This document shows positions 1 to 64,000 of a DNA stretch of 64,000 nucleotides, piece by piece; position 1 is the first letter of the stretch; each line of letters begins with the position of its first letter. The stretch is taken from positions 63,931-127,930 of the forward strand of contig ML976777.1 of assembly GCA_010015655.1 (NCBI GenBank), read 5' to 3'. The position numbers were made by a program, and so were the translations under genes. Source of the DNA: Bimuria novae-zelandiae CBS 107.79. Taxonomy: Eukaryota; Ascomycota; Dothideomycetes; Pleosporales; Didymosphaeriaceae. The notes under the pieces were generated by a model. That model was not told the DNA's origin and ran no database searches. It was given only the letters and a program-made list of their open reading frames with translations.

Positions 1-65
1 AAAGTCTCTTTGTGTAGGGTTGCGCCAGCTACCTTCGTGTGTGCAAGGGGCCATGTAATCAGACA
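1..65 (-). repeat. 3' LTR of copia element (partial, cut by window edge)
   Basis: Bases 1-65 repeat 5137-5201 almost base for base (one A/G difference near the end). The copy ends in CA at 65, directly next to a purine-tract complement, so on the minus strand the LTR begins TGTCT. The rest of the LTR lies left of the window. Confidence 0.85.
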
Positions 66-75
66 CACCCCCTTA
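66..75 (-). other. Polypurine tract of copia element
   Basis: On the minus strand a TAAGGGGGTG tract abuts the TGTCT start of the LTR. This is the expected position of the plus-strand primer of an LTR retrotransposon and fixes the element's orientation as minus. Confidence 0.7.
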
Positions 76-422
76 GCTTGGGCTTATCCTTAAGCTGGAG
101 ACCATTTGTCAGTGATTAGATAGTCCTATCTTGGTTTAATCTCAAAGGCCTTTATCCTTTGCTCTAGCTCGAGCAGATTAACTTCTTTATTTGTAATCAT
201 GTCCTTGATCTCTGCAAGTCCTAATTTATCCAGGAACTTGCTCCACTTATTAGCTGGCAAGGCCTTTATAAGTCCATCCGCAACCATGTCCTCCAATCGT
301 TAATAGTCCACCTTAATTGTCCTAAATGCGACTTCTTGTCTCAGCCAGTGATTATGGATATTAACATGACGGAGCTTCGTCTGCAGCTTGGTAATCTCTT
401 CGGTAATAAGTTGGATTGTTTG

Positions 423-674
423 CTAGTTATCGCAATTAATCGTAATAAGGGAATCGCTAAGGTTAATCTTCAGCTCCTTTAGCAATCGGGATGTGAATAG
501 AGCCTCCTTCGCCACTTGTGATAGTGCTAGTAATTTGGCTTTAGTTATTGATGTAGTAACTATGTCCTGCTTGTTTGCTTTCCAGGCAATTAGGCCGCTA
601 AATAGTTTAATAATGTATCCTTGCGAGCTCTTGCGGTCGAGCGTATTATTAGCAAAGGACGCGTCACTCGCCAC
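423..674 (-). pseudogene. Copia RNase H fragment
   Basis: An 83-residue open stretch on the minus strand has the copia RNase H pattern: DASFANN, then DRKSSQGYI, an IAWKANKQ segment, and a TTSITKAKLLALSQ block. The last block normally holds an acidic Glu in the S-T-x-E-A-E pattern; Lys stands there now, consistent with G-to-A decay. It lies downstream of the reverse transcriptase, as in Ty1/copia. Confidence 0.8.
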
Positions 675-1124
675 TTCTAAAGTATCTACACCCCCAAGCT
701 GAAGGCCTAATAATCTGGTATTAGCAAGGTAGAGGAGAACTTAATTAGCAGCTGCTTGGTGCTCTTTGCCTGGGTTGGATAGGAATCGTGATAATCGGGA
801 GCTTATAAAGGCAATATCTAGTCGCGTGGTCACCGTAGCGTAGAGGATTAATCCTATCTTTCGCTAATATCGATTAACTTCAGCCTTGCTGGCGAGCCCT
901 AAGCGTGGGAGTAGTTCGACTGCTGCCATTAGGGTATCGTGGCGAATCTCATGGTGATCAATGAGGCGCGATATTTTGTTAATGTATAAGGCTTGTAAAA
1001 GCCAAATCTTTCTGTTTAGGCGATCCCTAATAATTTTAATTCCTAGGAACCACTATAGATCTTTCCCGCTAGTAAGGGAGAACTTAGTACTTATTTCTAC
1101 TATAGCTCCTTTAGCTGCGTGCTC

Positions 1125-1520
1125 TTAATTCTTGTGGTAGGCGATAATCAGGTCGTCTACGTAAAAGAAAAGAATAAGGCCATCTTTAATAAGACAACAC
1201 GGCTTATGGGGGACTATGGTGAAGCCCATGTTGCGGAGCGTAGATGTGAACTCCCTCTGCCATAGTAATGGAGAGATACGTAATCCATAGAGCGCCTTAT
1301 GCAATTGCAGGACTGTGCCTACTCGCGTATATCCGCGGGGCATCCTCATGTAGATCTCTCTATCGAGCTTTGCATGTACGAAGGCGTTCGTGACGTCGTA
1401 TTGAATTAGTTCTAGGTCAAATCGTGCAGCTATTGCCATGAGCATGCGAAATGATCGTCCTGCCAGCGTTGCGGCATAGGTTTCTTGTAAGTTAAGGTGC
1501 CGCTGTTGATTGCCTCGCAC
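1125..1520 (-). pseudogene. Copia reverse transcriptase (RVT_2) fragment
   Basis: A 131-residue open stretch on the minus strand covers the RVT_2 core: an ETYA..R..RMLMAIAA segment, the first catalytic Asp in the YDVTNAFVHA motif, the KALYGLRISPLLW block, and the YVDD catalytic box at about 1152-1163. These are diagnostic of copia rather than gypsy elements. The stretch is bounded by stops, so this is only the surviving core of the gene. Confidence 0.85.
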
Positions 1521-4517
1521 TACTAATCTCGCCTTATATTTCTGTAATTAATGGTGCTTGTTAAACTTGTAGGTATATACCCACATGTAGTTGAGAATCT
1601 GATAACCTAATGCTCTTATTAGAGCTGCTATAACCTCACTCTAGGACTTTATTTCCTTATGGCTCTGGAGATGAGATCGCTCGGCTTCCTTCTACATATT
1701 ATGGAGTGGGTGATCCTCGAGCTTGCTTCGACATGTGGGTGGCTCTGGGAGTACACTTCGATGTGGTTTCTTGCCCGATGTGATCATTCGTTGAAGCTGC
1801 GCCTTATCGAGAGTCTTGCCCTTGTATTTGCCGCTACTGCCGGCTTTGGTGCCTGCCATAAAGGCTGCGGCCCATGGGCTTGTTTGTAACTGCCCTGTTT
1901 GCACTACTGGCGATAGTTTAAGCTGATTATCTCCTGCTATTAATTATGCAAGGAGTGTTACTGGTGGCGGCGTTAAGGAAGGCGTTGGATATTCGTACCT
2001 AGCTTTCCTATCTTGCCTATACTTAGGAGCTCCTTTAACCTCTTCCTCTAATGCTTCACTAATTGTCTTATCTTTAAAGAAGGACTCGGTGGCTTGCTTT
2101 TATTAAGGTGAGGGAGGTAACTCTACTAATTATACCTAGGCTGCTATTTCTTCCAATATGCTATGCATAAGGTTGTCTATTAGGTCTTTAGTTTTGCCTA
2201 AGAATATAGTATCCTCGTCGAATATTACGTCGCGAGTACTAATTGTCTTTACTAGGGAGGGGATCTATATCCTCTAGATGTTAGTTAATCTGTAGCTAAC
2301 TAGATAGCCTATTCAAGCTTTAGGGTCCAGCCGTTGGAGCTTGCTCTTGCCACGTTTGGTGTCATTAGTTATGGCGAAGGCTTTGCAGCCATAGGCTTTT
2401 AAGTAAGCTTAATTAGGCTTCTTTGGTTAAGTGACAACGCCGTTCTAAAGAGCTACTATTGTAAAGAACACTTCGTATAGTGATTACCATTAATTAGCGT
2501 AGTTTAAGGTTCAATTATAGAGGTAGACTGCAGCTCGGGTGATCTTAGGCTATATCTACTAAAGTAGGTTAAAGTTAAGTCGCATCGCACGCGCTTTCTC
2601 CTTAATTACACCCCCTAAGCGTTTAGCCCCTCTATTTTATGCTTAAGTATCAGGTGCTAAAGGCTTAATTCTAATACCTTATGCTAAGCACTACTTCTTA
2701 ACGTCTGCCTTAATAGAGAAGATCTCGTTATTAGATTTAATTACTTTTACCGTAACATTATATTATACTCTTATAAACAGTATAAAGGTGCTAAGTTACT
2801 TAATAATAGATCGTGCTAGGCGATTATCCTTAAAGTAGAAGTCCTATGCAAAGCTAGAGAATTAATTAGTAATTAGTATTTAGCTCTTCTCTCTTGTTAA
2901 GCTGTCTACTTCGTAGTCGTGAAAATCGATTACGACTCGCTTACCGGGGCCTTTAGTTAGGTCTCTAGCTTGCTAGCGTATTTACCGTTTTAGTTTTACT
3001 TTACTGCAGGCGTTATACTTAATAGTAGGTAGGCCTTTAATCTTCACTCCCTTAGATTGCTGTACGAGATGTTCGAGAGCCTAAGGGCCTGGATAGCTTA
3101 ATCGTTAGTACCAGGTTAATGCATTTGCCTTTTGCGGTCTTCGTTTAGTGCGTGTATTAGTCTTGTGGGTGGCATGCGCAGCTTTAGTAGGAGTACTACC
3201 TACTGGCCTTGTCCTGTGTTCTAGCACCCACTGTCCATGCAACTCTTAAAGTTCTGCTAGTATAGTATTGTCTCTTCTCTTTAGAGTCGTTGGGTCTGCC
3301 CTTATGTCCCACCAAAGGCCTTGCCTCCGGAGTAATCGGAACGATACAAGGTTGCAGAGCAGGTTAGGGTAATAGGTAACATTATTTAGCCATATTGTTC
3401 GATTGCCGCTTGCACTCTATACGTTAAGATAGACGCTTTCGTATCCTTTAATCTATATTTGCGTATTCCTTGCCCATATGAAGTCTCCCGGCGCCGGTGG
3501 CTGGTAGGAGATAAAGCGATTAATGTTATTAAAAATATGGCAAGTTGTGCCTGAATCGAGTATAGCTAAGCATCGTAATAGGTACGTGTTTAGGTTAGTG
3601 TGGACGGATGCGGCTTTAAAGCTCGCTAGGATTTTAGTAATCTTGCGTCCATCTAGTCACTTATTATTAGCCTTAGTAATTCGAGTTGGAGTGGGAGTAT
3701 GCGATAATTTAATTCTAGGTGTTTAAGACTTTAGTCTTTTTACCATTCTCAACTTCTCTTAGAAGTTGGTATTATGTTCTAGCCTAAGCTTAACTAGCTT
3801 TACTATAAGAGGGTTCGCTCTGAACTAGTCTGGCTACTTGTCTAGAAAGGCATAGAAACAGTCTTAAAGACTATGGCGTAGTTTACAAGCAAGGTAATAA
3901 TTGCCACTAACTACTGTTAGCTTAAGGCTCTAAGGCAACTGCTTAAATTTGGTACGTTAACTATTGTTTTATTATTTATAATTCCAAGGTCTTCCCCGAC
4001 TTTTAGATAATACTGCTTCATCCACAAGAGAGGCGTCCCTGTCTATGGCCTAGGTGGATTCACCACCGTCAGCGAGAGATAAACCTGCAGTAGCAAAAGC
4101 GCCCTTTTATTTACCCTTAATCGGGTGCTGCAGGATCATGTGGTCTTAGAAGAGTTTTATTGTATTCTTTCGTAAGACAGCTGCATCTCTGCTTCCATGT
4201 TACTAGAAGGTCGTTACCTATATAGGTGCGACATGGACAACTGCCTTTATAAAGTCTTCTTTAACTAAGTCTAGCCTTTAAAGCTCTAGGACCTAATTAG
4301 TCTCTGCTTCTGTGGCTGCATGATCGTACTCAGATAGCCATGTAGCCTATAATCTAGCTATTCTTATTAGCTTAAGGGCTTCTTAGTATCTTGCCCTTGC
4401 TCGTCGATATTCGTCTTAATAGTCAACCCTAACTGTGATCGTGAGGTTATTGATCTATTGCTTTATTGTACCTCCAGGGATGCAGCAGTTACTCTGTAGG
4501 TGTACAGAGATTGTCAA

Positions 4518-4898
4518 TTAGAGAAAGGTGACCACCTTATCAAGGTCTGCCTCTTGTTCTTGGTAGTCTCGGTCTATAATCTTATAGATCTCGAGCCGTT
4601 CTTTATAATAGTCGCTATTATCTTTGTATGCTTTCGCACCTGCCGTTAATAGATAGGATGGCAATATTGGCACGTTATTCGGGTTCGCGGTTATGTAGGC
4701 GGCGCTTAATTGGTAATTGCTTATTAGCGGCGGCACCGGCATCGCGGGTTTCTGTTTTGGTTTATCTATTAGCGCTGGGTCAATAATATTCCAGACCTTT
4801 AGGAATTAGCATCTTGTTTTAAGCTGTTTTAGCCATGGCGTGTAATTTGTGTAATTGGTCAGGATAACTGTAGGATCTCTAAGGGTCGATAGAGCCAT
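4518..4898 (-). pseudogene. Copia gag N-terminal fragment
   Basis: From a minus-strand ATG at 4898 the frame runs through a YTPWLKQLKTRC segment, then a TAA, then continues open from 4742 through a region ending in QEQEADLDKVVTFL. The tryptophan-lysine pattern and position next to the 5' LTR match copia gag. Only the start of gag is legible. Confidence 0.65.
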
Positions 4899-4935
4899 TG
4901 TGATTGGCTTAATTGAGGCAGTATTGGTTGAGGCA

Positions 4936-5201
4936 GTGAGACTCTTAATTGTCAGATTAAAGGGTGTTTTTAATAAGATGGAAAAGTAATTTATTCTTCT
5001 TTTTTATGTGTCTTTGCAAGAATGTAAGGCTCTTTTATCCTTACGTCTCACGTTAAGACGCTAATCTATTTCCGTTGAGTAAGGAGAGTCGCCCTTTGTC
5101 CCGCCCGGAATCGTGCGGATGAACCGGACTGCTGGCAAAGTCTCTTTGTGTAGGGTTGCGCCAGCTACCTTCGTGTGTGCAAGGGGCCATGTAATCGGAC
5201 A
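4936..5201 (-). repeat. 5' LTR of copia element
   Basis: The right boundary is firm: 5137-5201 match the window-start copy and end in CA at 5201, followed by ATATT (5202-5206) as the candidate 5-bp target duplication. The inner (left) boundary is not resolved, because the other LTR is cut by the window; it lies somewhere between about 4936 and 5010. Confidence 0.65.
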
Positions 5202-5752
5202 ATATTACTCCTGCTAATAGACTTAGAGGTCTTATTATAGCAGACGAATATAATGCGTAGAAAGTGTAGGTTATATTTAGCCTTAAGCTAGGCATAGTAC
5301 TATAGTCGCTGGTCCTTATCGTTGCTACTAAGCGCTGGTTTTTTAGGTTATACTTTACGAGTTATTACGTATAGGTGCTGCTTGTCGCGGTGCTCCCTAG
5401 CAATGTTATAGACTATATTCTTACTAAGTGTGATGCTAGCTTTTGCGCAGAGGTCTCTGACAGCGTCATGCACCTGGTAGGTGCCATATACGATGATGTC
5501 ATGCCGTAGTCTTGCGCTCAGCGTAGAGCCATCGCGTACCTTTACAGGTCTGCCAGGAGGAGACTGCTTGACTGTAGGTGTTGCAGCTAGCAATTCCTGC
5601 AGTGAGTCGCCCTTTGCGGCGCCTTTGACGCGTCGAAATGCCTTACCACAGGCGTGGTTAGTTATACCTAAATCAGTGGCGATTTCTAGGAAAGTGAGGT
5701 TGTATTTTGTCCTGAGAACGATGATAGTAGCTAGCTGGGCTTCTGAAAGCAA
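5202..5752 (-). pseudogene. Tc1-like DNA transposon transposase, interrupted by copia
   Basis: The minus-strand frame opens at 5752 with a helix-turn-helix domain (start MLSEAQLATIIVLRTKYN, then FLEIATDLGI) and a second HTH-like part after a GRPVKV linker, typical of Tc1-like transposases. A TAA at 5348-5350 ends the open stretch, but the same frame continues with sense codons and two further TAG stops (5300-5302 and 5288-5290) up to the copia LTR at 5201. Around 5225-5240 the sequence reads VCYNKTSK, where a DE pair would be expected at the first catalytic Asp; both changes are G-to-A. The rest of the gene should lie beyond the copia element, outside the window. Confidence 0.7.
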
Positions 5753-6247
5753 TTAAGAGCTTTTTTGGCAGGATTTGAAGCTATATTGAGTGAGAAACGT
5801 GAGGTTGAAGTGTAGGTGTTGACGCTCTACAGAGCTCTTAGAGGCTTGGAGGCTCGGAGACTCTGTTCCGCTAGTGACGCGCTAGCTTCTTGGCAAGTCA
5901 CATGACGGCCGACTTTATTGAGATTACCCTTTGTAGAGCACCTCAAGTAGTTGCTGATGTTCCACCGCAGTTTACCCGGCGGGGTACAAGACTGTTTGTC
6001 GAGTAGTAGTAGTTGTTGATTCACGTGCGAAGCAGCACTGAAGCTTTCGTAGTGCTCTTGTCGAAATTTCTCTCATTGCCTCACAGACAGGAAGAGGCAA
6101 AAGCACAGATAACAACGTTGGCGCATGAAGCTTAGTGTGTTGTCAGATACGCACGAGCATATCATCCCGTACCCTCTTCAAAGCCCCAAATGCATCAGAA
6201 CGCCGCCAAATGCTATGTATAAGACCAAAGCCGGGGTATCTTGTATA
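5753..6247. other. Intergenic; probable end of the Tc1-like element
   Basis: This holds the 5' flank of the broken transposase and the 3' side of the Tfb3 gene. A run of short repeated words (GAGGCTTGGAGGCTCGGAG near 5841) may mark the transposon end, but I could not identify a terminal inverted repeat because its partner is outside the window. No gene is seen. Confidence 0.4.
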
Positions 6248-7325
6248 TCAAAACACGTCGTTCATCTCCACATCTCTGCCTCCGCCCACAGCTAGAGGGA
6301 CGTCTATCGCATTCAGTTTCAAGTCCGCCATTTCCTCGTTAAGAAACACCCCCAGCCCGCCAAAGGCATCGCGCAGCGCGTGGCTGTAGTATTCGGGCGC
6401 TTTGTATCCGGACGCGTAGAACTTCGCCTCGTGCTTCACGGCGAAGAACTTGTGGTCGTACTCGTCTTTGACACTATAGTATAACGCGTCCACGCTGTAG
6501 CCGCCCCAGGGATCGAAGGCCTTCTCTGGCTCTGGTACTTTCCGCTTCTTGAGACCCTTGAAGCTGAAGCCTCTCTCTTCTGCACCTGAAGGATCTGGGG
6601 TGTTGCCCGATGACGCGGTCTGGGTTCTGCGTTGTGTGCCGCCCTTCTTGAGAATGACGTGCGATGTATCTGATAGTGTTGACGTGTCTGGCCCGGCATT
6701 CATGACTCGGCGCGGCGCGTTGGGGTTGAGCTCGGCTTTCTGTGCTTCTTCGAAGGCGCGAAGGCGGCGCTCGGTCTGCTCGACGTCGATTTTCAAAATC
6801 AGGTTCCATGTGATCTCCTCGACCGTCTCCAGATAGTCGTTATAGTCCCTAAGCGATTCGAAGTCGACTTCCTGCTTGTTCATCCTGTGCCTGTTAGCCT
6901 CTGCGAATCCTAGCATACCGTGCTTGCACTCACACCTTCGCCACGCGCCGCCTAATGTCCACTTCCCTCTCCACTTTCAGATCCTCAAATGTCTGCATCC
7001 GAAATCTCGCCTTCCGCAGTGTCTTCTTGCACCCTGCGATAGGACACGGCGCGGGCCCGTGGGAGAATATGCGGTCCACGCATGACTCGCACATCTTGTG
7101 GTAGCACTCCGGGTTCACCAGGAACCGCATGTGCTGGTTGAGGTAGCGCGATGATTTGCATACTTGACAAACCTCTGGGGAAGAGTCAGCGGCGGCGCGC
7201 GCGGGCTTGGAGGGTGACTGATGCTGCAGAGACATGCTGTGGAGAGAATGAGAGAGGTTCGACGCACCGCTGTCTTCGACCGCCTTCCTGTTGGACGCGC
7301 CGGATGGGCGGGCGACCCTCGACAT
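6248..7325 (-). CDS. tfb3: TFIIH/CAK assembly subunit Tfb3 (MAT1-like RING protein)
   Basis: Two exons, 7325-6934 and 6884-6248, with a 49-bp intron (6885-6933; GTGAGT donor, CTAAC branch, CACAG acceptor), give about 342 residues. Residues about 53-102 form a C3HC4 RING finger (CQVC, ECYHKMCESC, CPIAGC), followed by the conserved MAT1 segment VAKVMNKQEVDFESL and RDYNDYLE across the splice. In yeast and animals this protein links the CDK-activating kinase (Kin28/Ccl1, CDK7/cyclin H) to core TFIIH for promoter escape and repair. The first 50 residues are less conserved, so the start could be further in. It is divergent from the URI-like gene. Confidence 0.9.
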
Positions 7326-7672
7326 GGCGGCGACGTGCAGGAAGAGCGAGGAGCGGCGCGAAAGGTAGCTTGGGGCGTTCTTGGATTATTAAAAGCGAGC
7401 CGCCACTCAAACGGACTAGACTATTGGTAGTTAAGAGATAGCGATTGCACAAGTTCAATTCCGTGTATACGTCCACTGTTCACTCTTTTGATTGTTGCAG
7501 TGTGAGATTCTATGATTGTTTTCCTTCAGCACGCATTGCGGACAGTTGCAGTTGCCAAAGCTATGGGCTCCGCACCGTCCCGGGACTAGCGCGCCAAGAT
7601 TTGTTTTCTCTCGCCTTTTGCACCAACAATCATCTTTCACTGCTCCTCCGCCTCCGCCACCACGCGCCCAAA
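7326..7672. promoter_or_regulatory. Shared divergent promoter, tfb3 / URI-like gene
   Basis: There are 347 bp between two divergent start codons. The right part is rich in CT runs (around 7600-7660), as in many fungal housekeeping promoters. I see no clear TATA box. Confidence 0.5.
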
Positions 7673-9487
7673 ATGACAACTACCGCGCAGCAGAACATAA
7701 AGGGCATCGGGAGCCGTCGCCTGCGGCTCGAGGAGACGGCGGTCAAACTCCGGAAGGCCTTGGACCACTGGTCAACATGGGAGATGGAGTACCAGATGCT
7801 CAAGGAAGAGCTGCAGGCCGCCGGCTCGCCATCCCCGGCGCAAATGGTTGAAATAGGCCGTGAAATGCAGGGTAAACTCGTCAATGAAAAAGAGGTCAAC
7901 GAGCTGCTCGGCAAAGACGCCCAGAAACGTAGTGCTAACCAAGTCATTGACATGATATCCAGGCGCCTAGACTACGTCCAGCAGAACCGGGAGAGCATTG
8001 AGAAACAGTTTGACAAGGCGGAGAAACAGCTCGAGGGGTTTGAGATGTTGACAGACCAGGGGCTGGAGGCTGAAGAAGGGTTGCCGATGATGGATATCGA
8101 GGAGCGGCTTGACGAGGACGACAATGTCATCTCAAGCAATGTGTCACAACCTGGAAAGGTGGCGCCGGAGCTTGTGGAAGCCCTCCGAAAAGCTGGCATA
8201 AACAAGAGTGAACAGAAGAACGTTAAAGATGTGGAGGATTCGGACGACGAAACTTCTGCGCCTTCTGCACCTTCACCATCTACATCTGCATCAGTAGCTA
8301 CTGCCTCGCCAGTACCCAAAGAACCCCCAACAGTAAAAGTATCCGATGCACCATCGGCAGCGGTCACGGATTCACCACCCAAGAGCGAGCCCAAAGCTTC
8401 TGCGACACCGAAGAAGTCAGTATCATTCGCGAATGATGTGCAAGTAGAGATATTCGAGAAACCGAAAACTCTACAAGATGACTTGAATAACTGGAATTTG
8501 AAGCCGGGTGCCAAGGTTTACGAGCTCGACGAGGACACGGATGAGGTTCTCTCCAAAGCTGTTGTTCCAACCGACACGCCGGAAGAAGCCGCGCTACGAA
8601 GAGAGATGCTTCAATACGGTCTCAACGAAGTCAACGATGTTGTCGCTAAGTTGGAACTTGATGATGATGATGATGAAATGGACGATGATTATGATTATGA
8701 TGAAGAGTATGACAGCGAAGTCAGCGAAGAGGAAGACAAGTACGGTCGCAGTACCCGCCGAGTACTCTCTGACGACTACATCAAAGAAATGCAAGAGTTG
8801 GAGAAGAAACTCAACGCCCGGATGATCAAGAACATCGGTCCTAATTCTGACCTCATGGACAAGGCCGACGATGCTCGCACGCTCCGCATTCGTAAAGACG
8901 ATGAATTTGAACAGTCGATGAGCACTGCAGCCTCCGGGTTGACCAATGACGATGCGTCTAAGAAGGGTGTACGGTTCACGGACAATTTAGACGTTTCAGA
9001 AGCGCTGCAATCTCCAATAGCGCCGTCTGTGCCCATCAAGCTACCACCTACGGTCTCCGACACCATCGTCGAACGCGCCCCCTCAGTCCCTCAGCCTCCT
9101 TCTGCACCCTTAAAGCCCGCCAAAACCTCGCGGTTCAAGAGCGCCCGTGCCTCAGCAAATGGTCCTCCACCAATACTTTCCTCCCCTGCAGTTCCCGAGC
9201 CACCACCTGTCCCTACTGGACCCACTGGGCGTGTGCTCGCCACTAGCGTCGCTGAGCATTCACCTCATCCCTCGGAGCCTCACGCACCAGATGAGTTTGA
9301 CCCTGTCATTCACAACCGCCAAGTCACAGCCGAGTATCACAAGCTCCGCAACAAGATGATCTCGCAACAAGGCGGCTTCAAGCCGACCGAGGAAGACGAA
9401 GACGACCCTCTCATGGAGGAGCGCAACGGCAAGACGAAGAAAGTAAGTCGCTTCAAAGCTGCGAAGCTGAAGGCGGAGGGTTTGTAG
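7673..9487 (+). CDS. bud27: Bud27/URI unconventional prefoldin-like protein
   Basis: One exon of 604 residues from the ATG at 7673; the frame is open upstream but lacks a better start. Residues about 15-135 are a prefoldin-alpha-like helical region (LRLEETAVKLRKALDHW, then EKEVNELLG and a coiled coil to about 140). The middle is Pro/Ser/Asp-rich, with an almost pure Asp/Glu/Tyr tract at about residues 329-352. The C-terminus carries the DUF3835-type end (VSRFKAAKLKAEGL), and shorter SRFK and VSFAND/VRFTDN motifs occur earlier. Bud27/URI acts with Rpb5 and R2TP-prefoldin in assembling RNA polymerases and in TOR-linked translation control. The assignment rests on the N- and C-terminal signatures; the middle is not conserved. 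Confidence 0.85.
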   Translation: MTTTAQQNIKGIGSRRLRLEETAVKLRKALDHWSTWEMEYQMLKEELQAAGSPSPAQMVEIGREMQGKLVNEKEVNELLGKDAQKRSANQVIDMISRRLDYVQQNRESIEKQFDKAEKQLEGFEMLTDQGLEAEEGLPMMDIEERLDEDDNVISSNVSQPGKVAPELVEALRKAGINKSEQKNVKDVEDSDDETSAPSAPSPSTSASVATASPVPKEPPTVKVSDAPSAAVTDSPPKSEPKASATPKKSVSFANDVQVEIFEKPKTLQDDLNNWNLKPGAKVYELDEDTDEVLSKAVVPTDTPEEAALRREMLQYGLNEVNDVVAKLELDDDDDEMDDDYDYDEEYDSEVSEEEDKYGRSTRRVLSDDYIKEMQELEKKLNARMIKNIGPNSDLMDKADDARTLRIRKDDEFEQSMSTAASGLTNDDASKKGVRFTDNLDVSEALQSPIAPSVPIKLPPTVSDTIVERAPSVPQPPSAPLKPAKTSRFKSARASANGPPPILSSPAVPEPPPVPTGPTGRVLATSVAEHSPHPSEPHAPDEFDPVIHNRQVTAEYHKLRNKMISQQGGFKPTEEDEDDPLMEERNGKTKKVSRFKAAKLKAEGL

Positions 9488-9906
9488 CTTCTTTCTACAT
9501 CTATGATACCCGCGAACATTGTTCGCTGTTCTTGTTCCTCTGTTTTCAGTCCCTCTGTTTCCCTGGTGTTGGTATTCCGTGATGTCGAGGCGGCTCCGGA
9601 GCGGCTTTGCTTCGGGTCGAGGTTGTGTGGCACGGAACCCATGCCCGTGAGAGATACCTACTATGTATCTGTCTCACATTTTATGGTGTCCAAGATTAAG
9701 TCGGGGCTCTCTGACGTGGCTCGTTCAGCTTGGCAGCTTCATGCGAGTCACGATTGTTTTTACGCCCCGTACATTTTCAATCACGAGGACTTGTTCTCGC
9801 CGGTCGGCTGTCGCGGATGTAAAGTGTTCCAACCATCACCGGCCGGCCACCGGCATACAAAACTTTCTTCCACTCGCGATGGATGACGTGCAGTGTGTTA
9901 TACAGT
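9488..9906. other. Intergenic between convergent genes
   Basis: This region holds the 3' ends of the URI-like gene and the Zn2Cys6 regulator, which converge here. Overlapping short open frames on the plus strand have no recognisable protein features. Nothing else is seen. Confidence 0.5.
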
Positions 9907-11858
9907 TCAGGCCCATTCCGAGAGGTCAAAGTCGAATAGAATACCTCCCATCATGTCGTTATCCAGTAACACATCGCTGGTCGGAAAAGCTTCAGGCCGT
10001 GTAACATTCTGCTTGACTTGGCACAGATCCCTCAGCTTCGTCACCATCTCGTCGTAGAAGCTAGGCAAGCTACGCGGAGGCATTGCGCTCTGCCCGGCGG
10101 TATTCGCACTTTCCATCTTCTGAGCCACGCGTCCGAAGACGTGTGATGGATCCAGAGTCGCGCTTGCCGTCCACATTCCGTATCTTACCCCTGAGATTCG
10201 AGAGTAAATCTTAATAGTGTGGCCGACCATGCCCCAGTAGCCATATGGTAGAGACAGCACTGCAAGGTCCGGTAGGTCGCAGAACGTGTCAATGAGTTTC
10301 TCGATTGTGGAAAGGCAGGCCACGAGTAAGTCGGCACGGAAGGTAGGGTCGGTGAACGAAGGTGGGAAAATCGCGTCTTCGCTCGCAGGCTTGTAGAGGT
10401 GCAGCTGTAGCATCTTGTGTGACATTTGCAGGAGGACTGCTTGGACTGGGTCTAGAGGCGTGAACGGTAACGGCCGCGTCACCTCTTCCTGCAGCACGCT
10501 GATGGTAATTGCCAATGACGGTGTGATTTCAACGCTGAGGGCGTCTCGGTACACCCATCTGTCCACTTTATCGACCAGTTGGATTAGCCGAATAAGTTGG
10601 ACTAGATAAGCATCGTTCGCACTCTCCTGGGACGCTTCAAGGATGCGGCAGCAGTCTTCTGTGTACTGGGTGAACCTCGGTGTTACCATATTATGAAAAC
10701 AATTATTTATTCTATTGCGAGATTAGCATTTGCTTACATTTAGGGAGGTTTGACTCACATAGAAGCCATCCAGAAGACTCCCAGATATGCTCTTCGTTCA
10801 TCGAGTGTTCGGGCTGGAGGCGTCTCATCGCTTATGAGACCCCGCAATGCTCCAGCGCCGATCTTGGACCGCGGTTGGGACTCTTCGTTTAGTCGCAATT
10901 CCGTGACCATTGCCATTGTCAAGTGTATTGGTGTGAGGGATCCATGGCCGAGATGCTGATGGAAATGGCTCCTAGTGGGAACGGTTAGAGTCGATAGTCA
11001 TGTAACTTCGTGATCGTTTAGTAATAAGAACCACGCTGGGATTCCTTTCTAGGAGTGTTGACGTAGTGAGGGAACTCATTTGTGTGTATACGTAATGAAC
11101 ATAAGCTGGATCTGTGCAAAAGGCCACTTCATGATTGTAATAGGCATAGTTCGAAATGCGTACGTACCAGGCAACATACAAGAGGTTCGCTTGCAACGTT
11201 CCTAGACTTCTTTTCCTGTGACTCAGCAATTGGCTAATATCGTTTCCAATAGCCCGAGCCAGCTCCGTCTGTCGATAAGGATCGTTTTGACACGTGATCA
11301 TTATCAAGCACTTGAGTAGTAGTGGCTTCTCGCGTTGTAGTTGCTCGGGGGTCGTTGCAGGCGAAAGAGCCACGAATGGAAACATGGGCGCCATCTCCTT
11401 TACAAACATTTGGACAGGATTCAAATCTTCACTCATGCTAAGGAGAGGGTCGCAAAATTCTTGGCCTGGGTCCAGCAGTAGAGGCAGCTCGGGGATCGGC
11501 GTAGGCTGAGGCTGCATCGAAAACGGAGGTGTCGTCGAGCTCGAAATCTCGGTAGCCACCAGCCTGGACATGGAGTGCACCATCATCTCTAAGCGCTGAA
11601 TCTCCATTTCGTGATTTGTTCGGGCCCGCTTGTTCTTGTGCGCGCCGGGTGTCTGGTCGTGGCATTCTTTGCCCAATCGAACGCATCTAGACAATCGTCA
11701 ACACACGCACCGTACACACACGGACACGGGAAAACGTGTAGGAGGTGGACTTGCCGTTTACAGTTCCGACTCAGCGGGTCAAACTCGCACCGTATCTTCA
11801 ACTTGGCGCACGGTATGCATGCTTTCATCTGCCGCTTCCGGTCGAGGTTTGAAGTCAT
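9907..11858 (-). CDS. Zn2Cys6 transcription factor with fungal MHR domain
   Basis: Four exons on the minus strand. Exon 1 (to 11755) and exon 2 (from 11686) join across a 68-bp intron to complete the zinc cluster: CIPCAKLKIRC, six intervening residues, then CKRC and a last Cys after VRLGKE. The donor is GC (GCAAGT), not GT. A second intron ends at 10956; its donor is either 11034 or 11091, both in phase. A third intron is 10712-10758 (GTGAGT, GCTAAT, AATAG). The rest is the fungal-specific TF middle region (LLYVAWYVRISNYAYYN; LTMAMVTELRLNE; RRAYLGVFWMAS; RFTQYTEDCCRIL). I prefer the ATG at 11858 over 11924 because of its better context. No disabling change is seen. It borders the decayed cluster and may once have regulated it. 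Confidence 0.8.
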
Positions 11859-12564
11859 CTTTCTCGGTATTACTTTAAAGTGCTCTCCTGCGCTCTGCTG
11901 CGTTTTGTAAGAGTTTGCCCGCATGCATGCCGATTAAATTGACGACGATGGAGAGGCTCTGCATCAAGGCGTCCCCTTTCGAATGGCTTGCTACTTCGGG
12001 GCGATGATAGATATACGCTCATTGGTTATGGAAGCTACAGAGTCCTTGAAACGTTCCTATTATAGTGCCAGAAGACAAGACTTCGCGAGGTCTTACTCAC
12101 GCGTTCAGGAGGGGCCCTGTTGTGTTACGATGAACGTTTACGACGAATGAGGCTATCGCTCCCTAGTGTCGGAGCCGGAATTCCGATCCCCCGATGTCCC
12201 CAGGCGCTCTTTCGCCCCGGAGTACGTCCGTGCGTATATCCGACTTTCTCGGGGCGTACGAACGGGATTCCGACAATACTTCTTGGCACCTCTCACCAAC
12301 ACGACTATCTTTTTCAAATACGTCGATGCTCCATCAGGCGTAAGTTATGACCCCTGTTTGCGCAGTATTAGGCTGTTTCGAAATGACTCATTCAATACTT
12401 GAATGGCGGTCTACTTGGCCCCCTCAGCTTCCTACGCCAAGCATCGCTCACAGCAGGGCGATCATTTAACAGCTGCTGTGCTACACGCAAGGTTCATAGA
12501 ATCTAGCACATGGATCATAATTGAAAAGGCAGTGGTCGGATTGCTTTGCTCCTTACCGCTTTAG
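11859..12564. promoter_or_regulatory. Intergenic between regulator and dead ABC transporter
   Basis: This is a divergent spacer of about 700 bp. It contains the perfect palindrome CGGAATTCCG at 12176-12185, a CGG(N4)CCG arrangement of the kind bound by Zn2Cys6 dimers, within a stretch rich in CCG/CGG words (12165-12275). No gene is seen; short frames here lack protein features. Confidence 0.35.
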
Positions 12565-14405
12565 ATGGCACTCTTTGCTCGTCAGATCCGAGTGTTGGCC
12601 GTGAAGACACTCCGCATTACTCTCATTCGGCATTGGGTAGCAACCCCTCTACGTGCATTGGTCGTTCCAATATTCATCGCCCTTTTCCTGTAAGTAATTA
12701 GTGTGTTGATTATCAACTTAAGCGGTTTGAGCTAATGACGCTAGCTCTTTGACGAAGAATTTCCTATCTACGGATTCTCACTATGGCATTGGGACCCCAC
12801 ATCAGATACAAGCGCTCTCGAGCGCCTTTAGCAGGGCCACAGGCAGGCGTAACTCCGTCGTCTTTGTAGCGGCCCCCTCGAATGGCGAAATTAAGCGAGT
12901 AATTGAGACAGTAACAGCCTCGCTCAGCAATCCTAGCATTCAAGTGCGGACTATCGAGCACGAGGCCGAATTGGGCGCAGCTTGCAACGCTTCGATACGT
13001 GGCGCCTCAAAGTGCCTTGCGACAGCTACGATTCACTCTTCTCCGTCGCAGGGCTTGGGCAGTTCCTGGAATTATTCCATCCGCGCAGATACAAATCTGA
13101 GACAAACTTTCCTTGTCGACTCTGATAGCAATGATGCGCAGATCTACATCATCCCTTTACAACATGCTATTGACTCGGCTATCGTGCGCAGCACGGTTAC
13201 GCTGTCAATCCCGATTTATAAGTATCCCTTCGCCTCGGAGACTGAGTCACGACTTCAGCTCAAGGAGCGAGCCAAATTCATGGATATGATCAAAGATATC
13301 TTGGTCACTCCGTCCTATTTTGCGATCAGTTGCCTTGTCTACCAGATGACCGGATTTGTTTCTACAGAACGCGAGATTAGCATGGCAAGACTTCTCGACA
13401 CGATGTTCCCTAATCAAACGCGTTGGCAGCCTCAGCTTGTACGTGTTCTGTCAAACCACTTAGCCTTCACCCTACTTTATTTTCCTGGATGGATCACTAC
13501 TGGGGCGATATTTGGAGCCATTTGTTTCCCTTCAACAAACCTCATCATACCTATTGTGACCCAGGTATTAATGGGGCTATCGATGGTCTCGTATACCTCC
13601 TTTCTGGCTACATCCTTCGTCGCGACACGAAGTGAACGCGTTGATTGCGGCGTGCGACCTTACTAAGAAAGCTCGGGTTATGTCTTCAGCTTTATATGGC
13701 GGCCAAAAACGCAAGCTGCAAATGGCGTTAATGTTTGCAGGTGGTTCTACCGTCTGTTGCATCAACGAAGTGTCTTCTGGCGTGGACCCATTGTCGTGCA
13801 GGAAGCTGTGGGACATTCTACTCGCTCAGCGTGGCTTTCGCTCCATCATACTCTAACAACCCACTTTCTTGATGTAGCTACGTGACTTGACGTCAGAGGT
13901 GGTATACATGGAAGGTGCTACCTGGGTGAACGGACTAGGGACTCAACAAAAGCTCTCCTTCTTCCCTCTCTGCTCAAAAGCAGACTCCTCACTCAACACA
14001 CTCTTTTCTGTAGATGGCAATACAGCTTGTTGTCCCTATATGCCTGCCTGCCTGCTTACACTTGATGAGGTAGATGTACTTGGGGATCGCATTGCCATAT
14101 TGTCGAAAGGACGTCTTGAAGCCGTTGGGTCTTCCGTTGAACTAAAGTATACGCTTGGTTATGGATACAAAGTTCGGATTCCGCGTTCTATTGATAGTCC
14201 TTGATTGGATGCACCATACCGCGATGTGCTTCATGGAGACCATGGCCAAGAGGCCACGTACATTCCTGGAGCACCGAAGGACACCCATAAACCACTTGAA
14301 AGGCTGGAACATGACGGTGTCCCGAATTACGAGGTCAACGGAGCTACTGCGAGCAAAAGTCAGCGCATGTTGGCACGATTGCAAGCGAGGGGATTCACGA
14401 GTTTC
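12565..14405 (+). pseudogene. ABC-A subfamily transporter, decayed
   Basis: Exon 1 (12565-12689) encodes an N-terminal arm and the first membrane segment (ALVVPIFIALFL); a 55-bp intron (12690-12744) leads to a long open exon with the ABC-A extracellular region and further membrane spans to about 13640. There a deletion with a frame change joins the membrane domain to the late nucleotide-binding domain: the Walker A loop is gone. What follows is LYGGQKRKLQMALMF (signature, Ser replaced by Tyr), then Walker B VCCINEVSSG (Asp replaced by Asn) and the D-loop. A further frame change near 13850 and an insertion at 13875-14067 split the H-loop region from DRIAILSKG. The copy ends near 14405 against a P450 fragment. 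It cannot encode an active transporter. Confidence 0.85.
13875..14067. mobile_element. Short insertion in the ABC nucleotide-binding domain
   Basis: CTTGATG occurs at 13868-13874 and again at 14061-14067. Removing one copy plus the 186 bp between them restores the expected Thr-His-Phe-Leu-Asp-Glu H-loop reading. This looks like a small non-autonomous insertion with a 7-bp target duplication. I see no strong terminal inverted repeat, so the class is unknown. Confidence 0.5.
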
Positions 14406-14406
14406 A

Positions 14407-14956
14407 AGATCCATGGTTGTAAGTCAAACACTGAACCATCTTTTGGGATCTGATTCGGCATTGATTGAAAATGCTCCCCGAGTGGAGCAAAATCGTTGAT
14501 GTTAGATTTATGAAAGCCCGGCTTCTTCAGCGAATGCGAAAATTTCCGATCGGGTCCATCTGTGGTAATGAATCCGACTCCGCAGAAAGGCTTCATGATG
14601 TGTAGACGTACCAGTTGGATGACACAGTCTGCGGCATGCTTGGATCATACCGTTTTGATGTTCTCAAGGTGGACAGAGTATATGGCGAGAGAACCGAAGT
14701 TCAGCGCTTCGAATGTGTGCCCATACGTGTCGTAGCGCTGCTGGTGCTCGGTAAGGAAGCGATTCTTGGTCATCACATCGCCGGTTCGCATAAAGATGTC
14801 CAGTCCAAAAATGGGATCTTTGTGTTTGTAACGCGGGGCTTGTTGGCATCCGCGCTGTCGAGCTTTGAGTTGACGAGTCTGAAACACATACACCCGATGG
14901 GGGACGAAAACCGCGATAGCCGTTACGAAAAACACCAACAGTAAAGTGGTCGTCAT
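14407..14956 (-). pseudogene. Cytochrome P450, N-terminal half only
   Basis: From a minus-strand ATG at 14956, a membrane anchor (TTTLLLVFFVTAIAVFV) leads to the CYP52-like segment PRYKHKDPIFGLDIF, and on to GVGFITTDGP and KPGFHKSNINDF, ending at DLQPWILKL near 14407. One TGA at 14645-14647 breaks the frame. The I-helix, ExxR and heme loop are absent: beyond 14407 the sequence belongs to the ABC remnant on the other strand. It is about 180 residues where about 500 are expected. Confidence 0.8.
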
Positions 14957-15960
14957 TCTGGCAATTTCGGGTAGTTTGCCGGACGGCAGAACACAAGATC
15001 GCGTGTGTGACGCACGGGTGTCAGCAACCTTGAGGCGCGGACTGCACTATTGCGGCACAAAAGATCGGTCAAGGCTTTCCGAACATGCCGGTGAATGTAA
15101 AAATCGTATCTCCACACTCTGGAGCTTTTCTTGGTTGCGCGGGCGGACGTTCTATCAGGGTCATCTGTATTTTTCACTGTCACTTTCACTCTGGTCGTTT
15201 TCGGTATACGGACATTTGTTGCTGTCGTGACCCCTGGGCCACACAGATTCATGCTGCTTCTGCCGCTTGCGCCGGTAACGACTCATCCACTAAGGCTCTC
15301 TATACCTGAAGGTACATGTACTCTTTGAAATCCTCGATCCTGCATTCATTTGCGTATAGGAAAATGCGGGCGATGTTGTCTTCATGAGGACCCAGTTGGG
15401 TGGGCTTCAGGTCGTCGTAGTAACAATTGCCCTGTCTGCAGGAGTCCGCTGTTCCTTCTCGTGCAGCTATCGGCGCCTGGGGGCGGGCGCCGAGAGTGTC
15501 ACGTGATCGCATAGCCCCCGGGCCCCACACTCCCGTGATGATATCTCAGTCCCACGACTCCGCTTATGTTGAGAACTCACTGCAATAACACTATCGATCA
15601 TTCGGGAAAGATAGCGGCCGACATAAAGCTTTCCGCAAACGCGGTAGATAAATGAAGTTAGGCGACTGGGGGCTCCAGCTCTGCAAATGACGTCAGAGGC
15701 GCATCCTGCGTAACTCCAGCTTCCCAACAAGCAATGCTCACTCCACTATCTCACCATGGGAGGCACATCAACATTGATCTTTACGAGTTAACAGTTTCAT
15801 CTCTGCTGGAAATTCTCAACGAAATGCTTGGCAGTAGCGTTTGCCGACCCGGTCGAGCTCACTGTGCCACTATGAGTGCGAAGATGTTTTCTATCCAAAA
15901 TAATAACTGGATTGATAAGCCGAAGATGACAGCAAAGATGCCTACATATCGCAATCGCGT
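14957..15960. other. Unrecognised stretch inside the decayed cluster
   Basis: There are several short frames on both strands but none with a recognisable domain. It separates an N-terminal P450 half from a C-terminal P450 half, and is probably rearranged or highly decayed DNA. Confidence 0.4.
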
Positions 15961-16440
15961 GCATGGTCCGCTAAATCTCAAGCTCCTCCAGTGCTCCCCA
16001 CGTGGCGTGAAGACAAGATTAGGTCCATCATTGTCCACAACGAGGCTCTCATAAATCTGGAACTCTTCCACTCTCTCACGCCCATCCTTCTTCCTAGGAT
16101 CCCCTTCTCCCAGCTTCCCAGCTGCTCCTGGCGCTTTCTTGAAGTTGAAGTACCACAGCGTCCTTGCTATTGTAAGACTGATTTCGAGATATGCCATAGG
16201 CTTCCCCACACAAGAGCGATCGCCGAGTGAGAACGGCGCCCATGATCGTTTCATCGAAGTAAGAAGCTCCTGATCTTTGTCTGTTTCCACGGAAGGGCTG
16301 TCCGCAGGCAGCCATCGTTCTGGGCGAAAGCGGAAAGGCTTGGGGAAGTATTTAGCATTGTGCTGGGACTGTAGGCACTGATAGCGACCTGCGTTCCTGG
16401 AAGAATAAAGTGCCCGTCGATATCCAAGTGGGGCCGGTCC
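15961..16440 (-). pseudogene. Cytochrome P450, C-terminal half with heme loop
   Basis: The minus strand reads IDGHFILPGTQVAISAY, then needs a one-base frame change to continue as QHNAKYFPKPFRFRPERW, and on to the heme loop FSLGDRSCVG (FxxGxRxCxG intact) and the L-helix YLEISLTIARTLW. It ends near a typical NLVFTPRGE tail. No N-terminal half precedes it; the upstream sequence is a rhodopsin-domain gene. It resembles benzoate-hydroxylase or isotrichodermin-type P450s more than the CYP52-like N-half at 14.4-14.9 kb, so the two fragments probably come from different genes. Confidence 0.8.
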
Positions 16441-16449
16441 GTTGGGTTC

Positions 16450-17560
16450 TGATAGTCATCGCGAAAATTTGTAAGCTCAACCTGGCTATCCTGTGTATCC
16501 TTCCCATCCTCACCAAGTCGATATCCTAGTGCACCACGGCGCGGTTTGATAGGTGCACTTCCAATCGTGGGGGGCCATGCCCCATGGTTTGAGTGTCTGG
16601 AAGTCGAAGGCTGAGATAATCGTGCCCCGGAATGGAACAAAGCAATGGCTTGAGATATTATACCACTTCCAGTAAGTATTTTGGGAAACGCCGGAACTGA
16701 GAACACAAGATAGAGACCGGTAGCTTCACCCATAATCCATAAAAAGGCTTCCCATAGCTTGTAAGTTGTATCAAAAGGTTTGGTGACATCGCCAGGATAG
16801 TCTTGCACTGCGGTTGCGTAAAGGCGACCTACAGCGGCCACATTGACCCTATGTTCATACATTTCAGCCTGGCAAACCATGCGAGAGGAGGGTGCTTGAA
16901 ACCGGATAGGAGAGGAAGACTGACAACAAGCCCACCGCGAACACCAATTGAAAGGCCGACTTGTCGGTTGCGACTCATTTGGAGTCTCCATATGATGATT
17001 CTTTGGGGGAGGAAAAACATGAATAGGTCGATAATGACGTTGAAAGCAGCGTTAACGACATCTCGGGTTTTGTGATCGAAGCACCGACCAGCAACCCAAA
17101 AGTACCACGCTTTGCGGAGCGGCAGGCATGCAAAGAAAGAAGAGATGAATCCAGCACCGTACAGTCCAATATTAAGTATCATGAGAGCAACACTTCATCG
17201 ATAAAAGGTGCAGTGCGTGCGATCCAGGACGAATAGTCGGTTCCATTCGAGAAGTATTACGGTCTTCAGACACATCATAGCGGAATAACAAATGATAACG
17301 ACTAGAGCGATCTAGAAGCGTTAGAGTAAGCGCTCAACGTTTCAGCGGACAGGAGAGGTTTGAAGTGACCTGTTGTACTTACATAGCCAGGGTCGATTAA
17401 GACATAGCCGTAGAGGTCCCACTGATGTACGTAGAAACCTATGCGATGGTGGAAGTAAAATTAGGACCATAAGAATCCAGTGAAGCCCATCTATTCCACG
17501 TAAGAGACGATAAAGGATGCCTAGGATCAGTACATAGACGTACAAGAGACGCTAGGCCAA
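16450..17560 (-). pseudogene. Pth11-like rhodopsin-domain membrane protein, decayed
   Basis: The clearest part (17182-16829) has the family features: ASFFACLP-like Cys after a membrane span, RKAWYFWVAGRCFD, NAAFNVIIDLFMFFLP, IIWRLQM and GLSIG. After a frame change it continues with YKLWEAFLWIMGEATGLYLVFSVPAFPKIL (given here as two pieces, KLWEAFLWIMGEAT and VFSVPAFPKIL) and a soluble tail to about 16450, where it runs into a P450 fragment. Upstream, 17400-17560 holds broken pieces of the first helices. Such proteins are seven-helix membrane proteins, some acting as surface sensors. At least two frame changes are needed, so it is a pseudogene. Confidence 0.7.
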
Positions 17561-17572
17561 CATCTAGAATGA

Positions 17573-20538
17573 ATGAATAGTCAGAGTTTTGGTATTCTTG
17601 ATTGCATTGCAGGCAAACATTCACAGTCTTCAGGATGCATTTTCTTCGCAAGCACCTTGTCTCTCGAAACCCGCATGCACACGTTCCGCGACTTGATCAC
17701 ACACGCGCAACCAAATCTGAGTATGCTTGAGGTTGGAGTCGGTACTGGAAGCATGACTCGCAGCATTTTAGCTGCCCTGCAGTCATTTGAGAAAGATGGT
17801 GGGCAAACACGATTTGCAGAGTACGTGTTCACAGACGTGTCTCCATCCTTTTTCAAAGATGCTAGGGAAATCTTCGACAAATTCCGCGATCGGATGCTCT
17901 TCAAAACGCTAGATCTTCAAGAAGATCTACCTTCGCAAGGGTTCGACGATGCAAGCTACGACCTCATACTTGCGGGCTCTGTTTTGCACATTACATCAGA
18001 TCTACTGGTTACGCTGAGGCGTCTACGTAGGCTTCTGCGGCCCGGTGAAATTTTGCTGTTCACGGAGACAACTAGCCTCGACAGCGCTTGTATCAACGTG
18101 GCTTTCGGGACACTGGAGGGTTGGTGGTTCGGAAGTGAAGAGTGGCATCAATACAGTCCACTCGCCACAGAAGGACGTTGGGATGAATTGCTCCACGCAT
18201 CAGGGTTTTCCGGGGTGAATCTCTTGACGCGGGACCATACAGCTGACATTTGCCACCTGACAAGCTGCATGGTCTCCAAGGCACTCGAGGTACCAGACTG
18301 ACACCTTAGTATCATCAACAATGGCGACGCCGATGACCTAAATGCAGGCTTGGAGTGTTTGGTCAATCTTAACATGGAGGTGCAGATTGTCTTGGCCAGC
18401 AGAATTCGTGCACAATATCCTGAGAGTCGAATCACGACCATTACCAAACCTGATGAACAACAGCGTGCCTCCAGTTCACAACGCATCCTCGTATCACTCC
18501 TCGATGTCAGTGCTTCTCAATTCACCGAGGACAACGAAGCGACTTTCGATCAAGCCTGGAGCGTTATCCAAAGTGCATCCAGAATCTTGTGGGTTTCCTC
18601 TCTTAAAAATGCCGACGCCAACATCATTCCGCAGTCTTATATGGCGGTCGGCATGTTTCGAACACTCAGAAACGAGTACCCTGACAAACGCATCGTTACC
18701 ATGTGCATCGAATGCGACATCGAGGCTCCAACACATTTCGTCTCACAACTCATAAACAAGTGTTTTCTCGGAGCTACCACATGGGAAGAAGTGGAATTCA
18801 TAGTGCGCGATAGGAACCTCACCATTGGTCGCATTATGCAAGAGACGAAACTTGACGAAGAACGGCTTTCTCGTGTGGTCCCAGGTAGAGTGCTTGAACC
18901 ATGGGCTTCTGGGCCGCCACTTCGTCTCGAAATCGAGACACCTAGCATGTTGAACACGTTGCGGTTCGTCGAAGATGTTAAGGAAGATCTAGGACCCGAT
19001 GAGGTTGAGATCAATGTTGTCGCCTGGCCTATCAGCTTTCACGATGCTTTTGTTGCGATGGGTTGTCTAGCTCCCTTCGGCCGCTTTATCAACATTGGCA
19101 AAGCGGACGTTATAGCCAACTCATCACTTCCGATGGCAAGCTTTGCAAAGAACGTTAATTTTGCTTCTGTAGACCTACACTACATCCTCTTGACCAACCC
19201 AAAGCTGACTCGCCAACTCGTGGAAAAAACTCTGAGTCTTACTACGGATCCTACTGTCGGTGGGCCCTTACCCCTTCACCTGTTCCCGGTTTCGCAAACA
19301 GAAAAGGCATTTCGCTATATACAGAGCAGCAAGAACAGTGGGCGCATTCTGGTCACCATCGACGAACGTGAGGCGGTTCCGAAGCACTCACGCAAAGAAG
19401 TGCGTGGCGATTTGATCCTCATGCTTCATATATTATTGCAGGAGGACTAGGAGGCTTAGGACGTACAATAATTCGATGGATGGCCACCCGGGGGCTAAGA
19501 AATGTCATCATTCCTTCCCGTTCCGGGGCGAGTTCACCCATCGCCAAAGAACTAGTTTCGACTCTGGAGAGCAAGGGTATCAAGGTTGTCACGCCATTGT
19601 GCGACGTAGCTTGTGCTACCGCCTTGAATACGATGCTTCAAGAGTGCTCTAATATGCCTCCCATCCGTGGTTGCATGAGCCTTTCCATGGTGCTTCAAGA
19701 TGCTCTGTTTGACAACATGAAGCATGCTCAATGGACGCTAACTTCGCGGAGCAAGGTGCAAACGAGTTGGAATCTACACACGCTACTCCCCCACGACTTG
19801 GACTTCTTCATTATGTTCTCATCGCTCGGTGGAGTCTACGGTACAGCATCGCAGAGTATCTACAATGCGGGTAATACATTCCAAGACGCGCTGGCTCGAT
19901 TGCGTGCCAATGTCGGCGGCTTTGGCACATCCGTATCGATCGATTTAGGATGGATGAAAAGCGTGGGCATTGTTTCGGAGCGCTTGGACTATCGTCGCAC
20001 ACGCGAGTACATACGGGATATGAAGCCTATCGACACCGAAGGCCTGCTTGCGGCGCTCGAGCACTATTGCGACCCATCTTTGCCGCCGCCCGACGCGGAC
20101 CACAGTCAGATCATCGTCGGCATGACAACGCCACAGGACCTTAATGCACGTGGCGAGAACATACCACTCCATCTCAAGCGGCCTCTGTTTGCGCCGTTTG
20201 ACGTCGTCTGGTCGAACGCCAATGCCGCACGTGCAAGCCCCAAGGCTCTATATCAGATGAACTTGTCACATCAGTTCCAGGAAGCCGATAATTTCCAGGA
20301 GTGCAGCGAGATCGTCGTCAAAAAGATCCGGAATAAGCTTCCTGACGCACTGGCGAAGGAACTCGAGGACATCGATCCCGGGGTCAATCTTTCAGGCCAT
20401 GGCGTTGACTCGTTGATGGCGATGGAATTGCGCAACACCATTTCTTACGAATTCAAGGTATCGGTTGCGGTGTTCGAGATTATGGACGCGAAGGATTTAT
20501 ATGGAGTGGGTATGCTCGTGGCGCAGAAGTCGCTGTGA
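17573..20538 (+). pseudogene. Highly reducing polyketide synthase, truncated: MT-ER-KR-ACP only
   Basis: A type I fungal reducing PKS lacks KS, AT and DH entirely. Domains in order: C-methyltransferase (about 17690-18290, SAM motif LEVGVGTGS), a linker, a partial enoylreductase (about 18890-19400), ketoreductase (about 19410-20110, FSSLGG and catalytic Tyr in QSIYNAGN), and an acyl carrier domain whose attachment Ser is intact in GVDSLMA (Ser codon 20410-20412). Breaks: an in-frame TGA at 18299-18301, an ER deletion near 19055 that removes the NADPH-binding core (GPDEVEINV and then directly CLAPFGRF), and a frame change near 19415 before the KR Rossmann loop. The left break lies near 17573 against the Pth11-like gene on the other strand. 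The former product is not deducible. Confidence 0.88.
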
Positions 20539-20875
20539 TCGAGGGGACCACGTACCTTGCCTGCGTCTTTTGTATCTATCGTTTCAGGGTTATCTCTCCT
20601 CCTTGGTCACTTCAACACTCGTTACCAGAGAGCCGTCGGTTGAGGCTCTTGTTCATGGGGAGTGCGATCGTTGGGTATTGGTGTTCCGCTCTTTCAATCA
20701 AAGTGAATCTTGCTTTTCATCGTACACTGCTCTTTGGCAACTTCCTCTATTCCGTCCCCTATTACAATAATTGGCATTACCCGCGGGTGACGAGAACAAA
20801 AGGTCGACCTTGGTATGACTTGAATTGTACGAAAAGTGACGCAGCTGCACTGGAAGTGGGAGAACCATCTCAAAT
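20539..20875. other. Intergenic, convergent
   Basis: This lies between the PKS remnant and the secreted NTF2-like gene. No gene, repeat or structured element is recognised. Confidence 0.5.
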
Positions 20876-21427
20876 TCACGCAAGATCCCTCCGCATCCCT
20901 CCCGCGGATCTATTACACTGCGGTACAAAGATACCCAAATCATACAACCAAGCACCACTGTTAAACTCCGAATAAACCGTATCTATCAAAAACGGTTCCT
21001 CTCCCCGTTTACCAACATACTCCGTCTCTAGCACAATAATCCCCGTAACCTGCTGCGCCGGCTCAACGAAACCCGGTTGGCTCGACCTCCAGCGCAACGT
21101 CACCGCCTCGCAATTATGCCAGACTTTCAAAATCTCAAAAGGGATAGTTGGCTGTGTGCCTTGCGCCGCCTTGAACTCCTCGAGGGAAGAGAAAGTCGGG
21201 GATCCGAGCGGTTTGGGCCCGTTGGGGCAGCCGCCGTTCATGAGCTCGTTCACGCCGTCGGAGTAGTCGACGAAGTTGGGAGAGAAGACGCGGTCGGCGG
21301 TCGCGTTGGTGTAGTCGGTGATGGTGCTGCGGAAGTTGAGGGCGACGCGCATGGCGGCTTTGTTGGTGAGGCATTTTGATGCCGTGGCACCGAGAGTAAA
21401 GGCGATTGAGAGGAGAGCGCTACGCAT
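20876..21427 (-). CDS. Small secreted NTF2/SnoaL-like domain protein
   Basis: A single exon of 183 residues. The N-terminus (MRSALLSIAFTLGATAS) is a signal peptide with a likely cut after residue 17-20. The mature part has a cystatin/NTF2-like pattern: an N-terminal helical stretch, then DRVFSPNFVDYSDGVNELM, and beta-rich segments (EILKVWHNCEAVTLRW; GIIVLETEYVG; LIDTVYSEFNSGAWLYDLG). A secreted NTF2-like family of this size is common in plant-associated ascomycetes; function is generally unknown. It has four cysteines in the mature part. The gene appears intact, unlike its left neighbours. The fold assignment is by pattern only. Confidence 0.7.
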   Translation of the reverse strand: MRSALLSIAFTLGATASKCLTNKAAMRVALNFRSTITDYTNATADRVFSPNFVDYSDGVNELMNGGCPNGPKPLGSPTFSSLEEFKAAQGTQPTIPFEILKVWHNCEAVTLRWRSSQPGFVEPAQQVTGIIVLETEYVGKRGEEPFLIDTVYSEFNSGAWLYDLGIFVPQCNRSAGGMRRDLA

Positions 21428-22242
21428 TTTGACCGGATTTTTCAGATGGAAAATAATGCCTCAGGTGCAGGAGATACAGGGAATGTGGGAAGTGGAGGGA
21501 ACCAGGCCGGGACGTGTTTTGAAGCGTCTTTTCCCGTGCGTGTGGGTAATTGTGGCGGAGATCGCTCTATATACCTGGTACCAAGTACTCCGACACGATG
21601 GCGCTGATGATGCGATTGGCGACTCACTGTGGCTTGAGCTATAGTGACGGTGCCTCCTCCTTCACTTGGGTCTACAAGCCAACCGTCAGCGTAAGGTGGC
21701 AGCCAGAACAAAAGCGAGCGTTCATTCACGGTGGGAAGTGGGTGAGGAACTGAGCCTAGAACTAGCTGACGCTTGGCCCTGGAAACTCAGCCATGCAAGA
21801 CTCTCATGAGAAAATCATACGGTGGCCTATGTTACTGCCCTGTTCAGGTGGGGCTAACTGCAGAGTCAGGACATGTACGGTATGTGTGGGGGCCGTTTAC
21901 AGACCCGCCATTGAATGCAGCTCATACAGTACGCAATAGGACAGTAAGACACATCAAAACTGACTGGTAGGCCCGACACAATCCAAATGAATCGATTCAT
22001 CTGAAAATTAAGCTTGCACTTCTTTGACAGGCTCTTTGGTCCCACATCGTTGAACAGTGCTGGATGAATGCGGCTAGCGTTGTCTCGTGACATCGCGTTT
22101 TCGGGAAGCCGCGCGGGGACCATCGCGCCTTCCCAAGGACTTCGTCCCGCCTACACGCTGTGATGGCCTCGTTGATGCTTTTACACTACCCTGACATCAA
22201 CTCCCAATATTCTCCGCCTAGAACGATCATGTCCGTAGCAAG
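21428..22242. other. Intergenic between divergent genes
   Basis: This is an 815-bp spacer between the secreted protein gene (minus) and an unrecognised gene (plus). Short frames on both strands have no features. It must hold both promoters. Confidence 0.5.
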
Positions 22243-23463
22243 ATGCCCCTACATACGCCTTCGCCGCACCGCTTCTTAGCACCTGCCCCGCCGTTGGCGC
22301 AGAAGCCGAAAGCGAAGCCGCAGTCAGGCCTCCGCCACGCCGCGTTGACCCAGACCCCAAAGCACTCTGTCTTTGCGTCGCGACAGAGACACGATGAAGC
22401 GGATGGACCGAGGCGCGTGACGCCTGCGAAGCGATTTGTATTGCCGCCACCATCATCCAGAACACCAAATATCGGAGAGGGAAGGAGACCGAGGGGCCAA
22501 GTCGACGATGCATTCAGGACCCCGCAAGCGACACCGAGACCTAAGCCGAAGTTTAGCAAAGTCGAAAGCATCGACACCACCTCCCCGTCGTCCTCGGCAA
22601 ATACCGAGGCCCGCAATGGCTTCGATGTCATACAGACAGTGGAACAGTCTTCCATATTCGCACAAGACGAAGGCCGGGAAGGGGAAGACGAAGAGGATGA
22701 GATCCTTTTCGTCACGGAAGAGCGCAACAAGCGACGTCGTGTGTCGCTCGAACCTCCCACTTCTCCGACACACCTTCCGTCGCCACACCGGCATTACTCG
22801 CCGCAGATAGCCTCGCCCATATCGCACCGCTTCAAGCTCCCAACGCCTCGAGCCACCGTCTTTGACAACACCTCCACGCCTGCGACTGACCGCCAGACCA
22901 GTTCACGTCCCCACTTCATCCTGCCGCACACCTCGCCATCCCTAACTAAGTCCGCCGTTCCGCTCCCCGAAACCTTCTCTCCTAGCCGCAAGAGCGGGAG
23001 GTACATGCCGAATGGCATGGCTGCCACGCTGCAATCGTGGATCCACGAGGCGGCGAGTACGGGCTACACGGCAACAACCAGCACGGCCGTGGTGTGGGGC
23101 AGGGACAAGGAGGATGGCGTCAAGATGAGAGTGAGAGTTCTCAGTGTGATGGGTGCTCGAGGTGGTGACGAAGCGGAGGTGGAGTGCTGGCCCGCCGGGG
23201 TAGCTTTCGTGCGTGGTGCAACCGACGCGAGCTTGTACAATGCGTCCAGAGCCTCGAGTTTGACCCAACCTGAAGAAGATCGTCACGGTCATGCGGAGGT
23301 GAAGATCATGCTCGCGGGACAAGGTGGAGCTCGTGGAAAGGGGGGTGTGCGAATAAGAGTTGGAGATATTGTTGGCGTAAGAGCGCCCATCTGGGACGTC
23401 CGCATTGGTACCGGTGAGCAACCCGAGAGGTGGCTCGTTGGCGTGGAGTGGGTTATTCTATAA
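22243..23463 (+). CDS. Unrecognised protein, disordered N-terminus and conserved-looking C-terminal domain
   Basis: A single exon of 406 residues. The first 250 residues are Pro/Ser/Thr/Arg-rich and probably disordered, with an acidic patch (EGREGEDEEDEILFV) followed by a basic KRRR cluster that could serve as a nuclear localisation signal. The C-terminal part (from about 255) looks folded: YMPNGMAATLQSWIHEA, a beta-like VKMRVRVLSVMG, VECWPAGVAFVRG, and the end VRIRVGDIVGVRAPIWDV then WLVGVEWVIL. Alternating beta patterns with a GD-V-G-V turn suggest an OB-like barrel, but that is an inference. I do not recognise the family. Confidence 0.65.
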   Translation: MPLHTPSPHRFLAPAPPLAQKPKAKPQSGLRHAALTQTPKHSVFASRQRHDEADGPRRVTPAKRFVLPPPSSRTPNIGEGRRPRGQVDDAFRTPQATPRPKPKFSKVESIDTTSPSSSANTEARNGFDVIQTVEQSSIFAQDEGREGEDEEDEILFVTEERNKRRRVSLEPPTSPTHLPSPHRHYSPQIASPISHRFKLPTPRATVFDNTSTPATDRQTSSRPHFILPHTSPSLTKSAVPLPETFSPSRKSGRYMPNGMAATLQSWIHEAASTGYTATTSTAVVWGRDKEDGVKMRVRVLSVMGARGGDEAEVECWPAGVAFVRGATDASLYNASRASSLTQPEEDRHGHAEVKIMLAGQGGARGKGGVRIRVGDIVGVRAPIWDVRIGTGEQPERWLVGVEWVIL

Positions 23464-24172
23464 CGGGAGGAATTGAGAACGTATCATACCGACCCAACTG
23501 ATTCGCGGACGGGAAATAGTGGTTGGCAGGAACCTAGTAGGTTGGCACCATGCGATACCGGCGAGAGACGCTTTATAGTCAGGACCACTCCAAGCCGCGT
23601 GATATGTCAGTCGAAGGGGCCGTTTCCTAGGCCTTCGTCTTCAAGGAATGCGACGAAATCACCAGGCTGGGGCAGACGAAGATTTCGCAGCAATGCTCAC
23701 CAGACCTCGTGTCACTATGACTATCATATATTGTATCCAAGCAGCGGGACCCTTGTGACGGGCTGTCACAAACCGGCACGATAAGCTTTAAATTTAGGAC
23801 GCACACCGTTGGAAAACTCCCGCCGCTTGTTGAGGGACGAACCTGGAGGACCAACAGGAGAATCCGCAGTTAGGAGAGCTTTTTTCCAATCCTCCTCCCA
23901 AGATTCGGCACTACCACTGCACATGATATGGTTCGCGCGTGGTTGTGAGGACACTGGTTCCATGGATGTAGGTATCCACACCCACTCGATAGGCTGGTGC
24001 CGCGGAAGCGTCTTTCTCATCCCGCACGTAACGCCCACTGCCAGATGTTCTCTCTATCCCCAGCAAGCACCGTTACAAGCCGTTGTGAACGCTGCGATCT
24101 TACACTTCATCCTTAGCCACAAGCACGTTGTCAATTCTATCAACCACGAAATCTTTTGAAAACTCGTTTGTT
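23464..24172. other. Intergenic
   Basis: About 700 bp before the next gene. No recognisable gene or repeat is seen. Confidence 0.45.
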
Positions 24173-25402
24173 ATGCGAAGAACTGCCATGCCAAACCCAG
24201 CGGACAACGCGCCTACTAGAAGCCCTTTGCTATCAGGTTCCGGACGCCCTGGCACAGCGGTTGCCTATCCAACACCAACACCTCATCAAATCTACATGCA
24301 GCGCTGCAAGATTTGCCAGCATGTGAGGGAGGCCATCGTTGGCGGGGCATGCTACAGATGCCAGGCCGGGCAAAGAGCGACCGTCCCATCGCCTGAGATT
24401 GCTTCCCCAGGCAAAGTGGAGGTAGAAACAGCGACAGCAATGCAATTGACACAAAGAACGATGGCTCCGCTTCGCCGCACGCAGTTTTCAGGAACCTACA
24501 TCACCGTACCAAAGCACACGATGCAGGATGGCACAATGTACATGCGTCCCTGGGATCTATACCGGATGAAAAATAAAAATCCCAACCAAGCCCTACTCCC
24601 AAGCGCCGTTTTGCTCGTTGCGAGAGCATCGCCGTGTACAGATGCGCGTCAATTGGGATCTTTCGGGCCGCTAACGTTCCATCTGTTGGAGATGACTCAG
24701 AACCGGCCTGCTATCACTTTGACAGGCCCGGAAGACAGCTGTGCGACGATGAATGTTCCCACCTGGGAGGCCACGGGCTTTCTCACATTCCCCACGCTCG
24801 AGCTCGTCATCTCGGTCTCGGAGCTGCCTTCGAACTCGCTCAGGAGATATAGCCCGCACGACGATCACTGCGCCTGCACGACGTGTCAGATCTGGTGGAG
24901 AAGGGGGCATCGCACTTATCTCCAGGTGTCTCGGCCTAATGGTGGAGTGAAGTGGGGATGCCGCAAGCAGTGTATCGCGGGGTGCGAGTGTGGCAAGTGC
25001 TATTGGGCGGCGTGGATGAACCATGAGGCTATGCGGAGACATAACCAGGACCGGGCGCACGAGGCTGAGAACATCGCGCTTGCATTGAGCAAAGCGACGA
25101 CGATCGGAAGCAGCAAATCGAAGAGGCGGAGTGAAGTCCGAGCCATCAGCCCGACGAAGACGTCCATGCTGCCAGCCATCTCCAAGACACGGGGACAGGC
25201 AAATTTGGGTGTGCGAAGTGGTGCGTCGGAAGAAGTTCGGCAGAAGGATTGGGTGCTGTACAGAGGTGCGGAACGTAGTATTCAAGTCCAACCGCATGAG
25301 CAGTTTCATGGACCGCTTTGGAAGATGAAGATGGGCGCAGTGGCTAGAAGAGCCCTTGGCACGAAGGGTACTGGAAGAACGGGTCTGCGAGGCAATGCTT
25401 AG
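24173..25402 (+). CDS. Unrecognised Cys-rich protein
   Basis: A single exon of 409 residues from the ATG at 24173 (a second in-frame ATG follows 15 bases later). Two Cys pairs near residue 45-65 (RCKICQHVRE and ACYRCQAG) could bind a metal. A second Cys/His cluster near residue 235-280 (DDHCACTTCQIWW; WGCRKQCIAGCECGKCYWAAW) is denser. The tail is basic, with a KSKRR motif. The arrangement suggests a zinc-stabilised, possibly nuclear protein, but I cannot name a family. Continuous coding character over 1.2 kb supports it as a real gene. Confidence 0.6.
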   Translation: MRRTAMPNPADNAPTRSPLLSGSGRPGTAVAYPTPTPHQIYMQRCKICQHVREAIVGGACYRCQAGQRATVPSPEIASPGKVEVETATAMQLTQRTMAPLRRTQFSGTYITVPKHTMQDGTMYMRPWDLYRMKNKNPNQALLPSAVLLVARASPCTDARQLGSFGPLTFHLLEMTQNRPAITLTGPEDSCATMNVPTWEATGFLTFPTLELVISVSELPSNSLRRYSPHDDHCACTTCQIWWRRGHRTYLQVSRPNGGVKWGCRKQCIAGCECGKCYWAAWMNHEAMRRHNQDRAHEAENIALALSKATTIGSSKSKRRSEVRAISPTKTSMLPAISKTRGQANLGVRSGASEEVRQKDWVLYRGAERSIQVQPHEQFHGPLWKMKMGAVARRALGTKGTGRTGLRGNA

Positions 25403-27242
25403 CACATTTCAAAAGAGCAGGGTTGGACGTGAGTTCATTGAGCTCACTGAAAAGCACTTCCAGTTATTGATTAACGATGCTATAGAATCGGTATACACGA
25501 AGGTACATGTGTACAGTAGCTTGCTGTAATGGCACCGGATATTCTGTCTGTTTCTGCGGATGGAGCCCTCGCGAGTAATTGGCTGTGGACTTGATCATGT
25601 AGAGTACGGTATGAATAGATCCCACGTGCGCATTTGACTTCCAAGTTTCCTGCTCGGAACAGCAAGCTGTGGATCACACTAAAGCTCCGATACTGACTCT
25701 GATGTTCGGAGCCCGATCCCTCAAGTAGCAACGAGATCGGTGTGCAATTCTCGCTAAGGAACCATCTTCTCTCTGAATTTCGCACGTCCCGTCGCAAGAA
25801 TTCTTGAGATTGCAAGTAGGACACAAAAATCTCCCTTGTCAATTCGACACGAATATCGCGGGAGATTGGGCTGTCGTGCACTCTGACACTCTGACGTGAC
25901 ATTCCGCGCTTGCTCGAATAGGTATAGACAGCCGCATGCAAGGCGAGTTCCGACCTCTGACTTTGATCGACGGCAGCGAGCACACACGGACTACGCCATC
26001 CTCACGTATTTTGAGAGCGGATAGGACTGCTCCGTGAACTATAATGATCTTTGATTCGCACTCGTATGTGCAGGTCTACTCGGCGTCGACTGTTGGGATC
26101 ATCAACGCCATTGCCACATGGTCAGGCACTGAGGTTGGGACACGTTCGCTGACGGCATTCGTCGCCAGCCGTATCAGTAACAATTCTTGATAGCCGCTGC
26201 AAATTGCGTCTGCATCTCGATGACTGGATGCACGTCACCCGTGAGGGGGCCGTGGATAGATTGCGGGTGGGTGCAGCACGATCGAGGACAGCGAGCGCCC
26301 TGCCAGCACGATTGTTCTGTTGTACAGCGCAGCTTCGAGTATGCAGTGCAGGCGCCCGACATTTTTTCGTCCCATGTTGCGCCGAGACGATGAGGAACTT
26401 AAGGTTCTTCGGGTCGCCCCGAGGAAGGCGCAACCGAGGCCGACCCTTGGCCCATTCACTTTGTTTTCCCGTCGCCACGTCACTCTACCACTTCGTCACT
26501 TTTTTTTTTTTCACTTATCCACTTCTGCTAGACGCATGCCCCTGCATCGCCGGCCGCTCTTGGAGCCCGACTGTGTCAGGATGGTGTCGCTTTTTGACCA
26601 CGGTCCCTCGCTCGCGGCCGCGCGGGAGCCCAGCCTAAGGACCGTTGGGAGTTGACCACGAACTCTATATCGCGACCAACTAGAAAATCGGTACCATGCA
26701 GCTAACACGCAGCGTGGGACACAGCCAATTGCCTCAGACCGTGCACGCCAAACACCCACTTTCCGGCCTTCTAATTCTCTCGTCTCACCGGATCGAGTCG
26801 CCTTGACGTGGCTCCAATGACAACAGGCCAAGCCTCGTCTTCCAAATTCACCACTGTGCGGTCACGGGACTGCCAGCGTGAGGCTTCCGAACTGTTTCGA
26901 CTACCTGCGTGAGGCATGCACCCTACCTACCTTACGCACTGTTGCCAATTCGTCTGCGTGACTATCGGTCTGCAATTCCCTCACTCACACGTTACAGGCT
27001 GCTCCTCTCGCAGCCCCATTGAGCCACGACAGTCCCCATACACATGCTGATTTCTGCATCGTTTCTCATTCGCTTCCCCACAGTCCAATCCCGCATCCCA
27101 CGTTTTATGTCGCCATTGCGCATCTTCTGCTGTCGATTCCACCCGCAATGGCTCGGGAAAGCCATCCAGTATAGCTAGCAAGTAGCACAAGTTATCACAT
27201 CTTTGGACGCCTGCGCAGCGCAATCCAACTCTCTGTCCAACA
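25403..27242. other. Long spacer before the giant repeat-protein gene
   Basis: There are 1.8 kb with no gene I can support. A 167-codon minus-strand frame at 25480-25983 lacks domain features. A T-run at 26502-26514 and CT-rich DNA with many CCCT/CACT words further right fit a promoter and 5' leader for the downstream gene. Confidence 0.45.
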
Positions 27243-30200
27243 ATGCGCCAGTTTACTCATGTCTCGATCTCGCCGTGGGCAGACCCCTACTCCTCGGGGC
27301 CCGATGCCGGCAAGAACCTCTATGCACCCGCCAGTTCACAGCAGCCGGTATATCGGCGAATAGTACTTCCTCCCGCACCCATCTTCTATCATCCGGGCGT
27401 CGAACAGGTCGTTGGGGAAGAGAGCGATGACGATGAAGCCGAAGAGGGTACGTAGTGGTGATGGAGCGCTTGTTCAGCTGTTCCACTAATACTAGGAAGG
27501 ACAATCCGGGGTAGCCCTTGATGATCCCATAGAAGAGGCTACAGAGACACCTCCACCCACAGCGCCCGAAGCACCACCTGTACCCGAGCCGCCGAGCGAA
27601 GGTGTCCCAGAGGGTGCACCAGCGGATCAACCAACCAGTTCCGATCCACCGGTTGACACAGTCCCTGAGGCAAGCACAAGTACGGATGAAGCAGCTGCGC
27701 AACCTGAAGACCAGGAAGGGACGTTGGATGCTGGGGCAGATAATGCCGGCGACGATGCCAAGCCTGAAGATGTCAAAGACGAACCGCCTGGAGGAGATGC
27801 CGGCGATGTAGAGACCGTGCCCTCGCCTACCGACACAGATGCCTCACCACCTGCAGCAGAAGACCCTAGTCCGACTGAGGATGTAACGGATAAGGTCGAA
27901 GCACCTGTGGAAGACAGTCCTGCTGCACCACCACCCGAGCCCGAGGCTCCAGAACCTGAGCCCCCAGAGCCACAGGCCGTTCAGGAAGAGGCCGTGACGC
28001 CCATCGAAACCGACAAGGCTGCACCAGTGCCTCCCATTGACACAAATCAAGAGCCTGCCGAGAAGAGTGGTGAGTCCGAGGAGGCTGCTCAAGAGCCCCC
28101 AATGTCCCCGAGTACAAAGTCTGTGCATTTCTCCCCTGACGTTAAAGATCCAGACGCCGCTAGCATTGGCAGCAAGAAGAAGAGTATCGCCAAGAAGATT
28201 GGCAAAGGCAAGGCCACTGGTTTCGTTCGGATCAGAGACCCTGTTCCGGTTCGACCTTCGTCTCCAAAAGAGGAGAAGAAGCCCGCGAAGGACGACAAGA
28301 AGAAACCTGGCAAGGACAGCAAGAAGAAGGAGAAGACTTCGAGTGCCCCCAAAGAGGAACATGCACCTGTCGATAAGGGCACCCCACCGCCTGCATCTTC
28401 AAAGAAGAAGCTCAGCAAGGCAGAAGAGCGCAAGAAGAAGAAGCACGATGAGAAGGACAAGAAGTCCAAAGGCAAGAAAGGTCGGAAGGGCAGCGATGCT
28501 TCTCACTCAGAGGATGGCCATGCACTTGATGGTGATAACGCATCCGAAGCACACGACAGCTCCGTCGCCGAGTCCACTGCGCCGCCGCCCTCAGGGGATG
28601 TGCAACAAGCGCCTGAGGCTCTAGAAGAGCCGACCGCTGAACCCACTACTAATGCCCAACCTGAAGAGGGTGCTAATGTTCCTCCCGAAGAGAGCCAAAA
28701 ACCCACCGAGGTACCAGGTGAGCCTGCCGTCGACCCACCTGTTGATCAGCAGCCAGAAGAGTGTCCAACCGAGGCGAATCCGACAGGCGAAGAAGGCCCA
28801 GCTGCGGACGACGGTCCTCCCTCGGAGGAGAGCGGGGCCGCAGAGGAGGTCACAGCGGCACAGGAAGACACGCCTGTTGAAGAGAACGTCGAGCCGGCGG
28901 AGAGCGAGGCGCTAGAAGAAAGTGCACCGCTAGCTGAGAGCGCCTCCACAGAAGACAGTGCGCCTGCAGAATACAATGTACCCGCAGATGAAAATGCACC
29001 GGCCGAGGGTGCTGAAACTGCATCAGTGGAAGCCAGCGCACCCGCAGACGAAAGTACTCCCACAGACAAAAATGCACCCACAGGCGAGAGTTCACATGTA
29101 GACGAAAGTGTACCTGTAGACGAGAGTGCACCCGCAGACGACAGTGTACCCGCAGAAGACACTGCACCCGCAGAAGATACTCAACCCGCAGAAGATACTC
29201 AACCCGCAGAAGATACTCAACCCGCAGAAGATACTCAACCCGCAGAAGATAGTGCACCCGGAGATGAACCTGCCCAAGCGGATGACGGTGTAACGGAAAG
29301 CGACGGCCAACCGTCCGAAGACAGCGTGCCGGCCAACGAAAGTGCTTCTGTCGTGGACACTACCTCTGCCCCCGCCGACGATCCTCCTACCGAAGTCGCG
29401 GTATCAGACTCGAGTACAGTAGAGACTGTGACTGCAGAACCTGGTGAGCCTGTAGAAACCCCCAAGGAAGAGGCCCTGCCAGACAGCCCCCCGGGCGACG
29501 AGAATTCATGCGTGGAGCAGCCGTCCCAAGAGGTTGATCATCAAGAAAGAATGCCCAAAGACAATGTTCCTATGGAGTCTTCGCCCGAAGAAGTCTCTGA
29601 CGAAGCGCAAGCGGGTGAGGTGAATGTTGCTGAGGAGAGCGACCCTGTGGAGCGTCAGTCTTCTGATGTGGCAGAGGTACAAGAAGGTGACCCAGAAGAG
29701 AATCAGTCTGAAGTTTCGCCGCCAGATGAAGCTCTTCCTGCAGCGGAGGCTACCTCTGAGGAGTCCCACGATGTCGCTGTGATTGTCCCAGAAGATTCTG
29801 AAGGTGCAGTCGCAGAGGCGGAGACTCAAAGTGATGCCACGGTGGCAAGTGAGGCTGATATCGACGAAGCCCAAGGAACTAGCACCACTGATGTACCTTC
29901 GGAGCAATCCGCACCAGAGGCATTGGAAATGGTTCTGGAGAAGCCTGTCGCTGAGGCTCCAGCAAGTCCAGATGAGCTGACCGATGCGACACCATTAGAG
30001 GCAACGAGCGAGGTATTGGAAGGTCCACCAGGTCACCCGAATGATGCCTCGACAAACGTCGAGGCTGAGGCCGCCACTGAAGTGGTAGCTCACGATGGGG
30101 ACAATGACCCAAATGAAGAGCCCGCCGACGAGGATCTTGTCAGTGCTGACGGTACCGTGAACGAGGACGCTGTCGTGGATCAGCCCGGCTTTGACGACCA

Positions 30201-33200
30201 TGCTCAAGACGAGGGAGCGCTACCCGCGCTTGTTGAATACGCGCACGATGCCGATGATGCTGCTGATTCTCCAATCGAAGAAATCAGTGCAAGTCCTGCT
30301 GACCATAACGATGAAGAAGCCGCCTGTTTGAACGACCTTGACAACGTAGCTGAAGAGTCGGTAGTCCCATATGAGCCTGACACTCAAGGTGAAGCTTCAA
30401 AAGACGAACCTCCTTCAGCAGCAGATGTTTCACAAACTGAGAATGAGCCTACCGCAACCGACCAGCCATGCACCGAAAATGAGCCTACCGCAGACAGTGA
30501 ACCCACAGGAAGTGCCGACGGTCCATTGGAACCTCCGATCAACGTCAACGAGGCTGAGGACGCCGACGAGGGTGAAGCGGCAGCATCGGAAGAGCCCACG
30601 GGATCGGAAGAGGTCGCAGAATCGGAAGAGTCCACAGCATCAGAAGAGCCCACAGCATCGGAAGAGCCTACAGCATCGGAAGAGGCCACAGCATCGGAAG
30701 AGCCCGCAGCATCGGAAGAGCCCGCAGCATCGAAAGAGCCCACAGCATCGGAAGAGCCCGCAGCATCGGAAGAGCCNNNNNNNNNNNNNNNNNNNNNNNN
30801 NNNNNNNNNNNNNNNNNNNNNNNNNNNNNNNNNNNNNNNNNNNNNNNNNNNNNNNNNNNNNNNNNNNNNNNCCACAGCATCGGAAGAGCCCGCAGCATCG
30901 GAAGAGCCCGCAGCATCGAAAGAGCCCACAGCATCGGAAGAGCCCGCAGCATCGGAAGAGCCTGCAGTCCCAGAAGAGCCCAAAGCCGCGGAGGAGCCCA
31001 AAGCAGCGGAGGAGCCCAAAGCAGCGGAGGAGCTCGAGGCAGTCGGCGAGCCTGAAGCACCGGCTGAGGTTGTAGCGACGAACGCGTCAATGTCAGCAGA
31101 CGAATCTGACCTTGGTGTATCTGCGTCAGCAGATAAACCCACGGGAGAGAGCAAACCTCCAGTAATCGAACACGAACCGGCCGCAGAAAGCATTCCAAAC
31201 CCTGCTGATCTTGCTATTGTCGAGAAGATCCTGAGAGCTCAATCAACAGCGAATGAAGAGTCCGAAGCCCTCGAGCCAGCAACAGCAACGTCCGAAGTTG
31301 CCCCAGCAGAGGCCTCGAACAATGAAGATTCTGCTGACATAGGCGACTCAGGCGGTTGGAACGAGGAATCTAGCGTTGATCTCAGTCTTACTACAGGGAC
31401 TAATGAAGCTAATGCTGATGTTGCGGATTCCCACGGAACGCAACAGGCCGGAGACGCAAGCCCAGAAAACGCACCAAACGTCATTGATAGCGGTGGAGAG
31501 ACACAGGCAGATGCACAAAACGAACCCTCAGAAGCCGAGCTTTCCAGTAATGAGGTAGTTGATGCCGGCGAAGACACAGCCGTGCAAGACGATGGACAGA
31601 CTGGGCCAGAGCCGCATGAAAAAATGCCTCTGGAAGGCTCGGACACCAAGGACCTGAACGAGCTTGATTCGGAAATAGGTAGTTCTACTTCAACACCAAC
31701 TGAGGTCGACTCGCCTCCGAGCACTTCAGATCCGGAGGCACGTGCTTCACATGATGAGCTCAGCGAGGCAACATCAGATTCCAGTCAAGGTGAGCTTCCT
31801 GGTAAAACGGAGGACGTTGGGAGCGAAGAGTCCCTCGTTGCACCCGACCTGGAGCGCGCGACAACGCAAGAAACCACCACGGTTGGCGAAATGACAAGTT
31901 TTCCGAACGAGGTACCCGCTAAGAAAGACCCTGAAGAAAATACAGACGGGGTACCAGATCCAGAGACCGTGCCTCAAGACCAACCTCATCATGATCATGA
32001 TGATCCAGATGAACCCGATGACAACACTGGCGTAGATGCAACGCCAGAAGCTCCGACCGTGGAAGGTGACAACATCGACTGTCACGAGCCTGTGTGCCAG
32101 CCGGGCGACACGATCTGTGCCTCGGTATCCGATGGTGACATCGCAGCTGAAGATGCGGTGAAAGATGTTGATGAGGCTATAGACTCTGGAAAAGCTGCTG
32201 TAGACCCTGACGAGAGCCAGGCTATCGAAGAACACTCTAAGGTGAATCAGGAAGAGGACAGTGCCGTTGTGTCAAATCTTCATGTTCCCTCAGATGCGCC
32301 TGCGAACGAACCATCAGCACAGGAATCCACTGATAGCGCCGTATCAGAAGAAGCTCCCGAAAATGTTGAATCCGTATCTGACCCTGCCGCTGCTGACAGC
32401 GCGGAGGCTGCTAGCGAGAGCCACGCTGGGGAGGTTGGACCCCTGGACACGGATGCAAGTTCTGATCTTCTCAACTCTACAAGCACAACTAGTAGTAGCG
32501 GTGGCCCGGAAGTCAAGGACAGCGCTGAGACAGATGTGACTAACCTACCACTGGAAGACCTTGGTAAGAGTTTTCCCTTTCTATTCATCACATGTTTCAG
32601 GGCTTGTTTGCCACTACTTAGCGTTCGACTAACCATAGAATAGAAGGCGATGCAGAAGGCGTCCCTCCCAATGATGCGCAGGACAACGCGGCGAACGAAT
32701 CAGAGGAGCTGAACGCGCCCGAAACAGAAGCTGTTGATGACAATGTCGAGAGACAAGAAAGCGAGGCTATGGACAATGGCTCCTCACCAGACCCGGAAAC
32801 AAATATGTCGACGGATGGTGAGCCACAAGCGTCTTCGGAACAAGAGACTTCACAAGTTGCGGCAGATGCGGAAGGTGTCGGTGAGCCAGAATCTCCAGAA
32901 CAGGACAATGGTGGAGGGACCCAGCAACTAGCGACGGATGAGGCTGCTGTGGTGCAAGCATCGGATGCGGTGATTGTGAAGCCTGCGTCTCAAGAATCCG
33001 TACCTGAATCTCTCGATCAAAGTGGTGAACTCGATCCTGCTCCAGATGCGTCGCAGGAGCTTGAAGGACCCGAGCAGCCGGAACTCAACGACGAACCACC
33101 TGACGAACCGCTCCCCTCCGAGGAGGGCCAACCTCCGGGCGAAGCGAACGTAGCTGCTGAGGATGTTACTAAGGCACAAGACCCAATTGCCGAAGCGCCC

Positions 33201-35999
33201 GCAGACGACACCGAAGCGCCCGCAGACGACACCGAAGCGCCCGCAGACAACGCCGAAGCGGGAGCAGAGGACCAGGACAACAATGAGGAGGCTTCGTCAA
33301 GCGAGCAGCCTAACGAAGTCTGCGCCGTAGAGTCGCAAACCGATGACCCGCGGGACATAGCAGACCAAGAGGAACAGATTGCTGTACAGAGCAACCCCAG
33401 TCCGGAAGACTTACAGCAAGAGAATGCAGCATCACCGGATGGTGGCGTCGAGGAAGGCGCACCTGCCCATATCGAGCCGAGCGCTGGTGCCACCGATGGT
33501 GGAGATGCCTCCCACGAACTTCAATCAGATGATGCTGCACCACTTCCCGACGAAGACGCCGCGGAGGAGCCCGTTGATGCACCCCCGCAAGATGAAGACC
33601 CGTCAATTCCAGCAGAGACGACTGACATCGGAGGGCATATTGACGCTGAAGAACAAGGCCAGAACGCTGCTAGCGACCCACCGGCTGGGGACGATACAGT
33701 GGCTGATAATCAAGGGCAAGAGGAAGCCCAGGACGCACCGGAAGATCCTCCGGAACCTGGGCCTTCCGACGAAATGGAAGAGGTGCAACCGATAACACCT
33801 CCTGCAGAACCCGAATCGTCTCAGGAAGAGCAAGAGAAGGAAGCTCCAGTTGAGGATGTTAGCGGCCCCGATCCTGAGCCTGCAGATATCGTTAAAGCGG
33901 AGGCTGAATTAGAGCCAACTGCTGAGCCGGAGCCGGTAGCTATGCCTACTACCGAAGAGGATGCGGGAGAGGGGCCGGCTGGACAGGAGGGAGAGCCAGC
34001 GATCGGTGATACGAGCCAAGTAGAGCCGGTCCACGGGGATACTTCCGCGGAACGGTCACCAGAACAGTCTGAGGATATCCAACACGCAGTGTCGCCTGGG
34101 CCCGTGCAGGCGGCAGAGCAAGTCGAGCACGAAAGTTCACGAGAGGCAGTTCCGACAGAGGTCGAGGAGGTGATGCAACCAGTTGATCCAGTGGAAGATA
34201 CCCAGCCAAAAACACCGCCAAATGAGTCGGCAGTGGTCAACGATCAAACGCCGGAGTCAACCCAAAGAGAGAAACATCGACGTCGGCATTCTCACGCCCA
34301 TCGCGACAGCAGGCACTCACACCACAGGCGCGAGAGTAATGTTAGTGCGAGTGAGAGACCTACGTTGAACCCAATGGCATTGTTGGCTGCTGCGAAGCTG
34401 GTCGGGTCTGCAAAGAATAAACGAAGGGACAGTATGACTGACCGCGAATACGGCAGGCACAGGGAAAGACTTCTTGATCCCGAAAAGGGGAGTAGTAGCA
34501 GCAAAGAGAGATCACATCGGGAACATCGATCACACCAACACCATCGTGACAAAGGAGGCGACAAAGAGACCAAACGGCGTACGCTTGAAGAGATCGAAGT
34601 AGAAGCTGAGCGGAAGCAGCGGCGTGAAGCTCGGCGCGCAGAGAAAGCAAGAGAAGAACGGCGCACGCTTGAAGAGATCGAAGTAGAAGCTGAGCGGAAG
34701 CAGCGGCGTGAAGCTCGGCGCGCAGAGAAAGCAAGAGAAGAACAGGAAGAGGCGGCCAGACTAGAGAAAGAGGAAGAGGAGCGAAAGCAGAGGCGCCGAG
34801 AGGAACGTCGCGCGAAAAGAGCAGAGCAAGAGCGCATCCACAAGGAAGCGGAGGAAAGGCTTGCGAGGGAGGCCGGAGAGAGACATGCAAGGGAAGAAGA
34901 GGAGAGACGTATCAGACATGAGAAACGGCGACTGAGACAGGAAGCTGAGAAGGAAGCTAGGCGTCTGGAGCTTGAGAAGGCAGAGCAAGAGGAAGAAGAG
35001 CGAAAGCTGCGACGACAACGCCGCGTCCAGCTTGAAAAGGAAAAGCGAGAGGCCAAAAATGCTGAAACGGTCGAAGCCAAACCTCGAGATGTAGTTCGTC
35101 GTGCTGCAGAGGAAGAGGAAGAATCTGCTCCGGACTCTCCTGTCACTCCACGCACACCTACGCGCAGACATACAGGTGACCGTCGCCGCGAAGCCCCACC
35201 TCCCGCACGCCGTAACACCTTACTTGGTGGACTCTCACTCTTTGGTCGATCAAAAACGGAGCCTGTCGTGCCTAGCGCAAAGCCAATCAAACCCGTCGCT
35301 CGTGTTCGTACCGATCCTACCGAGACACCGCCCAGCCCAGTAGATGTATTGCGGAAAGAGAGGGGGGGTCGAGCAAGCAGCCAACATTCTTCGAACGAGA
35401 GTCGGGAAAGAACCGAGCGACCGCATCGCAGTCGGCGCCATTCACACACGCATCATCGCCGATTCAACTCAGCAGAAGAGGAAGCGGAATACCGCGCTCG
35501 AAAGGAAGAGCGACGCAAAGCCAAAGCACGGGAGCTTGAAATGTCAGGAGGTCGTGATGGAGGCATGTCTTTGAATGCAACGTATGACGATGCGCCTCCA
35601 CCAGAACCAACGGAACCAGAACATGTTCCAGAACCCGAACCTGAGCCAGCAGCTGAGCCAGAAGCTGAGGAGCGCCCGTCATCCCTACTCCTCGACGATG
35701 CAGCAGCCGTACTTGGCGCCGCATCAACCTCTTCCGGCGATCGCCGTGAGCGTCGCAGATCCAGTCGTCGCGTCTCGATCGTTGAGCACGAGCGCCCGAA
35801 GAGTCGTCGCATCTCCGTCACTGAGAAAGAGCGACCTGCAAGCAGGCGGACAGAAAGCGACAGGCCCCGCACCAGAGGCACAGGTGAGGAGAGGACGCGG
35901 CCGAGGCGGAGTGAGACTGAAAGGAGCAGTCGCAGTAAGAAGAAAGACGATAGTGGCATCAAGGGATTCTTTGGTGGTTTGAAGAAGATAGTGGCTTAA
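27243..35999 (+). CDS. Giant acidic disordered repeat protein with basic coiled-coil tail
   Basis: Three exons: 27243-27447, 27500-32563 and 32644-35999. Introns are 27448-27499 (GTACGT) and 32564-32643 (GTAAGA, ends AATAG); both keep the frame, giving 2,874 residues including the gap. The short exon 1 is not repetitive (SPWADPYSSGPDAGKNLY). Exon 2 and the first half of exon 3 are dominated by Glu, Asp, Ala, Pro, Ser and Thr, with an early KKK/KKEK-rich patch (28.15-28.5 kb). Short repeats include PAEDTQ, ASEEPT/ASEEPA and APADDTE units. From about 34.26 kb the protein turns basic: a charged coiled coil (LEEIEVEAERKQRREARRAE), then RRRSSRR and ERPKSRR motifs, and the end SGIKGFFGGLKKIVA. Similar fungal proteins are annotated as involucrin-repeat proteins; a tethering or scaffold role is possible, but function is unknown. 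Confidence 0.85.
29155..29251 (+). repeat. 18-bp tandem repeat (PAEDTQ units)
   Basis: Unit CCCGCAGAAGATACTCAA is repeated about four times perfectly between degenerate flanking units, encoding PAEDTQ. It is in frame within the giant gene, so copy changes would not break the frame. Confidence 0.85.
30580..30990 (+). repeat. 18-bp tandem repeat (ASEEP-type units) with assembly gap
   Basis: The unit GCATCGGAAGAGCCCACA and variants encode ASEEPT, ASEEPA, ASEEAT and ASKEPT. The array is interrupted by 95 Ns at 30777-30871. The flanking codons are in the same frame across the gap only if the true gap length equals 95 bp modulo 3, so the real copy number is unknown. Confidence 0.9.
33193..33258 (+). 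repeat. 21-bp tandem repeat (APADDTE units)
   Basis: Three consecutive copies of a 21-bp unit encode APADDTE, APADDTE and APADNAE. It is part of the giant gene. Confidence 0.8.
34575..34742 (+). repeat. 84-bp perfect tandem duplication in coiled coil
   Basis: 34575-34658 and 34659-34742 differ by a single base (T/C at the sixth position). Each encodes 28 residues beginning RRTLEEIEVEAERKQ. The near identity points to a recent duplication. Confidence 0.9.
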
Positions 36000-37116
36000 C
36001 GAATTTCTTGCTCTAATGATTTTACAGTATGGCGAACGGATGGCATTGGGCACAGAAGGGTGGGTCTTCATTGAACGGCGTTTGGGAAGCGATATATCAC
36101 GGGTAGTTTCTGTTTTGGAGTGTTTCGGTTAACGGAGTCAGGGTGGTATATGTGTATATGTACGAGTGTATGTGGCATGAGGCTTGAGATTGTTTTCAAA
36201 TAAGGTTTAAGTAGGATCCCAATTTACGAATCTACAATCTACCTCCTTTAAGAAACCTTTCTGTTGCGCTGGTGTACGGTCCTGTCTCATACGCCCATTA
36301 GAGGTTCGCGACTGTCGGGTTATCACGGTCACTGCGCCACAAAGCTCGATGATCGTCTGCGACACACACGGGGCCCTTTGTTAATAGTTGGCGCAAATGC
36401 AGGCGGCTAAAAATATATACTTAGCGAAAAAAAAAGGCAAAAACTAGAGAGTGTCTAGAAACTCAGCTTTCGCTTGGTTTTTTTGTTTGGCATATTATTT
36501 ATGACACGTTAGCCGAACGTGTAGCTTTAGATTATAGACGTGAGCTTAAACGTCTGGGTGCCGCTAATTTGGTGAAGTTTGGAAAACACCAATTACGCTA
36601 ATAGTCGTAGAGTTCGATTGCACGCAGGCGGAAAGTAACATATATATACTACTAGAAAACCGTGTGTCTCCAGACCTGGGATACTTTATAGACTTCGGTT
36701 ACTGTCTGGCATGTAAAGGCGTTAAAAGTGAGGTGGGTGACCAGTTTGAAATGGCAGGTGCACTGCAGTTTAAGTCGCGACTTCCATTCTGGGTCCGCTC
36801 GAAGTTTTCTGCACCTCGGGAAGTGCTCGTAGGTTCTCTCACACGGTGGGCTTGTCTTAGCGAGTGGTAATTCTCTGCTGGTAGATTGGAATTGGCAGCC
36901 GCGGGCAGACCTGCAGTTTTTCGTATTCTATGATTATTATGCGTCTACTTATTGTTGCAACAGCGCGAAGCTATTCACAAAGACATAACGATACCGAAGG
37001 TACTACGAACATCTACGCTGCTCAAACATGTATGCGCTCGCACTATCTGCTTTGTATCTAAAGTCCCATTGTGTTTCCACAGGATAGGTAATGAAACGTG
37101 GGATTGAGGTACGTTA
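36000..37116. other. Intergenic with a dispersed repeat copy
   Basis: This holds the 3' flank of the giant gene, an AT-rich stretch (36400-36660) and copy A of a dispersed repeat family (36612-36788, annotated separately). No gene is recognised. Confidence 0.5.
36612..36788. repeat. Dispersed short repeat, copy A
   Basis: Shares ordered blocks with copies at 44.7 and 63.5 kb: GTTCGATTG (36612), an ACATATATACTACTAGAAA-like block (36638), and GGTGGGTGACCAGTTTGAAA then GGCAGG (36732-36758), ending near ACTTCCATT (36779). Confidence 0.6.
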
Positions 37117-37497
37117 TTGGTACCGATTCCATACGCGCACGAGAACGTGCAACAGTATAGAACCTCTGAAAATCACCCCTTCCATCCGGGTTTCCACTCA
37201 GGTGAACAACCGGGGGTCGCAGTGGGACCCAAAGTGGGGACCTCGGGTTGCATTTTGAATCCTCCCGTCACGTATGCAAGTCTTAGGTTGAGCAAGCGGG
37301 TTAAGGATGGTGAATTCGACGACATGCGCCAGACTAGCGAGCTTGAACTGGAAGTACGACGCGCAGAGCAGAAAGAGGCTGCTCGAAAGGAGATCGACAA
37401 GGAAGGCGCCCGCGTTCGGCCGGTGACGCATGCGACGGGGCTCAATGGCAGGGCGTTACTTCAAAACATGGCTAACAGAACACAGAGAATAGTTTAG
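37117..37497 (+). CDS. Hypothetical small protein
   Basis: A 126-codon frame. The second half is charged and helical (ELELEVRRAEQKEAARKEID), and no family is recognised. It may be a real small gene, a 3' exon, or a relic; there is no nearby partner exon that I can prove. Confidence 0.3.
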   Translation: MVPIPYAHENVQQYRTSENHPFHPGFHSGEQPGVAVGPKVGTSGCILNPPVTYASLRLSKRVKDGEFDDMRQTSELELEVRRAEQKEAARKEIDKEGARVRPVTHATGLNGRALLQNMANRTQRIV

Positions 37498-37835
37498 ACG
37501 ATGTTGGGGGACGGAATTTAAGAGGAAGTCCGCTCTGCCTGCACATGTGCTACATTTCGCTATTCCAAAGAGTTAATCTCGGTTTGAGGCATAGTTGGAG
37601 CCTGTTGCCTTGAAGAGCTTAGTCAGGTTTCCAACCCTCCTGGAATTCCACCATCGCATTTACGCCGCATTCACTTACGGGAATTTGCACTGTCCTAAAT
37701 CTACTCAGGGCGCCAGTAACTTACATCTGCGCAACCTTACCGGGTAAGCGAACGTAAATATTATTATAAGCATTGTACGAGGAGGTAGCAAAAGGATTGT
37801 AGAAAAGAATTCCGTCCCCCTCCTAAGGTGACACT

Positions 37836-39435
37836 ATGAAAATAGACATAAAAAGCTGGTTGCTTTGCGGCCTCATAACTGTGAGCCTATATTGGTGCTG
37901 GCTTCTTCCGCTCGTCTACGCCGTTATCGTCTTGCGTCGGCTATATTTCCATCCGCTATCCACGTGTCCGGGAACAAAACTAAGCATCGCCTTTCCCACC
38001 TTGTACAAATTGTACAGGAGCTTCAGGCGCCGAGGTCAATTCTTGTTTGAGATAGAAGAGCTGCATCGCCGCTATGGACCCGTGGTGCGCTTCGGAATCA
38101 ACGATCTGCACGTCAACGACCTTCAGGTCTACCTCGGAATCACCAAGATCGGGTCGCGATTCCGAAAAGATCCCAGATTCTACGATCGGATTTCGTTCCG
38201 AAATACTTCGCTTGGATTCCTGGATCCCTATAAACATGGTGCTAGACACACTGTTCTCGTCAATGCGGCCTTCTCGCCCAGGAATATACACGATCTGGCT
38301 GACCGCATCGAGCGCAAGGTCGCGAAGCTCATGAATAGACTGGAAGAAGAAACAGTGGGTGGGCAGCCGGTGAGCATCCACAAGTGTATGAAAGCACTCT
38401 CCATGGACATCATCAGCGAGATCACAATGGGACAAAGTTTTCGTTGCCTTGAAGCATCCCAATTTCAGAGACGTTTTCCTGGAGCAACTGCATACTATCT
38501 TCAAGGAGACGAGCTGGATCCAAAAGATCCTGTTCACGGTAACGAGAGTCTCGCTCTCAACACTTCCGTGGGTGTTCAAGTTCGTGCATCCGCCCACTAT
38601 GGTCATGATGAAGGAGCTCGCGAAACCACCCATACGGGAGTATCTTGAGCGTCGGAACGATTCTCCCGCCAACGGAGAGCTGAGCGATAGAGCTATAGTC
38701 ATCGATGCGCTGACTTCGACACCTATCTCGAAAGGTGGGGCATCTATCGATTTTGAAACGCTCTCAGAGGAGGTGGGAACCCTTTTAACGGCCGGAGGGG
38801 ACACAGTTTCGTCGACGATGATCTTCGGCATCTATCAGATCTGCAGGAATGAAGAAATGTACAAGACTCTTAGACAAGAGCTCATGGATAACCTACCGAT
38901 GGATGCTAGTATCACCTACGAAAGGGTATAAAACCCTCCGTACTTAACGGCATGCATCAAGGAGACTTTGCGAACCAGCAATCCACTTCCGGGCAGACTA
39001 CCGCGTGTTGTGCCTCCAGAGTGATTCAACTTGTATGGACAACACATCCTCGGGGGGTTTGTGATCAACACTTCAGCTTACCTTTTGAATCGGCATACAT
39101 CTGTATGGAAGAGGCCTTCCAAGTTTGATCCTAGCAGGTGGCTGCTGCCGAACTCGAAGAAGCTTGAACAGTACATGACGTCGTTTTATCGGGAGACCCG
39201 CCAGTGCCTAGGGCAGGAGTAAGTGCATCTGATAAGCCCCAAGATCATCGCTGAAGTGCGTAGTCTGGCCTGGTGTGAGCTCTACGTGATGCTCGCCAGT
39301 CTCCTCAGGCAATTCAAAGTTTCGATCTATGATACTTCAGATGCGGATATGGAATGGGTCGGTGCGGTGTTGATTATGAAGGTTGCGATTGTGCCTCAGT
39401 CTTCTCGGTCAGCCTTGTTTAGAAGTCATTCATGA
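37836..39435 (+). pseudogene. Cytochrome P450 pseudogene
   Basis: The ATG at 37836 opens with a membrane anchor (LLCGLITVSLYWCWLLPLVYAVIV, pieces LLCGLITVSLYW and LPLVYAVIV), then a Pro-rich-like YFHPLSTCPG hinge. A frame change near 38448 moves the reading to the next frame, which carries the I-helix AGGDTVSST (about 38797) and, after a TAA at 38929-38931, the ExxR segment KETLRTSNPLPGRLPR. A TGA follows at 39022-39024, then the PERF-like FDPSRW and a heme loop FYRETRQCLG, in which the usual Gly is Glu, followed by a TAA at 39220-39222. One frame change, three stops and the damaged heme loop make it a dead gene. Its full-length order is preserved, so decay is recent compared with the 14-17 kb fragments. 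Confidence 0.9.
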
Positions 39436-40373
39436 CGAGAGAAATATTGGGCGCAGAAATATAAACACCGCCGTATTAGTTTTTTGCGTCAAGATTCTCC
39501 ATCACCGGCACTCTTAACGGCCGGCATATCATCTCATATGTATATTCTGAGCCCTTCCAGGTGCTGACTTTGCTGTTTTTTTTTCTCCCTCCCGTCTCTT
39601 CTAGGCTTCAGCAACACGTGCGCAAGGCAGTGTCCCTCCCGAGCTCTCTATATAAAGCCTCAAGGCGCTTCAAGAGTAGTAACACATGCGATACTTGTGA
39701 TTCGAGGGCCTATCCAACAGTTGGGCTATTGAATAAGAGGTCATACCAGTAACGCAGTGGGCTGTTCAGGAAGCTCCAGACGATGTCCGCCTCGAGATAA
39801 GGTATCAACACGCTAACCTCCCGCACTCCATAGCGCCGCAAACGTGCGCTTTCCTCCGAAGGAGTGGGGCGGAAGTGGGGTAGCCTCTTACCATCCAACA
39901 GCGGCTTGCGCCCGACCACGTACGAAACTTCGAGCACTTCTTTTATGGTCCCTTTACAAACATTACTAGCTCAGAGAGTCGTCCAGATCTTTCAATTCGA
40001 GCGAGATGTGTAGCTCTATGTGCTTTGAGTGCTTCTACGAGTTCATTTCCCTCAAGATGGCTCTCTATTCGGCCGTTGCGACATCGGCCAGCGCTGGAGG
40101 ATCGTCAATGTTGCCAATGCAGGGAAACAACGCGCCGATATCTGTAAGGTACCAATCGCCTTCTTAATCAAGTATAGATGAGCGGAGCTTGGTCACATCG
40201 GTCTGCACACAACGCGTGAGCCTGCGCAAAACATTTCAAGCTGCTCATCGCTTCGGGTCGCGACAAGAGGTAGGCATTGCAACCTTGTTTCTACTGCGCG
40301 TGCAGTTAAAGCGCGCTTGTTCCTTCTTTCCTTCTGTCGTGTCACCTGTCCATCTTCCCGCTGTCAAGTCAAG
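39436..40373. other. Intergenic
   Basis: Contains a CT-rich promoter-like tract before 40374 and some short frames, one on the minus strand at 39710-39937 that may be a gene relic but has no identifiable domain. No supportable gene. Confidence 0.4.
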
Positions 40374-41864
40374 ATGTTGCTGCCCTCGTCATCAACACTC
40401 TTCAACACGGCGGCGCTGGTGCCGGCAATTCAGGCACTCGTCGTGCCCTCATCACAATCGCCCCTCAAGAGAAGAGATATCATCGACCAAGTCGTCCTCC
40501 CCGGATTTCCCCATCCCAATCCCACCGTCTCATACTGGCAAGAGCCTCCCCACCGCATCGCCAACCTCCGCACAACACCCGAGCTGCCCACGTCCCAAGT
40601 CTTCGACTATGTCATCATTGGCTCAGGAATTTCGGGCGCCGCGATAGCGTTCAAGCTCCTCTCCCGCGATGCGAATCTCTCCATCCTCATGCTCGAAGCG
40701 CGTACCGCAGCGTCGGCCGCCTCCGGCCGCAACGGCGGGCACTGCAAGCCGGGCGACTGGAAAGAAGTCATGGACTGGGTAGATCTCTACGGCGAAGACG
40801 AGGCGCTGCGGATCGGCAAGATGGAGCAAGACTGCGTCGACGACGTGCGCGACTTCGTGCTTTCTCACAACGTCTCCTCAGGCTGGCAGGACGTCGAAAC
40901 AGCAGATGTATACTGGACGAAAGAGAAATTCGAGGAGGCGGTCGAGATCAAGAAGTTCCAGGACGAGCTGGAAGCGCGCCGACCGAACGACGGGCCCTGG
41001 AGCAACAAGCGGACTGTGTACGAAGGGCAGGCAGCAAGAGACTACTGGAAGTGGCCCGAAATCCTCGGCGCGATCGCATACACATCACACACACAGAACC
41101 CCTACCTAACCGTCTGCGCCCTCCTCGAAGAGAGCCTGCATAAGGGCCTAAACCTCCAAACCACCACCCTGGCACTTTCCCTCTCGCAGCTAAACACCAC
41201 GTCTTCCTCCGAGGGAGCAAAATGGGCCGTAAAAACCGACCGCGGCACCGTCCAAGGGAAGAAGGTTGTTCTCGCAACGAATAGCTACACCAACGCACTG
41301 CACCCCGGCCTCGCCTCAACGGGCTTCCTCACCCCCCAGCGCAACCAAGTCGCCGCCGTGCACCCTTCAAAAGACACCTCCAAAAACACCGTCTTCCGCC
41401 GCAGCCACTCCTACCCAGACCTGCACTCGGGAAACAACTACATCGCGATCCGCGCCCCGGGCGACCCCGGCGCCGGCGACGTCATCATCGGCGGCAGCAC
41501 CAAGTTCTCGCCTACCCGCGAGCGCAACATCACCGACGACAGCGTTATTAATCCCGACATCGCGGATGACCTGCACGGCGTGGGGCGCGTCGTCTTCGGG
41601 CACGCGAACTAGGGCGAGACGACGACGGTGGTCAAGGACTGGACGGGCATCATATGTAATACGCCGGATGGGTTTCTCGTGGTGGGTGGGGTGCCCGGGG
41701 AAGACGGGCTGTGGGCGAGCGTGTGTATGAATGGGCATGGCATGGCGTGGGCGTTTCGCGCCGCGGAGGCGCTCGTGCAGATGATGGTTGAGGGGGAGGC
41801 GCCGGAGTGGTTTCCGCATGCGTTTGATATTGGGAGGGCGTGGAATTATACCGCTGAAGAGTGA
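40374..41864 (+). pseudogene. FAD-dependent amine/D-amino-acid oxidase-family oxidoreductase, one in-frame TAG
   Basis: From the ATG at 40374 the frame holds 496 codons with one interruption. A DAO-family Rossmann loop (YVIIGSGISGAAIAFKLL) lies at about residue 81, followed by the EARTAASAASGRNGGHCKPG segment (seen as EARTAASAAS and GRNGGHCKPG) that contacts FAD in this family. The C-terminal FAD segment is GFLVVGGVPGEDGLW and then NGHGMAWAFRAAEAL. The TAG at 41610-41612 sits in HAN-stop-GETT, where Trp (TGG) is usual (a WGE motif), so a single G-to-A change explains it. Everything else looks functional. Alternatives are a sequencing error or readthrough. The truncated product would lack the C-terminal FAD contacts. 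Confidence 0.85.
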
Positions 41865-42490
41865 GGTCTTGGAGATGGTGGGTGTATATAGATGATGTTT
41901 AATGACTGCAAATATTTACCATGAATGGATGGATGCCTGGATCAAGATGCGGCCAGTACAGGCTTCTGAGTATGTGAGCTTGTTTGACGACTTGGTGTGA
42001 CTAAAGTCATCTCAGACTAAGTCATATGCTGGCCATTTAGAAGTGCAACCCGATGACTTCTAAGCCCTGTGTGGGAAAGAAGAGGATGGACAGAGTGATA
42101 GAGGGACGGAATGCATTATAAGATTCGGCGAGAGAGTGTCGGAACTGTGCATGCTCATGATAGAGAACAGGGCCTGGATGTAAAAGCTGCTCGCTTGTAA
42201 CGCTGGACGAAATTGCAGACTGGTTGAATGCCGGAGAAATCTCTTCGAACGCCCTGACACGCGCTCTTTGCCCAAATATGCTTCGTAGATATGCAATGCT
42301 CATACAGTAATAAGGGATAACGTCGAACCCAATGACCACAGCGGATGACCTCTGGACCATCTGGGGTTGGTATGGCGCCCAGGACGATGACCCATCCCCA
42401 CGACTCCATACTTCTGCACCATCCTGTCACTCATTCAATACTGGTACTCGTTATGGGACCGGATCATCTTGGTGTGCTCGTCTTGCCAGT
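41865..42490. other. Intergenic
   Basis: 3' flanks of two convergent genes. Nothing recognisable beyond short random frames. Confidence 0.45.
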
Positions 42491-43174
42491 TCACGACACC
42501 TTCTGGCCTCCAGACCGCACCTCCAGCTTCCGCGGTTTCTTCTTGCCTGTCTGCTCAGCACCCTTTCCATTTTTCGAAGGCTCCGTTTCCAAGCCCTTTT
42601 TCTCCCGCTCAGCTGCGAGTGAGTCTGCCGCCTGCCGGAGCGCCTCTGGGTTCGGCACAACATCCTCGTCGTCCGGATTAATCTCTTCCGTCTGTTGTTC
42701 GCCGCCCTTCTCTCCATCTTTCCCATCCTTCCCCCCTCCTTTCGCAAGATTCGACAACTTTATAAACGGCCCGTGTATAGCGCCCACGCCGGCCCCAGTC
42801 AACGCGCCCAGCCCCGTCATCGGTATCGCGGTAACACCGCCGACGACTGTGCCGACCAACGTGCCCACACCCGCGCTCACAGCACCGCCGATACCTGCGC
42901 CGCCCACGCTCCCTTGGAACGCGCCGCTCTGCAGCATGCGCGCCTTTTTGCTGTTGCCATTCGCCTCCATCTCCTTGTTGAGCGCGTCCGTGAGCATCTT
43001 CTCGCGTTTCTTGGGATCCGTAAACGTTGAGGCGGCCTCGCGCAGTCGGTTCGCCATGCCCTGGGCGGCTATGGCCTTTTCGGCCGCGGCTGCGGCTTCT
43101 TTGAGGCGGTCTTCATCGGGGACGTTTTGTGCTTGGGCTTTGATTTGCGCGGGGTCGACGTCGGGTGAAGCCAT
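42491..43174 (-). CDS. Glycine-zipper protein
   Basis: 227 residues from the ATG at 43174 (the frame stays open upstream to 43393 with lower quality sequence that resembles a leader). An alpha-helical N-terminal half (EDRLKEAAAAAEKAIAAQG) precedes a Gly-zipper block of small residues (GSVGGAGIGGAVSAGVG; GTVVGGVTAIPMTG; GALTGAGVGAIHG), a pattern of membrane-inserted or pore-like helical hairpins. The C-terminus is Lys/Glu-rich. A fungal-conserved protein of unknown role; location is probably membrane-associated. A 5' intron upstream of 43174 cannot be excluded. Confidence 0.75.
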   Translation of the reverse strand: MASPDVDPAQIKAQAQNVPDEDRLKEAAAAAEKAIAAQGMANRLREAASTFTDPKKREKMLTDALNKEMEANGNSKKARMLQSGAFQGSVGGAGIGGAVSAGVGTLVGTVVGGVTAIPMTGLGALTGAGVGAIHGPFIKLSNLAKGGGKDGKDGEKGGEQQTEEINPDDEDVVPNPEALRQAADSLAAEREKKGLETEPSKNGKGAEQTGKKKPRKLEVRSGGQKVS

Positions 43175-43475
43175 ATTTCGACGCAGGATATATATTGTAG
43201 ACGGCGAATAATATGGCAGGAGATTTGAACGAGGTGTAAATGAATCGGAGGAGCTGTGGTTGGTAGCTGAAGTGTGGTCGAATGTTGCTGGAGACGCAGG
43301 TGATGTTTTGGTGCGCTTGACGTCACTGGCGGCACGCGCTGTTGCCGACTTCTTGAAAGTCAAGCCTGTACAACATTTGAACCATGGGTGCAATGTATGA
43401 GCGGCATTCCATTATGGTGTACTGTACACATTAGGAGTATCTCCACTCTAACCGTCCGTCCGTCCCTTGTTGTTT

Positions 43476-43910
43476 CTACTCAGTCGCCGGCTTCGCGTCC
43501 TCGGCAGCCTTCAGCGTCTCCATGCGCAGCTGATTCCGCTTTCCCAATATCCTCAGCGTGTTCTGCCGTTCAATCTCCGTCATGTGCTCCCAGTTGGCGA
43601 TGCGGCTCAGCGTGCCGTCGCGGTTGACAACCATGGGGCCGAGGTGGTCGAGCTTGACCGCCGTGCCTGTGCTCACGTCGAGCTCCGTCGCTTTGCTGTC
43701 GGCTGGCGGCTCGGGCAAAGGTAGAGGCTGCGAGCTTGAGGGCTTCTCTGCATCGTTGGCGCTTTTGTTTGCAGTCGGTGCTGCGCTCGACTTGTTGTCG
43801 GTCGCCATTGTGCGGCGGAAAGTGGTGTTGTAGCGTGTGAGAGAAGGTGCGTGCGTTCGTAGGCAATGTCGTGAGCGTAGACGGGGCACGAGACGTGCGA
43901 TGGATTTCAT
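43476..43910 (-). CDS. Small conserved fungal protein, likely mitochondrial
   Basis: 144 residues from 43910. The first 34 residues (MKSIARLVPRLRSRHCLRTH) are Arg-rich with no acidic residue, typical of a mitochondrial presequence; the alternative start is the ATG at residue 35. The middle is Ser/Pro-rich. The conserved block is at the C-terminus: LGPMVVNRDGTLSRIANW, then MTEIERQNTLRILGKRNQ. I have seen this block in many ascomycetes, without a known function. The gene sits tail to head with the Gly-zipper gene, 300 bp apart on the same strand. Confidence 0.75.
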   Translation of the reverse strand: MKSIARLVPRLRSRHCLRTHAPSLTRYNTTFRRTMATDNKSSAAPTANKSANDAEKPSSSQPLPLPEPPADSKATELDVSTGTAVKLDHLGPMVVNRDGTLSRIANWEHMTEIERQNTLRILGKRNQLRMETLKAAEDAKPATE

Positions 43911-45246
43911 GGTAGGCGTCGTTGGTCTGCGGAGGCCATCATTTCAAATGTTGGTTTGTAGATGCTCGGACTCTTGCAGAAGGTGCAGCGGGAGTTCTAG
44001 AAGCCTCCTTGTCCAGACTAGCTCGCCCACTGGTTGAGCAGGATTGCGGTCTCGATTTTGTTTAGCGTGAACGACTATTGATACCTGCGTGCGCGTTCTG
44101 ACGTTTAATCAACCGATTGATTTAAATACCAGCAAAGCCTTCAGCGCTTACGCTCACGGGGTATATAAGCCAGAGGAGAGCTCTTTGTGGTGCCTGGTAG
44201 AGAAGTAGGTTATTGTGTTCTAGTCGCTGACTTCGTTACTTGTGACCTGGCGTTGTCTATGGCTTGCATGGCTGTTATTGGGATGGACAATATCCTTAGG
44301 AAGCTTGTGGCATATCTAAATAACTAAGCCTGTGACAGAATTTACACTGCTACCTTCGTTTAACATAGTAAAAGGACTTCTATAAATCCCGCTACACACT
44401 CTATATTATATATATATAAGCTCACTATAAATAATACCGCAAAAAAGACACACTCCATCCAGCCCACACAAAAAAAAAATACCAACCAGACCATCAAAAA
44501 ACCGGTGTCCCAGAAAATCCCTTAACTCCCTACTCAGGGAGGATTTTTTTTATTTGCGCATTGTTTATCGAAGATGCGGCTAACGTCGTTGTGAGTGGCA
44601 TTTTATATCCCTTCGACGCATGTGCCCAACGCCGGCAGGCACAATTATTTATAGACGCTGGCACATGCGACGTCTGCGGGGTTCCAACGCAGTACCTTAT
44701 CGGCTGCTTGGTGAATGCCGGGGCAAACTCCAAGTAGACCATGAGGCCGGTTCGATTGATGAGGATTAGGCCGCTGTGAGGAGTATATATACAAGTAGAA
44801 TTAATTGAGGCTGAGAAAGAACTGGAGTGCGGTGTTGTGGATGTTGGTTGGCAAGTGAAGTTAGAGATAGTAGGGTGGGTGACCAGTTTGAAAAGGCAGG
44901 CGCGGATCACTTGGTGGAGTGGCTCTGTCGTGCCTTCCATTGTCACTTTGTACGGAATCGCCAAACCAATGGACCCTTCGGAAGTCCTACTAGCTAGGTC
45001 TTTGGCCCTCCGCTAGATCTGTCGGCTTTAAGTGTAAAGTGAGGAATAGCTGCTGTCTGAAAGGCACTAAAGTTCTATTTAGGCATGCGGTGTCTCCTAA
45101 ACGCCCGTCGCGATCTTCGACCTCCGTCCTGCCAGTCGTAGAGTAATACATTTATACGCCTCACCCACAAACACATGCCTAGACTGCTAGACGCGCACCT
45201 GGGCAAACACTCCCACTGCTGATCAATAGTATTTTGCAGCTTGCTC
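43911..45246. other. Intergenic with repeat and low-complexity DNA
   Basis: An AT-rich, partly TATA-repeated stretch (44395-44420) precedes copy B of the dispersed repeat (44750-44941). Short frames lack features. Confidence 0.5.
44690..44941. repeat. Dispersed short repeat, copy B
   Basis: Blocks in order: TGCGGGGTTCC..AGTACCTTA (44673-44700 region), GGTTCGATTG (44749-44758), AGTATATATACAAGTAGAA (44782), GTTGGTTGGCA (about 44843), GGTGGGTGACCAGTTTGAAA and GGCAGGCGCG (44874-44904), TCGTGCCTTCCATT (44928-44941). It corresponds block for block to copies A and C. Confidence 0.6.
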
Positions 45247-45807
45247 CTACACATTCATACCATGCCACAACGACGCTATCACAAACACGACAAACACAAT
45301 CCACGCAATGGCCTCTATCCTATCGCTTCCCTTCATCGCATCATTCGTGTACTTCACCGTCGTACCATTCTGCTTGTGATGATGATGCGGAGGCGGAGGT
45401 TGATAGTATCCTCCATAGTGAGCAATCTTGTCGGTCTTACTGCCCTTGGGCTTCGATGATCTGAAGTCTCCTTTGCTGAACGATGACGATGGGCCTATAG
45501 CAGTGATCAGTGAGTGTTGGCACAAGAGAAAGAAGGACGAGAGGGAAGGAGAAGGAGGGGCGTACCGCTTTTAGGCCTGGGAGACGATGAAAAGTGACTT
45601 CCGCTTAGAAAACCACCCGACACGCGACCACCGCCGCCTTTCGCGATCGGTACCGGCTCAGCGAGAGTGATGCCTATTCGGGTCAGCACTCAGCCCTGTC
45701 CTCGGTATCACATGCTCATAAGCGCTTGAAGTGGTCATATGCTTTCGTCAGAGAGTGAGCTTACCAGCGAGCAGCGCCATAAACACCGCAAAAATACCCC
45801 AGCGCAT
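45247..45807 (-). CDS. Small signal-peptide / single-pass membrane protein, three exons
   Basis: Three exons: 45807-45765, 45673-45566 and 45494-45247, with introns of 91 and 71 bp (donors GTAAG and GTACGC, acceptors AATAG and TATAG). The phases fit and give 132 residues. Exon 1 encodes most of a signal peptide (MRWGIFAVFMALLAG), completed by ITLAEP. Exon 2 is Gly/Ser-rich (GGGGRVSGGFLSG). Exon 3 adds a Pro/His run (PPPPHHHHK) and a C-terminal transmembrane helix (IAWIVFVVFVIASLW). It probably enters the secretory pathway as a type I protein with the short Gly-Met-Asn-Val tail in the cytosol. Family unknown. No single frame shows it; it appears only when spliced. Confidence 0.75.
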
Positions 45808-46444
45808 CGTAGCGAATAGACGTAACCAAGATGATACGAAAACAGTAACAATACTCGCGTGCAAGAGCGACAGGATGAGATGACGCGCGTGACAGTCGGG
45901 TTAAAGATGTGTGGTGTTGCTTGAGCGAGATGGGAGAGGAGCATGGGAGGTGGAAGGCAAAGCTGTAAGGGCTTGGCTTTGCTGTGGATTGGCAACTTGA
46001 ATGGATGCGGAAGGAGTTGTAAGTATAGACAGGTAAGAACTGCGTTTGAGATTGTGCGTGCTTTCTGTATGCGGTCGCTGTTGCATTCGGTATGCAAGCG
46101 CGAGTGGCGTATGAGAGAGTCAGGCAGGCGCGAAGGGAGATGAGAATATTGTCAGGAGAGTGTTGCAATATTACTGTAGAGATTATGTCAACAACATGGA
46201 AGAATGGGTTAGAATTTTGCCTCACTCGTTCGAATAGCGTAGTTGGCCGTGCACCGAACAACTTCTGTTTTTCATATGGTACTGATACTCGAGCCTTCGC
46301 GAAGAATTATCGACGCTGAAAATCATGTCCCTGATGCAAAACCAAGAGCCTAAAGTTCCGATCTCCCAGAGTGACACCAAAGAAGCCTCATGTGGGTATC
46401 TCTAACGCCTCGTTCTCCACCGCAAACATTGATCTCCCTCCTTA
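45808..46444. other. Promoter region and convergent spacer
   Basis: Upstream DNA of the small membrane protein gene and 3' flank of the GCP3 gene (which reads leftwards and ends at 46445). No gene is seen. Confidence 0.5.
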
Positions 46445-49231
46445 TCAAGCACTAGCCTCAACCGTAGGCTTCGCCACAGTCGCCTCGGGCGTTTCCTTTT
46501 CCTTCTCTCGTTTCCTATCACGACGACTATGCCGCCTCTTCGGTTGATACACATCATTGAAGTTCATTACCATGGCGAGCCAGCGCATATCGTGGTCGGG
46601 CTGATGTATCAGGTCACCCAATAAGATTGTGATCCTCATCTGGAACTCCTTAATCAATTGCGCGAGCCGCTTGCGCAGCGCAGGGAGGACATCGTCTTCA
46701 CCACCTCCAGCACCTCCGATTTGAAGGAGAGGGGGCGGTAGTGGGGAGTCGGCGTCAGAACGCGATGCGCGGTGGGAGGAGAAAGGATCGGGTGAGGACG
46801 TGTCTTTCTCGGTAAGGCCCCAGCGCCCGGCTGCTGTTCGCGTCTCGATTTTTGCGGCGTGCTCCTGGCGGCGAGTGAATTCTGCGACGGAGAAGGAATA
46901 TAGGCCGTCCACAGCATCTTTGTATGCCAACATGATCTTAAGCAGCTCGTGAAGCTGTCCGGTAAAGTCAGTGCTCTGGCTACCCAGTAGGCCTTTCCTC
47001 GTAATGCTATTCAAGTACTTGGCATGCGCTTCTATCATGTCGTCGAGTGTGCTCTCTGGCTTGTGCAGCGCTTCTTGAAGCTCGTTCCATGATGATTCGA
47101 TAACTTCGAAGAGGATGTAATACTGCAGCTGGTCGACGAAGTGCACCATCTCTGCAATGCCACAGCGCACCTTCTTCCAATCCGAGCCGACCTTATCCGA
47201 GACGGTACCTAACACGCCGCGAGCGCCTGTCATGCAGCGCCGCCAGGTCGAGCCCAGAGCGAACTCCACGCGTTTGACGCGCCAAAGAAAATTGAAGACC
47301 TTGAGGTACTGCTTTGAGCCAAATGGCGTCACGATTACGTCCACGGGGGCGTCTATTTTGTATTCGAGCGTGAAAACATCCCAGCCGATTTCGCCGTGAG
47401 ACAGCTCAAGCATGCGGGAGTCGAGCCGGCGCAGCACTTCCGGGGAGTCGAACTGAGCGTTTGAATTGCGCACGGCGTGTTCGAGCTGCGCCGTCAGCGT
47501 ATGTCTATACTGCGTGTTGGCAGGTCGGTCCAAGTTTGCAGATAGCGACTCCATGAGAACGGCGATGAAATCTCCCGCACCAAGAAGTAGGTACTTCTTC
47601 AAGGCTTGCAAGTGGTCAAAGAGCTTGAACTTGTTCGCCATGAGATGGATCAGCCGTGCCATTGTTGTCTTGTATGCATCGCCGATGGACTGCTCGAGAT
47701 TTGCTGTATCACCGTAGTGTAGCTCTTTGGATGCCTCCTTGGAGTATGTATCCACCCATGCTGCGTCTCCGCACCCGTAGCGGATGAAGTTGAGAGTCTT
47801 TCCAATCAAGAAGACCTTGTTCGCAAATTCTTCGGTAATGATGGTGGGAATCATCTTCTCCTTCAGTTTGTACTTGTCTTCCCACACACTCGTTGCGCCT
47901 CCTTTCCCTTCATTGCTATTGGCCAGGGCTGCCTCGTTGATCTCTTCTTCGCTCTGTTCGTACACAAAGAACTCGTCAAATGGGTCTGCAAGCTCGCCGT
48001 CATAGATCCATTGCCGTAACATGTCGTAAAAAGGGCGCGTAACGTGTGAAAGTAATCGCTCAGCAAAAACTCCAACATACGGGTCGCCATTGGACAGCGA
48101 GAATGAGTGGATGAGGGCTATCAACTCGCCACCCTTCTTTCCCTTTGACTCTTCGACCATCATGCTCATCAGTCGCAGTCCCTGTGTCGCCTCGCGGGTC
48201 CAGATGACGCAGCGCTTGAGCGTGACACCGGCCTTTCCGATTCCATGGTGCGGCTGGGCTTCGTCTAATTGGGCCAAAGCTCTCCGAATCTGGCCCTCCA
48301 ATGTCGCAACGAGACCCAAGTATGACCGCAGCTCCTTGCCCAGCGCCGAACGGAAACTCTGACCCACCAAGCCTCCTTCGGTCGATTCGACGAATTCGGA
48401 TAATTCGCGGTATAGGAGTGAGGGTTCGGCGAGGGTATGCAGCAGGCTGATTACAGGCACAGGCAGGGTCGGTGGGAGCTTTATGGCCGTAGAGGATGAG
48501 AAAGCGAGCTTGGTGGACGACAGCCCCTGGAGGGTAAACGGTAGATCTCGAAGAAGCGCCGGTTCCGTGGGACCCTCTGTTGCATCTGGAGGCTCTTTCG
48601 CCACTTCTTGTGCACGCCTTTCCCTCCGTCTTTCTGCTATTTCTGCAGGCGCCACCGAGCGAGAAGCGTCTGCTTTTGGAGAGCCATCGAGTGCTCCGTC
48701 GTTAACGGGGACCTGCGCAAGTCCGGGCCGCGCAAAAGCGTCTCTGAATGCTGGACTTCCTGAGCTTTGAGCGCGGGTTCCGTGACGTCGCGGGGGTGTG
48801 GCAGGCTGTCGTATCCGGCCACGGCGGTCGGTGAGTTCAGGTGCTGGCGATACATCGGACAGTTCGTGCAGGAAGTAGAGCATGCGCCATTTCTGGTCGA
48901 GCACCGGTTGCGACACGAGACGGGACAGCAGGTTGTTGAATCGGGCGCTCTTCTGCGCGCCGCCCACGTCGGCGAGTACTTTTTACGTTAGTAAGCACTC
49001 TGAAATATCTAAGGTTTTCGCACATCGTCGGTCAATCTGGCTGGCGACGTGGTTTATGTCGGCGACCACGGGCAGCTCGCCGGCGGTGCTGAGCTCTCTG
49101 TAGGCGTGCTCGTAGGCGGCGTCGTAGCGCTCGTTGGCGGCGTCCTCGTCTTCGTCGGCATCCTCGGGCACGATGCGCACCAGCAGCTCGTTCAACGCGT
49201 GTTCGACGCGTTCGCGATTGAAGGAAGCCAT
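46445..49231 (-). CDS. GCP3: Gamma-tubulin complex component 3 (Spc98/Alp6 family)
   Basis: Two exons, 49231-49024 and 48978-46445, separated by a 45-bp intron (GTGCGA donor, CTAAC branch, AAAAG acceptor); 913 residues. Start MASFNRERVEHALNELL. The GCP N-terminal domain follows (ALLRDLPFTLQGLSS; IKLPPTLPVPVISLLH; SLLYRELSEFV), and the GCP C-terminal, gamma-tubulin-binding domain holds HLQALKKYLLLGAGDFI, LTAQLEHAVRNSNAQ, DVFTLEYKIDAPVDVI and FNFLWRVKRVEF. In the gamma-tubulin complex, GCP3 pairs with GCP2 to nucleate microtubules at spindle pole bodies and septa. Its C-terminal tail is Arg/Lys/Glu-rich. A RIP-ed transposon starts only 75 bp upstream of the start codon. Confidence 0.92.
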
Positions 49232-49306
49232 CACGACGCGTCCATGTCGAGCGTCTCTGCGATGTGTTTGGTGTTCTCCCAATCGGGCTGGCGCGGGGTA
49301 CTGGTA

Positions 49307-49353
49307 CCGTGCCTTGGCAGTCAGTGCAACACGTCAGTCAATGCAACACCCCA
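49307..49353 (+). repeat. Left terminal inverted repeat
   Basis: 47 bp starting CCGTGCCTTGGCAGTCAGTG. It matches, in reverse complement, 52313-52283 continued at 51795-51786 and 51785-51781. Confidence 0.88.
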
Positions 49354-49719
49354 CCATGCAACGTACTAACTTTGACGCGCCGCATCTCTATTAATAGAGA
49401 TCTAATTAAGGCAGTAATTACAGCAATTAAATTATAAAAGCTAAAAGAATTCTTTTTATATAAAAAAGTTATAAAAAAATATAGCATTATACTTTTTATA
49501 TTAACGCGTTAGTACTAAGGCGTTACGTAAGCGCGTGTAGATACTAACTTTATATATTAAAATTTTAGTCTATAATAAGAATTAGAGCTTTTATAATATA
49601 TTAAATATTTTACTAAACGTAGCCTTCTTATATAGTAAATAATATAAAGCGTTACCTTTACTATAGCTAATAAGACTATTAGCTTATTATTAGCTAGTAT
49701 TAATAGTAATTACTATAAA

Positions 49720-50480
49720 GCTAATTCCCTAGCTAAATATAAGCTTTACTTTAAGCTCCTACAGCGAAAGATTAGGCAGTATTAGATCGAGACTTAGTAT
49801 ATATATAATATAGACGAAAAAGACTGCCTGCTTGGCATCACCTCCCGCTTAAAGAGGATCTTTGATAGGCCTCTATACGAGAGCAAGGCAGTAAGGCAAG
49901 CTATCTAAGATAGCAACCGTGAATAGATATCGATTATTGCTTATATATGCGTTAACGGATCTACCCTAGATCTAGCTCTAATCTATTAGGCCACCTCTAC
50001 GGATATATAATTAAGTTAGATGAAGGACCTTAATCCTTAACACTATTAGATCTTTATTATAGTATTAGAATTTAATAATATAAATAAATAAATAAGCCTT
50101 ATATAGCTTTAATAGGTGTTTAATTGCCTTATAAAGTTAATGGCTAAATAATTATATTAACTATTAATTCTTAATAACTAGGGATCTTACGTTATTATAG
50201 ATTTTATAAATTTTTATAGTTATAATAAGATCCTATTAGCTATTTATTTACTATATTTAATCTATACGCTATAGTCTCTTAATATTTATATATTTAAGCC
50301 TCTATTAATAGCGTATTTAAACGAGCTATTCGCCTTTTTATAAAATAGCCTAAGAATAGCCTTTATTACTAGAAGAGACTTCTTTAGCCTAATTTAAAAG
50401 GTCTAGGTTAGTACTATAAGGCAGCTATTAATATTTTAGATCTTTAAGTCTATAGGCCTATTACCTCTATATTTAGAGGC
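49720..50480 (+). pseudogene. Fot1/pogo transposase (DDE_1) remnant
   Basis: Plus-strand translation, ignoring stops, reads YNIDEKDCLLGITSRLKRIF (about 49807-49866), matching the DEKGFLLG region at the first catalytic Asp of DDE_1 transposases, then VRQAI and SNRE around 49893-49925. Further on, IYIFKPLLIAYLNELF (about 50288-50335) and ITRRDFFSLI (about 50369) match the conserved FKPL...Y..EL and K.DFF..F blocks. Many stops; no functional protein. Confidence 0.8.
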
Positions 50481-51304
50481 TATCTTTAAGTAGATTAATA
50501 ATAATTACTTAAGTAAAAATTATAAAAAGGCTTAACTTTAGTACTTAGCGTATTAGATTAGAGAAAAATTAATAAGCTTCTAAAGGCTAGTAATATAGCT
50601 AAAAAGCTGAATTAAATTATATACTTAATTTTATATAAGCTTAGCTCGTAGAGTATAAAAATTAGGGCCTATAAATGGCCCTAACTATTAAAAAGAGATA
50701 CTTAAAGCAAGACAGGCCTTTACCTTTTATTTAGCCTTATAAGAATTAAGGGAGAGCTACTTCTTAATTACCTTATAGTATATAATAAGTATATAATTAT
50801 TAATATAAAAAAATACTAAAGCGTAGTAACTATAGTTTTAAAAATGTAAGTAAGTAGAGGCCTGCTAGGCTAGATAGTAGCTTAAATTAAAGCTACTTTA
50901 AGAGAGGCGTATTACTTAAGTAGCTACTAAAAATGCACGCGTAAAGTAAAGGGCTAATAAAGCTATAAAGTAATGCCTTAAGTAATAGGCCTCTAAAATA
51001 TAAAGTTAATTTTAAAAACGTATTAAAAGATTTAAATTAGGTAGTAAAAATATTTTAAAGCTTTTTAGTAAAATAAAAAAAAATTGCCTTAGCGTAAGGC
51101 TATAGATTTTAACAAGGGCTTATTTATTATATCTACCTTAAAGTCGCATAGTAGCTAAATAATTAAAATACTAAGTAAATATTAATAATTTAAGTAGCTA
51201 GTAATTATTTATAGACCCTAAAGACCTTAACTCTAGAAAATTTCGTGATAATATTAATTATAGGTAGATTAGTAGCTTTATGTTGCTGGCCAAGCGATTT
51301 TGTT

Positions 51305-51785
51305 GGGGTTGTTATAAGGCGCTCACATCTTGATCCAGTCCAGGTTAGGACGATAAGGCTAAAGTAGCACTTTACAAATTATTTAGTAGTATAAGTTAAT
51401 ACGACAACTTAGCGCGTGTCTATAAAATCTAATTTTATAATATATAAGATAACTATTAGTTTATATAAAAAACGTACTTGTGCAAAAAATATATAAGTTA
51501 AATATAAGGAAGGAAATAATAATAGGAGAATTATTATATTATATATTAATCTATTTCCTCTTTTATTTTTAAGTAATCTAACGATTATCCTTATTCTTAG
51601 TGGATTATCTTTAATCCAGCGTTAAAGTTGATTCTTGACGGATCGTGATTACGTGATCCTTGCTAACCTAAGCGGCCCCGCGAGTCCTCGCGGGCTAGCT
51701 ATAGTACAACATCGTCCACCTCCCTCTATCCATCTTTGGTTGTGGTGGTGCCACAGTCTAGGTTCCTTAAGCTTGTAACAGGGGT
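51305..51785. mobile_element. Solo LTR 1 with GGGGT target duplication
   Basis: An LTR of 471 bp (51310-51780) starts TGTTATAAGG and ends GCTTGTAACA, and is flanked by GGGGT at 51305-51309 and 51781-51785. It sits in the right inverted repeat of the Fot1-type element. No internal retrotransposon sequence remains, as expected after recombination between two LTRs. Confidence 0.85.
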
Positions 51786-51795
51786 ATTGCATTGA

Positions 51796-52287
51796 CTAAC
51801 TGTTACGATCACGAATCGTACAAGAATAAAGGAACCAGACAATTACGCTAAGAGGATCATTATTGGCAAAATGACTAGAGCGAAGGAACACAAGGAAGCG
51901 TGGGACAGCTTAAGTTAGTAATTACGTAATAAAGTCCTGCATAAGCAAGAAGTCCCGCATAAAAGTTAGAACTATAGTAAGTCCTAGGGACTACCTCTAG
52001 GAGAAAGGTCTTAGTAGGACTATAGTAATAATTTTAATAATTTCTCTATACCTTTCTTACTCCTTATAATTAACTTAATATACTATAAGTATATTTCTTA
52101 TAATAGATTAGTAAATCTCCTAATTAGTTATTTTATAGTTTATTATAAAATTAAATTATTATAAACCCCCTACTATTGCTATTAAGCTCTTAACCACTGA
52201 ATATATCCGCAAGGCATATTACTCTTGACCTATCCTCCCCTAACCCGGATCAGGCTTAGGTACGTAAAAACCCCTTGTAACACTGAC
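51796..52287. mobile_element. Solo LTR 2 with CTGAC target duplication (one copy mutated to CTAAC)
   Basis: An LTR of 482 bp (51801-52282) starts TGTTACGATC and ends CCTTGTAACA, flanked by CTAAC (51796-51800) and CTGAC (52283-52287). The one difference is G-to-A, the RIP direction. Its sequence is unlike solo LTR 1 apart from the TGTTA/TAACA ends, so it is from a different family. Confidence 0.85.
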
Positions 52288-52315
52288 GTGTTGCACTGAC
52301 TGCCGAGGCACGGTA

Positions 52316-52770
52316 TGGTCAGTGCGCAATGCAATGAAAGCCATCTCCACATCGCGAAGCTCCTCAGCTTCATGTCACTATGCTTTTCATCCTTAACTAA
52401 CCACATTGCTGACCGGCAGTTGTAGCCATGGCTATAAACACCAACCGCCAGAGATGCCGCATAGATTTTGGCACTGCATCCTGTTGGTCTCTCTGTATTA
52501 GATGTCCTAGTGTACAACAGCGTGTCTCCTGCACTATGCGTTTCTCTCATCTGGCCATGGTACCGACCTGCCGCCTATCGTCGACTTATTTTTTTTACTT
52601 GTCGTTGCCGCTCAAAGCTATCTCACCTCGCAAACCCTTAGGCGCCAGTCTTACTATTTAAGCCAGCCTTTTATGCTCATCTCCTCCTCCCTCTCCATCC
52701 TCTTGACTATCTACTTCAAGTTGCTCCACAGCTCGAACGCTTAGTCATCTACAACCACCTGCACAGCACC
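52316..52770. promoter_or_regulatory. Promoter region of BTB-like gene
   Basis: Normal-composition DNA between the transposon and the start codon at 52771, with CT-rich segments (52675-52720). The 106-codon minus-strand frame that overlaps the transposon end has no features. Confidence 0.45.
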
Positions 52771-54593
52771 ATGGCCCCGGACGAGCGCAACTCCACGCCT
52801 GTGTCCACGGCAAGCGAGGTGAGCAGTCTTGGCCAGGCGCCTCTAAGGCATACATCCTTCTAACAACGACTTTGTAGGACTCAACTCCTTTAACTAAACG
52901 GAGGCGCGTTGAGACAGCAACTGACTCACGGACTAGTGAGTTGCATCAAGACACACTTTGCTGGAAAGGCTTGTCCAACTTACATTGATCATGCAGATGA
53001 TACTATCCGTACCTGCCCTTCCCCCACCGAGGATTGCGACCCTGCCGATCATCCGAAGCAGCAAACCGCGGAAGCCTGTCCACATCAAGAGGCGCTCAAC
53101 GGTGTTGTCACTCCCGAACACGAGCAACCCAAGCCACGCCGCTTCTTCATGTCCGTAAAGCTTTCCTAGTGGCCATGAATTCGACTGATCAGTTTTAGTG
53201 AACCTTTCAAAACCATTGTCACCCTCGAGTGCGGCCCAAAGCTCAACACCCACTACAAGGTCGATTTGGGTCTCCTTTGTGCCCACAGCGAGCAGCAATA
53301 CATGCTGTTTTCACACGCCGAGGACCAGGTCCAGTTGTATGCCAAAGTGAAGGCTCTCAAACAGCGAGCGAAGGCTTTCCGCCCGCTCCTGACTCTGCAC
53401 AATGTGCTCAGGACGGATACGAGTCGCGGAAAGGTAAGCTGCTTCCGTACGCTTGCATGTACACATAACACGGAGGTCAGAATTGCAGCTTTGTTTTCTG
53501 CTTGCAATTGACCTCCTGGTGCAACAGCGCCGTAACTCACCAAAGCAAGCGTACCTTTTCCTCTTATCCGCTCCGCTCCAACACTTGCATGTAACTAATC
53601 CATCCACAGGCACTGTCATTCATCACGGAATGCATGGAAAAGTTTCCGATAATCCCGAGGCAAGTCCAAGTCATTGCAACGATTACAGACGCAGTGGACG
53701 CCGTGTTCCAAAAGAGCGAACTGTTCAAATCACCACCCACCAAGAAGTTTGACCGATCAAAGTACCCCAGAGAGAATGTGCATGACCGTCTTCAGCTACT
53801 GCGGGACGAAGCGGTGTACACAGTTGCGGAGCGCATCAGCTTCTATCTATGTGGAATTAAGCGCCAGGAGAAAGATTTTGCTTTAAAGGATGCCACCAAA
53901 GCTGCCGCCCAACGACGAATCATACTTCACAAGATGGGTCCCGAGACGGTAGAGGCTGTCATGCGTTGGGTCTACGGGAAGGGCCTTACCTTCAACAGCG
54001 TCAAGCATGCCCTATCCATACATGCTCTGGCTTGTACGCTTGGAATTACGAGACTCGCTGCTGAGTGTATGGAACTACTTTCAGCGGCTACAATACGCAT
54101 CATCAACCAAACGAAGAGCGATGGCATTACATTGAGAGATCTGCTTTCGAACAACATCTGTGAACCGGAGGAGGAAACAAGCACGAATCGTGACCCTGAC
54201 CCTCTCTCTAACGTTCGTGTTGTCGGGGAAGTCTTCAAATACACACTTCACGAGAAGAAACCGCCCGCGGTTCTCCAAGCGCTGGTCGTGGACGCTGTCG
54301 CAGACAGTGAGGACGAGGATCTGCTCTCACAATCCATGGAGCTTATGAACAGCGAGATGCTCGGGAAACTGGCCATGGCCACTATGAGAAGAGCCAACCT
54401 CCACAGTCTGGCCGCGAGGACCCACGGGTATGGTCAGCCCCTACTCCACTCGGATGCTTCCCCTAGCGCATCTATCAAATCCGATATGTCAGACACCAAG
54501 TACGACTGGAAGTCGAAGAACAACGGAACTGACAGCGAGATGGCACCTACGGTTGGGGACAATGTGCTAGGCTGCAAGGCAGAGGCCAAGTAA
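52771..54593 (+). CDS. BTB/POZ-like protein
   Basis: Five exons: 52771-52818, 52878-52935, 52997 to about 53150, from 53193 (or 53199) to 53433, and 53610-54593. Introns 1, 2 and 4 have clear GTGAGC, GTGAGT and GTAAGC donors; for intron 3, keeping the frame needs the donor at 53151 (GTCCGT) rather than the better-looking GTAAAG at 53155. The N-terminus is disordered with a KRRR patch. The segment TIVTLECGPK then HYKVDLGLLCAHSEQ resembles a BTB domain start; later blocks (AVMRWVYGKGLTF; LACTLGITRLAAECMELL) match the C-terminal helices of fungal BTB proteins. BTB proteins often serve as Cul3 adaptors or self-association modules; the partner here is unknown. It appears intact. Confidence 0.7.
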
Positions 54594-56600
54594 TCGACTG
54601 TCTTCCGGTGTGAAGCAATCCTGATTCTGGTGTCATACTAGAAGTTCAGCTGCACGACGCAGCGTGCGCAGTCTAGATGCGGTAACACCCTGTTCTGGGG
54701 CATCACAGCGCCTCCATGGCTCACTATCTGCTGGTCGTGGTCGCCGGCACCGCGTGTGGACAACGCTCCCAGCTATCATACACACATTCTCATCTTGCGC
54801 CATGGTGGATGTGCGCACAAGGGACTCAGGCAGCCAAGGGAATGCTATTGCCAGAGTTGGGTTTCATTTACATTTTCTCTTGAGCAGATAGATTTAGTCA
54901 GACTGTTCCCCCTCAATTATCTTTTAGCATTCATATTTGATTCGACAGGTGCGCACATGCATATCCACCCAACCATGAGTGTACGGGTCAGCTAAGACAG
55001 CTTTTCAGTGTTGTCTTAGTCCTGTGTGTTACTCCAGGAGGAGCTATATAGTGGCTGACTTGGTCAACTTTGCACTCGGTTATTGAGCACTAGGTAGCCA
55101 GGTACAAAGTAGATGTTAGACGCTGTATTGTTTATCCTGGGGTAACACACAAGACTAAGACAATGCCAAATGGAACTGTCTTACCCGACCTTGTACCTAC
55201 ACGACTGGGTATCGTTTTACTGGGTAGCAGGCATTTTGGGGACTTGCAGGTGGGATGACGGCTGCGGACCGCTCCGACCCCGGCCCTGCCCAGCTTGTGG
55301 GGGTCAGTTAGACTGGCATTCGCGATTCTGGCTAGCAAAGAGTTATCAAGAAGCGACAGAGTATTTGTGACGGTTATGAGGAGACGCGGATCATGTGTGC
55401 CACGTCGTGGTAGTCTGGTGCTGCTTCCTCATCTTATTAAGCACCTCTTACCTTAACAGTATCGTAGATACGTCATGTAAACAGACCCTAGTTGCGGCCA
55501 TACAAAAGGGTACAACATTCGGAGGAAAGAGTTCGTGCAGCATTAATATATTAGGCTTATTTAGGGCATGCCTGGTAATTCGGCCGATTCAGGCTCCGTT
55601 TCGTAACTTTGTGGCGCTTAGCTTAGCAGGGGTGATCGACGGAGCCTTGGCTAACGGACTGTAATTACTCGGACACCTGTTTAGCTGGCAAATAGCGTTT
55701 TCTTAATAGTAGTAGATCTTTATCTAGCTAGCGGCCCCGCAGCTCCTGATGTTAACCTTTGTTATTTCTGTAAAAGATGACCCCCGAGTCGCCGTGAAAC
55801 AAGCATACAGTCTCCCTGTCACGGTTTATGGTACTTACCTTATAGAATAATTGCTCCTACCCTTACTTGATTGCTACTCACCTTCCTGAGAGTACTACAC
55901 CTATCTAGGACTGCGAACCTATACCTGCTGTAGCTCCCAGATAGTACAAACTCAGTTCAATCCCATAATCTTTTCCACTGCGTACTGTCCGCTCAGCGCT
56001 CAGCTCACCGCGACATATACTCAGCCAGGGTGGCGACGACGCTACTGAGTGCCCCGAGGGCGGCCATGACAGCAGCCCGCCGGCGAGAATCCATAGGCAA
56101 CAAAGACGACAGCACGTGACTCCTCCGATAGTGAAAAAGACCTCCAGAGGTCAAGTTTGTTAATCGGAGACGCAAGAGGTTACATGTGGCCTAATAACAG
56201 GCTAAATAGGGGTTATTTTAGCAAGCGTCCGATAGCTAATCGGACCTCTTGATTGCTAAGCTATCGGAGACGAAATACCGAACAAGCCACCGATTACTTG
56301 TCCGTTTCATTACCAGGGCCTAAACGGAGCTATTATCGGAGCAACCGAACACGTCCTTAGCAGACCGCGCCTAGCCACGTAGGCGAGCATGGCAGGCATG
56401 GGTACGGATTGGTCAATGTACACTCGACTTCCAAATCAGTCATGGCGGCATGACCAGGACTGCGACCTAGAACTCCAAAGCGGGGAATTATCAGGACAGC
56501 AATCGAGCATGCTGATCGGACATATAAGTTCTCGCGGGGCGGTGGTGGGGTCGTGAGACTGAGCCTCTATCCAAATCATCAACTGTGAACTGCGGCAGCA
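54594..56600. other. Long intergenic region with transposon-like debris
   Basis: 2 kb without a supportable gene. AT-moderate DNA contains ATCGGAGACG words, a 10-bp inverted repeat (56228-56237 / 56259-56268), and GCGGCCCCGC near 55729, a word also present in solo LTR 1 (51680s). These look like old mobile-element debris. The right end (56500-56600) should hold the oxygenase promoter. Confidence 0.45.
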
Positions 56601-57833
56601 ATGGCATCGAAAGATCAAGAGGTAATACTACATACAAACTGGTCACTTCTTGCAAGGTACTAAATTTAACAGTGGGTATACTACCATGCTGGCGGCGTAC
56701 GAGGAGCACGACCGGTGCTTCGCGGCACAGATGCCAAAGAGACTTTTGAATCTATTCCGGTGATTGATGTATCTGGAATATTCTCACCGGATCTGGAAGA
56801 CCGCAAGAAAGTAGCCACACAGATAGGAAAAGCCTGTCGAGAAGTTGGCTTTTTCTACGCACAAAACCATAGCGTTCCGAGTGATCTCATTGAGGAAACG
56901 TTTGAGGCTATCAAGAAATTCTTTGCGCTTCCGCGCGAGGATAAGATGGAGGTGCATCTGCACAAGAACGCTGCGCTGAGAGGCTACGAGCCGCTTTTCG
57001 AGACGAACCTTGAAGGTGCTGGGCGAGGCGGTACGTTCTCTCCTGTCCAGGACAAAAACATAAAGCCTAGACCCATGCGCTAATTTTACCAATCAACAGA
57101 TATGAAAGAAGCCTTCCTCATCGGCCAAGACGCCTCCGAGCCCGAACAATCCGCGCCCCTTCTCCCGCCCCCCTCAACCACAGCCCTAAACTCCTGGCCT
57201 AGCGCATACCCTGAGTTCCGCCCCGCTGTATACCGCTACTACGCGCAAGCCATGGCCCTCGCGCGCAAACTCATCCGCACCTTCGCGCTCGCCCTCGATC
57301 TCCCTGAAACCTACTTCGACGCCATGACCTCCTTTCCCATGATCCACTTCCGCATGCTACACTACCCGCCCCAGGAGGCCGTAGACGCACGAAACATCGG
57401 CATCGGCGCGCACACCGACTACACCTTCTTCACGCTCGTCCAGCAAGAACACATATCAGGCTTGCAAGTCTTGAACGCGAACGGCATATGGGTGGATGCG
57501 AAGCCCATCCCCGGCACATACGTAGTTAATGTGGGCGACTTTTTTGCCCGCGTGACGAACAACAGGTTTACGTCTACGGTACATAGAGTGCTGAATCTCA
57601 CTGGGGAAGAGAGGTATTCGATGCCTTTTTTCTTTGCACCGAATCCCGAGGCCGTAGTGGAGGTTGTGCCAAGTTGTCGCGGGGAGGGCGAGGAGGAGAA
57701 GAAGGGGATTGTGGCAGGGGAGTATTTTATGGAGAGGTTGAGGGCGGCGCGGTGGAGGCATCCGAGTAATCAGGGGAAGCCGCCGCCGAAGGTGTTGGAT
57801 GTGGCGACTGGGGAGGTTGTGTTGCAGGCGTGA
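56601..57833 (+). CDS. 2-oxoglutarate/Fe(II)-dependent dioxygenase (isopenicillin-N-synthase-like)
   Basis: Three exons: 56601-56621, 56673-57030 and 57100-57833 (introns 51 and 69 bp; donors GTAATA and GTACGT, acceptors AACAG and AACAG), giving 370 residues. A DIOX_N domain (FESIPVIDVSGIFS; ACREVGFFYAQNH) precedes the 2OG-Fe(II) core with the HTDYTFFTL iron ligands His and Asp (about residues 231 and 233), the third His in STVHRVLN (about 288), and the RYSMPFFF 2OG-binding Arg-x-Ser. All four key residues are present. Such enzymes oxidise small molecules, often in secondary metabolism or detoxification; the substrate is not deducible. No cluster partners lie adjacent. Confidence 0.9.
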
Positions 57834-57940
57834 GGGGAGAGGGTGGTGTGTGATGTGTGGTGCTTTGGATGTAGTTCGTTAATGTGACTTCACCGTACCG
57901 TCTACTTCGGTGCTTTATAACTTGTGGATCCAAGTTATTA

Positions 57941-58420
57941 TGTGTTACGCCATGACTAGTGATACAAAGTTCAAATATTGGCGAGATCATAGTGTGAGTT
58001 ATTCCAGGATGCGTAAAGAATCAAGCTAGCAGCTTGAGGACGAACGTTACTCTGTGTTATCCCACGCATAGCAATGCAGAATTCGAATATTGGAAAGATC
58101 CGGGGTGGGTAGCAAGTTACTCTGTGTTACCCCACGACTAGCATTCCGGAGTTGAAATATGGGCAAAATTGCAGATGAGATGCTCCAGGACACGTACACA
58201 AGCTGTCAGTTCATTCGAGAGCCTAAGCTACTATATGTTACCCCAAGATGAGCAATACAGAGTTCGAATATTAGAGGGATTTCTAGTTGAGTCGCCCCAG
58301 GATGGGTACACAATCAAGAAAGCAGCTGCAGAAAGCAACATACTCTGTGTTACCCCACGATAAGCAATAAATAGGCCGAAATTCAGCAAAATTCCCGGTG
58401 AATTACCCCAGGATGCATTC
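57941..58420. repeat. Imperfect tandem repeat, about 112-bp period
   Basis: Five units, each starting near TGTGTTACCCCACGA, begin at about 57941, 58053, 58123, 58235 and 58346: spacing 112, 70, 112 and 111 bp. Each has a middle GAATTCGAATATTGG-like part and ends with a CCCCAGGATG motif. The third interval is a unit shortened by about 42 bp. It starts about 100 bp after the oxygenase stop codon. Confidence 0.75.
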
Positions 58421-58787
58421 TAAAGCAGACAGCGCCAAACGGGCATCGGCCACGCACATGACAAGATACGAAGCCCTCATGTTGCACCAAGGTACATTAT
58501 ACAGTCCTATATCTCCCATAGCACGCTGATATGTTTCACTGGACGCAGGCGCGAAAAAGAGCGCAGTGTTTACCGCCAAGCGTTGCCCGTTTGCACGCAC
58601 AGTCGTCACTATAAGAGCTCGCCGCTGCGCCCGCACTCTCTCGACCCCGCCTCGATCTTCATGGTCGTCAACGACCCCTGACCTTGCTCTTGCATCACAC
58701 ACCTCTCTCGCTGCATCCGCTCACGTCGCGTACACCGTCAGCTTCAGCTCCACACCCGCGCGCACCGCATCCACACCCGCGACCGCA

Positions 58788-59420
58788 ATGGCACCTCTAT
58801 CGACTACCCCGCAGATCCTCGAGGCGTTTCAGGAACACAGCAAGCGCGAATTTCCCGAGGAGCTCGCGTTATTCCAAGCGGAGATTGATAAGATCATGAC
58901 CCCGTCCTCGCTTCCAACTCAACACTACGGCCGGGACATTTCGGACGACCCCAACGGTCCAAAGCCCGAATACAAGAATTGAGTCAGGACGACCCAGGTG
59001 GAAGGTATGATGTCGTACATGGTTCTTGAGATTGGATTCTACAAGAACACGGAAGCGTCCGGTCGGAAGAAGAAGGGGAGGAAGGACAAGTTGTGCGCAT
59101 TCCTTTATAATGACGCGCATGGCCTCACCATTCACTTCTGCCGGGAGTTCTGCCAAGGGTGGGCGAGTGGCTTCGAACGCCTAACGACCACGACCGCTGT
59201 CAATGACATGACCGACCGCAATCTTGTTACGCTCTTCCCGCTCTGGAAAGGCATTCACCACATGGACGAGGAGAAGTAATATGCCAGCCTCGTCCGCACC
59301 CACGGCCATGTACATGTTCGTCGTCCGCGGCCTGCTCAAGGAAATGAGCGGCGGCAAGGTAGATCGCAGGGAAGCCTGGGAGGATGCGGTCAAGCCGTGG
59401 GCTGCCTATACTAAACGTAA
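58788..59420 (+). pseudogene. Possible decayed gene
   Basis: The frame from ATG 58788 (PQILEAFQEHSKREFPEEL) runs to TGA at 58980-58982, then continues open in the same frame (MSYMVLEIGFYKNTEAS; LTIHFCREFCQGWASGF) to TAA at 59277-59279. A third coding-looking piece (FVVRGLLKEMSGGKVDRREAW) is in another frame and ends at a GTAAGT at 59416. No family is recognised. Introns that skip the stops are conceivable but I could not define them. Confidence 0.35.
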
Positions 59421-60318
59421 GTACCATATGGAAGTTGCCGCAGGCTTGGTTATGGCTGGTAGGTCGCACTGGCACACGGGGCTCATTCTGTGCCTCCATC
59501 GGATAACGCCTCACCCGCGCGCAGACCAACGCGCGCATCTGCAGCAGCTCCTCCTTTAAGTAGATAGCAGAATCATATCCTGCATCGACTAGTTTGCCGT
59601 TCCCGGCTTCTCCAAGCCACGGCATAACGCAACACTACACTCTCGCTATAGCCGTTCGCAGGGCTCCTGTTACTCAGGTCAAGTGATACAACCACCGAAC
59701 GTTAATCGTGAGCTTCGTTGTGTACAGCCAGCCTTCAGCTTTACGCGAGAGCGCGATCTTGTATGACTCTCCGGCCTCTAACTCCACTTCTGTGATGGAC
59801 GGCGGGATTGGCGGATGTGGTTTTATAGGTGTGTATGAGCATCGCTAGAGCTCTTCGAGGATCGAAGAGTGGAACGTGGAACGCGGTTATACATAACGGG
59901 TGGCTGCACCAATACGCTTTCAAGACGATTGCGAGGGTCTTGTGTTGGATCTTCTCGACAGAGTCCGAACATGCGCTTCAGTTAGTCTCATTTTGTCACA
60001 AAGGGCAGGAGCTTCGCAATGACTTTTGTATACAGTTTCCTTTCGTTTTGGAGATTTTACAACTTCCCAGATCCCTGCGTTTCCAGCCTCGTCATACATA
60101 CGCTATAATACAGAAAACCGCAGCCCTCATATACTAAAACAACTGTGATGTGAGGGAGCGAAAGTAGTAAGACAGATACCCGACCCTTCAAGACAAGAGC
60201 GAGGGGTAAGAAGGAAAGACATAGGGGAGGAGAGACCCAAACGCCGTCGCTAATGAAATCCAAAATCGCACGGTAGGTGCGACGAGGGAGGAAAAGAAAG
60301 GCCATAAGATACCTCCAT
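59421..60318. other. Intergenic
   Basis: 3' side of the PRELI/MSF1 gene and flanks of a doubtful upstream relic. No gene recognised. Confidence 0.4.
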
Positions 60319-61179
60319 TCAATCATCCTTTGCATGCGGACCACCATTCTTCTTGAACAGGTCGTGGCCCTGGAGGATGGCCTCGCGGTCTTTGCGCATG
60401 CCTTCTAGCACTCCAACGAGGCCGCCTTCGCGCATGCGCTCCAGCACGACCTTCATGCCTTCCCGAGCGTTCGGCTGGCTCCTCAGTGTGCGCGTGAGCC
60501 CGATCTTCTCGATGTTCCGCTGCAGTGTCGCCGTGCCCCAGCTGCGCAAGAAGCCCATCTTCTGCGGCTGTTCTTCGTCGGACGAAGAAAACGTGCCTTC
60601 CTGCGCAGCCTGTCGCTTCTTCCGCCATGTCTCGCCCACGTGGGAGTGCAACGTGACTGAGCTCTCCACGTCGGTCGTCTCGCCGTTCAAATCAACACCG
60701 ACCTTCGCGCCAGCGCCGCTGCCTCCGAAGTTGAGGAAGCCGTGGCGACGGGCCGCGCCCTCCATGCCTTGGAAGAGCTTGGCCTCATCGGAGACGTGCG
60801 GCACAGGCCGGCGGAAGACTTGTCGTTCAATGACGGAGAGCACGCCTGTAAACTCCAAGTTCTGACACTCGCTGTCCATCCATCCTTCGTTGATGTCCAC
60901 GACTGATTTCTCGAGGATGTATGTTTGTGATTCGCCGGATGCCGACGCGCCGAGCAGCGAGCGCGGGAGCAGCTTGACGACGGCGGAGGGTAGCTTCGAG
61001 CGCTTCAGATGCAGGCGGACGGTCGTCAGGCGCTGGGTCTCCGGGTCGAAGTACCGCGAGATGGTGTCGGTGGAGAGCACGTGCGTGGAGTAGGGGTTCG
61101 GATAGCGGAGGAAGTAGGCGAGGGTGACGGCGGGGAAAGGGTAAGAGTACGTGTCCTTGGAGGAGTAGAATTTGACCAT
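60319..61179 (-). CDS. PRELI/MSF1-domain mitochondrial lipid-transfer protein (Ups family)
   Basis: 286 residues, single exon. Starts MVKFYSSKDTYSYPFPAVTL, the conserved MSF1/PRELI opening, and continues with FLRYPNPYSTHVLSTDTI and the TTVRLHLKRSKLPSAV segment, then VDINEGWMDSECQNL. The domain covers about residues 1-190. The C-terminal third is an extension with Arg/Lys/Glu-rich helices, longer than in yeast Ups1-3. Ups/PRELI proteins, with Mdm35, carry phosphatidic acid or phosphatidylserine across the mitochondrial intermembrane space. Which paralogue it is cannot be decided here. Divergent from the tryptophanyl-tRNA synthetase gene. Confidence 0.88.
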   Translation of the reverse strand: MVKFYSSKDTYSYPFPAVTLAYFLRYPNPYSTHVLSTDTISRYFDPETQRLTTVRLHLKRSKLPSAVVKLLPRSLLGASASGESQTYILEKSVVDINEGWMDSECQNLEFTGVLSVIERQVFRRPVPHVSDEAKLFQGMEGAARRHGFLNFGGSGAGAKVGVDLNGETTDVESSVTLHSHVGETWRKKRQAAQEGTFSSSDEEQPQKMGFLRSWGTATLQRNIEKIGLTRTLRSQPNAREGMKVVLERMREGGLVGVLEGMRKDREAILQGHDLFKKNGGPHAKDD

Positions 61180-61702
61180 GTTGGCTCTTGTTGTCGTACG
61201 TTCTTGCTTGGTATGGTTGGGCTGTTTGGTATTGTTGTTGGTGTCCGAGAGGATGGAGGTAAGGAGCTCTATGGCAACCTAAAAGCGCGTGATGTTGTGT
61301 GTGCGACGAACTCGCATGGTCGTGTGCATCCAATTGCGACGAGCAATTGAATGAAACGGTGAACCGGGTACGGGGAAGAGGTAAGGTGCTGGTGGTGTGA
61401 GGCTAGGCCGTCGATGAGCTCAGAGCTCCTCATGAGATTTTGCCACGGCCGAGAATGTCGCCGGTTCGCGATGCCGACGGCGTGGCTGTGACATGTGGCG
61501 CACCGGGCGGGGCAGGCGCGGGGCGGGGCGTTCCTTCCACGGTGGAATGTTGACTCAGTCCCATATCCCATACAAATTTATATTATTGCTCAATTCGCGA
61601 TTACTTTCCTCCGTCCTCGTGCCTAGAAAAGCCGTCCTGAACCTACCCACTCCCCAACAATAGCCATTCGAACTCCACCAAGCACCATTGCACCCTCACA
61701 TC
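61180..61702. promoter_or_regulatory. Divergent promoter of PRELI and wrs1
   Basis: 523 bp between divergent start codons, with two notable sites: the perfect palindrome TTCCACGGTGGAA at 61535-61547 and TGACTCA at 61551-61557. Confidence 0.5.
61551..61557 (+). promoter_or_regulatory. Gcn4/CPC1-type site (TGACTCA)
   Basis: A perfect AP-1/Gcn4 consensus 146 bp upstream of the tryptophanyl-tRNA synthetase start. Aminoacyl-tRNA synthetase genes are known targets of general amino-acid control (Gcn4 in yeast, CPC-1 in Neurospora), so the position makes sense. Confidence 0.55.
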
Positions 61703-63196
61703 ATGACAGAGCCTGAGCCGCCCGCCGTCGCGAAGCTCAGTCTTGCCGAGACTGCGACCGAGCCAGTCAAAGGCAAGAAGGAGCAAGAGATCAACCCTTG
61801 GGACGTTCAAGCCGCGACGGACGAGCAGGGCAACGTCTTGGAGTTTGATTACCACGCCATCTCACAGAAATGGGCTACCAAGCTCATTGACGACGAGCTT
61901 CTCGCACGCTTCGAACGCGTTACGGGCCACAAGCCCCACCGTTGGTTGCGAAGACGCCTCTTCTTCTCTCACCGCGACCTCGAACAGATCCTCGACACAT
62001 ATGAGAAAGAAGGCACCTTCCTGTTGTACACCGGGCGTGGACCTTCCAGTGACTCTATGCACATCGGTCACACGATCCCGTTCGAGTTCACCAAGTGGTT
62101 ACAGGACGTGTTTGACGTACCTCTCGTCATCATGTTGACCGATGACGAGAAGTTCCTGTTCAAGAAAGGGCTCACACTGAAGCAAGTGCGCGCATTTGCG
62201 CGCCAGAACGCCAGAGACATCATCGCCATTGGCTTCGACCCGAAGAAGACCTTCATATACATCGACTCCGACTTCTTTTACGACGGCTACGGCAAACACT
62301 TCATGCACAACGTGCGAGAATTCGAACACCTCATCACGAACAACCAGGTCCGCGGCGCCTTTGGCTTCGACGGTTCCACAAACGTCGGCAGCAACTCCTT
62401 CCCTGCGGTACAATGTGTAGCCGCTTTCGCAAGTTCATACCCATTCATCTTCGGCCTCGATCACAAGGCAGAGGACCGCTACGCCAAGCTCGCCGCGATA
62501 CCGTGTCTCATTCCCTGCGCCATCGACCAAGACCCCTACTTCCGCATCTTGCGCGAAAACTGCTCCCGCATGCCGCTTCCCTCACCGAAGCCTGCGCTCA
62601 TCCACTCCAAATTCCTTACCGCGCTTCAAGGCGCAGGCGGCAAGATGAGTGCGTCGGATCCGAATTCCGCAATCTACATGTCGGACACGCCGAACCAGAT
62701 CAAGAAGAAGATCAACAGCCATGCGTTCAGCGGCGGCCAGGAGACAAAGGAACTACACGAAGAGCTGGGCGGAAATCCCGACATCGACGTGCCCTACCAG
62801 TACATCGCATACTTTGAAGACGACGATGAGAGGCTCGTTCAGCTTGCCGAGGGCTATCGCAAAGGCACAGTGCTCACCGGCGAAATGAAGAAGCAGTGCG
62901 TCGAGATGATGCAAGCATACGTGAAGCGTTTCCAGGAAGCACGAGCGAAGGTCACAGATGAGATCTACGAGGAGTTCCTGCGGCCACGGAAATTGGAGTG
63001 GGCAGGGAACCCCAAGGTGGAGAGGAAGGAGGTAACGGAGCCAGCCAAAGAAGGTGCTGCGGAGGGCGCAAAGATGGGCGAGGACGGCAAGCCGTTGACA
63101 AAGAACCAGCTAAAGAAGCTGTTAAAGGAGCAGGAGACGGAGCGGAAGAAGCAGGAGAAAGCCGCGGCGAAGGCGGCGAAAGAAGCCGCGCAGTAG
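61703..63196 (+). CDS. wrs1: Cytosolic tryptophanyl-tRNA synthetase
   Basis: 497 residues, single exon, from the ATG at 61703. Class I motifs of the eukaryotic enzyme: the HIGH box as SMHIGHTIPFEF (about residue 119) and the KMSKS box as GGKMSASDPNSAIY (about 313). Other conserved blocks are YTGRGPSSDSMH, MLTDDEKFLF, TNVGSNSFPAVQ and CAIDQDPYFR. It charges tRNA-Trp in the cytosol. The N-terminus is a short acidic extension, and the C-terminus is a Lys/Ala/Glu-rich helical tail (LKKLLKEQETERKKQEK) common in fungal synthetases. A Gcn4-type site lies upstream. Confidence 0.95.
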   Translation: MTEPEPPAVAKLSLAETATEPVKGKKEQEINPWDVQAATDEQGNVLEFDYHAISQKWATKLIDDELLARFERVTGHKPHRWLRRRLFFSHRDLEQILDTYEKEGTFLLYTGRGPSSDSMHIGHTIPFEFTKWLQDVFDVPLVIMLTDDEKFLFKKGLTLKQVRAFARQNARDIIAIGFDPKKTFIYIDSDFFYDGYGKHFMHNVREFEHLITNNQVRGAFGFDGSTNVGSNSFPAVQCVAAFASSYPFIFGLDHKAEDRYAKLAAIPCLIPCAIDQDPYFRILRENCSRMPLPSPKPALIHSKFLTALQGAGGKMSASDPNSAIYMSDTPNQIKKKINSHAFSGGQETKELHEELGGNPDIDVPYQYIAYFEDDDERLVQLAEGYRKGTVLTGEMKKQCVEMMQAYVKRFQEARAKVTDEIYEEFLRPRKLEWAGNPKVERKEVTEPAKEGAAEGAKMGEDGKPLTKNQLKKLLKEQETERKKQEKAAAKAAKEAAQ

Positions 63197-64000
63197 GTAG
63201 AGGGAGGACAGGTGTCGTAAGGTGCATCTTACATAGATAAGCAGAAGACTTTTACAATTTTATTACACATAATACCAGGCAAAACTTTACCTTAACCAAT
63301 ACTTCGTCGCGTCTAAGTAGATGTCTAAAGAGAAAATTAACATTAGGTAACAAGCCTAATGAAAAGGCAAAAAAGAAGGTAGGAGTTATTTTATAGACGT
63401 GTTCCTGAAACATCTGGAAAGGCATTGTTTAAGGTCGGTCTGCACGACCAGACTGCGGATCGAACCTAGTACCTTACGCACTGGTGACTCTCATGTTGTT
63501 ACCGTTAGGATACAACATATGAGCCGCACAGCGCGTTCGATCTAATGGATTCTAGTTCAAATTCAATTACATATACTACTAGAAATTATACGCCTGCTAA
63601 AGATTGGCGATTTCGTACGCGTGTGTTTGCTGGTTGGTATACAGAGGTGTAAACAGTGCGGTGGCCACTCACGTTTAAAAGGCAGGCGCGAAAATGCTAA
63701 GGTTGGGTCGTGCCTTCCACTTACGAGTTTGACCGCTCCTAAGAGAGCGTTAACAGCTCCTTTACGGCGTGGCTTGTCGCAGCACTAAGTGCATTCGTTC
63801 TATACTAGCTAACTAAGAACAGTAGTGGCAGAGAGGACTTGCGTGCTCTCTCACATATTGCAAGCTACTATGCGCCTTACTCATTAATATAACATGAGGC
63901 AATCACATAGAGACAACAGAACAACAAGCTATACTGCTCCAATATGCCTGCGCGCACAAGAGTACCACAATACTACTACCAGAAGGAGCCTGATGCTTGT
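63197..64000. other. Repeat-bearing spacer
   Basis: No gene. It contains a hairpin-forming stretch (63490-63525; CTCATGTTGT paired with ACAACATATGAG), tRNA-like blocks, and copy C of the dispersed repeat. Confidence 0.5.
63460..63720. repeat. Dispersed short repeat, copy C, with tRNA-like blocks
   Basis: Blocks: TGCGGATCGAACC (63458-63470; reverse complement is a GGTTCGATCC box-B-like T-arm), AGTACCTTA and TGGTGA, GTTCGATCT (63535), ACATATACTACTAGAAA (63569), CTGGTTGGTAT (63630), GTGGCCACTCACGTTTAAAA and GGCAGGCGCG (63661-63690), GGTCGTGCCTTCCA (63706-63719). On the minus strand, GTATCCTAACGGTAAC just upstream resembles a tRNA D-arm / box A. Confidence 0.55.

What the first reader, a model, noticed from the sequence alone, without database searches (positions are those of the whole stretch)
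12565..20538. Relic secondary-metabolite cluster: transporter, two P450s, membrane sensor and PKS all broken by deletions
Seen: five adjacent remnants (ABC-A, P450 N-half, P450 C-half, Pth11-like, MT-ER-KR-ACP PKS) on alternating strands, with breakpoints placing one gene directly against the next, next to an apparently intact Zn2Cys6 regulator. Known: such families commonly co-occur in fungal biosynthetic clusters. Inference: one cluster decayed by serial deletions and rearrangement rather than by RIP alone, since composition is normal here. It offers a case of pathway loss, with an orphaned regulator.
Basis: partly seen in the sequence, partly recalled or inferred. Interest (0 to 1): 0.75.

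Follow-up and report, generated by a model that had tools for sequence, protein, structure and literature searches.

The report
Decayed polyketide gene cluster in a fungus
A fungus carries the crumbled remains of what was probably one polyketide-making gene cluster, cut up by several deletions and one mobile-element scar; this is an ordinary kind of pathway loss, and the intact regulator next door may not belong to it.

Summary
The remnants are real. The regulator matches Bimuria novae-zelandiae CBS 107.79 at 100%, so that is the organism. Alignment to relatives shows an ABC-A transporter, two different P450s, a Pth11-like receptor and a highly reducing PKS. All are truncated; each boundary fits one deletion in a collinear gene row, so no rearrangement is needed (inference). 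One break was missed: a 188-bp element with TG...CA ends and an exact 5-bp target duplication (most simply a solo LTR) inside the transporter's first ATPase domain. The gene pieces show no RIP-like composition. Nonsense mutations are few (3 in 1,821 homologous codons, about 1.6% neutral change; 5 if two just outside are added, 2.7%). The LTR copy has 1.6-2.7% private change, so decay looks recent. In the own genome, Pth11 and P450 homologues lie beside PKS loci more often than a uniform expectation; ABC-A homologues do not. This supports one former cluster without proving it. The 'orphaned regulator' is not supported: its named relatives are Paraphaeosphaeria and Karstenula, whereas the PKS's nearest are Massariosphaeria, Thozetella, Dendryphion and Phaeosphaeria. 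Its intactness is unsurprising (P about 0.38). Verdict: a well-resolved case of a known kind. No intact syntenic cluster could be examined.

The parts
9907..11858 (-). Zn2Cys6 regulator, apparently intact, 4 exons, 546 aa (NCBI BU23DRAFT_51024 starts 22 aa further upstream); first intron is GC-AG
   Evidence: model; same splicing in P0001; Zn_clus 18.3 bits, below the 21-bit cut-off; CX2CX6CX8CX2CX6C read directly
11008..11128 (.). dispersed short repeat (39 other places listed at E <= 1, 81-87%; lower bound) inside intron 2 (10972-11167) of the regulator; ends not defined
   Evidence: three-copy alignment
12565..13618 (+). ABC-A transporter: N-terminus and first membrane domain (an intron about 12691-12746 is read by eye)
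   Evidence: L032/L033 tblastn
13619..13619 (.). junction J1: internal deletion of about 237-238 codons with frame change
   Evidence: L032 res 301->539, L033 281->520
13620..14204 (+). ABC-A first nucleotide-binding domain, interrupted by the LTR; open frames end with stops at 13854-13856 and 14202-14204
13868..14065 (.). 188-bp element 13873-14060 (TGTAG...TTACA) with 5-bp duplication CTTGA at 13868-13872 and 14061-14065: solo LTR, most simply
14205..14345 (+). probable ABC-A linker after NBD1 (identified from recall only)
   Evidence: reading frame; no Pfam match
14346..14398 (.). junction J2: ABC-A 3' part against P450-1 3' part (convergent genes, one deletion); left limit read by eye
   Evidence: end of P450 homology at 14399
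14399..14986 (-). P450 no. 1, N-terminal third only; in-frame stop at 14645-14647
   Evidence: L059, L060, L061 matches; stop
15862..16427 (-). P450 no. 2, C-terminal third only; frame change near 16366
   Evidence: Pfam; L053/L054 46-49%; 16427-16368 piece
16428..16440 (.). junction J3: Pth11 tail against P450 no. 2, inside one open frame 16254-17051
   Evidence: start of P450 homology; Pth11 tail read by eye
16441..17450 (-). Pth11-like receptor, N-terminus missing; stop at 17195-17197
   Evidence: Pfam; L063, L065 matches 17299-16838; outer limits read by eye; stop
17451..17638 (.). junction J4: Pth11 5' part against PKS 5' part (divergent genes, one deletion)
   Evidence: PKS homology starts 17639-17666
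17639..19063 (+). HR-PKS: methyltransferase and following region; in-frame stop 18299-18301
   Evidence: P0125-P0128 tblastn
19064..19072 (.). junction J5: in-frame loss of about 172-175 codons of the enoylreductase
   Evidence: L022, L024; P0125
19073..20538 (+). HR-PKS: end of ER, frame change at 19387, then KR and ACP in one open frame to the stop at 20536-20538

Best explanation
The segment is the relic of one highly reducing polyketide cluster in the order ABC-A(+), P450-1(-), P450-2(-), Pth11-like(-), PKS(+). It died recently and mainly by deletion. Five deletions account for the junctions: one inside the ABC-A, one removing the 3' ends of the convergent ABC-A and P450-1, one from the Pth11 tail into P450-2, one removing the 5' ends of the divergent Pth11 and PKS (all of KS, AT, DH), and one inside the ER. 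A retroelement also inserted into the ABC-A ATPase domain and later collapsed to a solo LTR. Shown: the fragments, which domains are missing, the element and its duplication, no RIP-like composition in the gene pieces, low density of nonsense mutations. Inferred: common membership in one cluster, the order of events, single-step origin of each junction. The Zn2Cys6 gene is more likely a neighbour with its own history than the cluster's regulator.
For: Domain truncations measured against own-genome paralogues (whose own intactness is not established in every case) and against full-length NCBI proteins P0125-P0128. Co-location in the same genome: a P450-2 homologue and an MT-type PKS reading frame about 0.8 kb apart at C23; within 15 kb of 19 PKS loci (merged by me from the 25 non-self matches) lie 2 of 23 Pth11 homologues (expected 0.17) and 3 of 38 P450-2 homologues (expected 0.28) (positions). 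LTR: 20 of 30 copies examined have exact 5-bp duplications and none has 4, 6, 7 or 8, which the script allowed. Timing: 3 stops in 1,821 codons, u 0.016 (95% 0.003-0.048), or 0.027 (0.009-0.064) with the two stops just outside the spans, against 3 (of 20 copies) to 5 (three-way) private changes of 187 in the LTR. No RIP-like composition in the gene pieces. Flanks include conserved genes.
Against: No intact syntenic cluster was seen in any species; homologue searches give no context. ABC-A paralogues (0 of 2) are not near PKS loci, and P450-1 homologues only 1 of 3 within 25 kb and 0 of 3 within 15 kb. Co-location tests were not corrected for gene density or my choice of distances. The nonsense counts are too small to compare one piece with another. 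The inserted element itself has TA/AT 1.57 (188 bp), so RIP of that element is not excluded. The 14205-14345 piece and the outer ends of Pth11 are identified by eye. Assembly error at a junction cannot be excluded without reads.
Confidence: 0.65

Rival explanations
1. Remains of two or more unrelated gene sets: the PKS (with P450-2 and Pth11) as one cluster, and ABC-A plus P450-1 (perhaps with the regulator) as older residents, brought together only by deletion of what lay between.
For: ABC-A homologues in the genome are not near PKS loci (0 of 2); the regulator's species distribution differs from the PKS's; regulator and ABC-A share a divergent intergenic region of about 0.7 kb.
Against: No unrelated gene was recognised between 12565 and 20538 in the pieces scanned (the last covering six frames' worth of open stretches in 14.9-16.05 kb); this is weak, since small or fast-evolving genes would be missed.
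Confidence: 0.23
2. One reading: one cluster including the Zn2Cys6 gene as its pathway regulator, now orphaned. (Overlaps with the best explanation, which leaves the regulator out.)
For: Adjacency and divergent orientation to the ABC-A; Zn2Cys6 genes occur in such clusters (PMC3538735 section 5 describes bik5 in the bikaverin cluster).
Against: Regulator hits: own species, Paraphaeosphaeria sporulosa, Karstenula rhodostoma and one unnamed protein, 4 in all. Among the best 120 of 2,423 PKS hits no named row is from those genera (about a dozen rows carry no species name), and none of the four nearest PKS species appears among the named regulator hits.
Confidence: 0.25
3. Local assembly artefact joining pieces of real genes.
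For: No reads available; several junctions in 8 kb.
Against: In-frame stops in four different pieces (14202, 14645, 17195, 18299), an element with perfect target duplication, no N run in the region (the only one is 30777-30871), and no near-identical second copy listed elsewhere in the 77-Mb assembly (best paralogues 45% PKS, 38% ABC).
Confidence: 0.04

Closest known systems
Bikaverin relic cluster of Botrytis cinerea grey strains (Campbell et al. 2012 as cited in PMC3538735; passages and section 5 read; the 2012 paper itself not held)
   Same: PKS cluster with the backbone gene lost and other genes pseudogenised, while further cluster genes remain.
   Different: There the functional homologue in Fusarium and rare functional strains are known, and the Zn2Cys6 gene is described as part of the cluster; here no intact syntenic cluster is known and the regulator is doubtful. 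Here a retroelement scar is one of the lesions.
Cluster loss polymorphisms in Aspergillus fumigatus (PMC5711037; passages read)
   Same: Deletion of most of an ABC transporter gene and pseudogenised PKS clusters as common, presumably mostly neutral events; transposable elements involved in cluster change.
   Different: Population polymorphism in 66 strains there; a single assembly here, with five inferred deletions in one locus.
LovF/MlcB-like highly reducing PKS (names given by automatic annotation)
   Same: KS-AT-DH-MT-ER-KR-ACP type domain content in the closest relatives P0125-P0128 (precomputed Pfam lists).
   Different: Here about 38% of the protein remains (about 960 of 2,572 residues of P0125), without KS, AT, DH and most of ER.
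Solo LTR of a short-LTR retrotransposon (hallmarks recalled)
   Same: TG...CA ends, 5-bp target duplication, many single copies; no two of the 40 listed places lie within 40 kb of each other.
   Different: No internal region or full-length element was found, so the family is unassigned.

Membership tests
Highly reducing type I PKS with C-methyltransferase | MT, ER, KR and ACP domains in that order with closest relatives that are full HR-PKS | tested here: met
   (ER by Pfam below its cut-off, 23.5 against 27 bits, but aligned by tblastn); tree clade UFB 100 / SH-aLRT 99 with four full-length HR-PKS (25 rows: the relic and 24 of 220 hits chosen by me)
Highly reducing type I PKS with C-methyltransferase | KS, AT and DH present | tested here: not met
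   residues 1-1434 of P0125 have no match in the window below E 1.8, nor the same part of P0126-P0128 below E 0.38: a pseudogene of this family, not a functional member
ABC-A transporter | NBD sequence closest to ABCA proteins among solved structures | tested here: met
   13 ABCA sequences first, E 4.9e-18 to 2.1e-14, next ABCG1 at 4e-4
Cytochrome P450 (two genes) | N-terminal piece and C-terminal haem-loop piece from different P450 families | tested here: met
   C piece Pfam PF00067, best L053/L054 E about 1e-33; N piece best L059/L060 E 4e-16 to 1e-14, and those loci match the C piece only at E 0.001-0.006
Pth11-like receptor | Fung_rhodopsin domain | tested here: met
   PF20684 55.6 bits, positions 97-184 of 237; features of the lost N-terminus cannot be tested
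Single secondary-metabolite gene cluster | the genes occur together, intact, in another genome | not testable with these tools
   the genome collections offered are prokaryotic; P. sporulosa and others are seen only as proteins
Single secondary-metabolite gene cluster | homologues of the member genes co-locate with PKS genes | tested here: inconclusive
   favourable for P450-2 and Pth11, 1 of 3 at 25 kb for P450-1, 0 of 2 for ABC-A
Pathway regulator of this cluster | shared phylogenetic distribution with the PKS | tested here: not met
   named hits only; capped candidate lists
Solo LTR | TG...CA ends and constant-length target duplication | tested here: met
   20 of 30 copies, all exactly 5 bp; in 10 the script found no ends
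Solo LTR | full-length element with two such LTRs and an internal region | tested here: inconclusive
   none among 40 listed places, but the list is a lower bound; two weak opposite-strand pieces lie near the C32 copy

The most novel reading that the evidence does not exclude
The cluster fell apart in one burst: a retroelement insertion into the ABC-A gene and several deletions within a few kilobases happened close together in time, for example through repair of breaks linked to the element, and not as slow independent decay. The similar ages of the LTR copy (1.6-2.7% private change) and of the nonsense load (1.6-2.7%, wide limits) are compatible with this, but the deletions themselves cannot be dated.
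Probability: 0.08. Interest if true: 0.5.

Novelty: new member of a known kind. Interest (0 to 1): 0.3.

Why it matters
It is a readable case of pathway loss caught early: the order and size of deletions, an insertion scar and a low load of point lesions can all be measured at one locus whose gene pieces lack RIP-like composition, while other stretches of the same window have it. It also shows how easily an intact neighbouring regulator is assigned to a dead cluster by position alone, when species distribution points the other way.

Tried and rejected
Rejected: RIP as the main cause (the 188-bp element alone reads TA/AT 1.57). Rejected: the two P450 pieces as halves of one gene (different best paralogues, wrong order). 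Rejected: regulator broken by the repeat found inside it (the repeat lies in an intron that NCBI's own model also removes). Not pursued to a claim: that repeat as an introner-like element; the intron does not fold better than its shuffles (z 0.04), its ends are undefined, and of the introner paper PMC4457414 I saw only the abstract and outline. Rejected: KR-ACP fragment as a clearly selected mini-protein; its long branch (0.67 against 0.24-0.45) without any stop is interesting, but the first Met is residue 37 of the open frame and the estimated neutral time is too short for a stop to be expected.

Led nowhere: Pfam on the ABC and P450-N pieces and on seven open stretches at 14.2-16.05 kb; PDB search with the ABC membrane piece and P450-N piece; Rfam and tRNA scans; repeat search inside the region (only short two-copy families); paper searches on Bimuria (17 papers, listing only), Paraphaeosphaeria clusters (10, listing only) and decayed clusters (listings, with passages of three papers read). 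I did not find this locus in those listings; no claim is made that it is absent from print. One search was largely wasted: the length window (about 708-2254 aa) excluded full-length PKSs.
Full report
Setting. The window is part of contig C122 of a 77.4-Mb, 191-contig assembly. The regulator at 9907-11858 is 100% identical to NCBI BU23DRAFT_51024 of Bimuria novae-zelandiae CBS 107.79, a Dothideomycete (Pleosporales, Didymosphaeriaceae). Flanking reading frames match MAT1, a prefoldin-type gene with DUF3835, gamma-tubulin complex components, PRELI and a class I aminoacyl-tRNA synthetase (W/Y) (6 of 10 frames with a match), so the locus lies among conserved genes.

The remnants. Family scans of stop-free pieces give a P450 C-terminal part, a fungal rhodopsin (Pth11-like) part, a methyltransferase and KR plus ACP. 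The ABC pieces were silent in Pfam. The NBD piece is nevertheless clearly ABC-A: the 13 best solved-structure sequences are all ABCA proteins, E 4.9e-18 to 2.1e-14, and two own-genome paralogues align along it. The P450 N-part is recognised only by own-genome P450 loci.

What is missing. Paralogue L032 aligns residues 12-301 to 12755-13618 and 539-616 to 13620-13853, so about 237 codons are gone at 13619 with a change of frame; L033 gives 238. Against the closest full-length PKS (P0125, 2,572 aa) the relic keeps residues 1435 to about 1905 and about 2081-2571. KS, AT, DH and the start of MT have no credible match in the window (best E 0.38 over four relatives), and about 172-175 codons of ER are missing in frame near 19064-19072. 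P450-1 keeps its N-terminal third, ending at 14399. P450-2 keeps its C-terminal third, starting at 16427 with a frame change near 16366. The Pth11 gene lacks its N-terminus. Whether the own-genome paralogues are themselves intact was not established: L022, L024 and L033 matches cross stops, L032 does not.

Geometry. ABC-A and P450-1 are convergent and have both lost 3' parts. P450-2 lost its 5' part and Pth11, just upstream of it on the same strand, ends at the junction. Pth11 and PKS are divergent and have both lost 5' parts. Each junction therefore follows from one deletion in a collinear row; inversion or translocation is not needed. This is inference from orientation, not observation of the ancestor.

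The insertion. The DNA search of the own genome showed that 13.87-14.07 kb is a dispersed repeat: 39 other places are listed (a lower bound, since 40 of 171 candidates were scored). In 30 copies with flanks (30 of the 40, the window's included), 20 show exact 5-bp duplications around TG...CA ends and none shows 4, 6, 7 or 8, which were also allowed; in the other 10 my end-finding rule found none. The window copy is 13873-14060 with CTTGA on both sides. These are the hallmarks of an LTR (recalled). No two of the 40 places lie within 40 kb of each other (two weak opposite-strand pieces near the C32 copy appear only), so it is most simply a solo LTR.

Age. Across 1,821 codons in homologous spans there are 3 in-frame stops, about 0.016 neutral changes per site (95% 0.003-0.048). 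Two further stops (13854-13856 and 14202-14204) lie just outside the counted spans; with them the estimate is 0.027 (0.009-0.064). The LTR copy has 3 changes seen in no other of 20 copies, or 5 in a three-way count with its two nearest copies, of 187. The two clocks agree within wide limits, so the insertion may be among the first lesions. The relic's KR-ACP branch is longer than its sisters' (0.67 against 0.24-0.45); I read most of that as divergence from before the loss.

Composition. The gene pieces have TA/AT 0.44-0.79 and negative composite indices, against 1.57 and +1.11 at 49.5-52 kb; the 188-bp element itself reads 1.57 and +0.38, which may be its own make-up or slight RIP.

One cluster? 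In the same genome, 3 of 38 P450-2 homologues and 2 of 23 Pth11 homologues lie within 15 kb of 19 PKS loci (expected 0.28 and 0.17; Poisson P 0.003 and 0.013). At 25 kb the same counts have expectations 0.46 and 0.28, and 1 of 3 P450-1 homologues is counted (expected 0.04). ABC-A homologues: 0 of 2 at either distance. At C23 a P450-2 homologue and an MT-type PKS reading frame are about 0.8 kb apart. This favours a former cluster without proving it; the distances were chosen by me and gene density was not corrected for.

The regulator. It is a coherent gene: 546 codons, three introns, the first GC-AG, splicing as in the NCBI model. Its second intron (196 bp) contains a second dispersed repeat with 39 other places listed. 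At the relic's lesion rate a gene of this size would be free of stops with P 0.38, so intactness says little. The search with it found 4 proteins: itself, Paraphaeosphaeria sporulosa (60%), Karstenula rhodostoma (62% over 81%) and one unnamed (37%). The KR-ACP search found 2,423 proteins, of which the best 120 are listed, headed by Massariosphaeria phaeospora (58%), Thozetella sp. (56%), Dendryphion nanum (56%) and Phaeosphaeria sp. (51%), with no named Paraphaeosphaeria or Karstenula row (about a dozen rows carry no species name). The shorter-window search lists a Paraconiothyrium brasiliense PKS at 44%, a likely family relative (recalled), which falls outside the relic's clade. The named sets do not overlap. 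Limits: both searches scored only about 8,000 candidates, odd-length gene models would be missed, and a secondary loss in those two genera would look the same.

Compared with what is known. Decayed polyketide clusters are well described: bikaverin in Botrytis cinerea grey strains (PMC3538735, passages and section 5; Campbell et al. 2012 not held), many loss alleles in Aspergillus fumigatus including loss of most of an ABC transporter gene (PMC5711037, passages), and pseudogenised metabolite genes in Cladosporium fulvum (PMC3510045, passages). This locus is a new, well-resolved member of that kind. What is added is the anatomy (five inferred deletions, one retroelement scar, gene pieces without RIP-like composition), two roughly agreeing clocks, and evidence against the adjacent regulator as part of it.

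Noticed in passing
window 11008-11128: Short dispersed repeat (39 other places listed, 81-87%) inside intron 2 of the regulator; could be a SINE-like or introner-like element, ends not defined.
   Followed up: partly
window 38518-39345 (+): Another P450 with three in-frame stops (1 TGA, 2 TAA), PF00067 E 1.5e-36 when read with X at stops; introns were not ruled out.
   Followed up: partly
window 56670-57827 (+): DIOX_N and 2OG-Fe(II) oxygenase pieces in one frame separated by a single stop codon at 57081-57083; pseudogene or unrecognised intron.
   Followed up: no
window 16254-17051 (-): Open frame of 266 codons running across the Pth11/P450-2 deletion junction, a chance chimeric reading frame.
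   Followed up: partly
window 49500-52000 and 2001-4000: AT-rich stretches with strong RIP indices (TA/AT 1.57 at 49.5-52 kb; 1.7-1.9 at 2-4 kb), while the relic's gene pieces have none.
   Followed up: partly
window 28200-36000: Long repetitive open frames with 18-bp tandem repeats and an N run at 30777-30871.
   Followed up: no
L054 (C23 about 688.4-691.8 kb): Neighbouring P450 and MT-type PKS reading frames, paralogous to two of the relic genes; the PKS match there crosses four stops, so intactness is not established.
   Followed up: partly
window 11687-11754 (-): First intron of the regulator appears to be GC-AG.
   Followed up: partly
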